A stretch of DNA of 64,000 nucleotides, taken from NCBI RefSeq assembly GCF_016597785.1, contig NZ_JAENJG010000001.1:1116001-1180000 (forward strand), given 5' to 3'. Shown here one piece after another: positions 1-64,000 of the stretch; the first letter of the stretch is position 1, and every line of letters starts with the position of its first letter. A program made the position numbers and the translations under genes. The notes beneath the pieces were generated by a model. It made no database searches. It was not told the DNA's origin and saw only the letters and a program-made list of their open reading frames with translations. Origin of the DNA: Leucobacter sp. L43. GTDB lineage: Bacteria > Actinomycetota > Actinomycetes > Actinomycetales > Microbacteriaceae.

Positions 1-2577
1 GTCGTCGCCCTTCGGCAACGCCGATACTGTGACGGATCGCACGCCGTCCTCCGTGCGCACGGTCACCGGCCCGTCCGCGACCTCCACGAGGGCGAGGCTG
101 CTCAGCGGCTGCGGGCCGGCCGCGGTCTGGATCGTGAGCGCGGCGACGCCTGCCGGGTCCGTCGGCGCCACAGCGTTGGCGAGGTACACCGAAACGGTGT
201 CGGCGTCCATCGTGATCGTACCGATCTGAGCGGGCTGCATCTGCTGCGCGACCTGGCCGGCGACGCCCGCCTCGGTGAGGCCGGCCTGCGCCGCGAGCGT
301 GCGGTCGACCGCGATGCGGAGGAACTCGCGCGATGCACCCAGGTCGCTCTCGACCTGCTGCAGACTGCTCTCGTCCTGCAGTGCGGCGACGACTGCGTCA
401 CTCGCTTCGGCCAGGGTCTCCTGATCCGGGGCCGTGACGTCGACCTCGATCGCACTGGACGAGGTCACGCCTCCTCCTGACTGCCCCAGCGAGAACTCCC
501 CGGCGCCCTCGAGCTGGTCCACGGCGGCGCGGATGTCGTCTTGCACGCGAGCCTGGTCGGCGTCCGGGTCAGTCGTGATCGCGTAGTTCACGGCGCCATC
601 GCCGCCGCCGCCGCCGAACAGCGCTCCGGCTCCGCCTGCGCTGCCGATCGTCACCTGCACGCTCTCGATCGCGGAGACCTCGTTCAACGCCTGCTCGACG
701 TCCTCCGCCTGCGCGAGCTGCGCCTCGAGACTGGTGCCTGGCGCGAGGTTCTGCACGAGACCGACCGAGTTCTGCTCGTCGGATCCGAGGAAGCTCGTCT
801 TCATGAACGGGCTCGCGGCGATCGTCCCGGCGAACACGACGACCGCGATGAGCAACGTGATCGCCGGGCGACGCAGGGTCCACTCGATGATGGGCCGGTA
901 CCGGCGCTGCAACGCCGTCGGGTGCGCATCGATCTCCGCACCGGAGCTGCGCGGCTGCTCGTCGGCGACGGCGCCCGCGCCGGTGTCGACGCCGCTCCCG
1001 GCGGTGACGAACCCGCGTCGACGCCGCGACGGGCCCGTGCGCAGGAACCAGTAGGCGAGCACCGGCACGATCGTGAGCGATACGAGCAACGACGCGACCA
1101 GAGCGATCGTCACCGTGAATGCGAACGGCCGGAAGAGCTCGCCCACCATCCCCGCGACGAAGGCCATCGGCAGGAAGACGGCGACGGTCGTCACGGTCGA
1201 CGCCGTGATCGCTCCAGCCACCTCTCGCACGGCGCCGATGATCACCGCCGACCGCTCCCCTCCATCGGCGAGGTGGCGCTTAATGTTCTCGATCACGACG
1301 ATCGAATCGTCGACGACGCGACCGATCGAGATCGTCAAGGCGCCCAGCGTGAGCAGGTTGAGCGTGTAATCGGCGAAGTTCAGGCCGACGAAGGTGAGCA
1401 GCACCGAGGTCGGAATCGAGATCGCCGTCACGAGCGTCGCTCGGATCGACATCAGGAAGACGAGGATCACGAGCACCGCGAAGACGAGCCCCAGCAGGCC
1501 TTCTGTGGTGAGCGTCTCGATCGACTGCTCGACGTACGGCGCCTGATCGAAGATCACGGTCAGCTTCGCGCCGCCGAGCTGATCCTGCAGCTCATCGAGC
1601 TTCTCCTGCACGGCGTGCGAGACGTCCACCGTATTCGCCGCAGAGGTCTTCGTGACGCCGATCGTCAGCGCCGGCGCGCCGTCCACTCGCGAGATGCTCT
1701 GCTCCGGCCCGGGCTCGAGACGGACGTCGGCGACCGCGCCGATCGTCGCCGGCGCGGCGGGCGCCGCTGCCTCGCCGTCGAGCTGACCGGGGGATTGCGG
1801 AGCCTGCTGCTGCGCAGCCAGCTGCTCGGCGCCCAGCGCGATGGGGAGCGCGGCGATCTCATCGGCCGATTCGAGCTCGGTGCCCGCTTGCACGGCGAGG
1901 GTTCGATCCCCCTCGGTCACCGATCCTGCAGCGATCAGCACGCCGCTCTGCTGCAGCGTGTCGGTGATGGACTGCGGGCTCAGACCCTGTGCCGCGAGGG
2001 CTTCGAGATTCGGCTGGATCGTGACCCGCTCGGGTCGTGCGCCGCTCAGCTGCGCGTCGCGAACGCCGTCGAGGTCTGAGAGGTCGGGGATCGCGGTGCG
2101 CTCGACCAGTGCCGCGGTCGACTGCAGGTCCTCCCCTTCGGCGGGAGTCACCGCGATCTGGATCACGGGGAAGTCATCGATGGTGCCGGAGAGCACTTGC
2201 GTGTCCGCGGCTTCCGGGAGCACCTGGGAGATGCGGCTGATCGCCCGCTCGACCTTCTGCTCCGTCGAGGCGAGATCGACGCCATAGGTGAACTCTGCGA
2301 GCACCGTCGACGTTCCCGTGCTCGACGTCGCCGAAGAGGTCTCGAGCTGCGGCACTCCGCGCAAGGCGGTCTCGATCGGCATCGAGACGTCGTTGTTGAC
2401 GACCTCAGGAGAAGCGCCCGGGTAGCTCGTCACCACCGCGATGGTCGGGAACTGCACCGACGGCATGAGTTCTTGCTTGAGCGATCCGGCTCCGATCACC
2501 CCGAACACGGCTGCGACGATCGTGACGAGCGCGATCAGCGCGCGGTTCTTGAGGCTCAGCGCCGTAAGGAGGTGCAT
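1..2577 (-). CDS. RND-family efflux permease (HAE1/AcrB type), C-terminus cut by window edge
   Basis: Cytoplasmic-membrane exporter expected to expel hydrophobic or amphipathic compounds using the proton gradient. The 859 visible codons run open from the ATG at 2577 to the left edge; family members are about 1,050 residues, so roughly 200 are missing. Seen: an N-terminal membrane helix (residues ~10-30), a first extracytoplasmic domain, a cluster of helices at ~340-530 with the family's paired-Asp motif VVDDSIVVIENI near residue 420 (proton relay in AcrB), then a hydrophilic Arg/Gly-rich linker, helix 7 near 570 and much of the second extracytoplasmic domain. A GATAAT box lies 7 nt before the ATG, so the mRNA is probably leaderless. 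No adaptor or outer-membrane partner gene is visible, as expected in a Gram-positive. Substrate unknown. Confidence 0.9.
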   Translation of the reverse strand, partial: MHLLTALSLKNRALIALVTIVAAVFGVIGAGSLKQELMPSVQFPTIAVVTSYPGASPEVVNNDVSMPIETALRGVPQLETSSATSSTGTSTVLAEFTYGVDLASTEQKVERAISRISQVLPEAADTQVLSGTIDDFPVIQIAVTPAEGEDLQSTAALVERTAIPDLSDLDGVRDAQLSGARPERVTIQPNLEALAAQGLSPQSITDTLQQSGVLIAAGSVTEGDRTLAVQAGTELESADEIAALPIALGAEQLAAQQQAPQSPGQLDGEAAAPAAPATIGAVADVRLEPGPEQSISRVDGAPALTIGVTKTSAANTVDVSHAVQEKLDELQDQLGGAKLTVIFDQAPYVEQSIETLTTEGLLGLVFAVLVILVFLMSIRATLVTAISIPTSVLLTFVGLNFADYTLNLLTLGALTISIGRVVDDSIVVIENIKRHLADGGERSAVIIGAVREVAGAITASTVTTVAVFLPMAFVAGMVGELFRPFAFTVTIALVASLLVSLTIVPVLAYWFLRTGPSRRRRGFVTAGSGVDTGAGAVADEQPRSSGAEIDAHPTALQRRYRPIIEWTLRRPAITLLIAVVVFAGTIAASPFMKTSFLGSDEQNSVGLVQNLAPGTSLEAQLAQAEDVEQALNEVSAIESVQVTIGSAGGAGALFGGGGGDGAVNYAITTDPDADQARVQDDIRAAVDQLEGAGEFSLGQSGGGVTSSSAIEVDVTAPDQETLAEASDAVVAALQDESSLQQVESDLGASREFLRIAVDRTLAAQAGLTEAGVAGQVAQQMQPAQIGTITMDADTVSVYLANAVAPTDPAGVAALTIQTAAGPQPLSSLALVEVADGPVTVRTEDGVRSVTVSALPKGDD

Positions 2578-2584
2578 GGGCTTG

Positions 2585-2654
2585 ATTATCCCATGCAGCA
2601 CCCGCTCCCGATGCGGCACCGGTGTGGCCTCTCCCGCGCCGGAAGGGAGATAAT
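2585..2654. promoter_or_regulatory. Divergent pair of -10 boxes for two leaderless genes
   Basis: On the minus strand GATAAT (2585-2590) is 7 nt before the RND permease ATG; on the plus strand GATAAT (2649-2654) is 6 nt before the DUF445 ATG at 2661. With transcription starting about 7 nt after the -10 box, both mRNAs would begin at or next to their start codons. No clear -35 boxes. Confidence 0.6.
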
Positions 2655-2660
2655 ACTGGA

Positions 2661-3965
2661 ATGCCGCAGCCCCGCACCCGCCGAACGCTCGGTGCCGTAT
2701 CCCCCGTCGACTTCCAGCGCCTCGCCGAATTGAGACGCATGCAGGCCATCGCCGTCGGCCTGCTCATCGCGATGGCGGTGCTCTTCGTGGTCTCATTCAT
2801 CTTGCAGTCGCGCTTCCCCGGTTGGGGCTTCGTCCGCGCCGCGAGCGAAGGAGGAATGGTCGGCGCCCTTGCCGATTGGTTCGCCGTCACCGCACTGTTC
2901 CGGCATCCGCTCGGGATCAAGATCCCGCACACCAATCTCATCTCGCAGAAGAAGGACGACATCGGCGAGGGGCTCGGCTCCTTCGTCGAGGAGAACTTCC
3001 TCGCCGAGGACGTCGTGCACGACAAGCTCTCCCAGATCAGCGGAGCGCGGCGGGCCGGTGAATGGCTCGTGGAACGTCAGAACGCCGAGCGGGTGAGCGC
3101 CATGGTGGCGACAGCGAGCCTCGGCGCGCTCGCGGTGCTCGATGACGACGATGTGCAGGAGCTTCTCGAGGTGCTCGTGCGTCGCCACGTCATCGATCCC
3201 GAATGGAGCCCGCTGCTCGGGCGAGCGGCGGAATCGTTCGTCGCCGGGGGCCACCACGAGGCGCTGCTCGATATCGCCGCCGAGCGCCTCGAAGGGTGGC
3301 TCGTGGAGCATCCGGACGCGTTCGACCGCGTCGTGTCGTCACGGCTGCCGTCGTGGATGCCGGGCATCGTCGACCGGTTCGTCGACCACCGTCTGCACAC
3401 CGAGGCCGTTCGCTTCGTGCAGAGCGTCGCCGTCGAGCGCGATCATCCCTTCCGCATCGCCATGAGCAAGTTCCTGTCCGACCTCGCGGGAGACCTGCAG
3501 TCGCAGGAGCGCTTGCAGGGGCAGCTCGAAGCGTTCAAGCACGGCGTCTTCGACAGCCCGCGCATCAGGGCGCTCGCGCAGAGCACGTGGCAGACCGCTC
3601 GCGCCGCCATCGTCGAGATGCTCGAAGACGCCGAGAGCGATCTGCGCACTCGCATGGTGCGCGCTGCACAGGACTTCGGGCTCAAGCTGCAGGAGGATGC
3701 GACGCTGCAGTACAAGATCGACGTCTGGGTGATGGAAGTCGTCGAGCGTCTCGTGCGCACGTACCGGCACGACCTCGCCAACGTCATCTCAGAGACCGTG
3801 CAGCGGTGGGATGCTCGGGAGGCCGCTGAGAAGATCGAGCTCCAGGTCGGCAAGGATCTGCAGTTCATCCGCATCAACGGCACCGTGGTCGGCTCGCTCG
3901 CCGGCCTCGCCATCTACGCGATGGCGACCCTCGTGATCGCGCCCCTGGCCGGCATCTCCCACTAG
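2661..3965 (+). CDS. DUF445 family membrane protein (YjiN-like)
   Basis: Protein of 434 residues of unknown biochemical function. It has a membrane helix at about residues 32-55, the conserved DUF445 segment SEGGMVGALADWFAVTALFR just after it, a long amphipathic helical central region, and a second membrane helix near the C-terminus (TVVGSLAGLAIYAMATLVIA). This gives two membrane anchors around a large soluble domain, the usual DUF445 layout. Start chosen at 2661 because a GATAAT -10 box sits 6 nt before it; an upstream in-frame start at 2622 would lie ahead of this promoter. Transcribed divergently from the RND exporter. Confidence 0.85.
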   Translation: MPQPRTRRTLGAVSPVDFQRLAELRRMQAIAVGLLIAMAVLFVVSFILQSRFPGWGFVRAASEGGMVGALADWFAVTALFRHPLGIKIPHTNLISQKKDDIGEGLGSFVEENFLAEDVVHDKLSQISGARRAGEWLVERQNAERVSAMVATASLGALAVLDDDDVQELLEVLVRRHVIDPEWSPLLGRAAESFVAGGHHEALLDIAAERLEGWLVEHPDAFDRVVSSRLPSWMPGIVDRFVDHRLHTEAVRFVQSVAVERDHPFRIAMSKFLSDLAGDLQSQERLQGQLEAFKHGVFDSPRIRALAQSTWQTARAAIVEMLEDAESDLRTRMVRAAQDFGLKLQEDATLQYKIDVWVMEVVERLVRTYRHDLANVISETVQRWDAREAAEKIELQVGKDLQFIRINGTVVGSLAGLAIYAMATLVIAPLAGISH

Positions 3966-4038
3966 CCGCCGACCGGATCGCGGACGCGACGCACGCGCCC
4001 CCGCACGCCCGGTCTCCCCGGCAGCGGGAGGGATCGCC

Positions 4039-4674
4039 TCACTCGTAGGCGATCGGGAGCAGGAGGTCCTGCACGCGATCCGCGGCGGCAGTGTGGTCGG
4101 CGCGCGTCGCAATCGCGCATCGCGTCTCCCGGCAGTCGAGGCCTTCTCCCGACGCTTCGGGCATGGTGAGCGTCACCGAGAAGTCGCCCGCGGTTGCATC
4201 CGCGTACCGGTGCGTCGCGAAATTGCGCCAGGCCCAGTCGTTCGTCACCCATGCGCTCGTCAGCTGGGAGTCGTCCACGTCACCGGTCTCGGCGCCCTCC
4301 GGTATCCCTCCGAGGCAGGGTCCTGGTTTCTCACCGGTCACCTCGGGAATCGCGCAGACCGCGACGTATATGCCGATACCGGCATCGAAGCCGGAGCCCT
4401 CGATCCGGATCGTTTCACCCGGCTTCACCGCGTCGAGCCTCGCCGGCCCGTTCTCGTCGAAGGCGCTCAGCGTTCTCACTCGCCCATCCGCGCCACGCGC
4501 GGACGTCTCGGGCACGATGTCCGCGGGAATCTCCTGACCGGAGCCCCCTGCACTGCGATGGAGCAGGATGGGCGCGGTCACGGCGACGACTGCGACCAGC
4601 ACCAGAGCGGCCACGATCAGGAGCGCGACGAGCACGATTCTGGAGGGGCGGACGCGCGTCGAAGACATGTCCAC
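4039..4674 (-). CDS. Membrane-anchored extracytoplasmic protein with neocarzinostatin/HtaA-associated-like fold
   Basis: A 211-residue protein with a cytoplasmic basic N-terminus, one membrane helix (about residues 13-35) and an extracytoplasmic domain. The domain contains IRIEGSGFDAGIGIYVAVC, a C-PGPCLGG segment, and the pair DC-x3-RCAIATRADHTAAADR. The glycine-phenylalanine strand followed by cysteine pairs resembles the Ig-like domains found beside HtaA and neocarzinostatin-type proteins of actinobacteria; this comparison is from memory. Two Met codons (4674 and 4668) are both possible starts. Convergent with the DUF445 gene and divergent from the DUF3073 gene. Surface binding role is possible but unproven. 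Confidence 0.6.
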   Translation of the reverse strand: MDMSSTRVRPSRIVLVALLIVAALVLVAVVAVTAPILLHRSAGGSGQEIPADIVPETSARGADGRVRTLSAFDENGPARLDAVKPGETIRIEGSGFDAGIGIYVAVCAIPEVTGEKPGPCLGGIPEGAETGDVDDSQLTSAWVTNDWAWRNFATHRYADATAGDFSVTLTMPEASGEGLDCRETRCAIATRADHTAAADRVQDLLLPIAYE

Positions 4675-4713
4675 ATGCTAACGCGCTGCGTTCGTCGCGC
4701 AGGTTCATCATGC

Positions 4714-4719
4714 TAGAAT
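4714..4719 (+). promoter_or_regulatory. -10 box (TAGAAT) of the DUF3073 gene
   Basis: TAGAAT about 79 nt before the ATG at 4798. This gene therefore has a leader and its own ribosome site (TAAGGGGG), unlike many neighbours. Confidence 0.45.
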
Positions 4720-4797
4720 CTGCACCATACGTCTATGAACTGGTATCTGCCTCGGGGATCACATCTCGCGGGGCCCGACTGTGTAAGGGGGTCACGC

Positions 4798-4995
4798 ATG
4801 GGGCGCGGCCGTCAGAAGGCAAAGCACACCAAGGTCGCCAGGGAGCTGAAGTATTTCAGCCCCGACACGAACTACTCTGCGCTGCAACAGGAACTCTCAG
4901 CGGCTGAGGCTGCAGAGGCGTCTCGAGTGCGAGAGGAAGACCCTTGGGCGGAATATGCCAGTAAGTACAACGCGGACGATGACGACGAGGATTGA
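4798..4995 (+). CDS. DUF3073 domain protein
   Basis: Small, charged actinobacterial protein of 65 residues and unknown function. The N-terminal MGRGRQKAKHTKVARELKYF is the hallmark of DUF3073, and the tail is acidic (DDDDED). Start set at 4798, where this signature begins and where AAGGGGG gives a good ribosome site; an in-frame upstream start at 4735 would add a non-conserved extension. Ends at a strong hairpin shared with the convergent gpmA. No membrane segment. The basic head and acidic tail could suit nucleic-acid or ribosome contacts, but that is a guess. Confidence 0.85.
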   Translation: MGRGRQKAKHTKVARELKYFSPDTNYSALQQELSAAEAAEASRVREEDPWAEYASKYNADDDDED

Positions 4996-5027
4996 TTCTC
5001 GGTTCGCACAGCGCGCTTCGGCTTGAC

Positions 5028-5063
5028 GAGTAAGGGCCCCTCCGACAGGAGGGGCCCTTACTC
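5028..5063. terminator. Bidirectional hairpin terminator between DUF3073 and gpmA
   Basis: Perfect 16-bp stem (5028-5043 with 5048-5063) and a 4-nt GACA loop, placed between convergent genes. There is no long U-run on either side. Confidence 0.8.
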
Positions 5064-5080
5064 GTAGCTTGAGTGGGTGA

Positions 5081-5827
5081 TCAGGCGCCCTTGCCCTGCG
5101 CGGCGACGGCTGCCGCTCCGGCTGCAGCGGCTTCCGGGTCGAGGTAGCGTCCCGCGCCGTTCGGCGTCCCATCCGCGTTGATGTCGTAGACGAGCGGCAT
5201 ACCCGTCGGGATGTTCACCCCGGCGATGTCGGTGTCCGAGATCCCGTCGAGGTGCTTCACGAGTGCGCGGAGTGAATTGCCGTGCGCGGTGACGAGCACC
5301 GTCTTGCCGGCATTCAGGTCGGGCAGAATGCTCTGCTCCCAGTAGGGCAGCATGCGATCGATCACGTCGGCGAGGCACTCGGTCCTCGGTCGCTCACCGT
5401 CGATGTCGGCATAGCGCGGATCGTCGGCCTGCGACCACTCGCTCGCGTCGTCGAGCGCGGGGGGCGGGGTGTCGAACGAACGCCGCCACTCCATGAACTG
5501 CTCCTCGCCGTACTTCTCCAGCGTCTCAGCCTTGTCGAGGCCCTGCAGGGCGCCGTAATGCCGCTCGTTGAGACGCCACGAACGACGAACCGGGACCCAG
5601 AGCCGATCGGCGCTGTCGAGTGCGAGGTGAGCGGTCTGAATCGCGCGGCTCAGCAGCGAGGTGTGCAGCACATCGGGGAGCAGACCTGCCTCGGCGAGCA
5701 GCTCGCCTCCGCGCTTCGCCTCGGCGCGCCCCTGGTCGGTGAGCCGCACATCGACCCAGCCGGTGAACAGGTTCTTCTGGTTCCACTCGCTCTGCCCGTG
5801 ACGGAGCAGGATCAACGTATTCGTCAT
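5081..5827 (-). CDS. gpmA: 2,3-bisphosphoglycerate-dependent phosphoglycerate mutase
   Basis: Cytosolic glycolytic enzyme interconverting 3- and 2-phosphoglycerate through a phosphohistidine. The 248-residue product has the RHG catalytic motif near the N-terminus ([12 protein letters not shown]), the [14 protein letters not shown] segment, the [14 protein letters not shown] region and the second catalytic histidine in [15 protein letters not shown]; length fits the dPGM family. The track-like upstream GTG at 5833 lies inside the space between a TAGACT -10 box (5835-5840) and the ATG at 5827, which is 7 nt away; the ATG is therefore the likely leaderless start. Confidence 0.95.
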
Positions 5828-5870
5828 GCTCACCAGTCTATGGGGAGACCACCGCTCCCCGCCGCGCGGC

Positions 5871-7007
5871 TCATAGACGTTTCAACCGCGGCACCGAGCG
5901 TGCAGCGCCGGCGCTCGACGGAACGATGACCTCCTGCGTTGCGGCGATCGGGTCGCCCGGCGCGGCCTGCGGGTCGGCGCCCTCCGAGCCGCCGCGGACT
6001 TCGAGTGCGACGTCTTCGGCGACGGATCGCTTGAGCAGTGCGAGAGCGATGCCGCCCCACTCGTGGTGCAGCGCGGCGCGCGTGACGCGGCCGACCGGCC
6101 GTGCCCCCGGCTCCGTGGCTGAACCCGGCCCGGCGAACACGAGCGCTCCGGCCACCGGCAGCTCACCGCCGGTGCCGTCGAGGTGGAGCAGCGCGAGACG
6201 ACGGGGCGGATGCCCCAGGTTGTGCACTTTCGCCACGGTCTCCTGACCGCGGTAGCAGCCCTTCGTGAGGTGGACGGCGGTGCGCAACCAATCGAGCTCG
6301 TGCGGAATCGTGCGTTCATCGACGTCCCCCGCCTGCGAGGGTCGCCACGCTCGCACCTCGAGCGCATCGAGTGCGAGCACGCCCGCTGCGCGCACGGCAC
6401 CGCGGGTCACGAGGTCGACCACGGATGCGAGGCGTTCGCGTTCGAAGACGAAGTGGGTGGCCGACCAGTGCGCACCCGCGTGCTCCGCATCGTCCCGGGC
6501 GTACTGCACGCCTCCGCGTGCCACCGCGGACCAGGGGTCTCGCCACTCGACCGCAGGTCCGAGGCTGTGCAGGGCGTCGCGTGCGTCGCCCTCGAAGGCG
6601 AGCACCGTCGCGTACTTCTCGCTGCGGTCCTCCACCTCGACGCGCAATGCGAAGCGCATTCGCGTGAGGAACGCGGCAAGGGGGGCCGCTGAGCCGGCGT
6701 CGACCAGCAGCCACGTCCGCTCACCGTCATCGACGACGCGCACGGCGCGCTCGATTCGCCCATTCGGGTCGAGCAGAAGCGACTCGGTGCTCTCGCCCGG
6801 TCGGAGCGCGAGCAGATGCTGACTCGTCATGGAGTGCAGCCAACTCAGTCGATCCGCCCCCGATACGACGACGATGCCGTGATGCGAGAGGTCGACGATT
6901 GCGCCTCCCGCTTCCAGCGCTCGCTGCTCGAGCAGCGGCTCGCCGTAGTGCGACGCTACGCCCTCGTCCGATGCAACGCGCCCCGGCAGCTCGGAGAACG
7001 GCGTCAC
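5871..7007 (-). CDS. ygfZ: YgfZ/GcvT-family folate-binding protein
   Basis: Tetrahydrofolate-binding protein related to the glycine-cleavage T protein; YgfZ/IBA57 homologues support repair or assembly of certain iron-sulfur enzymes. The 378-residue sequence carries the family signature KGCYRGQE around residue 250, with its conserved cysteine, and a GcvT-like N-terminal half ([18 protein letters not shown]). GTG start at 7007 with a GGAG ribosome site 5 nt upstream. It lies 38 nt downstream of a 36-residue membrane peptide gene on the same strand and 43 nt upstream of gpmA. Confidence 0.88.
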
Positions 7008-7045
7008 GTCGACTCCGCGCCCCTCGGCGTCGCTCTCGAGAACGC

Positions 7046-7156
7046 TCAGCGCTGTCCCTTGAAGAGCTTGTAGATGACCGTGCCCGACACCCAGGCGATC
7101 GCGAGTGAGGCCAGGCCGAGCAGGCCGAGGTAGAAGAGTTCGAGCGCGAGAAGCAT
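7046..7156 (-). CDS. 36-residue single-helix membrane protein
   Basis: Too short for most gene callers. Translation gives a hydrophobic segment (residues ~2-28, including YLGLLGLASLAIAWVSG) followed by a short basic tail ending YKLFKGQR. A TAGACT -10 box (7163-7168) lies 6 nt before the ATG, so it fits the leaderless pattern seen throughout this window, and the next gene is ygfZ 38 nt downstream. I recall similar tiny proteins beside ygfZ in related actinobacteria. Function unknown; a membrane-inserted regulator is possible. Confidence 0.65.
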   Translation of the reverse strand: MLLALELFYLGLLGLASLAIAWVSGTVIYKLFKGQR

Positions 7157-7190
7157 GACGACAGTCTACATCGCCTGCGCGACTTCTCGG

Positions 7191-7487
7191 TTAGAGGACG
7201 AGTCCGACCACGTCGATGATCGCGATGATGACCACCGAACCCGCCACGCTGAACGAGACACGCGTGATGAACCCTTCGCGCTGCGCGGTGCCGAGCTGCA
7301 GTGCGAACGTCACGAGCGCTGAGACTCCCACCGCGAGCACGAGCCACGAGAAGCGTTCTTCTGGCGCGGTGAGCAGGGTGACGAGCGTGCCCATGACGGC
7401 CGCCGCCGCCCAAGCGAGGATCAGCCGCGGTACGTGCCAGGAGTGCGCATCGGGCATCTCCGCGGTCTCGGGGGGCATCTCGGTCAT
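7191..7487 (-). CDS. Small three-helix membrane protein
   Basis: Product of 98 residues with a short hydrophilic N-terminus and about three membrane helices (LILAWAAAAVMGTLVTLLT, FSWLVLAVGVSALVTFAL, VAGSVVIIAIIDVVGLVL). The start was placed at the ATG at 7487, where the hydrophilic head begins; a weak AAGAAT -10 box (7494-7499) is 6 nt upstream. A much longer in-frame extension upstream overlaps glnR on the other strand and is not credible. Divergent from glnR. No family recognised with certainty. Confidence 0.7.
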   Translation of the reverse strand: MTEMPPETAEMPDAHSWHVPRLILAWAAAAVMGTLVTLLTAPEERFSWLVLAVGVSALVTFALQLGTAQREGFITRVSFSVAGSVVIIAIIDVVGLVL

Positions 7488-7608
7488 TGCGCCATTCTTC
7501 CACACGCCGCGAAACAGCCCGGCGAGCTCGAAACACTCGCGAAACGGGGGCGAAACAGGCCGCACAGTACTATTTGGTGCAGGCCACGAGACGAGGAAGG
7601 ACGGGTAG

Positions 7609-8280
7609 ATGCAACTCCTCTGCCTCTCAGATCGCGATCCGGCTGATTCACTCCCCGGGCTCGACCTCCTCCCGCACGATGTGCGCACCTCGCCGCTCTC
7701 CCTCCGAGTTCCGGAGACCATGGCGGATCGATTCGATGCCGTGCTCATCGACGGCACGCTCGACGCCCGCCGTGCACGCAGCGCGTGCCTCAGCATGGTC
7801 GATGGGAGCGAGACGCCGCGCGTCGTCATCCTCCCCGAGGTGGCGCTCACGGCGCTGACCCCGGATTGGGGCGTGCAGGAGCTGCTCCTGCCGACCGCGA
7901 GCCCCGTCGAGATCGAGCTCCGGCTGCGACTGCTCGAGCGCCCCAGGGCTGCCGCGCAGCCGGCCGCCGTGCACGCCGCCGGAGTCGTCATCGACGAATC
8001 GAACTTCACCGCTCGGCTCTTCGGCCGTCCGCTCGACCTCACTTACAAGGAGTTCGAGTTGCTGCACTTCCTCGCGGGCAACCCGGGTCGCGTGTTCACG
8101 CGCGAGCAGCTGCTGAGCGAGGTGTGGGGCACCGACTACTTCGGCGGCACGCGCACCGTCGACGTGCACGTGCGACGTCTCCGTGCGAAGCTGGGCGAAC
8201 ACGAGGGTCTGATCAGTACGGTGCGCGGGGTCGGCTACGGCTTCGCACGGGCCCGTATCGAGGAGGAAGAGACGGAATGA
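7609..8280 (+). CDS. glnR: GlnR-like OmpR-family orphan response regulator
   Basis: Transcription factor of 223 residues. The N-terminal half is a divergent receiver domain resembling actinobacterial GlnR (DAVLIDG; LTPDWGVQELLLPTASPVEI), and the C-terminal half is a winged-helix DNA-binding domain (LTYKEFELLHFLAGNPGRVF, then VWGTDYFGGTRTVDVHVRRL). GlnR controls nitrogen assimilation in other actinobacteria, and glnR next to mshD is also the arrangement in Mycobacterium tuberculosis, which supports the name. A TACTAT box (7568-7573) and GAAGGACGG ribosome site precede the ATG. Stop overlaps the mshD start by 4 nt. No sensor kinase gene is nearby. Confidence 0.8.
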   Translation: MQLLCLSDRDPADSLPGLDLLPHDVRTSPLSLRVPETMADRFDAVLIDGTLDARRARSACLSMVDGSETPRVVILPEVALTALTPDWGVQELLLPTASPVEIELRLRLLERPRAAAQPAAVHAAGVVIDESNFTARLFGRPLDLTYKEFELLHFLAGNPGRVFTREQLLSEVWGTDYFGGTRTVDVHVRRLRAKLGEHEGLISTVRGVGYGFARARIEEEETE

Positions 8281-9206
8281 CGCATCTCGAGTCGTACGCC
8301 GCAACCCGCCCGTCCGACTTCGAGCTCGCCCGGCGCATCATCGCCGCGGCGCATCAGCACGATGGAGCGTCGCCCGTCTCCGATCAGGCGCTGCTCGCCG
8401 CGGCGCAGGGCGAGCGATCGCTGCTCCTGTTCCGGGGCGATGCGAACGCGGATCCCGTGGCCGTCGGCGTCGTCGGCCAGGGCGAGGTCGATCTCGTCGT
8501 GCTCCCGCAGGCGCGTGGGAACGGAGTCGGCACTGCGGCCCTCGCCGAACTGCTGCATCGCGTCGACGCCGAGGCGCTCGCGTGGGCGCACGGCGAGAAT
8601 CCGGCCGCCGAGGCCCTCCTGCGCCGCGCCGGTTTCACCCCGGTGCGCTCGCTCTATCGCATGGCCCTCGATCCCGCACTGCTCCCGCAGCCCAGTTCGG
8701 ACGCGGTCGCACTCGACCTGCCAGACGGGTTCGAGCTGCGCCCATTCGACCCCGAGCGGCCCGACGACGCCGGCAGGTGGGTGCGGGCGAACGCTGCAGC
8801 CTTCGCGACGCACCCCGAGCAGGGGCGCGTCACCGAATCGGACTTCGCCTTGATGCGGGCCGAAGAGTGGTTCGACCCGGAAGATCTGCTGCTCCTCATC
8901 GACGGCACCGGCGAGGCCGCGGGATCGACGTGGATCAAGACGCTCCGTGATCCCGAGGTCGAGACGGAGCTCTACGCCGTCGGAGTGCGCCCGGAGTTCG
9001 CCGGGCAGGGACTCGGGGGCCTGCTCCTCGACGCGACACTCGCTCGCATGGCGCAGCACCGGCCGCAGCGGGTCTCGCTGTACGTCGACGGCGACAACGA
9101 TCGCGCCGTGCGCATGTACGAACGCGCGGGGTTCACCATCGATTCACGCAGTCGCCAGTGGAGAACGGCCTCACCGGCCTCCCCTGGTGCCACAATGGAT
9201 CCATGA
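8277..9206 (+). CDS. mshD: Mycothiol synthase
   Basis: Last enzyme of mycothiol biosynthesis: acetylates cysteinyl-glucosaminyl-inositol with acetyl-CoA. The 309-residue protein holds two GNAT domains, each with an acetyl-CoA-binding loop (RGNGVGTAALAEL in the first half; EFAGQGLGGLLLDATL in the second), and ends with the strands typical of GNAT folds. Starts at the ATG within ATGA, overlapping glnR by 4 nt, so translation is probably coupled; its stop overlaps the ppk1 start in the same way. Presence of this gene marks the organism as a mycothiol-producing actinobacterium. Confidence 0.92.
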   Translation: MTHLESYAATRPSDFELARRIIAAAHQHDGASPVSDQALLAAAQGERSLLLFRGDANADPVAVGVVGQGEVDLVVLPQARGNGVGTAALAELLHRVDAEALAWAHGENPAAEALLRRAGFTPVRSLYRMALDPALLPQPSSDAVALDLPDGFELRPFDPERPDDAGRWVRANAAAFATHPEQGRVTESDFALMRAEEWFDPEDLLLLIDGTGEAAGSTWIKTLRDPEVETELYAVGVRPEFAGQGLGGLLLDATLARMAQHRPQRVSLYVDGDNDRAVRMYERAGFTIDSRSRQWRTASPASPGATMDP

Positions 9207-11332
9207 ACGACGAACCGCGCGACCCCTCCGATGTCCGGGTCGAACTCCCAGCAGACCGGTACATCGACCGCGAGCTGAGCTGGCTCGACTTCAACCAGCG
9301 CGTGCTCGAGCTCGCAGAGGACCCGTCGACGCCGGTGCTCGAGCGGGCGAACTTCCTCGCGATCTTCGCCGCGAACCTGGACGAGTTCTTCATGGTGCGC
9401 GTCGCCGGCCTGCGACGGCGCATCATCACCGGCCTCGCGGTTCCGACGAACGTGGGACGCGCTCCGACCGACGTGCTCGCGAACATCAACCGACGCGCCT
9501 ATGAGTTGCAGTTGCGGCACGCCGAGTGCTTCCGCGGTCACGTGCAGCCCGCGCTCGCCGAGTCCGGAATCAACATCGTCGACTGGGATGAGCTCGATGA
9601 CGCGGATCGCGAGATCCTCACCGACTACTACGAGCAGCGGATCTACCCCGTGCTCATGCCGCTCGCCGTCGACCCGGCGCACCCATTCCCCTACATCTCC
9701 GGCCGCGCCCTCAACCTGTCGATCCGGGTGCGCAACCCGAACACCGACAAGATCGAGTTCGCGCGCCTCAAGGTGCCGCAGATGATCCCGCGCTACGTCC
9801 GCGTCGACGGTCGAGAGAGCGTCGACAACGTGCGCTTCATCCCGCTCGAAGAGCTCATCGCGAATCAGCTGGGCGGCCTCTTCCCCGGCATGGAGGTCAT
9901 CGACCACCACGTCTTCCGCGTGACGCGCAATGAAGATGTCGAGATCGAAGAGGACGAGACCGAGAATCTGATTCAGGCGCTCGAGAAGGAGCTGCTGCGC
10001 CGCCGCTTCGGGCCGCCCATCCGCCTGGAGATCTCGGATGACATGGATGAGGCGACGCTCGAACTGCTCGTGCGCGAGTTCGACATCGACGAGCAGCAGG
10101 TCTACACCCTTCCGGCACCGCTCGATCTCAGCGGCCTGTTCGCCCTCACGCGGGTGGCGCGGCCCGACCTGAAGTTCAAGCCGCACATCCCGGTCACCCA
10201 CCCCCAGTTCCGCGTCGGCGCTCCGAGCGACAAGCTCGACACGTTCGCCGCCATCGCTCGGCGCGAGGTGCTCGTGCACCACCCCTACGAGTCGTTCGCC
10301 ACGAGTGTGCAGGCGTTCGTCGAACAGGCCGCGACCGATCCCGATGTGCTCGCCATCAAGCAGACGCTGTATCGCACCTCCGGCGACAGCCCCATCGTGG
10401 CGTCGCTCATCAAGGCCGCGGAAGCCGGCAAGCAGGTGCTCGCGCTCGTCGAGGTGAAGGCGCGGTTCGACGAAGAGGCGAACATCACGTGGGCCCGCAA
10501 GCTCGAGCAGGCCGGGGTGCACGTCGTATACGGGCTCGTCGGATTGAAGACGCACTGCAAGCTCGTCCACGTGATCCGCGAAGAAGGCGGTCGCCTCGCG
10601 CACTACTGTCATATCGGGACCGGCAACTACAATCCGAAGACCAGTCGCATCTACGAGGACTTCGGGCTGTTCACATCGTCCCCCGAGGTGGGACGCGACG
10701 TCACGAAGCTCTTCAACGTACTGTCCGGCTATGCCATCGAGACGGACTACGACCGCCTCCTCGTCGCCCCGCTGCAGCTGCGCAGCGGACTCCTCGAACG
10801 CATCGAGCGCGAGGCGGAGCATGCACGCGCCGGCCGCCCGAGCGGCATTCGGCTCAAAGGCAACTCGATGGTCGACGAGACCATCATCGACGCGCTCTAC
10901 CGCGCGAGTCAGGCCGGTGTGCCCATCGACGTGTGGATGCGCGGCATCTGCTCGATCCGCGCCGAAGTGCCGGGCCTCTCCGAGACGATTCGCGTCCGGT
11001 CCGTGCTGGGCCGCTACCTCGAGCACTCGCGCATCTACTCGTTCGAGAACGGCGGAGAGCGCGAAGTGTTCATCGGCAGCGCCGACCTCATGCACCGCAA
11101 CCTCGACCGTCGCATCGAGGTGCTCGTGCGCCTCGATGAGCGCGAACACCTCGAGCGCATCTCCCGCTTCTTCGACTTCGCCTTCAGCGACGACGTCTCG
11201 TCGTGGCGCATGCTGCCGGATGGCAGCTGGCATCGGAGCGTGACGAACGAGGCCGGCGAAGTGCTCCCCGATCTGCAGGATCTGGTCATGGAGGATCGCA
11301 CCGAGGCGCGCCGTGCGCGGAGATCGCGGTGA
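9203..11332 (+). CDS. ppk1: Polyphosphate kinase 1
   Basis: Reversible synthesis of inorganic polyphosphate from ATP. The 709-residue protein has the whole PPK1 architecture: N-terminal helical domain (ELSWLDFNQRVLELA), head domain, and two phospholipase-D-like catalytic domains with the phosphohistidine region KTHCKLVHVIREEGG, the HIGTGNYNPKTSRIYEDFGL motif and the second histidine in LGRYLEHSRIYSF. ATG at 9203 overlaps the mshD stop. A CACAAT box (9191-9196) 6 nt upstream suggests an additional internal, leaderless promoter. It is followed by a 4-nt-overlapping nudix gene, the same order as ppk1-mutT1 in mycobacteria, and then by pst genes. Confidence 0.96.
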   Translation: MNDEPRDPSDVRVELPADRYIDRELSWLDFNQRVLELAEDPSTPVLERANFLAIFAANLDEFFMVRVAGLRRRIITGLAVPTNVGRAPTDVLANINRRAYELQLRHAECFRGHVQPALAESGINIVDWDELDDADREILTDYYEQRIYPVLMPLAVDPAHPFPYISGRALNLSIRVRNPNTDKIEFARLKVPQMIPRYVRVDGRESVDNVRFIPLEELIANQLGGLFPGMEVIDHHVFRVTRNEDVEIEEDETENLIQALEKELLRRRFGPPIRLEISDDMDEATLELLVREFDIDEQQVYTLPAPLDLSGLFALTRVARPDLKFKPHIPVTHPQFRVGAPSDKLDTFAAIARREVLVHHPYESFATSVQAFVEQAATDPDVLAIKQTLYRTSGDSPIVASLIKAAEAGKQVLALVEVKARFDEEANITWARKLEQAGVHVVYGLVGLKTHCKLVHVIREEGGRLAHYCHIGTGNYNPKTSRIYEDFGLFTSSPEVGRDVTKLFNVLSGYAIETDYDRLLVAPLQLRSGLLERIEREAEHARAGRPSGIRLKGNSMVDETIIDALYRASQAGVPIDVWMRGICSIRAEVPGLSETIRVRSVLGRYLEHSRIYSFENGGEREVFIGSADLMHRNLDRRIEVLVRLDEREHLERISRFFDFAFSDDVSSWRMLPDGSWHRSVTNEAGEVLPDLQDLVMEDRTEARRARRSR

Positions 11333-12282
11333 CGGAGGAGGTCTTCGCCGCCGGAACCGTCTGCTGGACCCGCGATGCCCGCGCTGACGGGAGCGAGCAG
11401 GTGCTCGTGCTCGTCATCCACCGACCGAAACGGCGAGACATCTCGTTTCCGAAGGGCAAGCTCGAACCAGGCGAGAGCCTGCCGCAGGCCGCGGTGCGCG
11501 AGACTCGCGAGGAGACCGGGCTGAAGGTGCGGCTCGATCAGCATCTCGGCACGATCCACTACGGACTCAGCGGCAACCGTCGGAAGACGGTGCAGTACTG
11601 GGCCGTCCAGGTCCCGAGGAAGCGTGCGCTCGAAGCCGCGTTTCAGCCGAACGGCGAAGTCGATGCGATCGAGTGGGTGCCCATCGACGAGGTGCGCGGG
11701 CGGCTCACCTATTCCGCCGATCAGGAGCTCTTCGACGTCTTCCTGAAACTGGCCGAGCACGATCACCTCGACAGCTTCTCCGTGACGCTGCTGCGCCACG
11801 GGAAAGCACTTCCGCGCGCTCAGAGCGGTGAGCCAGACCATCTCCGCCCGTTGACCGACTTCGGGAAGGCTCAAGCCGCCGCCCTGGTGCCGATCCTCGA
11901 TGCATTCGGACCTCGGCGCATCTACACGTCGACGGCTGTGCGATGCGTGGAGACCGTCAGACCGTTCGCCGAGCGTCGGCGCAAACCGGCGCGACTCACC
12001 GACGCGATCAGCCAGGACTCGTGGGGTGCGGGCGAACTCGCGGGGCTGCGCGAACTGATCGCCGCGATCGTCAGCCGCGGCAAGAACGTGCTGCTCTGCA
12101 GCCACCGACCCGTGCTGCCGGATCTCGCTCGCGAGCTCGCACTCGCCACCGGAGGTCGCATCGGCGCCTATCTGGAAGAAGCGACCACGCTGCCGACCGC
12201 CGGGTTCTCCGTGTTCCATCTGTCGCGGCGGCACCCCGAGGCGGGCATCCTCTCCGTTGAGACGTACCCGCTGAAGCACTGA
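11329..12282 (+). CDS. mutT1: Nudix hydrolase fused to histidine phosphatase domain (MutT1 type)
   Basis: Two-domain protein of 317 residues. The N-terminal nudix domain has a full nudix box (GKLEPGESLPQAAVRETREE), expected to hydrolyse oxidised nucleotides or dinucleoside polyphosphates; the C-terminal domain has the phosphatase RHG motif (LLRHGKA) and a later histidine (LLCSHRPVLP). This is the domain order of mycobacterial MutT1, which degrades 8-oxo-dGTP and lies next to ppk1 there too. GTG start at 11329 overlaps the ppk1 stop by 4 nt, so it is translated with ppk1. An earlier in-frame ATG at 11203 lies inside ppk1 and is not needed for the domain. Confidence 0.85.
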   Translation: MTEEVFAAGTVCWTRDARADGSEQVLVLVIHRPKRRDISFPKGKLEPGESLPQAAVRETREETGLKVRLDQHLGTIHYGLSGNRRKTVQYWAVQVPRKRALEAAFQPNGEVDAIEWVPIDEVRGRLTYSADQELFDVFLKLAEHDHLDSFSVTLLRHGKALPRAQSGEPDHLRPLTDFGKAQAAALVPILDAFGPRRIYTSTAVRCVETVRPFAERRRKPARLTDAISQDSWGAGELAGLRELIAAIVSRGKNVLLCSHRPVLPDLARELALATGGRIGAYLEEATTLPTAGFSVFHLSRRHPEAGILSVETYPLKH

Positions 12283-12361
12283 CCCCGAAGCCTCGGGATG
12301 GCCGGAAGGGCCCCGCGGAGCAGGTGCAGCCGTCCGACGACTGCGGATGCCGGCGGCGTGA

Positions 12362-12383
12362 GTTCACCTGTTGTTCACCCTCT
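12362..12383 (+). promoter_or_regulatory. PHO box: two 11-bp direct repeats upstream of pstS
   Basis: GTTCACCTGTT followed directly by GTTCACCCTCT. Tandem 11-bp units beginning GTTCA are the binding pattern of PhoP in Streptomyces. Its position 94 nt before the pstS start suggests phosphate-starvation activation. Confidence 0.75.
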
Positions 12384-12476
12384 GGCAGACCCCGCGTCAC
12401 GCAGGATGCTTAGCGTGGTGCTGTGGTCGTTTGAGGCCATCACCTCACATCCGTTTCCAGATTGGATCAATCTCAA

Positions 12477-13580
12477 GTGAAGCTCTCCGCATTCGCCAAG
12501 ATCGCCGCTATCGGCGGTATTGCTGCACTCACGCTGACCTCCTGTGCCGCCAACGAAGGCGGCAGCGCCTCCGGAAGCGATGACTCGGCTGCAACCTCGA
12601 GCCTCTCCGGCGAACTCGTCGGCGCCGGCGCCTCGTCGCAGGGCTCGGCCCAGGAAGTCTGGGTCGCCGGCTTCCAGACCGCGAACCCCGACGTCACGGT
12701 GAACTACGAGCCCTCCGGCTCGGGCGCCGGCCGCGAGACCTTCCAGCAGGGCGCGAGCGCCTTCGCGGGCTCCGACCGTGCGTTCAAGGCCGAAGAGATC
12801 TCGGCGGGCCCCTTCGACGGTTGCGCCACCGGCGACATCGTCGAGTTCCCCGCCTACATCTCCCCGATCGCAGTGATCTTCAACGTCGAGGGCGTCGATT
12901 CGCTGAAGCTCGACGCACCGACCGTTGCGAAGATCTTCTCCGGCGCCATCACCAGCTGGAACGACCCGGCCATCGCCGACCAGAACCCCGACGTCGAGCT
13001 GCCCGAGGGCAACATCACTGCCGTGCACCGCTCCGACGACTCCGGCACCACGGGCAACTTCACCGAGTACCTCGCGGCAGCAGCGGCCGATGACTGGACC
13101 GCCGGTTCCATCGAGACCTGGCCGACCGAGTTCGGCGGCGAAGGCGCGCAGGGCACCTCGGGCGTCGTCAGCGCGGTGAAGAACGGCAGCGGCACCATCG
13201 GTTACGCCGACGCTTCGCAGGCCGGCGACCTCGGCACCGTCGACATCAAGGTCGGCGAGGATTACGTGCCGTACTCCCCCGAAGCCGCTGCAGCCATCGT
13301 CGACGCTTCGTCGCTTGAGGAGGGCCGCACCGAAGGCGACCTCGCCATCACGCTCGATCGCACCTCGACCGAGGACGGCGTCTACCCGATCGTGCTCGTG
13401 AGCTACCTCATCGGGTGCGCCGAGTACGAGGATGCGGCGAACGCCGAGCTCGTGAAGTCGTACTTCAGCTACATCGTGAGCGAAGAAGGCCAGTCGGCGG
13501 CTCAGGAATCGGCCGGCAACGCGCCGATCTCCGAAGATCTCCGCGGCCAGGTGCAGACCGCGATCGACTCGATCAGCTGA
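12477..13580 (+). CDS. pstS: Phosphate ABC transporter substrate-binding lipoprotein
   Basis: Captures inorganic phosphate outside the membrane and delivers it to PstCA. The 367-residue product has a lipoprotein signal (residues 1-22, lipobox LTSC, Cys23), a Ser/Gly-rich linker and PstS phosphate-binding loops (GAGASSQGSAQE; SGSGAGRETFQ; HRSDDSGTTGNFTEYL). GTG at 12477 gives a normal signal peptide; the TTG at 12462 is an alternative adding five residues. A PHO box lies upstream and a large hairpin follows, so PstS is probably made in excess over the permease. First gene of pstSCAB. Confidence 0.94.
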   Translation: MKLSAFAKIAAIGGIAALTLTSCAANEGGSASGSDDSAATSSLSGELVGAGASSQGSAQEVWVAGFQTANPDVTVNYEPSGSGAGRETFQQGASAFAGSDRAFKAEEISAGPFDGCATGDIVEFPAYISPIAVIFNVEGVDSLKLDAPTVAKIFSGAITSWNDPAIADQNPDVELPEGNITAVHRSDDSGTTGNFTEYLAAAAADDWTAGSIETWPTEFGGEGAQGTSGVVSAVKNGSGTIGYADASQAGDLGTVDIKVGEDYVPYSPEAAAAIVDASSLEEGRTEGDLAITLDRTSTEDGVYPIVLVSYLIGCAEYEDAANAELVKSYFSYIVSEEGQSAAQESAGNAPISEDLRGQVQTAIDSIS

Positions 13581-13586
13581 TCTCCG

Positions 13587-13625
13587 AGGTGGGAAGGGCG
13601 CGGACGTGTCGCGCCCCTCCCACCT
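13587..13625 (+). terminator. Intercistronic hairpin between pstS and pstC
   Basis: 16-bp stem with a single A-C mismatch (13587-13602 with 13610-13625) and a 7-nt loop, without a U-run. Probably an attenuator or mRNA stabiliser that favours PstS over PstCA. Confidence 0.6.
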
Positions 13626-13680
13626 CCGATCGCCGCCAGGTGATCCCCCCAGCAGTTCCCTCCCAGACCTCGGAGACTCA

Positions 13681-14619
13681 GTGACCGTCACTTCCGCCCC
13701 CGCCAAGCCGGTGCTCAGCATCGGCGACCGCGTCTTCTCGCGCTCCGCGGTCTTCGCGGGCAGCATGATCCTCGTCACCCTCGCTGCCGTCGCGATCTTC
13801 CTCATCGTGCAGAGCGTCCCCGCCTTCGTCGCCACCGATGAAAGCGCGTCGCTGCTCACCAGCAACTTCTGGTCGTACGTCGGTCCGCTCGTCTTCGGTA
13901 CGGTCTGGGCCGCTGCTCTCGCCCTCCTGATCGCGCTCCCGCTGGCGATCGGCATCGCCCTCTTCATCTCCCACTACGCGCCTCGCCAGCTCGCGCAGGT
14001 GCTCGGCTACATCGTGGATCTGCTCGCGGCAGTGCCGAGCGTCGTATTCGGCCTGTGGGGCATCGGCGTGCTCGCGCCCGCGGCACGCCCGATCTTCGAG
14101 TGGCTCAACACGTACCTCGGGTGGATCCCGTTCTTCAGCGGCACGGTCAGCGGCACCGGGCGCACCATCCTGACGGCCGCGCTCGTGCTCGCCGTGATGA
14201 TCCTCCCGATCATGACGGCGATCTGCCGTGAGATCTTCCTGCAGGCGCCCGTGCTGCACGAGGAGGCCGCGCTGGCGCTCGGCGCGACCCGCTGGGAGAT
14301 GATCCGCATGGCGGTGCTCCCCTTCGGTCGCCCCGGCATCATCTCCGCCGCCATGCTCGGCCTCGGGCGAGCGCTCGGTGAGACGATGGCCGTCGCGATG
14401 GTGCTCTCGGCCACCGGTCTCGTCTCGTTCCGGCTGCTCACCTCCGAGAACCCCTCGACGATCGCGGCGAACATCGCCCTCTCGTTCCCGGAGGCCTACG
14501 GGGAGAACATCAACGTGCTCATCGCCACCGGCCTCATCCTGTTCATCGTCACCTTCCTGGTGAACGCGCTCGCTCGCTGGATCGTGAGCCGCCGCGCCGA
14601 GTTCTCGGCGGCCAACTGA
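13681..14619 (+). CDS. pstC: Phosphate ABC transporter permease PstC
   Basis: One half of the membrane channel for phosphate import. The 312-residue protein has about six membrane helices and the permease EAA-type loop (EEAALALGATRWEMIRMAVL) that docks the ATPase, followed by LGRALGETMAVAMVL as in PstC/PstA. The start is taken at GTG 13681, giving a 25-residue cytoplasmic head before the first helix. Stop overlaps the first candidate start of pstA by one base (TGATG). Confidence 0.93.
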   Translation: MTVTSAPAKPVLSIGDRVFSRSAVFAGSMILVTLAAVAIFLIVQSVPAFVATDESASLLTSNFWSYVGPLVFGTVWAAALALLIALPLAIGIALFISHYAPRQLAQVLGYIVDLLAAVPSVVFGLWGIGVLAPAARPIFEWLNTYLGWIPFFSGTVSGTGRTILTAALVLAVMILPIMTAICREIFLQAPVLHEEAALALGATRWEMIRMAVLPFGRPGIISAAMLGLGRALGETMAVAMVLSATGLVSFRLLTSENPSTIAANIALSFPEAYGENINVLIATGLILFIVTFLVNALARWIVSRRAEFSAAN

Positions 14620-15740
14620 TGCTCCAGCAGACCGAACCGAAACAAGAGGGGACCACTTCCGTGGCCATCACCGTCCGCCCCGTCCGCGCAGGTTCTTCGC
14701 TCGCCGGCAACCGGTTGTCGCGCTCGACGCCGTGGTTCGTGCTCGTCGGCTGCCTCGCCGCAGCGTTCGCACTCTTCGGCCTTCTCGCCGCGTCTTCCGG
14801 CAGCGAGTTCTCGATCGTGGGCGCGGTGCTCATCGGTGCGATCGCCTACGTGCTCGTGATCACGATCATGTCGGCCGCCGTCGAGGGCAGTCGCCAGGCC
14901 ATGGACCGCTTCATCACGGCCATCGTCTCCGGAGCGTTCCTGCTCGCCATGGTGCCGCTGGTCTCGGTCGCGATCACCGTGGTCTCGAACGGCCTCGCAC
15001 GCTTCGACGCCGAGTTCTTCAACTCCTCCATGCGCAACGTCACGGGCGAGGGCGGCGGTGCGCTCCACGCCATGATCGGCACGCTGCTGATCACGCTCGC
15101 GGCCTCGGTCATCTCGGTGCCGCTCGGCCTCATGACGTCGATCTACCTCGTCGAGTACGGACGCGGGCGGGTGGCGAAGACCATCACCTTCCTCGTCGAC
15201 GTCATGACGGGCATCCCCTCGATCGTCGCCGGCCTGTTCGCCTACGCGGTCTTCGCGCTCTTCCTCGGCCCCGGCGTGCGCATGGGCATCGTCGGCGCGG
15301 TAGCCCTCTCAGTGCTGATGATCCCGGTCGTCGTCCGTTCGAGCGAGGAGATGCTCCGCCTCGTTCCCAATGAGCTGCGAGAAGCCTCGTACGCCCTGGG
15401 GGTGCCGAAGTGGCGCACCATCACCAAGGTCGTCCTGCCCACCTCCATCGCGGGCATCACCACCGGCATCATGCTCTCCATCGCTCGCGTCATCGGCGAG
15501 ACGGCGCCGCTGCTCATCACCGCCGGGTTCACCGCCTCGATGAACTACGACCTCTTCTCGGACCGCATGCAGTCGCTGCCCGTGTACGTGTACACGCAGT
15601 TCATGAACCAGGGCAACCCGGCCGAAGCCTTCATCGACCGCGCCTGGGCCGCAGCGCTCGCGCTGATCCTCATCGTCATGGCGCTCAACCTGCTCGGCCG
15701 TCTCATCGCCCGCTGGTTCGCCCCTAAGACCGGCCGCTGA
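14619..15740 (+). CDS. pstA: Phosphate ABC transporter permease PstA
   Basis: Second membrane subunit of the phosphate importer. The 373-residue product has two extra N-terminal helices and the core six-helix permease with the loop [20 protein letters not shown] and the [15 protein letters not shown] segment. Two starts are possible: ATG 14619, overlapping the pstC stop, and GTG 14661, which has a better ribosome site (AGAGGGGA) and would shorten the protein by 14 residues. I report the longer form; the domains are unaffected. Confidence 0.92.
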
Positions 15741-15780
15741 GCCGCTCCCCTTTCCGCTGACTCCGAACGAAAGAATCACC

Positions 15781-16560
15781 ATGTCGAAGCGCATCGAGGT
15801 CAAAGACCTCAACGTCTACTACTCGAAGTTCCTGGCGGTCGAGGATGTCTCGATCAACATCGAACCCCGCAGCGTCACCGCGTTCATCGGCCCCTCGGGT
15901 TGCGGCAAGTCGACCTTCCTGCGCACGCTCAACCGCATGCACGAGGTCATCCCCGGCGCGCGCGTCGAAGGCGAAGTCCTGCTCGACGGAGAGGACCTCT
16001 ACGGCACCGGCGTCGACCCCGTGCTCGTGCGTCGCCAGGTGGGCATGGTGTTCCAGCGCCCCAACCCCTTCCCCACCATGTCGATCCGCGACAACGTGCT
16101 CGCCGGCGTGCGACTCAACGACCGCCGCATGTCGAAGAGCGACTCCGATGCGCTCGTCGAGAAGTCGCTGGTCGGCGCGAACCTCTGGAACGAGGTGAAG
16201 GATCGCCTCGACAAGCCGGGCTCAGGGCTCTCGGGCGGGCAGCAGCAGCGACTCTGCATCGCACGCGCCATCGCCGTCGAACCCGAGGTGCTCCTCATGG
16301 ACGAGCCCTGCTCGGCGCTCGACCCGATCTCGACCCTCGCCATCGAGGATCTCATCGATCAGCTCAAGCAGGAGTACACGATCGTCATCGTGACCCACAA
16401 CATGCAGCAGGCCTCGCGCGTCTCCGACCGCACCGCGTTCTTCAACATCGCGGGCACGGGCAAGCCGGGCAAGCTCATCGAGTACGACGACACCTCGACG
16501 ATCTTCTCCACGCCGTCCGTCCAGGCGACCGAGGATTACGTCTCGGGCCGTTTCGGGTAA
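15781..16560 (+). CDS. pstB: Phosphate ABC transporter ATPase PstB
   Basis: Energises phosphate import. The 259-residue ATPase has Walker [10 protein letters not shown], a Q-loop ([14 protein letters not shown]), signature [16 protein letters not shown], Walker [13 protein letters not shown] and the switch histidine in VTHNMQQA, with length typical of PstB. ATG at 15781 is preceded by GAAAGA. Last gene of the pst operon; phoU is not present nearby. A strong hairpin follows. Confidence 0.96.
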
Positions 16561-16577
16561 CTCGCCGGCGGGGCACC

Positions 16578-16616
16578 AGCCCCGGTGCGCGCCGGTGTTC
16601 GGCGCGCACCGGGGCT
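16578..16616 (+). terminator. Hairpin terminator after pstB
   Basis: Perfect 16-bp GC-rich stem (16578-16593 with 16601-16616) and a 7-nt loop; also lies downstream of the convergent thioesterase gene. Confidence 0.75.
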
Positions 16617-16632
16617 GCTGCGTTGACCGGGG

Positions 16633-17082
16633 TCAGTCCTCGTCGCGGTTCGGCATCTCATCGGCGTGAGGCATGCGGTCGCGATCGTAGGTGATCTCCG
16701 TGTACCCGTGCGGCACCGGCACCCCTTCTGGGCCGATGTTGACGAACACGATGCGCTCGATCGACAGGATCGTCTTGCGCGTGATCATATTTCGCACCAC
16801 GGCGCGCATCGTGAGCGAGGTCCTGCCGAATTCGGTCGCGACCAGTCCCATCTCGATGAGGTCGCCCTCACGCGCAGACGCCTCGAAGTTGATCTCCGAG
16901 ATCAGCTTCGTCACGACATGCGGGTTGCCGAGCTGAATGATGGCGTAGATCGCCGCCTCTTCATCGATCCAACGCAGCAGGCTCCCCCCGAAGAGCGAAC
17001 CGTTCGCGTTCATGTCTTCCGGCCGCACCCACTTGCGCGTGGAGAAGTTGATGCCGTCTGCGTGCGCGTACTGAGATCTCAT
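16633..17082 (-). CDS. Acyl-CoA thioesterase, hotdog fold (YciA/BACH-like)
   Basis: Cytosolic thioesterase hydrolysing acyl-CoA to acid and CoA. The 149-residue single hotdog domain has the signature MNANGSLFGGSLLRWIDEEA with catalytic Asn/Asp/Glu candidates, and a core strand pattern ending in IVFVNIGPEGVPVPHG as in acyl-CoA hydrolases. Start at ATG 17082. A 183-nt region with its own -10 box precedes it (see the next entry). Chain-length preference cannot be told from sequence. Confidence 0.85.
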   Translation of the reverse strand: MRSQYAHADGINFSTRKWVRPEDMNANGSLFGGSLLRWIDEEAAIYAIIQLGNPHVVTKLISEINFEASAREGDLIEMGLVATEFGRTSLTMRAVVRNMITRKTILSIERIVFVNIGPEGVPVPHGYTEITYDRDRMPHADEMPNRDED

Positions 17083-17449
17083 GCACCCGAGCTTAGAACG
17101 CGCGCATTTCGGGCAGGAGAACAGCGATGTCTCGGGATCGAGAACGCGAGCGCTTCAGGCCGCCCTCGCCAGGGCATGAAAAGACCGAGCCGCAGAAACG
17201 CCTCTCGGCGGAAGGCCGCTCGAAGCGGCGAAAATTGGAGCCCGGGGTTACTGCGGCCCGGCACGAACCAGTTTAGCGCAGCGTGCGCTCCACGCGAGGG
17301 CGTGCCGTTTGCGCTGGGCGAACGCGCTGCTGCTGCTCATCGGCGCGAACACGAGGATTCCCACCGAGAGCGACCCCATCGTCGGCGAATGCGCCCTCGT
17401 GCTCGCGCGTTTCACTCGTGCCCGCGAGTACCTCTCGACACCCACACCG
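17083..17449 (-). other. Gene-free stretch: leader of the thioesterase gene with an overlapping small ORF
   Basis: Most of this 367-nt interval has no recognisable gene. On the minus strand a TAAACT box (17270-17275) is followed 5 nt later by a GTG at 17264 that opens a 61-codon frame; its TGA overlaps the thioesterase ATG in an ATGA (stop 17079-17081). The layout imitates a leaderless, translationally coupled leader peptide. Against this, only about 60% of its third codon positions are G or C, well below the neighbouring genes, and the peptide matches nothing I know. It may instead be a structured 5' leader. The remaining part up to 17449 shows nothing convincing. Confidence 0.35.
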
Positions 17450-18079
17450 TTACGAGAGCGTGCCGTCGCGCCAGCGCCTTGCACCGGCGTGGAGGTCGCT
17501 CGCGAACGTCGAGTAGCGCAGTGAACGGGTCGTGAGCTCCGAGGCGTGCGCGTCGTCGTGCACATCCCGCGTATCGGCGAGATCGGCGGCGCCGAGCGAC
17601 ATGATGCGGCAGTAGCTCGACGAGCGTTCGAGAGCGCCGCCCAGGTCTCCGGCGAAGACACCGCGGAGGATGGTGTCGCAGAGTCCGGCGATCGACTCCG
17701 GGGTCACCGGCTCGGCTGCACCAGCGACCACCGGATCGATCGTCGCCGTGGCTGCCGCGCCGCGGCGGAAGAGGTCAGCTGATCCTTCGGGATCAGCGTC
17801 GACGACGCGGCGCAGCAGGTACAGCCGCCACAGCACACCCGCCAGCGAGTGCGAGCTCTCGCCCGCCCACAGTTCGGCGATGTCATCGAGCCCGGTCCCC
17901 GAAGCGAGCCCGACGACTCGCTCGACGACATCGGGGTCGGCGACGCTGCGCACACGGTCGAGCAGCGCCCACGAGGTCTCCTGGGCGAGCCGGCGAGCCG
18001 CCTCCGGTTCGTCGGACCCGATGATCCAATCGAAGGTGAAACTCGGCTGCAACACAGGGCGCTGGTGATCGCGTGACAT
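17450..18079 (-). CDS. Conserved actinobacterial protein of unknown function
   Basis: Soluble, mostly helical protein of 209 residues. Segments such as FTFDWIIGSDEPEAARRLAQ, LAGVLWRLYLLRRVV and a C-terminal ARRWRDGTLS remind me of a conserved actinobacterial family that databases sometimes mislabel as an RNA polymerase subunit; no polymerase motif is visible. Ribosome site GAAAGAGG lies just before the ATG at 18079. No membrane helix or catalytic signature. Neighbours give no clue. Confidence 0.7.
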   Translation of the reverse strand: MSRDHQRPVLQPSFTFDWIIGSDEPEAARRLAQETSWALLDRVRSVADPDVVERVVGLASGTGLDDIAELWAGESSHSLAGVLWRLYLLRRVVDADPEGSADLFRRGAAATATIDPVVAGAAEPVTPESIAGLCDTILRGVFAGDLGGALERSSSYCRIMSLGAADLADTRDVHDDAHASELTTRSLRYSTFASDLHAGARRWRDGTLS

Positions 18080-18324
18080 TGGCCTCTTTCACGGTTCAAT
18101 CGGGACGGGAAGCGCGCGAGCGCATCGCGGACTTCGCGAGTCTACGCCGCTTCGCGCAGCACGACGCACAGCCCTCGCTCGACCCCGGGGAGTACCATTG
18201 AGGTCTCACGATGATCCACACTTCACGGTGGAAGTGCAACCCCCTGGGCGCCGCCCGGGCGAGATGGCAACGTGGTGGATGTTCCCGATACAGGGAATGC
18301 GCCCCATCATCGAAGGAGGACTGC

Positions 18325-18510
18325 ATGAGTGCATCTGACAAGATTTCCGCAGCAGGAGACAAGCTGAAGGGCAACGCCAAGGAGGCCGCTGGCCGGGCAA
18401 CCGGAGACGACAGCAAGGTCGCCGAGGGCAAGCTCGATCAGGCCAAGGGCGATATGAAGCAGGCCGGCGCGAACGCGAAGGATTCTGCAAAGGACGTCTT
18501 CGACAAGTAG
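18325..18510 (+). CDS. CsbD family stress protein
   Basis: Small hydrophilic protein of 61 residues made of Ala/Lys/Gly/Asp-rich helical repeats (DKLKGNAKEAAGRATGDDSK; KLDQAKGDMKQAG), the standard CsbD pattern. CsbD proteins are general-stress proteins of unknown mechanism in many bacteria. The ATG at 18325 has an excellent ribosome site (GAAGGAGGA). Followed by a strong UUCG-capped terminator, so it is a single-gene transcript. Confidence 0.88.
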   Translation: MSASDKISAAGDKLKGNAKEAAGRATGDDSKVAEGKLDQAKGDMKQAGANAKDSAKDVFDK

Positions 18511-18524
18511 TCGAAGCGGACGAG

Positions 18525-18560
18525 AACGGCCCTGCACTTCTTCGGGAGTGCAGGGCCGTT
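18525..18560 (+). terminator. Terminator hairpin with UUCG tetraloop after csbD
   Basis: 16-bp stem (18525-18540 with 18545-18560, one U-G pair) closed by a C(UUCG)G tetraloop. Confidence 0.85.
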
Positions 18561-18612
18561 CTGCGTGCTCCGGCCGAGACGGTCGCGGACGCGCGTCGAG
18601 CATTCTTGCACG

Positions 18613-18687
18613 TGGTGCCCCCAGTAGGGATCGAACCTACGACCTGCGGATTAAAAGTCCGTAGCTCTACCGCTGAGCTATAGGGGC
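18613..18687 (-). tRNA. tRNA-Lys (anticodon UUU)
   Basis: Minus-strand cloverleaf with acceptor GCCCCTA paired to TGGGGGC, anticodon loop CTTTTAA (UUU), T-arm GTAGG-TTCGATC-CCTAC and an encoded CCA end (18613-18615). Confidence 0.95.
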
Positions 18688-18772
18688 CAACCCGAATAGC
18701 TTAGCGGATTCGAGGCGGCCGGCTCATCTCGGCGCGACGAGCTTCGCGCACGCCGGGAGCGCACGCGTTCCG

Positions 18773-19399
18773 TCAGTGGATGAAGACGAGGAGTGCGGCG
18801 ACGGCGACGAAGAGGCTGCCGAACACCGCGTTGAGCACCCGCTGGCCCCGAGCGGTCGCGGTGTAGCGGCGAAAGGGCCGGGCCGCCACCGCGAAGAAGC
18901 CCCACATCACGATCACGTCGACGCCGACGGCGGTCGCGACGAGGATCAGGTACTGCGGCATGATCGGTGCGTCCGTGTTGATGAACTGCGGGATGAAGGC
19001 CAAGAAGAACACGATCGCTTTGGGATTCAGCAGATTCACCCAGAATCCCCGGCGCAGCATCGCCATCCGCGTCGTCGCTTTCCGCGCCCCCTCCGAGTCG
19101 GCGGCTGGAGGCTGGGGCTTCGTGAAGATGAGGCGGAGACCGAGGTACACGAGGTAGGCAGCGCCCGCGTAACGAATCGCGTTGAAGAGTGCTGGGGTGC
19201 TGGCGACGAGCACCCCGATCCCGGCGGCGACGATGACGATGTGCACGAGCAGCGCGAGCTCTTGCCCGAGCACTCCCCAGATCGACCGGCGCCATCCGAC
19301 CGCGAGTGAGTTCGACATCGTGTTGATCGCTCCGGCCCCGGGAGTGATGCAGATGACGACGGTGGCCGCCAGCAGGGAGAGCCAGATCGCGAGAGACAC
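18773..19399 (-). CDS. LysE-family amino-acid exporter
   Basis: Membrane exporter of the LysE/RhtB type that would remove amino acids or their derivatives from the cell. The 208-residue protein has about six helices, the N-terminal family motif CITPGAGAINTMSNSLAVGW and the central GFWVNLLNPKAIVFFLAFIP. A TACACT -10 box (19406-19411) decides the start: GTG 19405 directly abuts the box, whereas GTG 19399 is 6 nt away, matching the leaderless spacing seen elsewhere. No adjacent LysG-type regulator; substrate unknown. Confidence 0.88.
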   Translation of the reverse strand: MSLAIWLSLLAATVVICITPGAGAINTMSNSLAVGWRRSIWGVLGQELALLVHIVIVAAGIGVLVASTPALFNAIRYAGAAYLVYLGLRLIFTKPQPPAADSEGARKATTRMAMLRRGFWVNLLNPKAIVFFLAFIPQFINTDAPIMPQYLILVATAVGVDVIVMWGFFAVAARPFRRYTATARGQRVLNAVFGSLFVAVAALLVFIH

Positions 19400-19473
19400 G
19401 AGCACAGTGTAACGGCGCGCGGGCGCGCGATTTTCACCAGGCCCCGCTCCCCTGCTAGAATTGATCGCTGTCA

Positions 19474-19546
19474 GGGTCTGTGGCGCAGTTGGTAGCGCGT
19501 CTCGTTCGCAATGAGAAGGTCAGGGGTTCGATTCCCCTCAGATCCA
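19474..19546 (+). tRNA. tRNA-Ala (anticodon CGC)
   Basis: Acceptor GGGTCTG pairs with CAGATCC, anticodon loop TTCGCAA (CGC), T-arm AGGGG-TTCGATT-CCCCT. CCA is not encoded. A TAGAAT -10 box lies at 19456-19461. Confidence 0.95.
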
Positions 19547-19661
19547 CCGGTCAGAGTCTCGGTTTCCTCGTGGAGCCGAGACTCTTCTGCGTTCGGCGAC
19601 TCGTCGCGAGATCGAGCTCAGGACTCAGCTCGGACGGAGCCCGAGCGCAGCGTCCGGCCCG

Positions 19662-20297
19662 TTACTCGGCCGCTTCCACGTGCACGCGGAGGACGTCGGG
19701 CGCGAGGCCGATGGCCCAGGCGGCCACATCGGTGACGAAGTGGTCGAAGGCGGGATGCGCGAAGTCGCCGAGGTCGTTCGCGTAGGCGCCGACGCCATCG
19801 ATCGCGATGAAGATGCGGATGCAGGCGACGAGGGGGTCGGGGCACGTGAATTCCTCAGCGGCGACACCGGCCTGCAGGATCGCGACGAGCTCATCCCGAT
19901 CGAGTCGCTCCTGCTCGGCGACGGCTCTGGCCAGCTCGGGGCGGAAGCGCGAGAGGTTGCGGGCGTTGAGCCAGAAACGGGCGAGGTCGATGGCGTCGCC
20001 GCTCTCGACGCGTCGGATCATCGTCGCGAGGCGTCGGGTCGGCGCACCCTCCGACGCGAAGAGCGTTGTGCGCTCGATCGATATCGCTCGCTCGAACGCC
20101 GCAATCACGAGTGCCTCGGACGACGAGAAGTAGTGGTGCACGAGGCTCGGCTGCACGCCCAGCGGCTCGGCGACCGCGCGGAGCGTCACCGATTCGAGGC
20201 CGTGAGCGATCGCGATCTCCGCGGCTCGGTCGAGAATCTGCTGACGTCGTTCGGTCGGCGCTTTACGGGTCCTCGTTGCGCGCGCGGGTGACACCAT
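19662..20297 (-). CDS. TetR-family repressor of the NCS1-NylB cassette
   Basis: Transcriptional regulator of 211 residues with an N-terminal TetR helix-turn-helix (RRQQILDRAAEIAIAHGLES, VTLRAVAEPLGVQPSLVHHY) and a variable ligand-binding C-terminal part. ATG at 20297 chosen because the helix-turn-helix starts a normal 20-odd residues later; an upstream frame to 20327 would run into the operator region. Transcribed away from the permease-hydrolase pair, with a perfect palindrome in the shared 88-nt gap, so it probably represses both directions until it binds an inducer related to the hydrolase substrate. Confidence 0.85.
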   Translation of the reverse strand: MVSPARATRTRKAPTERRQQILDRAAEIAIAHGLESVTLRAVAEPLGVQPSLVHHYFSSSEALVIAAFERAISIERTTLFASEGAPTRRLATMIRRVESGDAIDLARFWLNARNLSRFRPELARAVAEQERLDRDELVAILQAGVAAEEFTCPDPLVACIRIFIAIDGVGAYANDLGDFAHPAFDHFVTDVAAWAIGLAPDVLRVHVEAAE

Positions 20298-20330
20298 GCC
20301 TCGGAGTCTACGAGATGCGTGCCCCACGCG

Positions 20331-20352
20331 CTATTGAAGTGTGCTTCAATAG
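20331..20352. promoter_or_regulatory. Palindromic TetR operator
   Basis: Perfect 9-bp inverted repeat CTATTGAAG-TGTG-CTTCAATAG in the gap between the divergent tetR and permease genes, AT-rich against a GC-rich background. Confidence 0.75.
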
Positions 20353-20385
20353 TGGCCGAACGCCATCTATCGAAAGAGGATTTCA

Positions 20386-23003
<2,618 letters not shown>

Positions 23004-23078
23004 ACGAACGGGGAGTCGACCAGAGTTCTGAGCTCGGTGCAGGTTGCCGACTGACCACTGAGCAAGCCGACGGGTGTC

Positions 23079-24128
23079 TCAACCGGCGTTGCGGCGACGG
23101 CGAAGCACGGCGTCGAGATCGGGCATGCCGGTGGCAGTATCGCCCACCACGCCCATGTTGCGGAGTCGCTGGCTCGCCTCCTGCTGCTGGGCGCGCAGTT
23201 CGCGCTGCCTGGCCTGCTCCCGCAGGCGCGCGTCCTCAGCGGCCTGCGCCTGCTGGCGCGCCTGCTCTTCAGCCGCAGCCGACGCTGCAGCGGCACGAGG
23301 ATCGACCGGCGTCTCTGCGGCCTGAGCGAGCTGCTTGCGCACTTCGCGCAGCAGCATCGAATCCGTCTGGTTCTCCTGCGGCGCGGGGCGCTCCGCACGA
23401 GCGCGGGCCCGAGCACGGGCGAGTTCGATGCGCTCCGCGGCCGCGCGCTGAGCTTCCGCGTGCGCCGTCGCAGCGGCCGCCGCATGCGCGGGGTCCGGCG
23501 CCTCGACGAGTTGCGGCGCGGATTCCACCACTGCGGTCGCGATCGCCGTGGTCACCTGCTCGGCGGGAACCGCCTGCACTCGTGCTCGACCGGGAGCGAG
23601 AAGCACGAGCGCACCGCTCGAAGCGGCGAAGAGTGCGGCCGAACCGATCAGCATCGAGGGCCCGCTTCCACCGATCGCGAAGCCGGCGCCGACGAGCAGC
23701 CCGATGAGCCCGAGCAGGGCCCCGAGAGCGGCGGTCGCGCGCACGCGCCGCGCCACCGGTTTCCGCAGCTTCGCCGCACGTTCGGCTGCCGCCTGCTTGC
23801 GCTGCATCTGTCGGGCTCGAATCTCTGCACGCACCTGTTCTGCCTCCGCTTCTGCCAGAGCGGCTCGTCGCTCGGCATCTTGACGCTTCTGCGCGCTTCG
23901 CAGCATGCGTTCATGCGCGAGCGCCTCCCGCGCTGTGGCCTCGAGACGCACCTCTTGCGGCACCTCAGAGGTCTCCGCCAGCAGGCGAAGGGTGCGCTGG
24001 AGCCTCAGCGCATTCTTCTCGGCCGCGCGGAACTCGCGCCGTCGTGCCCAGTTGGGAACCAGCACGGCACCCCACAGGAGCGCGGCGATCACGAAGATCA
24101 CGCCTCCGCCCAGTACGCCGCCAGTCAT
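23079..24128 (-). CDS. sepX: SepX/GlpR-like actinobacterial membrane protein
   Basis: Protein of 349 residues with an N-terminal helix (GVLGGGVIFVIAALLWGAVL), a cytoplasmic charged coiled-coil stretch, two central helices (about 130-180) and a long Ala/Arg/Gln-rich C-terminal tail ending LDAVLRRRRNAG. Location next to rimJ and galU matches the actinobacterial sepX/glpR locus, whose membrane protein works with the divisome; this assignment leans on position and layout. ATG 24128 is preferred over GTG 24137 because a TACAGT -10 box (24136-24141) sits 7 nt before the former and overlaps the latter. The MoeA-like partner gene glp is not present here. Confidence 0.6.
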   Translation of the reverse strand: MTGGVLGGGVIFVIAALLWGAVLVPNWARRREFRAAEKNALRLQRTLRLLAETSEVPQEVRLEATAREALAHERMLRSAQKRQDAERRAALAEAEAEQVRAEIRARQMQRKQAAAERAAKLRKPVARRVRATAALGALLGLIGLLVGAGFAIGGSGPSMLIGSAALFAASSGALVLLAPGRARVQAVPAEQVTTAIATAVVESAPQLVEAPDPAHAAAAATAHAEAQRAAAERIELARARARARAERPAPQENQTDSMLLREVRKQLAQAAETPVDPRAAAASAAAEEQARQQAQAAEDARLREQARQRELRAQQQEASQRLRNMGVVGDTATGMPDLDAVLRRRRNAG

Positions 24129-24215
24129 GGGGATCACTGTACGGCGTCCGCGCGAGGCGCTGTCATCGGCGCGCCGCGATGCTGCGATGCCACCGCGAAT
24201 GCGGCGCCGGAGCGC

Positions 24216-24824
24216 TCAGTCCCGGGATACCCTCGCGACGTAGCCAGCGCTCGCATCGCTTCGCAGAGCGACGAAGACGTCGTGATCGCGCCAGGCCCCA
24301 TCGATGTGTATGTACGATTCCCTGCGCCCTTCGCGGCGCAGCCCCAGCTTCTCGACGACCCGGAGCGACGGGTCGTTCTCAGGCCGGATGCACACTTCGA
24401 CGCGATGCAGGCCGAGAGCGGAGAAGAGATGATCGATCACGAGCGCCACAGCCGTCGTGGTGACGCCCCGACCGGCAACGTGCTCCGAGACCCAATAGCC
24501 GAGCTGCGACGACTGCAGCGCTCCGCCGCTGATCTCGGACACGCTGAGTTGCCCGACGACGACGCCGTCGTAGAGGATCACGAAGGGCATGCCGCTTCCG
24601 GCTCGCAACTGCCTGCGCAGGGTGCGGATCATCGGCCGCATCGACACGGATCCCGGAACGACGCTGCGACCCGATGGGTGCGTCGCCTCCCACCGCTGCA
24701 GCCAGGAACGATTGTCGGTGAGGAGCCTGCGCAGCGGCTCCGCATCCGCCCAGCGGATGATCCGCACTGCCACGCGACCCGACGCGAGCAGCCCCGGGTC
24801 GTCGATCTCGCGGCCGAGCGGCAC
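24216..24824 (-). CDS. rimJ: GNAT N-acetyltransferase, RimJ/RimL type
   Basis: Protein of 202 residues expected to acetylate N-terminal amines of proteins with acetyl-CoA. It has the RimJ/RimL-type GNAT core: GQLSVSEISGGALQSSQLGY, WVSEHVAGRGVTTTAVALVI (acetyl-CoA loop), HRVEVCIRPENDPSLRVVEK and a final R-x-HDVFVAL. The start is set at GTG 24824, five bases after the galU stop, since the upstream in-frame extension would be an Arg-rich translation of galU in another frame. Cotranscribed with galU. Confidence 0.85.
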   Translation of the reverse strand: MPLGREIDDPGLLASGRVAVRIIRWADAEPLRRLLTDNRSWLQRWEATHPSGRSVVPGSVSMRPMIRTLRRQLRAGSGMPFVILYDGVVVGQLSVSEISGGALQSSQLGYWVSEHVAGRGVTTTAVALVIDHLFSALGLHRVEVCIRPENDPSLRVVEKLGLRREGRRESYIHIDGAWRDHDVFVALRSDASAGYVARVSRD

Positions 24825-24829
24825 CTCGG

Positions 24830-25759
24830 TCAGCCCTCGGAGCGCTGCTCGCGGAGGCGGTCCGCGAAGCCGATGACCCACTCGGTGATCTCGTCGCCGA
24901 GCTCTTCGTGGTCGACGCCGAGCAACACGTTCGCCTTGATCCAATCGGCGCGGTCGCCGGTGTCGTAGCGCCGCCCGCGGAAGATCACACCGTAGACGGG
25001 GCCGTCGCCCTTGCCCTTCGCCAGATAGTTCAGCGCATCGGTGAGCTGGATCTCGCCGCCGCGCCCCGGCGGCAGCTCATCGATGACGTCGAAGATCTCG
25101 GGCCGCAGCACATACCGTCCGATGATGGCGAGGTTCGACGGCGCCTCCTCGGCGGAGGGCTTCTCGATGAGCCCCGTGATGCGCACGACGTCGGGATCAT
25201 CCGTGGTCTCGACCGCTGCGCATCCATACAGGTGCACTGACTCGCGCGGCACCTCCATGAGCGCGATGACCGTGGCGCCGCGGGAGTCGTGCTCCGCGAT
25301 CATGCGATCGAGCAGCGGGTCGCGTGGATCGATGAGGTCATCGCCGAGCAGCACGGCGAAGGACTCGTCGCCGACGTGGCAGCGCGCGCGGCCGACTGCG
25401 TGACCGAGCCCGAGGGGCTGCCCCTGACGCAGGAAGTGCACCTCAGCGACCTCGCTCGACTCGCGCACCTTGTCGAGCTTGCCCTCGTCGCCCTTGCGCT
25501 CGAGCGAGTACTCGAGCTCGGGAACGCTGTCGAAGTGGTTGAGCAGGTTGTCCTTGTTCCGACCCGTGATGATCAGCACATCGCCCAGCCCGGCCGACGC
25601 GGCTTCTTCGACCACGTACTGAATCGCCGGCTTGTCGACGATCGGCAGCATCTCCTTCGGCATGGCCTTCGTGGCCGGGAGGAAACGGGTGCCGAGCCCT
25701 GCGGCCGGCACAACGGCCTTCGTCACCGAACGGCTGTGCTTCACCTGCGTGTCAGTCAT
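24830..25759 (-). CDS. galU: UTP-glucose-1-phosphate uridylyltransferase
   Basis: Makes UDP-glucose for cell-wall glycans and other sugars. The 309-residue enzyme has the nucleotidyltransferase signature VVPAAGLGTRFLPATKAMPK, the VDKPAIQYVVEEA segment, and later LLGDDLIDP, GLIEKPSAEEAPSNLAIIGR and the RYDTGDRADWIKA region. Length fits the family. A TAGGCT -10 box (25766-25771) is 6 nt before the ATG: leaderless. Divergent from the 5-FTHF cyclo-ligase gene and followed by rimJ after 5 nt. Confidence 0.96.
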   Translation of the reverse strand: MTDTQVKHSRSVTKAVVPAAGLGTRFLPATKAMPKEMLPIVDKPAIQYVVEEAASAGLGDVLIITGRNKDNLLNHFDSVPELEYSLERKGDEGKLDKVRESSEVAEVHFLRQGQPLGLGHAVGRARCHVGDESFAVLLGDDLIDPRDPLLDRMIAEHDSRGATVIALMEVPRESVHLYGCAAVETTDDPDVVRITGLIEKPSAEEAPSNLAIIGRYVLRPEIFDVIDELPPGRGGEIQLTDALNYLAKGKGDGPVYGVIFRGRRYDTGDRADWIKANVLLGVDHEELGDEITEWVIGFADRLREQRSEG

Positions 25760-25834
25760 GAGGTCAGCCTATCCTCCGCGCCCGAGGCGGCAAAGTCGTG
25801 CCGGTGGGCTCGCCTCAGACCTATGCTGAGTGCT

Positions 25835-26428
25835 ATGTCTCAGCAGGTGCGCTCGGAGAAGATCGCGGTGCGAGCAGAAGTTCGCGCCCGACGCGCCTCG
25901 GCGTCTCCACGCGAACGCGAGCGGCGGCGCGACGCGCTCGCCGGGCAGCTCGTCGACCTGGTCTCCGACTTCGGCGCACGATCGGTGACCGCCTACGTGC
26001 CGCTCGGCAGCGAGCCCGACATCGGCGCGTTCTTGGAGTGGGCGTCGCACGCGGGCGTGCGCGTGCTGCTCCCGGTGGCGCTGCCAGGTCATCGCATCGA
26101 GTGGGCGATCGACACGGGCGCCCGGATCGAGGGTCGGCACGGGATCCTCGAACCCGAGGGCCCCAGACTCGGCACCGAGGCGGCGGGCGACGTCGATCTG
26201 CTGCTCGTTCCCGCGTGCGCGGTCGACGCGAGCGGGACCCGTCTGGGGTGGGGGCTCGGGTACTACGACCGGATGCTCGCGACACTGCATCGTCGCCCAC
26301 CGGTCTACGCGGTCATCGACGACGAGGACGTGTATCCGTCCCTTCCCCGAGATGCCCACGACGTGCCCGTCGCCGGTGCGGTCACACCGACGCGCATCCT
26401 GCGGTTCGCCGACCCGCGAGAGGTGTAG
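25835..26428 (+). CDS. 5-formyltetrahydrofolate cyclo-ligase
   Basis: Converts 5-formyl-THF to 5,10-methenyl-THF with ATP, salvaging folate. The 197-residue protein has the family layout: basic N-terminus (KIAVRAEVRARRASASPRER), TAYVPLGSEPDIGAFLEWA, and the C-terminal signature GTRLGWGLGYYDRMLA followed by AVIDDEDVYPSLP. ATG 25835 is favoured over the in-frame ATG 25823, because the latter lies within the TATGCT -10 box (25822-25827) 7 nt upstream. Divergent from galU, as in mycobacteria. Confidence 0.9.
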   Translation: MSQQVRSEKIAVRAEVRARRASASPRERERRRDALAGQLVDLVSDFGARSVTAYVPLGSEPDIGAFLEWASHAGVRVLLPVALPGHRIEWAIDTGARIEGRHGILEPEGPRLGTEAAGDVDLLLVPACAVDASGTRLGWGLGYYDRMLATLHRRPPVYAVIDDEDVYPSLPRDAHDVPVAGAVTPTRILRFADPREV

Positions 26429-26494
26429 GCCCGCGTCCGCGGAACCGTGCTGGCTCGGCGCTCGCGCGAGCGCGAAGAGGTATCATTGGTGCTT

Positions 26495-26812
26495 GTGCCT
26501 ACGTACGCTTATCGCTGCTCTGAATGCGGCCACGCCTTCGATATCTATCAGGCGTTCTCCGACGCATCGTTGACCGAGTGCCCCGAGTGCGGGGGCACGC
26601 TGCGCAAGGTGTTCGGTTCGCTCGGCGTGACCTTCAACGGTTCCGGGTTCTATCGCACCGATTCCCGGTCTTCCGGCAGCTCATCGGACTCCGGCGCAGG
26701 ATCGGCTTCGAAGTCGTCAGGGTCGAAGTCGGACTCCGGGTCGAAGTCGGGCTCGGGATCGAGCTCGGGCTCCTCCTCCAGCGGGTCGTCCGGCGGGTCG
26801 TCGTCCAGCTGA
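26495..26812 (+). CDS. ruc: Zinc-ribbon FmdB/Ruc-like chaperone with disordered Ser-rich tail
   Basis: Protein of 105 residues. The N-terminal half is a FmdB-type zinc ribbon with two CxxC pairs (YRCSECGHAF and TECPECGGTL) followed by KVFGSLGVTFNGSGFYRTDS; the C-terminal ~47 residues are nearly only Ser, Gly, Lys and Asp, clearly disordered. This matches mycobacterial Ruc (Rv0991c), a redox-switched chaperone encoded next to the 5-FTHF cyclo-ligase gene, as here. GTG 26495 begins the conserved MPTYAYRC head and is 8 nt after a TATCAT -10 box; two upstream starts are too near the box. Confidence 0.82.
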   Translation: MPTYAYRCSECGHAFDIYQAFSDASLTECPECGGTLRKVFGSLGVTFNGSGFYRTDSRSSGSSSDSGAGSASKSSGSKSDSGSKSGSGSSSGSSSSGSSGGSSSS

Positions 26813-26851
26813 GCCGATCGGCTACCCCCAGTGGGGCGGCCGATCTCGGCT
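26812..26851. terminator. Imperfect hairpin between convergent ruc and the small PPHW protein gene
   Basis: AGCCGATCGGC (26812-26822) pairs with GCCGATCTCGGCT (26839-26851) with a 2-nt bulge, and the loop can form a CCCC/GGGG extension. Confidence 0.5.
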
Positions 26852-27052
26852 GAGCGCCTCGTCGCGCGCCGATCGTGTTCCGGCACCGCGCGCGCCGGCC
26901 GCGCCGGGCTCGCCCCAGCCCTCCGGCAGGTCCTCAGCAGCGCGCCCGTCAAGCGGGTGCTGCGACGGATGCTGATCGACGCCGGGCGCAGCTGGACGAC
27001 TGGCGCGACGAGAGCGGCGCTCACGCGGCGACTCCCCTCCGTTCGCGCTCAT
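26822..27052 (-). CDS. Small conserved actinobacterial protein ending DRPPHWG
   Basis: Hydrophilic, disordered-looking protein of 76 residues with an Arg-rich N-terminus, a central LPEGWGE and a C-terminal DRPPHWG. Short proteins ending in a similar PPHW/PPHH motif are, from memory, common in actinobacteria; function unknown. ATG overlaps the stop of the helicase-like gene in ATGA, so it is translated with it and may be its partner. It is too short and low in complexity for fold assignment. Confidence 0.65.
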   Translation of the reverse strand: MSANGGESPRERRSRRASRPAAPGVDQHPSQHPLDGRAAEDLPEGWGEPGAAGARGAGTRSARDEALSRDRPPHWG

Positions 27053-30000
27053 GCGCGATCGGATCCGGCTGCGCCCTCCCCCGCGTCGTACCCGACGATC
27101 CGCGCGATGCGCAGCGCGACCTCGTCGGGATCGGCGAAGAGATCGAAGCTCTGCACGCGGTGGTAGTGCCAGCCCAGACGACGGAGCACCGCAGGTCGCA
27201 GCCTCAGCGTGTCGCGAAGGCTGTCACCCCGGTAGTCGCCGGCGGCACCGAGGTCGAGGTCGATCGCGATTGCGCGATCCTCGAGCGACGCCGCGAGCGG
27301 AATGGCTCCGCGGTAGTCCATCGCGACGGTCAGCCCGAGCGCTGCAAGCCGATCGGCGAGTTCCCCGAGCATCGGATCCCGCTCGGCGGGCAGTGACGGC
27401 GCCTCCGGCTCCGGATGCTCGAAGGCCAGGAGCTCCGCGAGTTCGACGACCCCGTGCTTGATGCGGGCGCGATCGAGGTCCTCCGGCTTGAAGCAGCTGA
27501 CGATCGTCATCGCACGACGCGCGCGGGTCATGGCGACCGCGAGCAGGCGCTCGCCGCCCGGGCGACCGAGGCCGCCGAAGTTCGACAGCACGCGCCCGTG
27601 GGGCGTGCGCCCGAAGCCGATGGAGAAGATCACGCGATCACGACTCTGCGCCGTCGCCTGCTCGAGCGTGAGCACTGCGAACGGCTCTGCGCGCTCGCCG
27701 AGCAGGAAGTCGCGATACTGCGGGAACTTCGAGAAAGCCTGCAGCACGGCCTGATACACCCGCACCGCATGCCGCTCGCTCGCAGTGATGACCATCAGCG
27801 ACTCGCCCGAGCGGTCGCTCGCGTGCTGCAGCACCAGCTGCACCACGCGTTCGACCTCGGCGTCGGTGCTCTCGACCGCGCCGGTCTGCTGATCGGGGAG
27901 CCCCTGGCCGCCGCGCACGAACTCGTACGTCAGGCTCGAGTGGTTGAGGAAGCTTCCGGCCCAGGGCAGCGACTGAATCGCCCCGCCGTAGAAGCGGCTG
28001 TTCACCAGGTTCGTGAGGTCTTCGCCGCCGGCCCGATAACTGCGGGTGAGCGTCAGGGTCGGCAGCACCTCGCCGAGCTGCGCGAATGCCGAGCTGCGGT
28101 GCAGTGCGTCGGCGTCGACCGCTTCGCGCTCTTCATCCGACGCGCCCACGGCGATGTCGAAGTGCGAGGGCGTCTGCGTCATGGTGTCGCCGAAGGCGAT
28201 GACCTGGTCCGCGCGTCGAATGGCGCCGAGGTTCTCGGCGAGCGTCGTCGCTCCAGCATCGACCACCACCGCGGCGTCGAAGCGCATCGAGTCGGGCAGC
28301 ATGGCGACCTCGTACGGCGACATCGTCCACACGGGGGCGAGCACGCCGAGCAGGTTGGGAGCTCGCTGGGCGAGCGACTGCGGCGAGACGTATCCGCTGC
28401 GCAGCGCCTCCCGCATCGCGAGAGCCTCCTGCTTGAAGTCAAGCACCGCGATGCGCCACGAGTCGGCGAGCGAGGCTGCGAGCAGCGCACCGTTCGCTCC
28501 CGCGTGCGCGTCGTCGACGAGGCGGAAGTCGGCCTCGAGTCGTTCGATGACGCTCGTGTTCGCGCTCAGCAACGCCTCATTGCTCTGCAGCATGCGTTCG
28601 AGCGCGGATTGCCACCAGGCCAGTTCGAGCTCGTCGGCGACGTCTTCAGCTGGCACGTGGCGCGCTGAGAGGTCGTCGAGCAGGGGCTCGAGGTGCGCCG
28701 AACGCATGCGCTCGACGATGGCGGTGCGCTCCTGGATGTTCTGCAGCACCTCGGACTCGCGGGCGAGATCCGAAATGCGGCTCGCGAGCCGGGCGAGCGA
28801 CTGCGTCTTCAGCCGATCGGCGTCCGCCGTGGTGCCGAGCACGCGATCGAGCGCGTCGAGATCTTGGTACGCCGACTGGAAGGCGACGACGACATCCGAG
28901 ATGCCGAGCGGAACCTCCGGGCGGGCTCCGACCACCGTCGTGTATCGCTGCCAGAGCACGCGCTGCTGCTGGATTTGCACGAGTCGCGAGTACATGTCGG
29001 AGATGTGCACCCCGGGTCGCACGTACTCGCGGGCGAGCTTGCGGAGCCGTCGCTTGTTCGCCGCCGACATCTCGTCATCTCCCCGCGGGGCGTGCGCGGC
29101 GATGACCTCGGTGAGCGACCGGTCGTACACCTCGGGAGTGAAGCGGTCGAGGGTCTCCCGGATGCCCATGAGCAACCGGAGATAGACGCCGAGCTCGGCG
29201 ATCGTCTCGTACGGGCGCATCGACGTCTGGCCGATGAGCTCGTTCGACATCGAGATCAGACGCGGCAGCTGGGACTCGGCGAGATCCACCGCCGTACCGT
29301 AGGCCGAGCGCGCCTCCTCGGTCGTGCTGAAGCTGACGCCGTACCAGGGCGAATCCTCCGGGCCGTACTGGAACTGCCCCAATCGGGCGACCTCGGTGAG
29401 CGCTTCGGCGACCGAGGATCGATCGAGGGTGAGCTGGCCGAGAGCCTGGTCGTCGAGCCGCACCGTCGTACTCGGCGGCCGCTCCTCGAGCGACAGGGCG
29501 GTGAGCCTGCGCAGCGCGTCGAGCGGCGAGACGCCGAAGCGCTCGTCGGGTGCGGAGAGCGCCGTCTGATAGTCGAGCAGCACGCCGCGCAGTCGCACCA
29601 GTGCTTCATCGACGTCGCGCAGTTGCTCAGTTCGGGCGTTCTCGTTCCGGCTGATCGACTCGACCAGATTGCGCCGCAGACGGCGCGGGCTGACCGAGAG
29701 ACCCGCGAGACCCACACGGGCCAACCGGTGCGTGATGCCGTCGAGCGTCGCGCGCCGCGGGGAGACGACGAGCACGCGCTTGCCGGCGCGCACGAGGTTG
29801 CCGATCGCGTTCACGACGGTCTGCGTGCCGCCGGTGCCCGGGAGAGTGTGCACGACGAGCGAATGGCCGGCGTCGATCTGCGCGAGCACATCGTCCTGCT
29901 CCGCGTCAGCGTCGTAGAGGGTCCGATCAGTATCGGGCGACCGCTCATCGGGCGGCGTCGCCGAGACGGGACGATAGGTCGCGGCGAGCTGACGTTTCGC

Positions 30001-30894
30001 CGGTTCGTTCCCGCAGACCGCAGCGAGCACGGGTGACGTCAGGTCCTTCGCGTCGGCCACCATCGACTGGGCTACATTGTGGAACGACGAGACGACGAGG
30101 CGCGGCTGCACCACGAACCCCGGCACCCCGGCCGCCATCTGCCGCAACCGATCGATCACGGGCTGGGGCTTGAAGACGCCCTCCGACTGCGACAGCTCGA
30201 TGAGGGAGCGCGCATCGACGCTGATGCCGAACTGCTCGCGCATCGCGCGGATCAACTCGGAGTTCACCACGGGGAACTGCTTCAGCTTGAGCTCGAAGTC
30301 ACGACCGTAGCGACGGATGGCGAGCGGGCGGAGCAGCACCGGCGCGCAGAACTCTTCGCCCTCGAATTCCCACTTCGCGATCCCGACACCCAGGTTGACG
30401 GTCTCGAGCCCACGGACGGTGCGCATCTCGATCGCCTTGTCGGTGACTCGGCCGGCGGCCTTGCGGGCGTGCCGCAGGGCGAGATCGTCACGGATGAGCG
30501 CGGAGAGGAGGATCTTATTGCCCGTAATGAACTGCGGGAGCCCGCCGGGGTGGGTCGTCGAGAGCTCGATGCGGTTGAACGGTCGATCATCGAAGTGCAG
30601 CAGGGCGTTCTTCCCGCCGATGCTGGCGAGCTCGCGCCGCCAGTCGGCGTGCTCGTCGGCGTACACGTCGACGAGCGATACCGGTCCGCTCAGCTCGGCT
30701 GCGAGGTCGGGCTCATCACGGGGCGCCGGGGAAGGCGCCTTGGCGAGCGCGCCCTCGTTCACCGGCTGCTCCGCGACGTTCTGCGTCTGCGCCGCCGCTT
30801 CCGAGTCCACGCCGTTCGCGCGCGTGGAAGATGACTCGGCGCTCTCCGCGCCGCGGCCCTTTTCAGGTCGCCGTAACCGATCTACACTCCACAC
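27049..30894 (-). CDS. Large SF1 (UPF1/DNA2-like) helicase-related protein with degenerate ATPase motifs and C-terminal nuclease-like domain
   Basis: Protein of 1,281 residues. After a disordered head (about 75 residues) come a conserved N-terminal domain, a first RecA-like domain near residue 350, a long helical insertion (about 400-860), a second RecA-like part (TLTRSYRAGGEDLTNLVNSR; LLAVAMTRARRAMTIVS) and a C-terminal MTES_1575/Vsr-like domain (LRPAVLRRLGWHYHRVQSFD). The Walker A reads LPGTGGTQT, with Gly where Lys should be (residue 356), and motif II reads VVVDAGATT, without the Glu of DEA (residue 880). ATP hydrolysis is therefore doubtful. GTG 30894 is 6 nt after a TAGGGT box. Overlaps the next small gene by 4 nt. 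Confidence 0.7.
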   Translation of the reverse strand: MWSVDRLRRPEKGRGAESAESSSTRANGVDSEAAAQTQNVAEQPVNEGALAKAPSPAPRDEPDLAAELSGPVSLVDVYADEHADWRRELASIGGKNALLHFDDRPFNRIELSTTHPGGLPQFITGNKILLSALIRDDLALRHARKAAGRVTDKAIEMRTVRGLETVNLGVGIAKWEFEGEEFCAPVLLRPLAIRRYGRDFELKLKQFPVVNSELIRAMREQFGISVDARSLIELSQSEGVFKPQPVIDRLRQMAAGVPGFVVQPRLVVSSFHNVAQSMVADAKDLTSPVLAAVCGNEPAKRQLAATYRPVSATPPDERSPDTDRTLYDADAEQDDVLAQIDAGHSLVVHTLPGTGGTQTVVNAIGNLVRAGKRVLVVSPRRATLDGITHRLARVGLAGLSVSPRRLRRNLVESISRNENARTEQLRDVDEALVRLRGVLLDYQTALSAPDERFGVSPLDALRRLTALSLEERPPSTTVRLDDQALGQLTLDRSSVAEALTEVARLGQFQYGPEDSPWYGVSFSTTEEARSAYGTAVDLAESQLPRLISMSNELIGQTSMRPYETIAELGVYLRLLMGIRETLDRFTPEVYDRSLTEVIAAHAPRGDDEMSAANKRRLRKLAREYVRPGVHISDMYSRLVQIQQQRVLWQRYTTVVGARPEVPLGISDVVVAFQSAYQDLDALDRVLGTTADADRLKTQSLARLASRISDLARESEVLQNIQERTAIVERMRSAHLEPLLDDLSARHVPAEDVADELELAWWQSALERMLQSNEALLSANTSVIERLEADFRLVDDAHAGANGALLAASLADSWRIAVLDFKQEALAMREALRSGYVSPQSLAQRAPNLLGVLAPVWTMSPYEVAMLPDSMRFDAAVVVDAGATTLAENLGAIRRADQVIAFGDTMTQTPSHFDIAVGASDEEREAVDADALHRSSAFAQLGEVLPTLTLTRSYRAGGEDLTNLVNSRFYGGAIQSLPWAGSFLNHSSLTYEFVRGGQGLPDQQTGAVESTDAEVERVVQLVLQHASDRSGESLMVITASERHAVRVYQAVLQAFSKFPQYRDFLLGERAEPFAVLTLEQATAQSRDRVIFSIGFGRTPHGRVLSNFGGLGRPGGERLLAVAMTRARRAMTIVSCFKPEDLDRARIKHGVVELAELLAFEHPEPEAPSLPAERDPMLGELADRLAALGLTVAMDYRGAIPLAASLEDRAIAIDLDLGAAGDYRGDSLRDTLRLRPAVLRRLGWHYHRVQSFDLFADPDEVALRIARIVGYDAGEGAAGSDRA

Positions 30895-30911
30895 ACCGCC
30901 ACCCTACGCAG

Positions 30912-30945
30912 AACTCCCGGGAATCCGCGCTGATTCCCCGGAGTT
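30912..30945 (-). terminator. Hairpin after the uracil permease gene
   Basis: 14-bp stem with one mismatch (30912-30925 with 30932-30945) and a 6-nt loop, between the permease stop and the next promoter. Confidence 0.55.
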
Positions 30946-30963
30946 TCGCGGCGCGTCGCCGTC

Positions 30964-32304
30964 TCAGTCGCGCGTTGCGCCCGTCACGACAGGATCAGCC
31001 ACCTGCACTTCACCGCCGCGCAGCTTCGCGAGCCCGCGCATGAGGTGGTAGACGGCCACAGCGGCGATCGTTCCGAGCGCGATGCCGTTGAAGAGCACCG
31101 ACCCGACCTGGAGGGTGAAGTCCGCGATCCCGACGATGAGGGGCACTGCGGCCGAGAACTGATTGATCGGCTTCGAGAAGTCGACGCCGTTATCGATCCA
31201 GATCTTCACTCCGATGAGGCCGATGAGGCCGTAGAGCGCGACCGTCACACCGGCGAGCACACCGGAGGGCACCGAGAAGATGAGCTCTCCGACCTTCGGA
31301 GAGAAGCTCAGCAGCACCGCGAAGAGCCCGGCGACCCAGTAGGCGGCAGTGGAGTAGACGCGCGTGGCGGCCATGACGCCGATGTTCTCGCCGTACGTGG
31401 TCGTGCCAGATCCTCCCCCGAACCCGGCCAGCATCGTCGACACCCCGTCGGCGAGCAGCGCGCGCCCGGTGAGCGGATCGAGATCCCGTTTCACCATGAG
31501 CCCGACACTCTTGACGTGGCCGACGTTCTCCGCGATCAGCACGAGCACGACCGGCAGGAACGCTGGGAGCAGGCCCCAGAGCGTCGGATCGGCGAACGGG
31601 TTGCCGACCGCATGGAACGACGGCAGACCGAGCCACGGGGCATCGCCGACCTTCGAGAAGTCGATCTCCCCCATGAGGGCCGCAGCGACGTAGCCGACGA
31701 CCATGCCGAGCACGATGGAGAGACGGCCGAGCAGCCCGCGGAACAGCACCGTGATGAGCAGCACCGCGGTGATCGTGATGAGCGCTACCCACCCGGAGAG
31801 CTCTGTGGCGTTCCAGTTGTTCTTCACGGCGGGCGCGAGGTTGAAGCCGATGAGGGCGACGATGGCTCCCATCACCACCGGCGGCATCAGCGCGTTGATC
31901 CATCGAGAACCGAAGCGGTGCACGATCAGTCCGACGATGGCCATGAGCACGCCGATGGCGAGGATGCCGAACGATGCCCGGCCGAGATCCGGATTCTCGG
32001 GATCGCCGCCGGCGGTCGCGGCGAGAATCGGCGCGATGAACGCGAACGAGGAGCCGAGGTAGCTCGGCAGGCGATTACCGGTGATCAGCAGGAAGAGCAG
32101 CGTGCCCAGCCCTGAGAAGAAGAGCGTGGCGGTGGGGCTGAAACCCGTCAGCAGCGGCACCAGGAACGTGGCGCCGAACATGGCGACGACGTGCTGCGCT
32201 CCGAACCCGATGGTACGCAGCCAGCTCAACCGCTCCTCGGGGAGGACGATCGCTTCCGGGGCGACATGCGTGCCGTCTCCGTGCTGCTTCCAGGTCAATG
32301 CCAT
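30964..32304 (-). CDS. uraA: Uracil/xanthine permease (NCS2 family)
   Basis: Proton-coupled nucleobase importer of 446 residues with about 14 helices. Family features: FGAQHVVAMFGATFLVP near the N-terminus, LPSYLGSSFAFIAP, the central AENVGHVKSVGLMVKRDLDP and the helix-10 motif GGGSGTTTYGENIGVMAATR with the conserved Glu. These fit UraA/PyrP more than xanthine-specific members. Start ATG 32304 with ribosome site TGAGGAG; a TAGGAT -10 box (32376-32381) gives a 65-nt leader. No pyrimidine genes are adjacent. Confidence 0.9.
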   Translation of the reverse strand: MALTWKQHGDGTHVAPEAIVLPEERLSWLRTIGFGAQHVVAMFGATFLVPLLTGFSPTATLFFSGLGTLLFLLITGNRLPSYLGSSFAFIAPILAATAGGDPENPDLGRASFGILAIGVLMAIVGLIVHRFGSRWINALMPPVVMGAIVALIGFNLAPAVKNNWNATELSGWVALITITAVLLITVLFRGLLGRLSIVLGMVVGYVAAALMGEIDFSKVGDAPWLGLPSFHAVGNPFADPTLWGLLPAFLPVVLVLIAENVGHVKSVGLMVKRDLDPLTGRALLADGVSTMLAGFGGGSGTTTYGENIGVMAATRVYSTAAYWVAGLFAVLLSFSPKVGELIFSVPSGVLAGVTVALYGLIGLIGVKIWIDNGVDFSKPINQFSAAVPLIVGIADFTLQVGSVLFNGIALGTIAAVAVYHLMRGLAKLRGGEVQVADPVVTGATRD

Positions 32305-32422
32305 CGGGGCTCCTCAGGGGTTCCGGATCGCGAAGAGCCGCACGGCCACCCCTTCGAGCGCACAGCCAAGCACATATCCTAGTGCTCAGCGAGCGCTCAG
32401 CTTTCCATGGGCCGGGGTTCCC

Positions 32423-32812
32423 CTACGCGTCCGACCCGGCGGCGACGTACACCTTGCGAATGTGGTCGGCGACCGTCCAACGCGTCCGCGTTCCAGCGAC
32501 GAGCCGCATGACGTCTCCTGCGGCCACCTCGACGACGCGACCGGACTCCTCCGGCGAACCGGGCACCTCGAGCAGCTCGATCGAAGCGCCGCCGCTCAGC
32601 ACGACGAAGATCTCGTCGACCTCGGTGTCGGTGACGGTTCCGCCGCGGAGCTCCCAGATGCCGATCTCGGCGTCGCCGATGAGCCCGAGCTCCGCGATGC
32701 CCTGTTTCGGGCTGCCTGCCACGGTGTCTTCGGCGTCCACCGGATCGAGTGCGACATCGACCCGGGCGCCCTGCACGGAGACGTTGCGGCCGTCGGGAAG
32801 CAGCGCGTTCAC
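32423..32812 (-). CDS. Cupin-domain protein
   Basis: Single cupin barrel of 129 residues. The first cupin motif is altered (EIGIWELRGGTVTDTEVDEI has no clear His pair, with Glu and Asp remaining), and the second is GDVMRLVAGTRTRW, so metal binding is uncertain. It resembles the small cupins of the (S)-ureidoglycine aminohydrolase-like or DUF861 group that accompany amine oxidoreductases. GTG 32812 overlaps the stop of the FAD oxidoreductase, so it is translated with it and may act on its product. Confidence 0.8.
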   Translation of the reverse strand: MNALLPDGRNVSVQGARVDVALDPVDAEDTVAGSPKQGIAELGLIGDAEIGIWELRGGTVTDTEVDEIFVVLSGGASIELLEVPGSPEESGRVVEVAAGDVMRLVAGTRTRWTVADHIRKVYVAAGSDA

Positions 32813-34233
32813 GAGTCGAACCCGAATCCGACGGCGTCCATCGTCTTCAGGAAGAGATTCCGCTTGCCGCCGTTGTGGTCGGCGCGGTCGAAGGACCAGC
32901 GGAAGAGGTTGACGCCGATCGACGCCGCCGGCTCCGGCGGGAAGGGCAGCGGCATCTGCTTCACCATCTCGAGCTCGGTGCGCTCAGTGACGCGGCCCTC
33001 GAAGCGATCCACCATGACTTCCGCCGCGAAGTGCGTCGCGCCCACGCCGAGGCCGGTGAATCCGGACACGTACTGCACCCTGCCGCCGTGCGCCTGCCCG
33101 AAGAACGCGCAGAACCGGGTGCTCGAGTCGATCGCTCCGGCCCACCGATGGGAGAACTTGACGCCTGCGAGCTGGGGGAACGTCGTGAAGAAGTGACTCG
33201 CGAGCTTCCGATGGCTCTCCATGCGGTCTTCGTACTCCCGCTTGATGCGGCCGCCCGCGTGATACACCGCGTCGTAGCCTCCCCAGAGAATGCGGTTGTC
33301 CTTCGTGAGCCTCGAGTAGTGGAACTGGTTCGCGAGGTCTGAGAGCCCCTCTCGCCCCTCCCATCCGATCGATGCCAACTGCTCGTCGGTGAGCGGCTCC
33401 GTCATCAGCACGTAGTCGTAGACCGGAATCGTGTGGAAGCGGTAGCGCTTCAACAGTGACGGGAACACGTTGGTGCACAGCGCGACGCGCTCTGCGACGA
33501 CGGCGCTGCCGTTCGCGATGGTCAGGCGAATCGGCTCTTCGGCAGAACCCTCGAGCTTCTCCACCGGGGAGCCCTCGTAGATCTCGACGCCGATCGAGGC
33601 GGCGTGCCGTGCGAGTTCGAGCGCGAGTTTCGCGGGATGGATGTTCGCATTCTCGCTCGGCGAGAACTCACCGCCGAGGAAGGTCGGCGAGGCGATGCGC
33701 CGCTGCACGGCTTCCTGATCGAGGGTGACGACGTGCTCGTCCTCGCTCTCGCCGAGCCAGTCGAGCTGGTAGGCCTCGTTCGCCACCGACAGGGCGCCGT
33801 TGCGCTCGAAGTCGACATCGAGATTGTGCTCGTTCACGAAGCGCTCGATCGCGTCGAGGTTCTCGTAGCCGATGCGACGGAGCGTGCCTGTCTCGTTCGG
33901 CCACCGCGATTCCGCGTTGGGCTCGCCGTGCGTGATGCTCGCCTCGCAGAACCCGCCGTTGCGACCGGAGGCCGCCCAGCCGACCCGAACCGCCTCGATG
34001 AGCACGACACGGCGATCCGGGTGCTCGGTCTTGAGCTTGATCGCCGTCCACAGCCCGGAGAATCCACCTCCGACCACGGCGTCGTCGACCTGCTGGTCTC
34101 CGCTGAGCTCGGGGTGCCTCGGAGCCTGCGCCTCCACGTCATCCGTCCAGAAGCAGGAGAACTTCGTGTCGGCGAGCGAGTCGTCGATCACTTTCGTGTC
34201 GGGCGTGCGGGTTTCAAAAATGGTGGGGTGCAT
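32809..34233 (-). CDS. FAD-dependent oxidoreductase, DAO/PuuB-like
   Basis: Flavoenzyme of 474 residues likely oxidising an amine or amino acid. The dinucleotide-binding motif DDAVVGGGFSGLWTAIKLK is near residue 55, followed by ASGRNGGFCEAS, a DAO-superfamily FAD contact, and a C-terminal GFTGLGVGATHFAAEVMVD that closes the FAD site. The order of motifs is that of gamma-glutamylputrescine oxidase-like proteins. First gene of a two-gene unit with the cupin. The 175-nt upstream gap is AT-rich and holds a TAGATT box (34308-34313). Substrate unknown. Confidence 0.82.
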   Translation of the reverse strand: MHPTIFETRTPDTKVIDDSLADTKFSCFWTDDVEAQAPRHPELSGDQQVDDAVVGGGFSGLWTAIKLKTEHPDRRVVLIEAVRVGWAASGRNGGFCEASITHGEPNAESRWPNETGTLRRIGYENLDAIERFVNEHNLDVDFERNGALSVANEAYQLDWLGESEDEHVVTLDQEAVQRRIASPTFLGGEFSPSENANIHPAKLALELARHAASIGVEIYEGSPVEKLEGSAEEPIRLTIANGSAVVAERVALCTNVFPSLLKRYRFHTIPVYDYVLMTEPLTDEQLASIGWEGREGLSDLANQFHYSRLTKDNRILWGGYDAVYHAGGRIKREYEDRMESHRKLASHFFTTFPQLAGVKFSHRWAGAIDSSTRFCAFFGQAHGGRVQYVSGFTGLGVGATHFAAEVMVDRFEGRVTERTELEMVKQMPLPFPPEPAASIGVNLFRWSFDRADHNGGKRNLFLKTMDAVGFGFDS

Positions 34234-34408
34234 GGATTCCTCGTCCTCGATGTCCGTCTCGATCCTCGCACACTCCGGCTGAGGTGTACACCATCATTCG
34301 TGAAGTGAATCTACGCGATCCGGCAAATTCTCACCGAATGCGCTCGATTCCGCAATCGAGATGGCAATATCACTGCGAAATCAGCAAACGCTTGCAGCAG
34401 CTCCCTGC

Positions 34409-34627
34409 TCAGGACCGGTCAGCCGGCGGCTTCATGATGGCACCCGTCGCGAGCCCCATCGCGAGACCGGCCGGAAGCCAGAGCCAGAACTGCGTCAGCG
34501 CGCCGAGCACCACGCCCATGATCAGCCCCATGACGAGCCCGACGATGATCTGTTTGCGTCGCGCGCCGGGCGACGGCGGCTCGGATGGCGATCTGTCGCG
34601 ATCGCCTCGATCCGGGGTGTTCCTCAT
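34409..34627 (-). CDS. Small two-helix membrane protein
   Basis: Protein of 72 residues with a charged, Arg/Pro-rich head (about 25 residues) and two glycine- and methionine-rich membrane helices (IIVGLVMGLIMGVVLGALT; LWLPAGLAMGLATGAIM). Its ATG overlaps the stop of the CYTH gene in ATGA, implying coupled translation. No family recognised. The G-x3-G and M-rich helices could oligomerise. Confidence 0.65.
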   Translation of the reverse strand: MRNTPDRGDRDRSPSEPPSPGARRKQIIVGLVMGLIMGVVLGALTQFWLWLPAGLAMGLATGAIMKPPADRS

Positions 34628-35358
34628 TCTGCAGCTCCTTCGGTTCGGGAATCAGCGCGCGCATCAGCAGCGGCTCGATCCGCCCGGTCGAGTGCTTCGA
34701 GCGCGACGATCCGATCCGCGCCAGCACCCGAACGTCGCGCCGCGTCGACGAGGCGGCCCGTTGCGCGCGCGATCTTCGCCAGACTGAGCGACGGCGCCGC
34801 CCCTGCGGCGAGCAGCACAGGTTCGACGACGTCGAGAGCGCTGGCCGGGGCACCGGGAAGAAGTTCGGCCTCCCACTCGCGCCAGGCGCGCGCGACACCC
34901 TCGACACGGTCGAACGCCTCGACTCGATCATCCGCGAGCTCGACGAGCTCTGCACCGGCGGCGTCGCTGAGCACGACGACGGTGCGCTCCGTGCTGAGCT
35001 CAGCGATCGGCGCGACCGCGTCTGCCGCACCGCCGATCCGCTCACGCAGCTCCGAACGCACTCCCTCGGGCATGGCGTCGCTCAGCGGCCAGAAGAGCTC
35101 CCGCACACCATCCTCACCCCGTTGCTTCAGGTGCCACCCCGCATCCGACCCGCCGCGCCGCACGCGCAGCGCGAGCCCGCGCCTCGCGAGATCTGAATCG
35201 CTCGTGTCGAAATAGATCGCTGAGAGCTCGTAGGTGATCGGCGCCGCGGCACGCAGCCCCGCCTCTTCGAACGCCGCATCGGGAGGCAGCAGGAGATCCG
35301 CCGCGACATCGTACTTGCGCTCGACTTCGAGCGATTGCTGACCGGCGTTCTGACTCAT
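34624..35358 (-). CDS. CYTH-domain protein (possible triphosphate-processing enzyme)
   Basis: Protein of 244 residues opening with the CYTH signature ExExK (EVERKY), followed by IYFDTSDSDLARRGLALRVR and WHLKQRG strands of a triphosphate tunnel. CYTH enzymes hydrolyse inorganic triphosphate or thiamine triphosphate or make cAMP. Residues after about 200 form an Ala-rich helix instead of a CHAD domain, so the protein is a stand-alone CYTH form. A TAGACT box (35365-35370) is 6 nt before ATG 35358: leaderless. Activity cannot be specified from sequence. Confidence 0.8.
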   Translation of the reverse strand: MSQNAGQQSLEVERKYDVAADLLLPPDAAFEEAGLRAAAPITYELSAIYFDTSDSDLARRGLALRVRRGGSDAGWHLKQRGEDGVRELFWPLSDAMPEGVRSELRERIGGAADAVAPIAELSTERTVVVLSDAAGAELVELADDRVEAFDRVEGVARAWREWEAELLPGAPASALDVVEPVLLAAGAAPSLSLAKIARATGRLVDAARRSGAGADRIVALEALDRADRAAADARADSRTEGAAE

Positions 35359-35471
35359 TCCTACAGTCTATGTCGCCGCTCTCGCACGGATCGGAGAGCC
35401 TCGTCGAACGGGTCGTCCGGCTGCTGGTGCGCCCGATGGATCGCGCATCGCGCCGGCGTTACACTGTGCGG

Positions 35472-36053
35472 GTGTCCGAGTCACCCGAGCCGCGAGCGAC
35501 AACCGTGCCACCCGAGTTCGTCGCCGCGGTCGAGCGCGCGCGGGCCGCGTGCAGCGCGACCGCGCAACGCCTCGCGGCATCGAGGGTTCCGCGGGAGTTC
35601 TTGGCGGAGTACGTGCCACCCCGCCGCGGCTTCTTGCGCATGAAACCGGGATTGATGCGTCCGATCGGCGAGGTCTGGCGCATCGGATCGTTGCTACTCG
35701 CCGACTCGGGTTCGCTCTACGGGCTCGGACAGGCGACACGCGCCGCGGAGCGCGGGCGCCCTGGCTACCAGTCGGTCTCCCGGGAGGAGCGGCGGGAGAT
35801 CGCCGCCGCCGCGCTGCGCGGCGGGTATGCCGTCGGGGAGGCCGTCAACTTCGACGCGACGCCCATCCCACTCGACGCCGATACGCCAGCGACTCATTCG
35901 GCGCTTTCGGGTGACGGACTCCTCGGCTACGCCTCCGGAGAGATCCGCGTGCGATGGAAGGCCGGCGCACCCCTCTCGGGTGCACCGGCCCTCAGCTCGT
36001 TTCTCACCGAACGCGCGGACCTGCTGATCAATCCGCCCTTCAGCGGCGGATGA
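35472..36053 (+). CDS. Conserved protein of unknown function with RGFLRMKPGLMRPIGEVWR motif
   Basis: Soluble protein of 193 residues. Its middle is strongly patterned: EYVPPRRGFLRMKPGLMRP, IGEVWRIGSLLLADSGSLYG, ATRAAERGRPGYQSVSREER and an end with RADLLINPPFSGG. Similar proteins seem common in Microbacteriaceae, but I know no function. The start is GTG 35472, 6 nt after a TACACT box (35460-35465); an in-frame ATG at 35370 lies upstream of this promoter and within the CYTH promoter region. Divergent from the CYTH gene. Confidence 0.65.
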   Translation: MSESPEPRATTVPPEFVAAVERARAACSATAQRLAASRVPREFLAEYVPPRRGFLRMKPGLMRPIGEVWRIGSLLLADSGSLYGLGQATRAAERGRPGYQSVSREERREIAAAALRGGYAVGEAVNFDATPIPLDADTPATHSALSGDGLLGYASGEIRVRWKAGAPLSGAPALSSFLTERADLLINPPFSGG

Positions 36054-36079
36054 TCGCCCCTCGGTCGCGCCGCTCGTAG

Positions 36080-37989
<1,910 letters not shown>

Positions 37990-37997
<8 letters not shown>

Positions 37998-38481
37998 GCC
38001 TCAGTCCACCACCGGCGGCGTGCCCCTCCCCGACGGAGCACTCCGCTCACTCGTCTACTCGAGCGAGGCGGTCTCCCGCTTCTACCAGGCCGACCTCGAT
38101 CAGCTCCTGCTCGAAGCGCGGGCGCACAACGCGGCGGCCGGCATCACCGGCATCCTGCTCTACCGGAACGATCAGTTCATCCAGTTCCTCGAGGGCCCCC
38201 CAGAAGCGGTCGACGCTCTCACCGAACGCATCCGGCGGGATGCGCGCCACACCAACGTGCGCGTGCTCATCGACGAGTTCACGCTCGAACGGCAGTTCGA
38301 CGACTGGACGATGGGATACCAGCCGTTGAAGAACCAGTCGTCCTCGGCTCTTCCCGGATTCCGGGACTCATTCGCCGACATCGCCGCTGCACCCGACGAG
38401 TTCACCACCGGTCGCGCAGCGAAAGAGCTCGCCCTGTGGTTCCGCGTGCGGGCCGGAAAGCCCTCGCGGACCGCCGCCTAA
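37990..38481 (+). CDS. BLUF-domain blue-light sensor (short form)
   Basis: Flavin-binding photoreceptor of 163 residues. The BLUF domain spans about residues 17-112 and keeps the key residues of AppA-type domains with an offset of +2: Tyr23 (in LVYSSEA), Asn47 (RAHNAAAGITGILLY), Gln65 (FIQFLEGPPEAV), Trp106 and Met108 (DDWTMGY). The remaining 50 residues form a short helical cap without an effector domain, so it must signal through a partner. TTG 37990 has a good ribosome site (AGAAGGGG); GTG 38020 would leave too little before the first strand. Confidence 0.88.
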
Positions 38482-38577
38482 CCACGCCTTCCGCGGTGCG
38501 CAGCCCCTTCGAGCTTCACAGCGCGGAGGGGCTGTACTTCTGCCACGGCGCCTCCCCCGTTCCGATGCGCGCCTTCC

Positions 38578-38637
38578 GCTGCTCGACTGCTTCGCTGCTC
38601 GACTGCTTCGCTGCTCGACTGCTCCGCTGCTTCGCCC
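38578..38637 (+). repeat. 16-bp tandem repeat, three copies plus a partial
   Basis: GCTGCTCGACTGCTTC at 38578-38593 and 38594-38609, a third copy with one change at 38610-38625, and a partial copy GCTGCTTCGCC after it. It lies in the 239-nt gap after the BLUF gene. Confidence 0.8.
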
Positions 38638-38720
38638 AGCACCTCAGCATTTCCCCCTCGCGGGGGATGTGCCCTATTCGGCGCCACCGTAGATTCGTGA
38701 GCACCACGAATGGAGGGCAC

Positions 38721-39062
38721 ATGGACGAGAACCACTCGAAACCCGCAGCGCAAGACGAGCACACCGGTCTTGCGATCGGCATGTCGCTCGGCGTGAGCCT
38801 CGGCGTCGTACTCGGAATCACGCTCGACAACCTCGCCTTGTGGTTAGGGGTCGGGATCGCACTCGGCCTTGTGGCCGGCATGTTCGTCGACGAGAACCGC
38901 AAAAAGCGCACTGCGGCGGGGCCGGTGAAAACCCTCGACGGGTCGACGTTCACGCTCATCGCGCGGAAGCACCCGGAGCCGGGACAGCGCAGCCACTACT
39001 GGTTGGGCGACAACGGCCAGGAGATCGAGCTCACCGACGCGGAAGCAGCAGAGTTGCTCTGA
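38721..39062 (+). CDS. Small membrane protein of unknown function
   Basis: Protein of 113 residues with two glycine-rich helices (about 16-55: LAIGMSLGVSLGVVLGITL; LWLGVGIALGLVAGMFV) and a C-terminal soluble part with TFTLIARKHPEPGQRSHYWL and DNGQEIELTDAEAAELL. ATG 38721 with ribosome site GGAGGG; an in-frame extension up to 38436 overlaps the BLUF gene and is rejected. A TAGATT box (38690-38695) and a 7-bp inverted repeat ATTCGTG/CACGAAT (38693-38711) precede it. The first half resembles the 72-residue protein at 34.4 kb. Confidence 0.65.
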   Translation: MDENHSKPAAQDEHTGLAIGMSLGVSLGVVLGITLDNLALWLGVGIALGLVAGMFVDENRKKRTAAGPVKTLDGSTFTLIARKHPEPGQRSHYWLGDNGQEIELTDAEAAELL

Positions 39063-39159
39063 GCGTCTGAGCCCAGCGGGCCGCTGCGCGGTGGGCGGCC
39101 GCGCGGTGGGCGGCTGCCCGACGAGCGGCGGCCCGGCGCCCTGAGCAGCCGGGAAAGGG

Positions 39160-39232
39160 TGCCCCGGATAGGAATCGAACCTACGACACCTTCTTTAGGA
39201 GAGAAGTGCTCTATCCACTGAGCTACCGGGGC
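39160..39232 (-). tRNA. tRNA-Arg (anticodon CCU)
   Basis: Acceptor GCCCCGG pairs with CCGGGGC, anticodon loop CTCCTAA (CCU), T-arm GTAGG-TTCGATT-CCTAT. CCA not encoded. A TAGAAT -10 box lies at 39258-39263 on the minus strand. Confidence 0.95.
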
Positions 39233-39315
39233 GCTGGGCCGGAAAGCGGCCCATGCGATTCTAGCGCACGGACGCCCTGAGAGTCCCCCGCGCCCCACCT
39301 GGGAGCGGGGTCACT

Positions 39316-39349
39316 CTTCGTGCGTGTCGACCATGCAACACGCACGAAG
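39316..39349. terminator. 12-bp hairpin upstream of the tRNA-Arg promoter
   Basis: CTTCGTGCGTGT (39316-39327) pairs perfectly with ACACGCACGAAG (39338-39349), loop 10 nt; second of two hairpins after the NlpC/P60 gene. Confidence 0.45.
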
Positions 39350-39407
39350 ATCGACCCCCCTCGCAGATTGGAAGGGGTGCGTTCGGCTAGGCGGGCGCGA
39401 ACACGCA

Positions 39408-39437
39408 AAACGGGCGAGGTCGAAACCCCGCCCGTTT
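39408..39437 (-). terminator. Terminator of the NlpC/P60 gene
   Basis: 12-bp stem with one mismatch (39408-39419 with 39426-39437), 6-nt loop, read on the minus strand and followed by TTTTGCGTGTT. Confidence 0.7.
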
Positions 39438-39453
39438 GCACAAACGAATCGAC

Positions 39454-40215
39454 TTAGCCGAAGCGAACCACCGTCAGGCCCGACTCGCCGCCAGGAGCGA
39501 TCGGCCCGATGCGGGTGGTGCCACCCCATCCGCCGTGCACGGCCTGGCCGTTGCCGATGTAGACGCCGACGTGCTGGCCCGGGAACACGAGGATGTCGCC
39601 GGGGGCGTAGTTGCCGCTTCCCACGATCGTTCCGCCGAGCGCGGTGTACTCGTGCACCTGCGTACCGAGGTCACCAGCAGGGATACCGACAGCGCGCAGC
39701 GACTTCTCCACGAGCGCGGTGCAGTCCTGGTTCACACCGAGCTGCGCGAGCGCTGCATCGACGATGCCCTGTGCGCCGCTTCCGGCAGGAACGTCGCCGC
39801 CCTGGGGAGCGGAGGGGTCCGGAGCCGAAGCTCCTGCGGCACCCGCGGGGGCGGCTGCGGCGTTCTGGGCAGCGGCGCGATCCGCTGCCTCCTGCTTCGC
39901 CTTCGCCTCGTCTTCAGCCTTCTTGGCTGCGGCTGCCTCTTCGGCGGTCGCTGCCTCGTCGCTGCCGGCGGGCGTCTCGCCCACGGCTACGACGGTCTCG
40001 GCATTGTTCGTCTGCAGCGTCTGCGCGGCGAGGAACCCGTCGGGGAGCCCCTCGGGTGCCGGGCTCGTCGCATATGCCGGAAGCGAGAAGGTGCCGACCA
40101 TGCCCAGGCTCAGTGCTGCTGCGCCGGCCATCTGTACGATCCGCTTCGCTCGCGACGGGGTCCGTCCGACGAGCTCGCTCGGAAGCACGACGTCCGTGCT
40201 GGAGTGCTGAGTCAC
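39454..40215 (-). CDS. Secreted NlpC/P60 peptidoglycan endopeptidase
   Basis: Cell-wall hydrolase of 253 residues. A long signal peptide (basic up to residue 24, hydrophobic 28-48, cleavage near AYATSPA) leads to an Ala/Glu-rich linker (about 80-145) and a C-terminal NlpC/P60 domain with catalytic Cys165 (NQDCTALVEKSLRAVG) and His215 (GQHVGVYIGNGQAVHGGW). GTG start at 40215; the ribosome site (TAAGG) is weak. MtrA-like direct repeats upstream and a terminator downstream mark it as a single regulated gene. Probably acts in cell separation. Confidence 0.85.
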   Translation of the reverse strand: MTQHSSTDVVLPSELVGRTPSRAKRIVQMAGAAALSLGMVGTFSLPAYATSPAPEGLPDGFLAAQTLQTNNAETVVAVGETPAGSDEAATAEEAAAAKKAEDEAKAKQEAADRAAAQNAAAAPAGAAGASAPDPSAPQGGDVPAGSGAQGIVDAALAQLGVNQDCTALVEKSLRAVGIPAGDLGTQVHEYTALGGTIVGSGNYAPGDILVFPGQHVGVYIGNGQAVHGGWGGTTRIGPIAPGGESGLTVVRFG

Positions 40216-40299
40216 GTGTATATCTGCCTTACTGTTGCCAACTGGTGTCTGCGTCAGGTGCAGCCCGTGCGGGCCGCGACCGTTTAAGGGTAACCGAAC

Positions 40300-40326
40300 A
40301 TCACGAATATGTCACGCTCAGGTCAC
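40300..40326 (-). promoter_or_regulatory. Three 11-bp-spaced GTCAC repeats (candidate MtrA box) upstream of the NlpC/P60 gene
   Basis: On the plus strand ATCAC (40300-40304), GTCAC (40311-40315) and GTCAC (40322-40326), all followed by G. Direct GTCAC-type repeats are the reported binding pattern of MtrA, which controls peptidoglycan hydrolase genes in actinobacteria. Confidence 0.5.
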
Positions 40327-40408
40327 GAAACCTTCAAGTACCGCTGAAACGTGCGGCAGTCGGGGCCAATGAGCGACTCACAATAGCTCGACGCCGAGAG
40401 ATCGCGGC

Positions 40409-42563
<2,155 letters not shown>

Positions 42564-42651
42564 CGCCGTCCTTTCGGGTCCACCGTCCAGTTTAGGGCAT
42601 CCTGACCTGGCGGAGCGGGCCGCGAAGCACGCGCTCGATAGAATTGCGCTC

Positions 42652-43770
42652 ATGGCTGACATCACGATTCCCACTGAGCTCCTGCCCGCCGACGGACGAT
42701 TCGGGTGCGGCCCGTCCAAGGTGCGCGACGAGCAGCTCGCCTTCCTCGGTTCGCTGCAGCCCGGAGTTCTCGGTACCTCGCACCGCCAGGCTCCTGTGAA
42801 AGATCTCGTGGGAAGCGTCCGCTCTGGCCTCGCCGATCTGTTCCGCGCGCCGGATGGGTACGAGATCCTGCTCGCGAACGGCGGAGCGACCACGTTCTGG
42901 GATTCGGCAGTGCACTCGCTCATCGAGCACCGCAGCCAGCACCTGACCTTCGGCGAGTTCGGGGCGAAGTTCGCGAAGGCGGCGAGCTCTGCGCCGTTCC
43001 TGGCGGAGCCCGACGTGCGAGCAGCGGATGCCGGTTCGCGATCCACCGCTGAGGCAGTCGCGGGAGTCGACGTGTACGCGTACCCGCACAACGAGACCTC
43101 GACGGGCGTGATGGCCCCGGTGCAGCGAGTGGCGGGCGATCCCGGCGCCCTCACGGTGGTCGATGCGACCAGCGGCGCCGGCGGCATCGATTTCGATGCG
43201 AACGAGCTGGATGTCTACTATTTCTCCCCGCAGAAGAACTTCGCCTCGGATGGAGGAATCTGGTTCGCCCTCGTCTCCCCCGCCGCGATCGAGCGGATCG
43301 AGCGCGTCACGGCGTCAGGCCGGTACATTCCGGAGACCCTCAATCTCGCGGGTGCCATCGAGAACTCGCGGAAGAATCAGACGCTCAACACCCCGGCGCT
43401 CGCGACGCTCGGCATGATGGACGAGCAAGTGCGCTGGATCAACGCCAACGGCGGTCTCGGGTGGGCTGCCGCCCGCACCGCCGAGTCGTCCGGGGTGCTG
43501 TACGAGTGGGCCGACCGCACCTCAGTCGCGACCCCCTTCGTTTCCGATCCGGATCATCGCTCGCAGGTCGTCGTCACGATCGACTTCGATGACACCGTGG
43601 ATGCCGCAGCGATCTCGAGCGCGCTCCGCGCCAATGGCGTGGTGGATACCGAGCCGTACCGCAAGCTGGGGCGCAACCAGCTGCGCATCGCGACGTTCAC
43701 CGCGATCGATCCGGATGATGTGCGCGCGCTCGTCGCATCGATCGATTACGTGCTCGATCGCCTGAGCTGA
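42652..43770 (+). CDS. serC: Phosphoserine aminotransferase
   Basis: PLP enzyme of serine biosynthesis converting 3-phosphohydroxypyruvate to phosphoserine. The 372-residue product resembles the actinobacterial SerC form: GPSKVRDEQLAFLGS, LLGTSHRQAPVKDL-type segment, VDATSGAGGI and the PLP lysine in YYFSPQKNFASDGG, then RYIPETLNLAGAIENSRKNQ. ATG 42652 is 7 nt after TAGAAT (42639-42644): leaderless; a longer frame from 42475 would overlap ideR and start before this promoter. Confidence 0.93.
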   Translation: MADITIPTELLPADGRFGCGPSKVRDEQLAFLGSLQPGVLGTSHRQAPVKDLVGSVRSGLADLFRAPDGYEILLANGGATTFWDSAVHSLIEHRSQHLTFGEFGAKFAKAASSAPFLAEPDVRAADAGSRSTAEAVAGVDVYAYPHNETSTGVMAPVQRVAGDPGALTVVDATSGAGGIDFDANELDVYYFSPQKNFASDGGIWFALVSPAAIERIERVTASGRYIPETLNLAGAIENSRKNQTLNTPALATLGMMDEQVRWINANGGLGWAAARTAESSGVLYEWADRTSVATPFVSDPDHRSQVVVTIDFDDTVDAAAISSALRANGVVDTEPYRKLGRNQLRIATFTAIDPDDVRALVASIDYVLDRLS

Positions 43771-43785
43771 CGCTCGCAGACCGAA

Positions 43786-43816
43786 GGGCCCGGATCAAGG
43801 GGGAGTCTCCGGGCCC
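43786..43816. terminator. Hairpin after serC
   Basis: GGGCCCGG (43786-43793) pairs with CCGGGCCC (43809-43816), loop 15 nt. Confidence 0.5.
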
Positions 43817-44131
43817 GACGGGAAGCGGTGGCCACGATCGCCCCGGCCGAGCCGGTGCAGAATTCGCAGCCGCGAACCCGCTTCTTGTGCGGGGCGCCAG
43901 TGCGGAGGAAGGCCGCGGACGCCCCGGTCTGTGAGTTGCTCGCCGTTGTGTGTGCTGCATCGCATAGCTTCCCCGTTCCGCCCAGCTCCCACGGGCGTCC
44001 GAGTCGGCGTTGACGCGATCTCCTCCCCCTCTGGCAGTGACTCTAGGGAGTGTGGAAGATGAGCGGAACCGGGAGAACTACGTAGTTTTGGGAAGATCTC
44101 CACCTGATCGCATACCGACGCACGCAACGCA
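43817..44131. other. Gene-free stretch between serC and DUF3027
   Basis: No convincing gene. A TAGAGT box (44040-44045, minus strand) could start a transcript of some 230 nt ending at the hairpin 43786-43816, with small frames starting at 43964 and 43960 behind a GGGGAAG site. Their translations are Arg/Pro-rich and unlike known proteins. The best third-position GC moves from one frame to another partway through, which could mean a decayed gene, but I cannot name it. Confidence 0.3.
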
Positions 44132-44166
44132 CGACGCCCTCGACCCGTATCGGGTCGAGGGCGTCG
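44132..44166 (-). terminator. Terminator of the cold-shock/DUF3027 unit
   Basis: Perfect 16-bp stem (44132-44147 with 44151-44166), 3-nt TAT loop, 15 nt after the DUF3027 stop. Confidence 0.85.
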
Positions 44167-44180
44167 CTCACTCAGGCCGA

Positions 44181-44867
44181 CTACTCGTCGTCGTCCTCAT
44201 CATCGTCATCGTCATCGTCGTCGTCTTCGTCATCGTCGGAATCATCATCGTCGTCGACGTCATCGCTGTCCTCATCGAACAGTGCCGTGTCATCGGCATC
44301 GTCGTCGATGTCCTCATCGGAATCGTCGTCGTCAGAATCGTCGTCGTCATCCGAATCGTCGTCGTCGGAATCGTCGTCGACATCCGACTCCGCGTCGTCG
44401 GCGCCGAAGTCACCGTCGTCATCGATGTCGGCGCCATCGAGCTCGTCTTCGAAGTCGCCGTCCAGCTCGTCGCCGGCGTCGTCGAGTTCGTCGCTCTCCG
44501 CATCTGCGGCGCCATCGTCCCCCTGCTTGGCGTGCCCCTCGCGATACTGCGCGAGACGCTCCGACCACGGCACCCAATCAGGAGCGATCACCGAATCCGG
44601 CCCCGGCAGCAATTCGACCTCGAGCACCGTCACCGGCGCGTCCTCGCTCGTGCGCGCGAGGGTCGCCGCCCACCGCCATCCGGGGTAGCCCGCCAGTCGG
44701 CACTCGAAGAACAGCGTGAGCACGTGCGCTTCTTCGACCTCGTGACCGTTGTCGTCGCCGATCGACGCGGGGTCGGTGATCTCGGCGAGCGCAGCGCGCG
44801 CTTGGTCACGCGCGTCGAGGAGCACCGGATCGGGAGCGAGCCCGGACTCCGATTCGGTCTCAGACAT
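44181..44867 (-). CDS. DUF3027 protein with ~100-residue Asp/Ser tail
   Basis: Actinobacterial protein of 228 residues and unknown function. The folded N-terminal part (about 1-110) shows the DUF3027 core (HVLTLFFECRLAGYPGWRWA; APDWVPWSERLAQYREGH). After residue ~115 the sequence is almost only Asp, Glu, Ser and Ala, ending in a run of aspartates: an extremely acidic disordered tail. ATG 44867 overlaps the cold-shock gene by 8 nt; ATG 44876 is an alternative. Co-translation with a nucleic-acid-binding protein makes a DNA-mimic or chaperone tail plausible, though untested. Confidence 0.82.
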   Translation of the reverse strand: MSETESESGLAPDPVLLDARDQARAALAEITDPASIGDDNGHEVEEAHVLTLFFECRLAGYPGWRWAATLARTSEDAPVTVLEVELLPGPDSVIAPDWVPWSERLAQYREGHAKQGDDGAADAESDELDDAGDELDGDFEDELDGADIDDDGDFGADDAESDVDDDSDDDDSDDDDDSDDDDSDEDIDDDADDTALFDEDSDDVDDDDDSDDDEDDDDDDDDDEDDDE

Positions 44868-45237
44868 CGAAATCATCCGCCACTCGTCGCAGCATCGTCG
44901 CGACCTTCCGCGACTGTGCGCGCTCCGGGTACTGCCCGTGCTTCAGGCGTTCGCCGAGACCATCGAGCAGTTTCACGAGATCTTCGATGATCACCGCCAT
45001 CTCGTCGGCCGACTTCCTGCTGCGCTTGGCGAGGCGCGGGGTGTCGAGGACATGCACCGACAGCGCCTGGGGGCCGCGTCGCCCGTCGGCGACGCTGTAC
45101 TCCAGACGTGTGCCCGCCTGGATCTCGGCATCCGCCGGCACGACCGAGGCGTGCAGGTACACCTGAGCGCCATCATCCCCCTGGATGAACCCGAAGCCCT
45201 TGTCTTCGTCGTAGAACCTGACCTTGCCGTTCGGCAT
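44860..45237 (-). CDS. Cold-shock-domain protein with C-terminal extension
   Basis: Nucleic-acid-binding protein of 125 residues. The cold-shock domain (about 1-65) has RNP1 KGFGFIQGDDG and RNP2-like VYLHASVV, and a further 60-residue helical extension (ADEMAVIIEDLVKLLDGLGE) not found in ordinary 67-residue cold-shock proteins. ATG 45237 with ribosome site AAAGGAACGAGG. Overlaps the DUF3027 gene at its end, a pair I recall from other Microbacteriaceae. It may act as an RNA chaperone. Confidence 0.88.
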   Translation of the reverse strand: MPNGKVRFYDEDKGFGFIQGDDGAQVYLHASVVPADAEIQAGTRLEYSVADGRRGPQALSVHVLDTPRLAKRSRKSADEMAVIIEDLVKLLDGLGERLKHGQYPERAQSRKVATMLRRVADDFDV

Positions 45238-45377
45238 GCCTCGTTCCTTTCCGTCTCGTCGAGATGCCCCGCGTTCCGCTCACGCCCGTTCGCGAGCGCG
45301 GGTTCCCGAGCATTCAGCCAATTCTAGCGGGCCATCTTGCCCTCGCGCGGAGGCCGGAACCCGATAAAATGAAGCGG

Positions 45378-45644
45378 ATGTCCACTGAACCCAGCACGCC
45401 GTCGATCCTCGAGCGGATCCTCGCCTACGCGTCCCTTTCCATCATCGGTCTGGCGCTCCTCTCTTTCTTCGCGACCCTGATCGTCGGCCTGAACAATCGC
45501 TTCGCACTTGCGGAGGGGTTGTGGCCGATCGTCTACGGCATCTCGATGATCGGCTTGCCTGTCGGCTTCGTCCTGCTGATCGTCCTGCTGATCCTCACTC
45601 AGCGCCGCCGCCGCACAGAGACCCGAAGGCTCTCCGGCCGTTAG
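45378..45644 (+). CDS. Small two-helix membrane protein
   Basis: Protein of 88 residues with two helices (LAYASLSIIGLALLSFFATL; YGISMIGLPVGFVLLIVLLI) and a basic C-terminus (RRRRTETRRLSGR). ATG 45378 is 7 nt after TAAAAT (45365-45370), a leaderless start; the in-frame ATG 45369 overlaps that box. It ends 13 nt before the helicase-associated gene, with which it is probably cotranscribed. Function unknown; similar multi-pass proteins of this size are frequent in Microbacteriaceae. Confidence 0.72.
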   Translation: MSTEPSTPSILERILAYASLSIIGLALLSFFATLIVGLNNRFALAEGLWPIVYGISMIGLPVGFVLLIVLLILTQRRRRTETRRLSGR

Positions 45645-45657
45645 GTCGGATGCGCTG

Positions 45658-47469
45658 ATGAGCGGCACACTCGCGCTCGCCTCCGCTCTCGCGGAGATGG
45701 ATCGCGACACTCTCGCTGCGCTCGTGCGCAGCCGGCGCCCGCACGCACCCGCGGGCATCACCGATCCCATCGGGCTCGCCTCCGATCTCCTGAAGACGGA
45801 GTCGATCGCGCGAGCTCTGGCTCCGCTCGATCGCGCGAGCCTCGCAGCGGTGCGCGATCCGACTGGCGCCGATGCCGCACTCGTCTCCGAGCTGTCCGGA
45901 ATGGGCCTGCTCGGTCGCGATGGCGGATCCGCCGTCAGTCTGCCCGAAGTCGCCGCTGCACTCAGCGACGCGCTCGACGCAGCGCACGTGGTGATCGACT
46001 CGCTCTCATCCGACCCCTTTCCTGGCGATATCAGCAGCGACGTCGACACCAGCGCCTGGTTCACCTCGGCGCTCACGGCCGTCGGGCAGGCCGCGGAGTG
46101 TCTGCGCACCCTGCGCGACCGCCCCGGCAAGTTGAACCGCTCGGGGAGCATCGCCGTCGCGACGGTCAAGCAGCTGGCGGAATCGACCGGGGTCGAACCC
46201 GACGAGGTGTCGCTCGCACTCGCCGCGCTCATGCGGGCGGGGCTGGTCACCGCGCTCACCGACGACCACCTGCTGATCACCGCCGCCGCCTCGAGCGCAT
46301 GGTTGCACAGCTCGCATGTCGAACGATGGCTCTCCCTCGCGCATGCCGCCGGTTGCAGCATGCCCTCGACGCTGCGCACCGAATGGAACCGAGCAGACCA
46401 GGCGGAGATCGATCTGCGCGCGCTCGCGGCAGGGGTGCCGACGCGGTACCCCCTGTTACCCGCGACCGATCTCACGGCGGTGGACGATTTCGTGCGCGGA
46501 GCCGAATACCTGGGCTTGACGGTCGAAGGGCGCTTCACGAAGGTTGCCGACGCACTCCTCGTCGGAGAAGTCGTCACCTCCGACATTGCGCGCGCAATGC
46601 CAGAGACGGCGACGGGCGTCTACGTGCAACCCGACCTGAGCGTGGTCGTACCCGGCCCGCTGCCGCCGAAGGACGAAGCGGTGCTCGCAGCGCTCGCTCG
46701 CCCCGAGCACATCGGCGTCGCCTCGACCCGGCGGATCAGCGAGGCGTCGATCGCCGAGGCGTACGAGCGGGGCCTCTCGCCGGCCACCGCACGGGAGGCG
46801 TTCACCCGCATCTCGCTCACGGGCATCCCTCAACCCCTCGAGTACCTGCTCGACTCGTTGGGCGAGCGCGTCGGCGGCATCGTCGTCGGCGAGTACGCGG
46901 GTGACGAGGGACGCACGCGCCTCTCCTTCGCGCGGGCGGACGTCGCCGCCACGATCTCCGTGGATCGTGCGCTGCAGCACCTCCAGCTGCAGCGCTCGCG
47001 CGCGTCCGACACGGTGCTGTACTCCCGCCTGAGTGCTGACCATGTGCTCGCCGCGCTCGCCGATGCCCGGTATCACGCGTCTTCGCAGGTGGCAGCACTG
47101 CGAGATGCAGAACCCGCGGAAGTCGGCGCCATCCAGGCTGGTGCGACCGCGTCCGAGGCGGCGGGAGCGACCGCGAGCCGGCGGGCGGGTGCTGGCGAGG
47201 GACCGACGGCCCCGTTCGACGCACTGGTCGAGCGCGTCTTCACCGCTGCGCGCTCCGAGCCGGGCACGGGTGACTTCACCAGGCGACTCGAGCTCGCGAT
47301 CCGCGACCGCAGCCCCGTGCGCGTGACGGCGGAGGCGCGCGGAGAGGTGCGCACGTTCACGTTGCTCCCGGTCTCGGTCAATGCCGGGCGTCTGCGCGCC
47401 GCGGATCAAGCAGCGGGTGTCGAACGCACGCTGCCCGTGAACATGATCACGGCCGTCGAACCGACCTGA
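45658..47469 (+). CDS. Helicase-associated protein (XPB/Ssl2 N-terminal-like domain)
   Basis: Protein of 603 residues similar to mycobacterial Rv0862c, which lies beside the XPB helicase gene there. Helical N-terminal modules (LASALAEMDRDTLAALVRSR) lead to the helicase-associated domain around 310-420, with TGVYVQPDLSVVVPGPLPPK and RISEASIAEAYERGLSPATA, and a C-terminal domain (LELAIRDRSPVRVTAEARGE). No ATPase motifs. It is thought to work with XPB in DNA repair or R-loop processing, but here the XPB gene is 11.8 kb away. ATG 45658 fits the conserved start. Confidence 0.8.
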   Translation: MSGTLALASALAEMDRDTLAALVRSRRPHAPAGITDPIGLASDLLKTESIARALAPLDRASLAAVRDPTGADAALVSELSGMGLLGRDGGSAVSLPEVAAALSDALDAAHVVIDSLSSDPFPGDISSDVDTSAWFTSALTAVGQAAECLRTLRDRPGKLNRSGSIAVATVKQLAESTGVEPDEVSLALAALMRAGLVTALTDDHLLITAAASSAWLHSSHVERWLSLAHAAGCSMPSTLRTEWNRADQAEIDLRALAAGVPTRYPLLPATDLTAVDDFVRGAEYLGLTVEGRFTKVADALLVGEVVTSDIARAMPETATGVYVQPDLSVVVPGPLPPKDEAVLAALARPEHIGVASTRRISEASIAEAYERGLSPATAREAFTRISLTGIPQPLEYLLDSLGERVGGIVVGEYAGDEGRTRLSFARADVAATISVDRALQHLQLQRSRASDTVLYSRLSADHVLAALADARYHASSQVAALRDAEPAEVGAIQAGATASEAAGATASRRAGAGEGPTAPFDALVERVFTAARSEPGTGDFTRRLELAIRDRSPVRVTAEARGEVRTFTLLPVSVNAGRLRAADQAAGVERTLPVNMITAVEPT

Positions 47470-47525
47470 ACCGGCGCCCCGGCCTGATGCTCGCCTGCGC
47501 TGTTGTCTGAGACCGAACGGACTGC

Positions 47526-49445
47526 TCAGATCACCCGATCGTTTCCCCCGTCCACGCTGATGACGGCTCCCGTCGTCGCGTTCATTCCCTGGCAGCAGCT
47601 CAGGACCGCGTCGGCCACCATGGCGCTGGTCACCTCCAGCTGGAGGAGATTCCGTGTGCGGTACTCCGCTTCGCTGAGCCCGTACTGCTCAGCGCGGGCT
47701 CGCAGCAGTTCCGGCGTCCATATCGCCGTGTCGAAGACGGCATCTGGAGCGACCTGATTCACGCGTATGCCGTCCTCGGCCCACTCGAGCGCCGCGACGC
47801 GCGCAAACTGCGCCGCGGCTGCCTTGCTCGCCGAGTACGCTGCCGCTCCCGGACCGGGCGCTGCGACGTTCTTGGTCGAGATGAGTACTGCGCGACCGCC
47901 CCGAGGTGCGGCAGCGAGAGCGGGGTGCGCGGCACGGAACAGGCGCGCAACAGCCGTGGCGTTGATCGCGAGCGCCCGATCCCACACCTCGTCTTGCAGC
48001 TGCGCTATCGGCGCGCTCGGCGGAAAGATGCCTGCTGCGGCGACCACGATGTCGATGCCTCCGAAATCCCGGCTCGCAAGTTCGACTGCCGAATCGATCA
48101 CTTCGGGGTCGCGCACGTCACCGCTCACGGCCCGCCAGGATTCATGCGACCCGTCGAGCTCCCATTCCTCCGCGATATCGATTCCAACGACCGACGCGCC
48201 CGAGGCGAGCAGCGCATTCGCGACAGCACGCCCGATTCCGGAGGCAGCACCGGTGACGAGCGCCACTTCACCGCTCAGTGGGAGGCGCCGTCGCTTCGCG
48301 AGCTTCGCCTGCTCGAGCGTCCAGTACTCGATGTCGAAGCTCTCGGACTCGGAGAGCGACTGAAATCCTCCCCGCCCGTCGGCCGCATCGACGACGTCCA
48401 TCGTATGGAGCACGATATCGCTGACGACGCTGACGTCCCGCGCGGTCTCACCGGCGGCCAGCAGTCCGAGTACCGGATCGAGGACGACGCGGGGGGCGGG
48501 GTCCAGCTCGGTCACCGAGCGCTCCGCACGATCCCGATGGCGGGAGAAGTACTCCCGATACGCAGCACTGTACGCGGCGACATCGCGCCCCACGAGGGGC
48601 GTGCGCTTCGTGTAGATGACGTGTTCCGGCGTCGCAGTCCCACGGGACGCGGCCTCCAAGAGATCCGGGCGACTGCAGAATGATGCGGCGCGCTCCGAGT
48701 CGATCTGCTGCAGGAGCAGCGGGCGTCCGGCAGCACGCGAGATGGCGCTGCGGAGCGAGACGACGTCGGCGACCGCGCCTGCGCGTCCGCGCCGCGATCC
48801 GCGTTCGCCCCAGCGGTCGACGCCGAGCGCGGCCGCTGCGCGGGCGACGAGTGAGCGGTGGCGTTCGAGGGCTGCGTCGGAGTCGTCCGCGAACGTGAAG
48901 AGCCCGTGCTTGCTCAGCACGATCGCGTCGATTCCGGTGAGGTCGCTGTCGGCGACGAGACGGGCGAGCTCGAACCCCGGCTTGACGTACGGCAGCACCA
49001 GCACGCCGTGGCCCAGTGCGGCGGCGACCTCCCCCTCCACGACGTCGCGATCGGTGAGCGCGACGATGGCGTCGGCATGCGAATGGAGGACGACTCGTGC
49101 GGGGAGGTGGGCGTGCAGCAGGGCTTCGATGGACGCCGTCGGGGAATCGGCGTCGAGTGCGGCCTGGCGCAGCTCATTCACCATCGAAGCATCATCGAGC
49201 ACCGGCAGTTGCAGCAGCTGGTGCAGGCGATCGCGGCGCAATCGTGCAAAGCCCGGCCCCTCGATGGTCGCAAGGTCCCAACCGCTGCCCTTGACCAGCA
49301 GCAGCTCGATCATCGCCCCAGTGACATCGGCTCCAACCGTCTTGATGGATGTGTTCCCTCCCCCGTGCAGCACGAACGCCGGGTCACTCCCCAATGCTCG
49401 GCTCACACGGACGATGTCGTCGAGATCACGTTGTTCCTCTGTCAT
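47526..49445 (-). CDS. Class II aldolase / short-chain dehydrogenase fusion
   Basis: Bifunctional enzyme of 639 residues. The N-terminal class II aldolase/adducin domain (about 1-210) has HGGGNTSIK and the zinc ligands HSHAD plus a later LSKHGLFTF; the C-terminal SDR domain (about 395-639) has VTGAASGIGRAVANALLASG and YSASKAA. The same fusion in other bacteria (YuxG/RhaEW type) cleaves rhamnulose-1-phosphate to DHAP plus lactaldehyde and oxidises an aldehyde or alcohol. The start at ATG 49445 overlaps the kinase stop (ATGA); longer frames run through the kinase gene. Last gene of the eight-gene operon. Its substrate would be a ketose-1-phosphate. Confidence 0.85.
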   Translation of the reverse strand: MTEEQRDLDDIVRVSRALGSDPAFVLHGGGNTSIKTVGADVTGAMIELLLVKGSGWDLATIEGPGFARLRRDRLHQLLQLPVLDDASMVNELRQAALDADSPTASIEALLHAHLPARVVLHSHADAIVALTDRDVVEGEVAAALGHGVLVLPYVKPGFELARLVADSDLTGIDAIVLSKHGLFTFADDSDAALERHRSLVARAAAALGVDRWGERGSRRGRAGAVADVVSLRSAISRAAGRPLLLQQIDSERAASFCSRPDLLEAASRGTATPEHVIYTKRTPLVGRDVAAYSAAYREYFSRHRDRAERSVTELDPAPRVVLDPVLGLLAAGETARDVSVVSDIVLHTMDVVDAADGRGGFQSLSESESFDIEYWTLEQAKLAKRRRLPLSGEVALVTGAASGIGRAVANALLASGASVVGIDIAEEWELDGSHESWRAVSGDVRDPEVIDSAVELASRDFGGIDIVVAAAGIFPPSAPIAQLQDEVWDRALAINATAVARLFRAAHPALAAAPRGGRAVLISTKNVAAPGPGAAAYSASKAAAAQFARVAALEWAEDGIRVNQVAPDAVFDTAIWTPELLRARAEQYGLSEAEYRTRNLLQLEVTSAMVADAVLSCCQGMNATTGAVISVDGGNDRVI

Positions 49446-50932
49446 GCTGCGGCCTCCCAGACCCCACTCATCGCCCGGAGCACCCGGTCGAACGTCTTGC
49501 CCTGCTGCTCGTAAGCGGAACGATCCGCGCCGGGGTGCACGACGAGGCGATGGTCGTGCTCGCTTCGCCAGCGATCCGGATCGACGCCGATCGCGCGCGC
49601 TGCGAGTTGGGCGACTCCACGCGCTCCGAGCTCCGTGTCGAGCTGACGGCGCATCGGCCTGCCGACGACATCGGCGAACATCTGAGCCCATCGCGGGTTC
49701 TTCGCTCCGCCTCCGGCGAGCGTCCACGGCCGCTCGGAGACGCTGGCCCCGCACCTGAGGACCTTCTCGAGCTGCACGCGGTGATACTGCGTGATGCCCT
49801 CGGCTACGGCTCGAGCGACATGGGGGAAGCCGTGGCTTCCTTTGCACCCGAGCAAGGTACCCGACGCTCCGAGATGCTCCGGCGCGCCGTGTACGAAGGG
49901 GAGGAAGAGAATGCCGTCGGCGAGCGCAGGCACCTCTCCCGCTGCGTCGAGCAACTCCCGTGGAGTCACCGGCGCAGCACTCCGCGCGCCCAGCAACTGC
50001 GCGGCCCATTCGACGCTCGCAGCGGAGGTAGGGGCGACCTCCATGGCGAGCATGTAGTCAGGATCGGGCAGCAAGGCGTTGATCGTGACATCGGGTGGCT
50101 CGCTCGTCGCGGGGACGACGACCGCGTTGATCGCCCAGGTGCCCACGATGACGGTGACGTCGCCCGGATCTGATGAGCCGGCTCCGATCGGGCTCGCAAC
50201 GCAGTCCATGCATCCGGCGACCACGGGAATTCCCTCCGGCAGACCGGTGATCTCGGCCGCCCGTGCCGTGACCGCTCCGACGACCTCGTCGGAGGGGCGA
50301 GGTTCGGGAAGCAGGCGCCAGAGCGAGGCGGGTAGTCCCAGCATGTCGAACACTGCGGGCTCGTAGACGCGGGAGCTCAGATTCACCAAACCGCAGCCCG
50401 ACGCGTCAGACAGGTCCGCACTCGGCGCGCCGGTGAGGGAGGCCGTGAGCCAGTCCTTGCAGCTGAAGGCCCACGCCGCACGTTCGAGCGACTCGGGTTC
50501 GTGCTCGTGCAACCAGCGCACCAGCACCCCCAGCTGCCCGGTCCAGGGTATCGACCCTGTGAGGCGACGACACTGTTCCACTTCATCGGAGTCGAGGCTG
50601 GCGACGATTCGTCCTGCCCGACTGTCGGTCGAAGCGATCGCCGCACGAACTGGGCGCAGATCGTCGTCAGCGAGATACAGGCCATTGCCGTGCCCCGTCG
50701 CGCCGACCGCCGCGACGCTCCACCCCGCTGCCGAGAGGTGGGCGTTCAACTGACGCAGCACGCCGGACACCACCTCCCATAGCGCCTCCATGTCGATCTC
50801 CTGGCGCTCGCGCGACACGGCGACCCTGGGGTTCGGGGCGGCGAAGGTGCAGATCTCATTCCCCGCATCGTCGAATGCCGCTGCTTTCGCCGTCGTCAAT
50901 CCGACATCGATACCCACTACGCAGATCTTCAT
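49442..50932 (-). CDS. FGGY-family sugar/polyol kinase (EryA/LyxK-like)
   Basis: ATP-dependent kinase of 496 residues. It has the two-domain FGGY plan: phosphate-1 loop GIDVGLTTAKAAAFDD, substrate region ATGHGNGLYLADDDL and STDSRA, central LPEGIPVVAGCMDCVASPIG, and adenosine loop LAGGGAKNPRWAQMFADVVG. The N-terminal half resembles L-xylulose and erythritol kinases more than the AI-2 kinase LsrK. Starts 15 nt after the FAD dehydrogenase and overlaps the aldolase gene by 4 nt. Predicted to phosphorylate a polyol or ketose brought in by the transporter of this operon. Confidence 0.85.
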   Translation of the reverse strand: MKICVVGIDVGLTTAKAAAFDDAGNEICTFAAPNPRVAVSRERQEIDMEALWEVVSGVLRQLNAHLSAAGWSVAAVGATGHGNGLYLADDDLRPVRAAIASTDSRAGRIVASLDSDEVEQCRRLTGSIPWTGQLGVLVRWLHEHEPESLERAAWAFSCKDWLTASLTGAPSADLSDASGCGLVNLSSRVYEPAVFDMLGLPASLWRLLPEPRPSDEVVGAVTARAAEITGLPEGIPVVAGCMDCVASPIGAGSSDPGDVTVIVGTWAINAVVVPATSEPPDVTINALLPDPDYMLAMEVAPTSAASVEWAAQLLGARSAAPVTPRELLDAAGEVPALADGILFLPFVHGAPEHLGASGTLLGCKGSHGFPHVARAVAEGITQYHRVQLEKVLRCGASVSERPWTLAGGGAKNPRWAQMFADVVGRPMRRQLDTELGARGVAQLAARAIGVDPDRWRSEHDHRLVVHPGADRSAYEQQGKTFDRVLRAMSGVWEAAA

Positions 50933-50947
50933 TGACCCGACCGCTTC

Positions 50948-52603
50948 CTACTCGACGTGTTCTCTGCTGGGCGCGCCCAGGCGTCTGCCTCGCGGGGAGA
51001 ACCGCTGCATTGACCGAAGATAGTCGTCCAGTTCGCGAGCGGCTCGTTCCGGCGCCCAACCTGCGTGTTCGACGAGCACCTCGGCGGCCGCGCCAGCGGC
51101 GCCCATGCCGACATCCGCATTCAGTGCGATCGTGGTGCGGCGCAGGAGCACATCCTCCAATGTGAATGCGCCTTCCTCCTGTACCGCATAGACGACCTCC
51201 GCTGCGATGGCGCCGCTCAATGGGTCGATGCATCGTGCGAGTACCGGATCGGCCTCTGCGATTGCGGCCACCTCCCACGCCATTGCCCCGTAGACATCGG
51301 TGAGGCGTGCAATCGCCGTCGCGGGGAGCGCGGTGCGCGCAGTCAGCCCTGCCCGGAGGCGCTCCGCGCCGTTCGGAGGGACTCCGGGGAGCATGGCCGT
51401 CTTGGTGCCGGACGGACGGTGGCGCATGCCGAACGCCGATTCGACGCGGCGCAGCACCTGCTCCCCGAGCGCCCGATGCGTGGTGTACTTCCCGCCGATC
51501 ACACTCATCAGCCCTCGCGCCGAACCGTCGTGCACGGTGACGTCGCTGTCTCGGGTGACCGAGGCCGGGTCCGCCGTCCCTCCGGAGAACGGAAGCGGAC
51601 GGACACCGGAGTACGACCAGAGCACGTCGGCGGGGCTGAGCTCCGCGTCGGGGATCAGCGTATTGACGGCGCGCAGCAGGTAATCGATCTCATCGTCGTC
51701 GACGACGATGTCATCGAGGTCGCCGGAGAACGGCAGGTCGGTGGTGCCGATCATGAACTTTCCGTCGCGCCATGGCAGTACGAACATGGGCCGCTGGTCG
51801 TCCGGTGACTCGAAGAAGATGCACGTCTGCGGCGCAGCGGGAAAGCGATCCACCACGAGGTGGCTCCCCTTGGTCGGCCCGATGCGTCGCTGGTGATTCC
51901 CCTCCAACGCCAGCACATCGTCGACCCACGGCCCGGCGCAGTTGATGACGAGCGGAGCACTCAGCTGCCGCTCCTGCGAAGTCTCACGGTCTCGATAGAC
52001 GACCCCGGCGATTTCGTCTTTCCCGTGCAGCAACGACAGGACGGGGGTGTGGGTGAGGATCACCGCTCCGTGCCGGTAGGCGTCGATCGCGAGTTCGACC
52101 GCGAATCGCTCGGTGACGGGCACATGCGCGTCCTGGAAGAGTCCGCCCCACCGCACACCGCCTGCCGCGACTGTCGGCCAGTCGCGGCGCATTCGCTTGG
52201 AGAGGACGATCCGGTTCGGCGGCAGCCGCTTGCCCACTGAGAGGACATCGTGCAGTATCAAGCCGCACGACAGCAGCCATCCCGGTCGCGATGCCCCCCG
52301 TGAGAACGGGATGAGCATCGGGTAGGGGTGCACCAGGTGCGGGGCGGTGCGGAGCAGAATGTTCCGTTCGCGAATCGATTCGAATACCAGAGGAATCTCG
52401 AGTCGCTCGAGATACTTGAGACCGCCGTGAATGAGTCGCGTTGAGATCGCGGACGTGCGGGCCGCGATGTCGTCCTGATCGATCATGACGACTCGGAGAC
52501 CGCGGCGAGCGATCTCCCGGGTGATGGCGAGACCGTTGATACCGGCTCCGACGACGACGACATCGGCGGCGGCGGGTGCGGCGGAGCTTCGGAGGACGGG
52601 CAT
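50948..52603 (-). CDS. GlpD/EryB-like FAD-dependent polyol-phosphate dehydrogenase
   Basis: Membrane-associated flavoenzyme of 551 residues of the glycerol-3-phosphate dehydrogenase family. FAD motif DVVVVGAGINGLAITREIAR near residue 15, followed by TSAISTRLIHGGLKYLE, GPTKGSHLVVDRFP, YSGVRPLPF and VIGGKYTTHRALGEQVLR, all GlpD hallmarks, with a C-terminal helical domain. Beside an EryA-like kinase, it probably oxidises a phosphorylated polyol at the carbon next to the phosphoester to a ketose phosphate, as EryB does with erythritol phosphate. ATG 52603, ribosome site AAAGGGA. Confidence 0.85.
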   Translation of the reverse strand: MPVLRSSAAPAAADVVVVGAGINGLAITREIARRGLRVVMIDQDDIAARTSAISTRLIHGGLKYLERLEIPLVFESIRERNILLRTAPHLVHPYPMLIPFSRGASRPGWLLSCGLILHDVLSVGKRLPPNRIVLSKRMRRDWPTVAAGGVRWGGLFQDAHVPVTERFAVELAIDAYRHGAVILTHTPVLSLLHGKDEIAGVVYRDRETSQERQLSAPLVINCAGPWVDDVLALEGNHQRRIGPTKGSHLVVDRFPAAPQTCIFFESPDDQRPMFVLPWRDGKFMIGTTDLPFSGDLDDIVVDDDEIDYLLRAVNTLIPDAELSPADVLWSYSGVRPLPFSGGTADPASVTRDSDVTVHDGSARGLMSVIGGKYTTHRALGEQVLRRVESAFGMRHRPSGTKTAMLPGVPPNGAERLRAGLTARTALPATAIARLTDVYGAMAWEVAAIAEADPVLARCIDPLSGAIAAEVVYAVQEEGAFTLEDVLLRRTTIALNADVGMGAAGAAAEVLVEHAGWAPERAARELDDYLRSMQRFSPRGRRLGAPSREHVE

Positions 52604-52649
52604 GAGTTCCCTTTCGCGGTTCCCAGCGCTGAGCGCTCGGGAACCGGTG

Positions 52650-53522
52650 TCAGTGTGCGAGTGTCTGGAAGAGTTCGAATGCCTCGGCGTCGGTCATCCC
52701 GTCGTGCACGACGCCGCGCACCGCTGAGAGCATCGCGGCGGGATGCTCGGACTGGAAGACGTTGCGGCCCATGTCGACGCCGGCGGCGCCCTCCTGCATT
52801 GCGCGGTAGGCGATGCGCAGCGCCTCCTGCTCCTCGACCTTCTTGCCACCGGCGATGACGATGGGAACCGGGCATGCGCTCGTGATCGTCTCGAAGCCCT
52901 CCTCGACGTAGTAGGTCTTCACGAATGCGGCGCCGAGTTCGGCGGCGATCCGGGTCGAGAGTCTGAAGTAGCGCGCATCTCGCACCATGTCTCGGCCGAC
53001 CGCGGTCACGGCGAGCACCGGTATCCCCGTCGCCTGTCCCTGGTCCACGAGCGTCGTGAGATTCTTGATGGACTGCGTCTCGTGCTCTCCACCGACGAAC
53101 ACCTGCACGGCGAGCGCGGCTGCATCCAGCCTGACAGCGTCATCGATGGACACCGCGATCTGTTCGTCCGACAGATCTTTGAGCACGCTCGGGCCGCCCG
53201 AAGCGCGGAGCACCACGCCCTTTCCGCTCTCCGCCGGGATCGTCGTCCGCAAGGCTCCGCGCGTGCACATCAGGGCGTCGGCCTGCGGCACGAGAGGCAG
53301 GATGGAACGGTCGAGACGTTCCAAACCCGATGTCGGGCCCTGGAAGTACCCGTGGTCGAACGCCAGCATGACGGTTTTGCCGTCCCTCGGATCGAACACC
53401 CGGGAGAGGCGGGCCCGCATTCCCCAGTCCTGCCCGGCCAGGCCCTTGAGATGGAAGCCCGCCGGGACCGGAGCGCCCGCCGAGTAGTCAGTGCCTTCGC
53501 GGAGGTCGTCGAGATCAGCCAT
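52650..53522 (-). CDS. LsrF-like class I aldolase/thiolase
   Basis: Protein of 290 residues, nearly the length of E. coli LsrF and strikingly like it: [10 protein letters not shown] start, [40 protein letters not shown] and [14 protein letters not shown]. The Schiff-base lysine is Lys202 in [11 protein letters not shown]. LsrF splits 3-hydroxy-5-phosphonooxypentane-2,4-dione with CoA into acetyl-CoA and DHAP at the end of autoinducer-2 breakdown. Here it sits after an LsrB/A/C/D-like transporter but without LsrG, LsrK or LsrR. ATG 53522 overlaps the permease gene by 8 nt; ribosome site AAGGAG. Confidence 0.88.
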
Positions 53523-54657
53523 GGAGTTTCTCCTTCTGTGGTGAATGGTCGGTCGTGTCAGCAACGAGATCGCGCTCGGAGCCGGAATGGGTGGTATCAG
53601 CAGGGACGGAGAGGGGTTCCGCGGATCGGTTGCCCGAGAGACTCGCCGCGAACCGTCGTGTCGTCGAGCGGGCGGTTCCTGTCGCGGTCGAAGCGATCAC
53701 GACGACCAGTACGACGAGTACCCCCTTGAGCACGTTCTGGGCACCGACGGACCAGCCGACGAGGTTGAGCAGCCCGGAGAGCAGCACGAAGAACAGTGCT
53801 CCGGTCCAGGTGCCGATGACCACGGGCCGACCGCCGGCGATGAGCGTGCCGCCGATCACGACGACGGCGATCGAGTCGAGCATGTACGAGGTGCCGAGTA
53901 CGGTGCTCGGTGAGATGAACGCCGCGAGGAGTCCGCCGACGGTGCCCGCGAGGCCGGCACTCAGCAGATACGCCGCCGCGGTGACGAGACGCGCGGGCAA
54001 CCCGGCGCGTTCAGCGGCACGGGCGCTCTGCCCGACGGCGATCACCGAGAGACCGAGGCGTGTGCGGCGCAGCAGAAACCAGATGAATGCGGAGAAGCCG
54101 ACGACGATCATGGCGAGTACCGGCACTCCGAGCGCCTTCGCGTTGACGAACGCGCGCAGCGATGCATCGGCGCCGCCCCTGGCCGCGTCCGCGAGGAGCA
54201 GGGTCGCGCTCGTCACGATCAAGCTGGTCGCCAGCGTCGCGATGATCGGCGGGACTCGCAGCAGTAGGATCGCGATGACGCTGACCGCACCGGCCGCGAT
54301 CCCGGCAGCACCGGCGGCCGCGACTCCCGCGAGCGGTCCGGCTGTCGCACCGATCGCCACGGACACGTAGGAACTCATCGAGATGATCGTTCCGACCGAG
54401 ACGTCGATGTTGCCCGGTCCGAGCGTGATCACGAGCATCTGCCCGAGCGCCACGAGCACGAGGAACGGGGCGAGGGAGAGCGCCTGCATCATCGGATCGA
54501 GCGGCGCTCCCGGTCGCACGCTCATGATGATCCCCCAGACCACGAGCACTCCGATGAGCGACCATCCCCAGGCGGGCCATCGGAGCACCGGGCTCTTGCG
54601 CTCACCAGCGGTTGCAGTGCCGGTCGCAGGGACGCGTCGGGTCAGGCGCAGATTCAT
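53515..54657 (-). CDS. Sugar ABC transporter permease (RbsC/LsrD type)
   Basis: Membrane subunit of 380 residues, with about eight to ten helices and the RbsC-family motifs [39 protein letters not shown] and the ATPase-contact loop [20 protein letters not shown] 50-residue Ser/Thr/Arg-rich cytoplasmic tail is unusual for the family. The start at ATG 54657 overlaps the first permease's stop (ATGA). Pairs with the preceding permease to form a hetero-dimeric channel, as in LsrCD. Confidence 0.88.
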
Positions 54658-55625
54658 CGGGCGAGCCTCTCCGTGATGATGCGGCCGGCGAGCACGGCGA
54701 GCACGATGGCTCCCTGAGCCGCCGACTGCAGGCTGGAAGGAAGATTGATCAGACTGAGCAGCACGGTGATCATTCCGAGGGTGATGGCGCCGAGCGTGGT
54801 GCCGATGGGGAGCGCTCGGCCTCCCGAGAACGATCCCCCGCCCAGAATCACTGCCGCGATCGTCATGAGCGTGAACTCGCTGGCCGCGTTGATGTCGCCT
54901 GACCACGTTTGCGAGGCGAGCAGCAGGCCGGCGAACACCATCATCACGGCGGCGAGCACATAGGCGAGCACGCGTGTAGCGACCAGGGAGACGCCGGCCT
55001 TCTCGAGGGTCGCCGCCTGGGATCCGAGGGCTCGGATCCGCGTTCCGAACTTCGCGCGCCGGGTGAGCACCCAGCCGAGCAGCGTCGCCACGACGATGAA
55101 TAGCACGGGCGCGGGTATCCAGCTCGGCCGCCACTGGGAGAGCGCGGCGAGCCATCCCGGAGTGGTGCCGCCCGGCGTCGGGCTGAGGGAGAGACCGATG
55201 CCGAGCCACACGAACGACATGCCGAGTGTGACGATGATCGACGGCACGCCCCGACGCTGCACGACAGCGGCGATCACGGCGTAGACCGCGAAGACGGCGA
55301 GCACCGAGAGCACCGCGAGCACCGGATGCTCGGTCAGCAATCTCGCGGCGATGACGGTGACGAGACCGACGAGGTATCCGACGCCCAGATCGATGTCACC
55401 GACACTCATGATGATCATCTGGGCCTGGGCCGCGAAGACGAGCGGCACCGACGACATGAGCGTCAGCGTGAGGCCGGGCACGCTGAGTACGCCGGGTTGC
55501 AGCACCACGGTGAGAATGAAGATGCCGACGAGGGCAACGAGGGCGAGCAGCGCCGGCGACCCGTTCCTGGCGCCCGCGCGCAGCCGTTCCTTGCTCGATG
55601 GCACGAGTACCGTCGTCTGAGTCAT
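54654..55625 (-). CDS. Sugar ABC transporter permease (RbsC/LsrC type)
   Basis: Membrane subunit of 323 residues: IIMSVGDIDLGVGYLVGLV is the RbsC-family signature, RRGVPSIIVTLGMSFVWLGI the core helix region, and ALGSQAATLEKAGVSLVAT the ATPase-contact loop. ATG overlaps the ATPase stop by 4 nt, and its own stop overlaps the next permease start by 4 nt, so the two channel halves are made together. Confidence 0.88.
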   Translation of the reverse strand: MTQTTVLVPSSKERLRAGARNGSPALLALVALVGIFILTVVLQPGVLSVPGLTLTLMSSVPLVFAAQAQMIIMSVGDIDLGVGYLVGLVTVIAARLLTEHPVLAVLSVLAVFAVYAVIAAVVQRRGVPSIIVTLGMSFVWLGIGLSLSPTPGGTTPGWLAALSQWRPSWIPAPVLFIVVATLLGWVLTRRAKFGTRIRALGSQAATLEKAGVSLVATRVLAYVLAAVMMVFAGLLLASQTWSGDINAASEFTLMTIAAVILGGGSFSGGRALPIGTTLGAITLGMITVLLSLINLPSSLQSAAQGAIVLAVLAGRIITERLAR

Positions 55626-57115
55626 CTCTGCTCCTCTGAGCTGCGGGGATCTGCACCGAAGGAATCGGCGATGATGCGTTCCTCGGTGATCTCGGTGTCC
55701 GTGATCTCGCTGACGATCGCGCCCGACCGGAAGACGTAGACCCGATCGCAGTGGGCCATCTCACCGTTCTCCGTCGAATACCAGACGATCGAGCGTCCGC
55801 GGGAAGCTTCCACTCTCATGAGCGCATAGAGCTCGTTCTTCGTCTTGACGTCGACTCCGCGGAACGGGTCATCGAGGAGCACGAGCGGTGCATCGCTCGC
55901 AAAGGCTCGTGCGACCAGCACCTTTTGCTGATTGCCGCCGGACAGCGCGGTGATCGAAGCGCGGGAGCCGCCCTTCACGTGCAGCCGCTGCACCCAGTCC
56001 TCTGCGACGGACTTCCGCTCAGCGGCTGAGATCACGCCGAATGTCGAGAGTTCGCGAGTGGCCGATATCGTCACGTTCTCGGCCACAGACCACAGCGGGA
56101 AGACTCCGCTCGACTGCCGATCTCCGGGGACATAGGCGCGGCGCGCTGCGACGGCGATGCCCCGCCCTCCCGACCACAGGCGGTGGAGCAGGCGCTCCTG
56201 CCCATGCCCGGCGAGACCGGCGAGACCGACGATCTCGCCGCTGGCGACGGAGAACGGAAGCTCGAACGCTTGGGTGGCAGCAACTTCCCGGCGAGTGAAA
56301 GCACCACCGGAGTCGGCGTCTTCGATCCGGTGCATCGTCGCCGTGTCGGCTCGTACCTCGCCGCCCATCGCGACGAGCAGCCGTTCTTCGCTGGTGTCGC
56401 CCGTCTCGACGATCTCGACGACGCGGCCGTCGCGCATCACGGCGATGCGATCGGTGTGCTCCAGAACCTCCTGCATTCGGTGGGAGATGAGCACCATCCC
56501 CACTCCTCGCGCCGCAAGCTCGCGCAAAGCGCGGTACATCTGCCTGGTCGCATCGAGGCTCAGTGATTCGGTCGGCTCGTCGAGGATGAGCAGGGTGAGA
56601 TTGGGCGTGCAGAGCGCGCGCGCGATCTCCACCATCTGGCGTTGCGGCATGGGAAGGTCGCCGGCGAGCCGCATGATGTTGATCCCGTGATCGGGGAACA
56701 CGTGGTCGAGGGTCTCGACGAGCACGCGCTCCGCTCGGGCACGCCAGCGCAAGCCCGTCGCGGTCGGGCTCGAGAGAGCGATGTTCTCACTGATCGTGAG
56801 GTCGGGGCACAGTGCGAGTTCTTGGTACACCATGCGCACTCCATTGCGCTCCGCAGTCCGCTGATTCCACGGACCTCCCCCGTGCCAGTCGATCTGCCCG
56901 GCATCGGCGGCCTCACGCCCGGCGAGGGCGCGCATGAGCGTGCTCTTGCCCGCTCCGTTGTGGCCGACCAGGCCGAGAATCTCGCCCGCGGCGACGGAGA
57001 CATCGACGCTGCTGAGTGCGTGGGTGCTGCCGTAGCGCTTGGAGAGGCCAGTCGCTTTCACGAGCGTCTTCCCGTACGCCGGGACTGGTCTGGCCGTCTG
57101 CTGGAGCATGGTCAC
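55622..57115 (-). CDS. Sugar ABC transporter ATPase, duplicated (RbsA/LsrA type)
   Basis: Tandem ATPase of 497 residues energising import. First half: Walker A GHNGAGKSTLMRAL, Walker B LLILDEPTESL and switch ISHRM; the signature reads LPMPQRQMVEIARAL, a common variant of LSGGQ. Second half: degenerate Walker A region (VGLAGLAGHGQERLLHRLWS), intact signature ALSGGNQQKVLVARAF and LLDDPFRGVDVKTKNEL. This asymmetry is normal for RbsA. GTG 57115 has a GGAGG site 8 nt upstream and is preferred to ATG 57109. Confidence 0.9.
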   Translation of the reverse strand: MTMLQQTARPVPAYGKTLVKATGLSKRYGSTHALSSVDVSVAAGEILGLVGHNGAGKSTLMRALAGREAADAGQIDWHGGGPWNQRTAERNGVRMVYQELALCPDLTISENIALSSPTATGLRWRARAERVLVETLDHVFPDHGINIMRLAGDLPMPQRQMVEIARALCTPNLTLLILDEPTESLSLDATRQMYRALRELAARGVGMVLISHRMQEVLEHTDRIAVMRDGRVVEIVETGDTSEERLLVAMGGEVRADTATMHRIEDADSGGAFTRREVAATQAFELPFSVASGEIVGLAGLAGHGQERLLHRLWSGGRGIAVAARRAYVPGDRQSSGVFPLWSVAENVTISATRELSTFGVISAAERKSVAEDWVQRLHVKGGSRASITALSGGNQQKVLVARAFASDAPLVLLDDPFRGVDVKTKNELYALMRVEASRGRSIVWYSTENGEMAHCDRVYVFRSGAIVSEITDTEITEERIIADSFGADPRSSEEQR

Positions 57116-57149
57116 CGGTCTCGCCTCCGTCCAGCTCGATCTTCGGCGC

Positions 57150-58238
57150 TCATGGCAGGGCCGGAGCTTCCGCAGGTTCTCCGGCCAGCAGTGCCGTGAT
57201 CGCCGCACCGGTCGACTCCTCGTCCCAGGCATTCGCCGCGTATTCATCGGCGGAGAGGGCGTCGACCCAGTAGTCGAGGTTGTCCTGCGTCACCTGCACC
57301 AACGGCAGCACGACGTCTTCAGGGACTTCCTCACCGCGCTCCTTTGCGAGCGCGACGTACATCGCGGCGACGACCTGACCGGGATCCGTGAGGGCGGCGA
57401 AGGATCCGTTGTCGATGCCCCGTTCCTTCCAGAACGACAGCGATTTGCCATCGGTGTCGAAGACCACGACGGGCGCCTCGCGTCCGGCTGATTCGAAGGC
57501 CTGCACGACACCCATTCCGCCGATGCATCCCGGCACTGCAGCGATATCCGGCATCGACCCCAGGATCCCCACGATCTCCTTCTGCGCGGTCGCCGAATCG
57601 CAGAATCCGTTGACCTCTGCGGCGACCTCGACGTCGGGGTACTCCGCGAGGATCTCCATCTGCCGCTCGTGGAACTGCTCTTCTGGCTGCGATCCGATCA
57701 CGCCTCGGTTGACGATGATGTCGCCTGCTCCGTCGATCGCTTCGAGCGCCGGCATCAACGAGTCCTCGCCCCACTGTCCGTAGTCGTTGCGCACGACGAC
57801 ACCGCAGCTCGTGTCCATGTCGGCGTCGAGGATGACGACGTTGATCCCCGCCGAGCACGCCTCCTCGATGACCGGGACCAAGGCGGTCGACGATGCGGGG
57901 ATCACCATGAGCACGTCGGGGTTCTGCAGCATGAGGCTGCGAATCTGCGACGCCTGCTCGGTGGCGCTGTTCTCGCCGGGTGCGTTGACCACCGAGTACT
58001 CCGACACCACACCGGTGGTCTTGAGCTTCTCTGCTTCGGATTCGAATTTGTCGATGAGCGTGAGGCGCCATCCGTTGACGAACCCGTTCGACAGTGCGAC
58101 GCTGAGTCCTTCAGGTTCGGCGCCATCACCGTTCTGATCTTCCGCGGCTCCTGGGCCCGCGCACCCTGAGAGCGCGAGTGCGGTGGCGACGAGTGCGGTG
58201 AATACACCGACGTGCCGGCGTCTGGTTGTGAACTTCAT
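57150..58238 (-). CDS. Sugar ABC transporter binding lipoprotein (RbsB/LsrB-like)
   Basis: Lipoprotein of 362 residues that captures the operon's substrate outside the cell. Signal peptide with lipobox LSGC (Cys26), then a periplasmic-binding-protein fold of the RbsB class: LSNGFVNGWRLTLIDKFESE, QIRSLMLQNPDVLMVIPASS, AGINVVILDADMDTSC and VVVFDTDG. ATG 58238 with ribosome site AGGAGA. First gene of the eight-gene operon; a GntR operator lies 97-120 nt upstream. Similar rhizobial proteins bind polyols and sugars, so the ligand cannot be fixed. Confidence 0.88.
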   Translation of the reverse strand: MKFTTRRRHVGVFTALVATALALSGCAGPGAAEDQNGDGAEPEGLSVALSNGFVNGWRLTLIDKFESEAEKLKTTGVVSEYSVVNAPGENSATEQASQIRSLMLQNPDVLMVIPASSTALVPVIEEACSAGINVVILDADMDTSCGVVVRNDYGQWGEDSLMPALEAIDGAGDIIVNRGVIGSQPEEQFHERQMEILAEYPDVEVAAEVNGFCDSATAQKEIVGILGSMPDIAAVPGCIGGMGVVQAFESAGREAPVVVFDTDGKSLSFWKERGIDNGSFAALTDPGQVVAAMYVALAKERGEEVPEDVVLPLVQVTQDNLDYWVDALSADEYAANAWDEESTGAAITALLAGEPAEAPALP

Positions 58239-58334
58239 TGTCTGTGTCTCCTGTTTCGCTTCGTTGCGATCGCGTCGGTTCTACCGCGACTCCCGGCACC
58301 TCGGATGGCTCGCGCCATCCGCAATGTGGTCGTA

Positions 58335-58358
58335 ACCAACTCGTAATGACAAGTTGGT
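58335..58358. promoter_or_regulatory. Inverted repeat in the gntR/operon gap (candidate GntR operator)
   Basis: ACCAACT (58335-58341) and AGTTGGT (58352-58358), 10 nt apart. It overlaps a possible operon promoter on the minus strand (TTGTCA, 18 nt, CACATT). A plus-strand TAGATT box (58365-58370) for gntR is next to it. Confidence 0.55.
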
Positions 58359-58453
58359 AGTGATTAGATTACGGAGGCGCCCGGAAGCTGTCAACTCCGC
58401 CGAGATCAGACCAGACGGTACGCTCGAAGAACCCGACCATCCAGAGGAGTCCC

Positions 58454-59203
58454 ATGCAGCAGCGGCCACGCTTCACGGCGCTCGATCGCTCCGCCGACGC
58501 GCCGCTCTGGCAACAGCTCTCGCGCAGACTCCGCGACGAGATCGAGTCGGGGCGTCTCCTGCCCGATCAGGCGCTTCCCTCTGAGAACGAGCTCATCGAT
58601 CGCTACCTGGTCTCGCGCACGGTCGTGCGAGAGGCGCTCGCCGACCTCGTGCGCGCAGGGCTCATCTACAAGGTGCGCGCCCGGGGATCCTTCGTCGCCC
58701 CGCGCCGCCCCGACCTGAAGTTCATCGGTTCGATGACCGGCTCCTCCGCCGACCTGGAGGCGACCGGCCGCCTCATCACCACCAAAGTCATCGATTCCCG
58801 AACCGCTGCGGCGAGCGCCGCCGAGGCCGATGCTCTGCGCATCTCCGAAGGCGACCGGGTGCTCCGACTGCGTCGCATCCGATTGGTCGACACGACGCCG
58901 TGGCTGCTCGTCGACACCACGCTGCCCCTGGATCGCTTCCCCAATCTCGCCCGCGCCAACTTGGAGAACCAATCACTCTACGACCATCTTCGACGTCACT
59001 TCGGCGTACACCCGAACGGCGCTGATCGATGGATCGCCGCCGTCGTCCCGAATGACACCGATGCGGAACTCCTCCAGTTGCCGCCGGGCGAACCCGTGCT
59101 GTCGATCGAATCGATCGCCTGGGACGCGGAAGGCGAGCCTTTCGAGCATTACCGCGCACTGCACCGCAGTGACGAGACCCGCTTCTACGTGGGTATCCGC
59201 TAG
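58454..59203 (+). CDS. GntR/HutC-family regulator of the divergent catabolic operon
   Basis: Transcription factor of 249 residues. The GntR winged helix spans about 15-80 (LWQQLSRRLRDEIESGRLLP; LPSENELIDRYLVSRTVVRE; ADLVRAGLIYKVRARGSFVA), and residues 95-245 form a UTRA-type ligand domain of the HutC subfamily. Such regulators usually repress their operon until a sugar phosphate binds. ATG 58454 follows GGAGTCCC. Divergent from the eight-gene operon, with an inverted repeat between. Confidence 0.88.
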   Translation: MQQRPRFTALDRSADAPLWQQLSRRLRDEIESGRLLPDQALPSENELIDRYLVSRTVVREALADLVRAGLIYKVRARGSFVAPRRPDLKFIGSMTGSSADLEATGRLITTKVIDSRTAAASAAEADALRISEGDRVLRLRRIRLVDTTPWLLVDTTLPLDRFPNLARANLENQSLYDHLRRHFGVHPNGADRWIAAVVPNDTDAELLQLPPGEPVLSIESIAWDAEGEPFEHYRALHRSDETRFYVGIR

Positions 59204-59267
59204 CGCGACCGCCCGACCAGCGCCCGCGGCCCCGGCGGCCCAGCGATGCGCGGTAGACTTGCTGGTT

Positions 59268-60968
59268 ATGACTCTCGGCCCCCTCATCGTGCAGAGCGAC
59301 CACACCGTACTCCTCGAAGTCGCCCATCCCGATGCCGAAGACGCGCGGCACGCGCTCGCGGTCTTCGCCGAGCTGGAGCGCGCCCCGGAGCACATCCACA
59401 CCTACCGGGTCACCCGGCTCGGGCTGTGGAATGCGCGGGCAGCCGGGCACTCGTCCGACGAGATCCTCGAGACGCTGAACCAGTACGCCAAGTTCCCGGT
59501 GCCGAGCGGTGTCGCCAACGAGATCGCCGACACGATGCGCCGCTATGGGCGACTCACGATCGAGCGCGCGAAGGTCGCGGGCGACGCCGCGGAGACTCCC
59601 GCGGGCGATGCGGCAGCGGCTGCCGTCGAGGAGGCGGCACCCGCGCAACTCGTGCTCCGTTCGGAGGATCCGATGGTGCTCCGCGAGGTCGCGAGCGCCA
59701 AGAAGATCGCCCCGCTCCTCGGCAACCGCATCGACGAGCACACGTTCCCGGTGGAGGCGTGGGCGCGCGGAGAGCTGAAGCAGCAGCTGGTCGCCCGAGG
59801 ATGGCCGGCGGAGGATCTCGCCGGCTACCGCCCCGGTGAGCCCTACAACATCTCGCTGGCAGAGGACGGCTGGCAGTTGCGCGACTACCAGGCGAAGGCG
59901 GTCGAGGCCTTCCAGCGCGGGGGTTCGGGCGTCGTGGTGCTGCCCTGCGGGGCGGGCAAGACGATCGTCGGCGCGGCGTCGATGGCGGCGGTCGGCGCGA
60001 AGACGCTGATCCTGGTCACGAATGCGGTATCGGCGCGGCAGTGGCGGGACGAGCTGCTGCGTCGCACCACGCTCACCGAGGATGAGATCGGCGAGTACTC
60101 GGGGCAGGTGAAAGAGGTGAAGCCCGTCACCATCGCGACGTACCAGATCCTCACGAGCCGCAGGAAAGGCGAGTACGCGCATCTGTCCCTGCTCGACGCG
60201 GAGGACTGGGGCGTCATCGTCTACGACGAGGTGCATCTGCTGCCCGCGCCGGTCTTCAAGCTCACCGCGGATCTGCAAGCGCGCCGCCGTCTCGGGCTCA
60301 CTGCGACGCTCGTGCGCGAGGACGGCCGCGAGGGCGATGTGTTCAGCCTGATCGGCCCCAAGCGGTATGACGCCGCCTGGAAGGACATCGAGGCGCAGGG
60401 GTTCATCGCGCCTGCGGAGTGCTTCGAGGTGCGCGTCGACTTCGGCGAGGCGGAGCGCATGGACTACGCGGTGGCCGAGGATCAGGATCGCTACCGCATC
60501 GCGTCTAGCGCGCTCATCAAGCAGCCCGTTGCGCGCCGCATCATCGACCGTCATCCCGGCGAGAGCGTGCTCGTGATCGGGCAGTACATCGATCAGCTCG
60601 AGTCGATGTCGGAGGCGCTCGGCGCACCCCTGATCACCGGGCAGACTCCCGTCGATGAGCGAGCACGCCTGTTCCAGGCCTTCCGCGACGGGGAGGAGAA
60701 GATCCTCGTCGTGTCGAAGGTCGCGAACTTCTCGGTGGATCTCCCCGATGCCTCGGTCGCGATTCAGATCTCGGGATCGTTCGGTTCCCGCCAGGAGGAG
60801 GCGCAGCGCTTGGGGCGTCTGCTGCGCCCCAAGGCGAACGGGGCCACGGCGTCGTTCTACACGCTGATCACCCGTGACACCGTCGATCAGGATTTCGCGC
60901 AGAACCGCCAGCGGTTCCTGGCTGAGCAGGGGTACGCGTACACGATTCTCGACGCAGATCAGCTGTGA
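59268..60968 (+). CDS. DNA repair helicase XPB (prokaryotic type)
   Basis: SF2 3'-5' DNA helicase of 566 residues. The N-terminal damage-recognition-like part (about 1-190) precedes RecA domains with Walker A LPCGAGKT, DEVH box (VIVYDEVHLLP), GLTATLVREDGREG including the RED motif, and the second-domain QRLGRLLRPK. An Ala-rich insertion (about 105-125) is not conserved. ATG 59268 follows TAGACT by 8 nt, probably leaderless; a frame from 58830 runs through gntR and is rejected. In mycobacteria its neighbour is the helicase-associated gene now at 45.7 kb. Confidence 0.93.
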   Translation: MTLGPLIVQSDHTVLLEVAHPDAEDARHALAVFAELERAPEHIHTYRVTRLGLWNARAAGHSSDEILETLNQYAKFPVPSGVANEIADTMRRYGRLTIERAKVAGDAAETPAGDAAAAAVEEAAPAQLVLRSEDPMVLREVASAKKIAPLLGNRIDEHTFPVEAWARGELKQQLVARGWPAEDLAGYRPGEPYNISLAEDGWQLRDYQAKAVEAFQRGGSGVVVLPCGAGKTIVGAASMAAVGAKTLILVTNAVSARQWRDELLRRTTLTEDEIGEYSGQVKEVKPVTIATYQILTSRRKGEYAHLSLLDAEDWGVIVYDEVHLLPAPVFKLTADLQARRRLGLTATLVREDGREGDVFSLIGPKRYDAAWKDIEAQGFIAPAECFEVRVDFGEAERMDYAVAEDQDRYRIASSALIKQPVARRIIDRHPGESVLVIGQYIDQLESMSEALGAPLITGQTPVDERARLFQAFRDGEEKILVVSKVANFSVDLPDASVAIQISGSFGSRQEEAQRLGRLLRPKANGATASFYTLITRDTVDQDFAQNRQRFLAEQGYAYTILDADQL

Positions 60969-60983
60969 GGGCGAGCCCGCGCG

Positions 60984-61007
60984 TACACTAATGTGAACGT
61001 ACACATT
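60984..61007 (+). promoter_or_regulatory. LacI promoter and operator 1
   Basis: TACACT -10 box (60984-60989) followed directly by AATGTGAACGTACACATT (60990-61007), an 18-bp near-palindrome with one mismatched pair of positions, covering the transcription start: autoregulation. Confidence 0.65.
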
Positions 61008-61030
61008 CGAGTTTCACCGCGGAGGCCCTG

Positions 61031-62059
61031 ATGTCCGGAGACGGAGAGGCGAGGGCCAAACCGGCAAGCATCCGCGACGTCGCGCGCCTCGCCGCCGTCT
61101 CCTATCAGACCGTCTCTCGGGTGCTCAACGATCACCCGAGCATCCGGGACGACACGCGTCAGCGGGTGCTCTCGGCGATCCAGACCCTCGACTACCGCCC
61201 GAACCAGGCCGCGAGGGCGCTCGCCTCGTCGCGTCCCAATGTCCTCGGCATCCTCTCCGCGACGATCGGCGAGTACGGCACCACGTCGGCGATCGTCGCG
61301 ATCGAGCGCGTCGCTCGGGAGCGCGGCTTCTCGATCAGCACGCTCAACCTTCCGGACGCCTCGCCGGAGGCGATCGGCGAGGCGGTGCGCCAGTTCGATC
61401 ACGAACAAGTGGCCGGCATCATCGTACTCGCCCCCCAGGTGCGCGTGTTCAACGTCATCGGCGGGCTCGGAGTGCGGGTTCCGGTCGCTTCGTTGCACAC
61501 GGGAGCGGGCGGCACGGCCGAGAGCATCGCATCGGACCAGCGGCTGGGGGCGAGCATGGCGGTGCAGCATCTGGTCGCGCTCGGGCATCAGGACATCCTG
61601 CACATCGCCGGCCCGCAGGACTGGATCGAAGCAGAATCGCGCATGCACGGGTACTTGGATGCGATGTTCGAGGCCGATCTGTCGACGCTGCCGCCGATCC
61701 GGGGCGACTGGACCGCCGACTTCGGGTACTTCGCGGGTCGCGAACTGTCGGGGAGGCGCGACTTCACCGCGATCTTCGCCGCCAACGACCTGATGGCGAT
61801 CGGTCTGATGCACGGATTCCGCGATGCCGGGGTGCGCGTGCCTGACGACGTCTGCGTGATCGGGTTCGACGACATCCCCGTCGCCGCGCACACCTGGCCG
61901 ACGCTCTCCACGGTGCGCGTGGACTTCGCGGAACTCGGCCGCCGGGCCGTGATGCACCTGCTCGCATCCATCGAGCAGCAGCCCGATCCGGAGTTCGAAC
62001 TGCTGAGCCCTGAATTGATCGTGCGGGAATCCACAACCTCCCCCGCAATGCGACGGTAA
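61031..62059 (+). CDS. LacI-family sugar regulator
   Basis: Repressor of 342 residues. The N-terminal helix-turn-helix IRDVARLAAVSYQTVSRVLN (residues 14-33) and hinge (PNQAARALASSRPNVLGILS) are followed by a periplasmic-binding-protein-like sugar domain (FAANDLMAIGLMHGFRDAGV; IGFDDIPVAAHTWPTLSTVR). ATG 61031 has a CGGAGG ribosome site. Two TGTGAACG-containing operators flank it, one over its own promoter and one before the transporter, so it controls both. The inducer is likely the transported sugar. Confidence 0.9.
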   Translation: MSGDGEARAKPASIRDVARLAAVSYQTVSRVLNDHPSIRDDTRQRVLSAIQTLDYRPNQAARALASSRPNVLGILSATIGEYGTTSAIVAIERVARERGFSISTLNLPDASPEAIGEAVRQFDHEQVAGIIVLAPQVRVFNVIGGLGVRVPVASLHTGAGGTAESIASDQRLGASMAVQHLVALGHQDILHIAGPQDWIEAESRMHGYLDAMFEADLSTLPPIRGDWTADFGYFAGRELSGRRDFTAIFAANDLMAIGLMHGFRDAGVRVPDDVCVIGFDDIPVAAHTWPTLSTVRVDFAELGRRAVMHLLASIEQQPDPEFELLSPELIVRESTTSPAMRR

Positions 62060-62085
62060 CGATTCTGTAATCAGCCGACAACGGC

Positions 62086-62127
62086 TTGACACGCGGCGTA
62101 ACATGTTCCACGATGTGAACGGTCACA
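62086..62127 (+). promoter_or_regulatory. Transporter promoter with LacI operator 2
   Basis: Consensus -35 TTGACA (62086-62091), likely -10 CACGAT (62109-62114), and TGTGA-ACGG-TCACA (62114-62127) overlapping the start point. Shares TGTGAACG with operator 1. Confidence 0.65.
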
Positions 62128-62138
62128 CGAGTGGCGAG

Positions 62139-63728
62139 ATGGATGACAGCGAGGTCAATCAAGTGGAACCAGCGACGACGCAGGCAGAGCCGGCTCCCGT
62201 GCTGCAGATGCACGACATCACGAAGGTCTTTCCGGGCGTGAAGGCGCTCTCCGACGTGTCGCTCACGGTGCGGCCGGCCACCATTCACGCGATCTGCGGC
62301 GAGAACGGCGCCGGCAAGTCGACGCTCATGAAGGTGCTCTCCGGCGTCTACCCGCATGGCACCTACACCGGCGACATCATCGTCGAGGGGCGGGAGATGC
62401 GCTTCCGCGACATCCGCGCGAGCGAAGAAGCCGGCATCGTCATCATCCATCAGGAGCTCGCCCTGATCCCCGAGCTCTCCATCACGGAGAACATCTTCCT
62501 CGGCAACGAACTTCGCCGCGGGGTCGGCATCGACTGGCGCTCCGCTCGCACGCGCACGGTCGAGCTGCTCGAACGCGTCGGACTGCGAGAGGATCCCGAT
62601 ACGCCCATCAAGGCCCTCGGCGTCGGCAAGCAGCAGCTCATCGAGATCGCCAAGGCGCTGAACAAGAACGTGCGACTGCTAATTCTCGACGAGCCGACCG
62701 CAGCCCTCAACGACACCGATTCCGAGCACCTGCTCGGGCTCATCCGAGGCCTCAGGGATCGCGGCATCGCGTCGATCATCATCAGCCACAAGCTCAATGA
62801 GATCGAGCAGATCGCCGATGACATCACGATCATCCGTGACGGCCGGGTCGTCGAGACGCTCGACGTGCAGCACGGCACGATCAATGAGGATCGCATCATC
62901 CACGGCATGGTCGGCCGCTCCCTCGAGCACCGCTACCCCGACCGCACGCCGAACCCCGGTGACGTCTTCTTCGAGGTGCGCGACTGGGTCGTGCAGCACC
63001 CGACGGTGCCGGAGCGATACGTCGTGAAGGGGTCGAGCCTCAACGTGCGCCGCGGAGAGGTCGTCGGCATCGCCGGCCTCATGGGCGCGGGGCGCACGGA
63101 GCTCGCCATGAGCATCTTCGGCCGCTCCTACGGCAGGTTCCTCTCGGGGACGATCACGAAAGACGGCGCCCAGATCGACGTCCCCGATGTGCCGGCCGCG
63201 ATCCGCCACGGCATCGCCTACGTGAGCGAGGATCGCAAGTCGCTCGGCCTCAACCTCCTCGACTCGATCAAGCGGTCGGTGGTCTCGGCCAAGCTCTCGA
63301 AGATCACGCATCGCGGCATGGTCGACGCTCGGGAGGAGCGCACCGTCGCGGAGCAGTACCGCAAGTCGCTGCGCATCAAGACGCCCGACGTCAACAACGG
63401 GGTCTCGAGCCTCTCGGGCGGCAACCAGCAGAAGGTGGTGCTGGCCAAGTGGATGTTCACCGACCCCGATCTGCTCATCCTCGACGAGCCGACGCGCGGT
63501 ATCGATGTCGGCGCGAAGTACGAGATCTACTCGATCATCAACGAGCTGGCGAACGCCGGCAAGGGAGTGATCGTGATCTCGAGCGAGCTCCCCGAGCTGC
63601 TCGGCATCTGCGACCGCATCTACACCGTGTTCGAAGGCCGCATCACCGACTGCATCCCGGCCGACCAGGCCACACCCGAGACGCTCATGCGCAGCATGAC
63701 GTCGCTGAACGAGAAGGCGCACGCATGA
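62139..63728 (+). CDS. mmsA: Multiple-monosaccharide ABC transporter ATPase (MmsA/XylG/GguA type)
   Basis: Tandem ATPase of 529 residues. First half: Walker A CGENGAGKSTLMKVLSG, signature-like LGVGKQQLIEIAKAL, Walker B LLILDEPTAAL and switch IISHKL; second half: GIAGLMGAGRTELAMSIFG, SLSGGNQQKVVLAKWM and LLILDEPTRGIDVGAKYEI. It fits the xylose/multiple-sugar subgroup. Starts considered: ATG 62139, and GTG 62163 with a GAGG site 8 nt upstream; ATG 62103 lies in the promoter. Followed by the permease with 4-nt overlap. Unusually, no binding-protein gene lies between the LacI gene and this ATPase. Confidence 0.9.
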   Translation: MDDSEVNQVEPATTQAEPAPVLQMHDITKVFPGVKALSDVSLTVRPATIHAICGENGAGKSTLMKVLSGVYPHGTYTGDIIVEGREMRFRDIRASEEAGIVIIHQELALIPELSITENIFLGNELRRGVGIDWRSARTRTVELLERVGLREDPDTPIKALGVGKQQLIEIAKALNKNVRLLILDEPTAALNDTDSEHLLGLIRGLRDRGIASIIISHKLNEIEQIADDITIIRDGRVVETLDVQHGTINEDRIIHGMVGRSLEHRYPDRTPNPGDVFFEVRDWVVQHPTVPERYVVKGSSLNVRRGEVVGIAGLMGAGRTELAMSIFGRSYGRFLSGTITKDGAQIDVPDVPAAIRHGIAYVSEDRKSLGLNLLDSIKRSVVSAKLSKITHRGMVDAREERTVAEQYRKSLRIKTPDVNNGVSSLSGGNQQKVVLAKWMFTDPDLLILDEPTRGIDVGAKYEIYSIINELANAGKGVIVISSELPELLGICDRIYTVFEGRITDCIPADQATPETLMRSMTSLNEKAHA

Positions 63729-64000
63729 CCTCGACCGACACGAAGACCACGGAGAAGCACGGCTTCCGGTTCTCAGACATCCGCGGAATGTTCGGCGGCG
63801 GGCAATCGACGCTCCGCCAGTTCGGCATCCTCGGCAGCCTGATCGCCATCATCCTCATCTTCCAGATCTTCTCCGATGGGTTGACGTTGTCGCCCGGCAA
63901 CGTGATCAACGTGATGCAGCAGTACTCCTACATCCTGATCCTCGCGATCGGCATGGTGATGGTGATCATCATGGGTCACATCGATCTGTCGGTCGGCTCG
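63725..64000 (+). CDS. mmsB: Sugar ABC transporter permease (MmsB/GguB type), cut by window edge
   Basis: The first 92 residues of a permease: hydrophilic head, a helix (LGSLIAIILIFQIFSDGLTL) and LAIGMVMVIIMGHIDLSVGS, the signature of RbsC/XylH/GguB permeases. Its ATG overlaps the mmsA stop (ATGA). The rest, and any binding-protein gene, lies beyond the window. Confidence 0.88.
   Translation, partial: MTSTDTKTTEKHGFRFSDIRGMFGGGQSTLRQFGILGSLIAIILIFQIFSDGLTLSPGNVINVMQQYSYILILAIGMVMVIIMGHIDLSVGS

Follow-up and report, generated by a model that had tools for sequence, protein, structure and literature searches.

In the processing of autoinducer-2 (AI-2), LsrK and LsrG make 3-hydroxy-5-phosphooxy-pentane-2,4-dione. 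The logic of the erythritol pathway is an FGGY kinase combined with a GlpD-type dehydrogenase, which in the rhizobial operon are EryA and EryB. In the DHAP shunt, or 5-deoxyribose salvage, the enzymes are MtnK (DrdK), MtnA (DrdI), and a class II aldolase (Ald2, DrdA), and the rhamnose enzyme RhaEW has a two-domain architecture. The thiolase products of LsrF are reported as DHAP and acetyl-CoA (PMC7828210). Here we analyzed an operon containing a gene for an LsrF-like protein, of a family named in genome annotations for AI-2 processing, in a 64,000-nucleotide stretch of Leucobacter sp. L43 (the window). LsrF in such an operon was not described in the literature searched, which left out most subscription journals.

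Eight contiguous genes lie on the minus strand (47526-58238). Read from the fusion to the solute-binding protein, they encode a class II aldolase/SDR fusion (AldSDR, 639 aa; 47526..49445; Pfam Aldolase_II and adh_short), an FGGY carbohydrate kinase (496 aa; 49442..50932; Pfam FGGY_N/C), a GlpD-like FAD dehydrogenase (551 aa; 50948..52603), an LsrF-family protein with predicted thiolase activity (290 aa; 52650..53522), two CUT2-like sugar ABC permeases (53515..54657 and 54654..55625; both BPD_transp_2), a two-domain sugar-type ABC ATPase (55622..57109), and a solute-binding protein (SBP) that is probably a lipoprotein (57150..58238). In the same order the junctions are a 4-bp overlap, gaps of 15 and 46 bp, overlaps of 8, 4, and 4 bp, and a 40-bp gap. 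A regulator gene is transcribed divergently on the plus strand (58454..59203; Pfam GntR and UTRA), and its position is kept in relatives. Because the nine genes recur in unchanged order in other genomes of the window's family, the operon is more than a chance arrangement, and its existence as described in an earlier note on this DNA is confirmed.

The LsrF-like protein scored 466.6 bits against NCBIfam model NF006081 (cut-off 297), was identical to E. coli LsrF at 171 of 290 aligned residues, and matched the LsrF structures 3gkf and 3glc in the PDB with E about 1e-114. The catalytic Lys203 and the ligand residues His58, Asp251, and Arg254 (E. coli numbering) are identical in the window protein, where the lysine is Lys202; a lysine occupies this position in all 118 LsrF loci compared, and the equivalents of E. 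coli H58, K203, Y205, D251, and R254 were invariant in the same 118, in every gene context. The earlier note had called the protein very close to LsrF and had named an ordinary DhnA aldolase as the competing identity. The latter is ruled out by the NF006081 score and the conserved active site and, judged by its sequence, the protein is a true member of the LsrF family.

The full operon was present in 12 of 398 genomes of the same family, namely those with an LsrF at least 76% identical, and gene order was unchanged (in L114 the contig stops inside the fusion gene, and in L120 the fusion matches as two pieces). In Microbispora's order, all 13 loci examined contained a core of GntR, SBP, ATPase, two permeases, LsrF, GlpD, and kinase in the same order, and the SBP was found in 20 of 297 genomes. 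The fusion was absent from the core in all 13 of these loci, and the constant enzymes are therefore the kinase, GlpD, and LsrF. Neither the fusion nor its SDR half gave a match of at least 60 bits in ten regions from this order (L235-L244), and two of the three core-carrying genomes searched had no fusion at E 1e-30. In the window's family the fusion reported in the earlier note is thus present as an extra gene beside the core and not as a part of it.

We propose, with a probability of roughly 0.5, that the operon encodes a catabolic pathway ending in LsrF, in which a deoxy-pentulose or deoxy-pentitol is converted via a phospho-2,4-diketone to DHAP and an acyl-CoA. The SBP and ABC importer would take up a small deoxy-ketose or deoxy-polyol; the FGGY kinase, to judge by its family, would phosphorylate a terminal hydroxyl; and the GlpD-like flavoprotein, given its family and conserved residues, would oxidize the carbon beside the phosphomethyl group to a ketone. 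With a 1-deoxypentulose such as 1-deoxyxylulose, the kinase and GlpD would suffice to produce 3-hydroxy-5-phosphooxy-pentane-2,4-dione, since GlpD, acting in place of LsrG on a 1-deoxyketose-5-phosphate next to the phosphate, would yield the LsrF substrate. If the substrate were an alditol, the second ketone could be made by the SDR half of the fusion. In Microbispora's order, whose examined loci have no fusion, the second ketone would either be present in the substrate from the start or come from an unlinked enzyme; with an alditol, the second ketone is unaccounted for in L235-L244, as no fusion or SDR match occurred there. By analogy with the E. coli enzyme, LsrF would then thiolyze the phospho-2,4-diketone, with DHAP as one product and an acyl-CoA, for instance acetyl-CoA, as the other. 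The substrate itself is one that we infer. A point against the pathway is that the usual substrate of GlpD, glycerol 3-phosphate, has the L configuration, which 1-deoxyxylulose 5-phosphate, being D-configured, does not match.

Two routes were offered in the earlier note. The one that passes through a 2,4-dione, made by oxidation and then thiolyzed by LsrF, fits the comparative evidence, while cleavage by the aldolase to DHAP and acetaldehyde now stands as its rival. In a RhaEW-like scheme of the latter kind, the kinase and GlpD would form a ketulose-1-phosphate, the aldolase half would split it into DHAP and an aldehyde, the SDR half would oxidize the aldehyde, and LsrF would serve in a side reaction or in salvage. 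In the window fusion, the aldolase half keeps intact the Glu/His motifs that we take to be its metal site, so direct cleavage to DHAP and an aldehyde is possible; the SDR half has the TGxxxGIG and YxxxK motifs. There are also MtnK-MtnA-fusion clusters without LsrF (L202 and L203). Both activities are reported for RhaEW in vitro, by coupled assays, with no DHAP or lactate formed by the Chloroflexus enzyme without NAD+ (PMC3870299), and this dependence on NAD+ fits oxidation before cleavage. However, in Microbispora's order it is LsrF that the core keeps and the fusion that it lacks, as do two of the three genomes searched, and fusion-type SDRs without the aldolase half adjoin LsrF (L021, L026, L037, L038, L041, L048, L059, and L128; the three scanned, L048, L059, and L128, all scored best against fusion models). 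We therefore consider cleavage by the aldolase before oxidation unlikely.

The SDR half was itself tried as a constant partner of LsrF and dropped, because there are loci with the aldolase half only and because the core in Microbispora's order has neither half. Six loci had been labeled as carrying the aldolase half; L023 and L120 are also labeled as fusions and L114 is cut by a contig end, leaving Mycobacterium L009, Sagittula L101, and L127.

Other LsrF neighborhoods bear on the proposed ending in thiolysis. No LsrK-like kinase lay within about 9 kb in 73 of the 118 distinct loci; the fusion or one of its halves was nearby in 53 of these 73, and 16 of the 73 had none of the partner genes searched, which counts against the proposed pathway. 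The fractions (73/118, 53/73) are not a census because the set was picked by similarity to the window LsrF plus chosen fetches and the sequence ends less than 6 kb from lsrF in 25 of the 73. (The 118 loci remained after four of 122 were merged as identical proteins; L235-L244 and L256 stand outside them.) A repeat of the flank search, with the window as its positive control, bore out the result. In other loci the neighbors of LsrF are DhaKL or MtnA, together with the fusion or its SDR half. MtnA adjoins the fusion and LsrF in L017, and a cut MtnA, the fusion, and LsrF are present with other genes interspersed in L030 and L023. In the actinobacterial locus L195, MtnK (397 vs. 275), MtnA (381 vs. 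279), and ABC genes diverge from the fusion and LsrF (SBP and GntR were named by eye). The known reactions of these enzymes imply that the fusion and LsrF of L195 would receive 5-deoxypentulose-1-phosphate, whose oxidation at C4 gives the LsrF substrate. This predicted node is shared with the DHAP shunt; among related loci, the fusion and LsrF are linked to MtnA and, in one of them, to MtnK as well. Unlike the DHAP shunt, the window operon has no MtnK or MtnA (neither was matched nearby; one MtnA relative lies elsewhere in the genome), and its end would be acetyl-CoA and not acetaldehyde. The main text of neither PMC6079011 nor PMC12632272, two papers on the DHAP shunt and 5-deoxyribose salvage, mentions LsrF.

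In the LsrF tree, from which 25 of 45 LsrK-type loci were left out, the window protein joined L195, L126, L127, and L124 (85, not starred), and in the fusion tree L195 and L126 were sister to the window clade (99); the nearest outgroup of both proteins thus includes the actinobacterial MtnK/MtnA/fusion/LsrF cluster. Similar gene sets, with LsrF beside an FGGY kinase and GlpD, were held by Shinella and Sagittula. This context changed at least three times on starred branches of the LsrF tree (actinobacteria, Shinella, and Sagittula), where gain and loss are not separable; the trees were quick searches with SH-aLRT only, and the three changes may include losses. The Shinella kinase grouped with Rhizobium kinases that lack LsrF in the stretch seen (98), so the kinase-GlpD pair looks to have been recruited on its own. 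The Shinella LsrF and fusion were nested in both trees among alphaproteobacterial loci with DhaKL, LsrF, and the fusion, as if two kinase modules fed one ketulose-1-phosphate.

The earlier note had described the kinase as EryA/LyxK-like, a description that was dropped. Its best NCBIfam match was XylB (196.5, under the cut-off of 380), and it shared 27-28% identity with a pair of rhizobial kinases, annotated only as FGGY kinases, whose gene order led us to take them for EryA. In an FGGY tree of 12 rows it fell in a clade of Thermobispora-type and Microbispora kinases (100), joined next by Sagittula (85), apart from the EryA-like kinases and LsrK. The best kinase matches in a plasmid collection (36%) came from Rhizobium loci L246 and L247, where a second FGGY kinase is likewise paired with GlpD, together with ABC and DeoR genes; in contrast to the window, the stretch holds no LsrF, and the L246 locus is followed on the opposite strand by genes for a class II FBP-aldolase and an isomerase. 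The GlpD-like protein scored 354.7 against NF008899 (cut-off 360) and was 34% identical to E. coli GlpD, 37-38% to cut rhizobial genes taken for EryB, and 31-43% to another GlpD relative elsewhere in the genome. It conserves E. coli GlpD positions H50, Y55, H233, R317, R332, and K354, which we take to be functional.

One could suppose that LsrF is a plain class I aldolase for a tetritol- or pentitol-derived ketose-1-phosphate, in a variant of the erythritol-type pathway. The pairing of FGGY kinase and GlpD has the erythritol logic, and the fold matches of the SBP, after 4pe6 in first place, were the M. smegmatis carbohydrate-binding proteins 4rs3, 5hko, and 4rsm, which presumably bind polyols (no ligand for 4pe6 was found in the output of our literature and structure searches). 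LsrF is reported to fold like a class I aldolase and to have been proposed initially as one (PMC2728841). On the other hand, the window protein passes the thiolase equivalog and has every E. coli active-site residue checked, the kinase is as distant from the presumed EryA as given above, and no operon gene belongs to the EryC or EryD families in NCBIfam or Pfam, an absence that the earlier note had recorded and that leaves the operon with no EryC-type isomerase. The presence of LsrF is a further difference from the rhizobial erythritol operon. A plain aldolase is somewhat less probable still than cleavage by the fusion.

That the operon takes up and quenches AI-2 with some of its parts exchanged is much harder to sustain. 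LsrF is present, the importer belongs to the same broad superfamily, and L127, a locus with an lsrACDB-R-K operon, is part of the nearest LsrF outgroup. The window operon shares with the enterobacterial Lsr operon the LsrF family and active site, the logic of import, kinase, conversion, and thiolysis, and a probable product of DHAP and acyl-CoA. However, the earlier note's Lsr-like transporter did not hold as a family statement: against NCBIfam cut-offs the importer scored 265 bits vs. 586 for LsrA, 67 vs. 388 for LsrC, 70 vs. 500 for LsrD, and 22 vs. 384 for LsrB, and the best model for the ATPase was AraG (298.8, cut-off 689). The kinase, 27% identical to LsrK, scored 139.5 against a cut-off of 528. 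In 18 kb around the operon, keeping the best match per place, we found no LsrR or LsrG by tblastn at E 1e-8 and no second kinase or SBP beyond the operon's own, which bears out the reported absence of LsrG, LsrK, and LsrR; three SorC-type regulators lie elsewhere in the genome, the best 32% identical to LsrR. Neither the fusion nor GlpD, which would perform the oxidation to the 2,4-diketone, is known to take part in AI-2 processing. We rejected the AI-2 reading on its SBP, kinase, regulator, and missing LsrG, and regard it as very improbable. The earlier note's interpretation is thus partly supported, with the LsrF identity and the 2,4-dione route upheld and the Lsr-like importer and EryA-like kinase not.

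The regulator is of the GntR/UTRA type. Between its gene and the SBP gene lies a conserved, operator-like palindrome (58332..58361), through which GntR may control the operon. The palindrome AACTTGTCATTACGAGTT (58338-58355) had 0.03 matches expected in shuffles at up to three mismatches, for a pattern drawn from the site itself. In 15 other loci of the family the best 24-mer match was 16-23 of 24, vs. 14-16 in 20 shuffles, with the consensus taken from the same loci.

The fusion, finally, has the two-domain architecture of RhaEW. It missed the cut-offs of both NF006196 (PRK08324.2-4; 757.1 vs. 831, which the related L195 protein reaches with 892) and TIGR02632 (RhaEW; 386.4 vs. 567.75). A separate locus in the genome carries a fusion with a rhamnulokinase-like kinase (377 bits, cut-off of 528 not reached) and an L-lactate-dehydrogenase-like gene, and this rhamnose-type copy is very distant from the window fusion in the fusion tree (branch 1.42). 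The RhaEW homology of the fusion would favor a role in the use of a common sugar, L-rhamnose or L-fucose for example, and the earlier note had named such a role, with rhamnose as its example, as a way to overturn its reading. This role is weakened by that separate operon, by the missed TIGR02632 cut-off, and by the lack of any aldose isomerase family among the operon genes, and we rejected it as the least probable of all.

These comparisons suggest that LsrF has a wider, undescribed job in degrading deoxy-sugars or polyols, with acetyl-CoA and an intermediate of glycolysis as the products. More tentatively, LsrF could be a thiolase that acts generally on phospho-2,4-diketones derived from sugars, the AI-2 product being one example, and that is served by interchangeable front ends: LsrK and LsrG for AI-2, an FGGY kinase and GlpD for a deoxy-ketose or polyol as in this window, DhaKL and SDR for a ketose, and MtnK, MtnA, and SDR for 5-deoxyribose or methylthioribose. 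It would then provide a DHAP shunt that yields acetyl-CoA and bypasses acetaldehyde. On this view many "AI-2 degradation" genes would be unrelated to quorum sensing. If true, this would give the solved binding protein 4pe6 a role, offer an explanation for the NAD+ dependence of RhaEW, define a new way in which the salvage of deoxy-sugars and 5'-deoxynucleosides ends, and correct many annotations.

The operon consists of ordinary parts in a combination for which we found no description in the literature searched. The eight minus-strand genes (47526-58238) and the divergent GntR gene on the plus strand (58454-59203) that the earlier note described were found in place, and at each of the seven junctions within the operon the neighboring genes either overlap by 4-8 bp or stand 15-46 bp apart. 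The assignment of the 290-aa protein to LsrF also held: it scored 466.6 bits against the NCBIfam LsrF thiolase model NF006081 (cut-off 297), and its best solved relatives are the E. coli LsrF entries. The Lsr-type labels proposed for the importer and the solute-binding protein (SBP) were not borne out, as both, like the kinase, fell below the Lsr cut-offs. In a 12-row tree the kinase did not group with LsrK, nor with two rhizobial kinases that are probably EryA, judging by gene order. Key GlpD positions are kept in the GlpD-like protein. The LsrF residues His58, Lys203, Tyr205, Asp251 and Arg254, which are the positions compared from the structure paper (PMC2728841), are identical in the window protein and in 118 of 118 LsrF loci.

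The class II aldolase/SDR fusion is not a fixed member of the set. Three Microbispora loci (L008, L010, and L012) keep the operon gene order and lack the fusion, and a whole-genome search at E 1e-30 found no fusion in two of these three genomes; the third carries one copy, which grouped in the tree with the rhamnose-type copy of the window genome. The solved protein 4pe6 of Thermobispora bispora (chain 100% matched to genome G1156) serves as SBP in an operon of this type, and its region reads GntR-SBP-ATPase-permease-permease-LsrF-GlpD-kinase. This SBP is present in 20 of 297 genomes of Microbispora's order. Among these carriers, all 13 loci examined (10 regions and the 3 Microbispora loci) showed the same gene order without the fusion. 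The constant enzymes of the operon core are therefore the kinase, GlpD, and LsrF.

Our best-supported reading, to which we give about one chance in two, is that GlpD helps to form a phospho-2,4-diketone and that LsrF thiolyses it. In the fusion-free core, a 1-deoxypentulose, as a possible substrate, would be phosphorylated at C5, oxidized at C4 by GlpD and passed to LsrF, steps that are typical of these families and would give the same product as the following route. In that route, 5-deoxyribose or methylthioribose is turned into the ribulose-1-phosphate by MtnK together with MtnA (PMC6079011, PMC12632272). On paper, C4 oxidation of 5-deoxyribulose-1-phosphate would yield 3-hydroxy-5-phosphooxypentane-2,4-dione, the compound named in the NCBIfam title of LsrF; the E. 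coli enzyme produces DHAP and acetyl-CoA (PMC7828210).

MtnA, the fusion and LsrF are directly adjacent at L017. Two further stretches start inside MtnA and contain the fusion and LsrF, with one other gene between at L030 and four at L023, where the fusion match is in two pieces. In the actinobacterial locus L195, MtnK, MtnA and the ABC genes lie on one strand and GntR, the fusion and LsrF are divergent (GntR and SBP named by eye); its fusion and that of L126 together form the sister group to the window fusion clade (support 99). Separately, in stretches from Paracoccus and a Shinella plasmid (L202 and L203), MtnK-MtnA and the genes of an ABC importer are joined by an aldolase/SDR fusion, with no LsrF in the stretch, possibly a further variant of the DHAP shunt.

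The LsrF loci from the genome-contig scan were the best 80 of 292 encoding a relative. The fusion or one of its halves lies within ~9 kb of LsrF in 53 of 73 loci without LsrK, compared to 2 of 45 with LsrK; 16 of the 73 had no searched partner gene, and in 25 of the 73 the sequence ends within 6 kb of lsrF. The 53 comprise 43 with the fusion, 7 with the SDR half and 5 with an aldolase-half label (2 also labelled fusion, 1 cut by the contig end). Of the stand-alone SDRs next to LsrF, the three scanned (L048, L059, and L128) had their best scores with the fusion models, and L009, L101 and L127 have the aldolase half only. Because both kinds of half-only loci occur, neither half is indispensable. 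With RhaEW, the rhamnose-pathway homologue of the fusion, DHAP was seen only after NAD+ was supplied, and its authors inferred that the aldolase depends on the dehydrogenase (PMC3870299). Oxidation before cleavage would be an alternative account of this NAD+ need, and if oxidation does come first, LsrF would be a thiolytic substitute for the cleavage step.

Several other neighborhoods were recorded. In 10 loci from Planctomycetes and others (L020, L025, L029, L034, L037, L038, L041, L048, L065, and L194), LsrF is separated from the SDR or fusion by an Rpe/LsrE-like epimerase gene, and such a gene follows lsrG in nine alphaproteobacterial lsr operons (L184-L186 and L188-L193). L127, from the same-family genome G086 (7301-8458, 8548-9432, 9481-9885), is an lsrACDB-R-K-F operon in which LsrG had no match; its lsrK and lsrF are separated by a small cupin-domain gene, which may replace LsrG, and an aldolase-half protein follows lsrF. 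L009 of Mycobacterium sp. 236 (1613-5934) has an aldolase-domain gene near LsrF-GlpD-GntR genes, its SDR part unmatched, and also hexulose-6-phosphate-synthase-like, PfkB-like kinase and phosphotriesterase-like genes (all three named by eye).

Related assemblies were found elsewhere. A Shinella locus holds DeoR, lsrF, the fusion, SBP, ATPase, permease, FGGY kinase and GlpD, and a Sagittula locus SBP, ATPase, permease, a SorC-type regulator, GlpD, FGGY kinase, lsrF and an aldolase-half-only protein. On an LsrF tree built by a quick method from 93 of the 118 rows, changes on supported branches numbered at least three for the FGGY+GlpD context, at least four for MtnA and at least three for DhaK, gain and loss not being separable. 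The kinase from Shinella falls in one group with kinases of Rhizobium (support 98) whose loci showed no LsrF. In the trees, the Shinella LsrF and fusion are nested among alphaproteobacterial loci that combine DhaK+DhaL with LsrF and the fusion. Such nesting is expected if DhaKL, which would convert a ketose to its 1-phosphate, and FGGY+GlpD, which would convert an alditol to a ketulose-1-phosphate, supply the same kind of intermediate.

Two genes sharing a Helicase_C_3 domain flank the operon, a helicase-domain gene (45658-47469) and an XPB-like helicase gene (59277-60968). Beyond the former, 44181-44876 encodes a DUF3027 protein with a long low-complexity Asp/Ser-Asp tail. Just downstream of the window (G000:C1:1180001-1199500) are more sugar modules, with an FGGY kinase, two SorC-type regulators, SBP, ABC genes and SDR relatives, every match weak.

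The two helicase genes are adjacent in many actinobacteria, and the operon would then occupy an insertion site. The operon was found again in other Microbacteriaceae: LsrF occurs at E 1e-60 or better in 17 of 398 genomes of the family. In 12 of these, the window genome included, LsrF is at least 76% identical and sits in this operon. The nine same-genus genomes listed gave no LsrF match. With a positive control included, the flanking helicase genes were not found within the few kb of flank covered at 23 other family loci (18 with the operon, some from one genome), so the operon sits at other places elsewhere. It is thus a cassette in this family, mobile or frequently lost.
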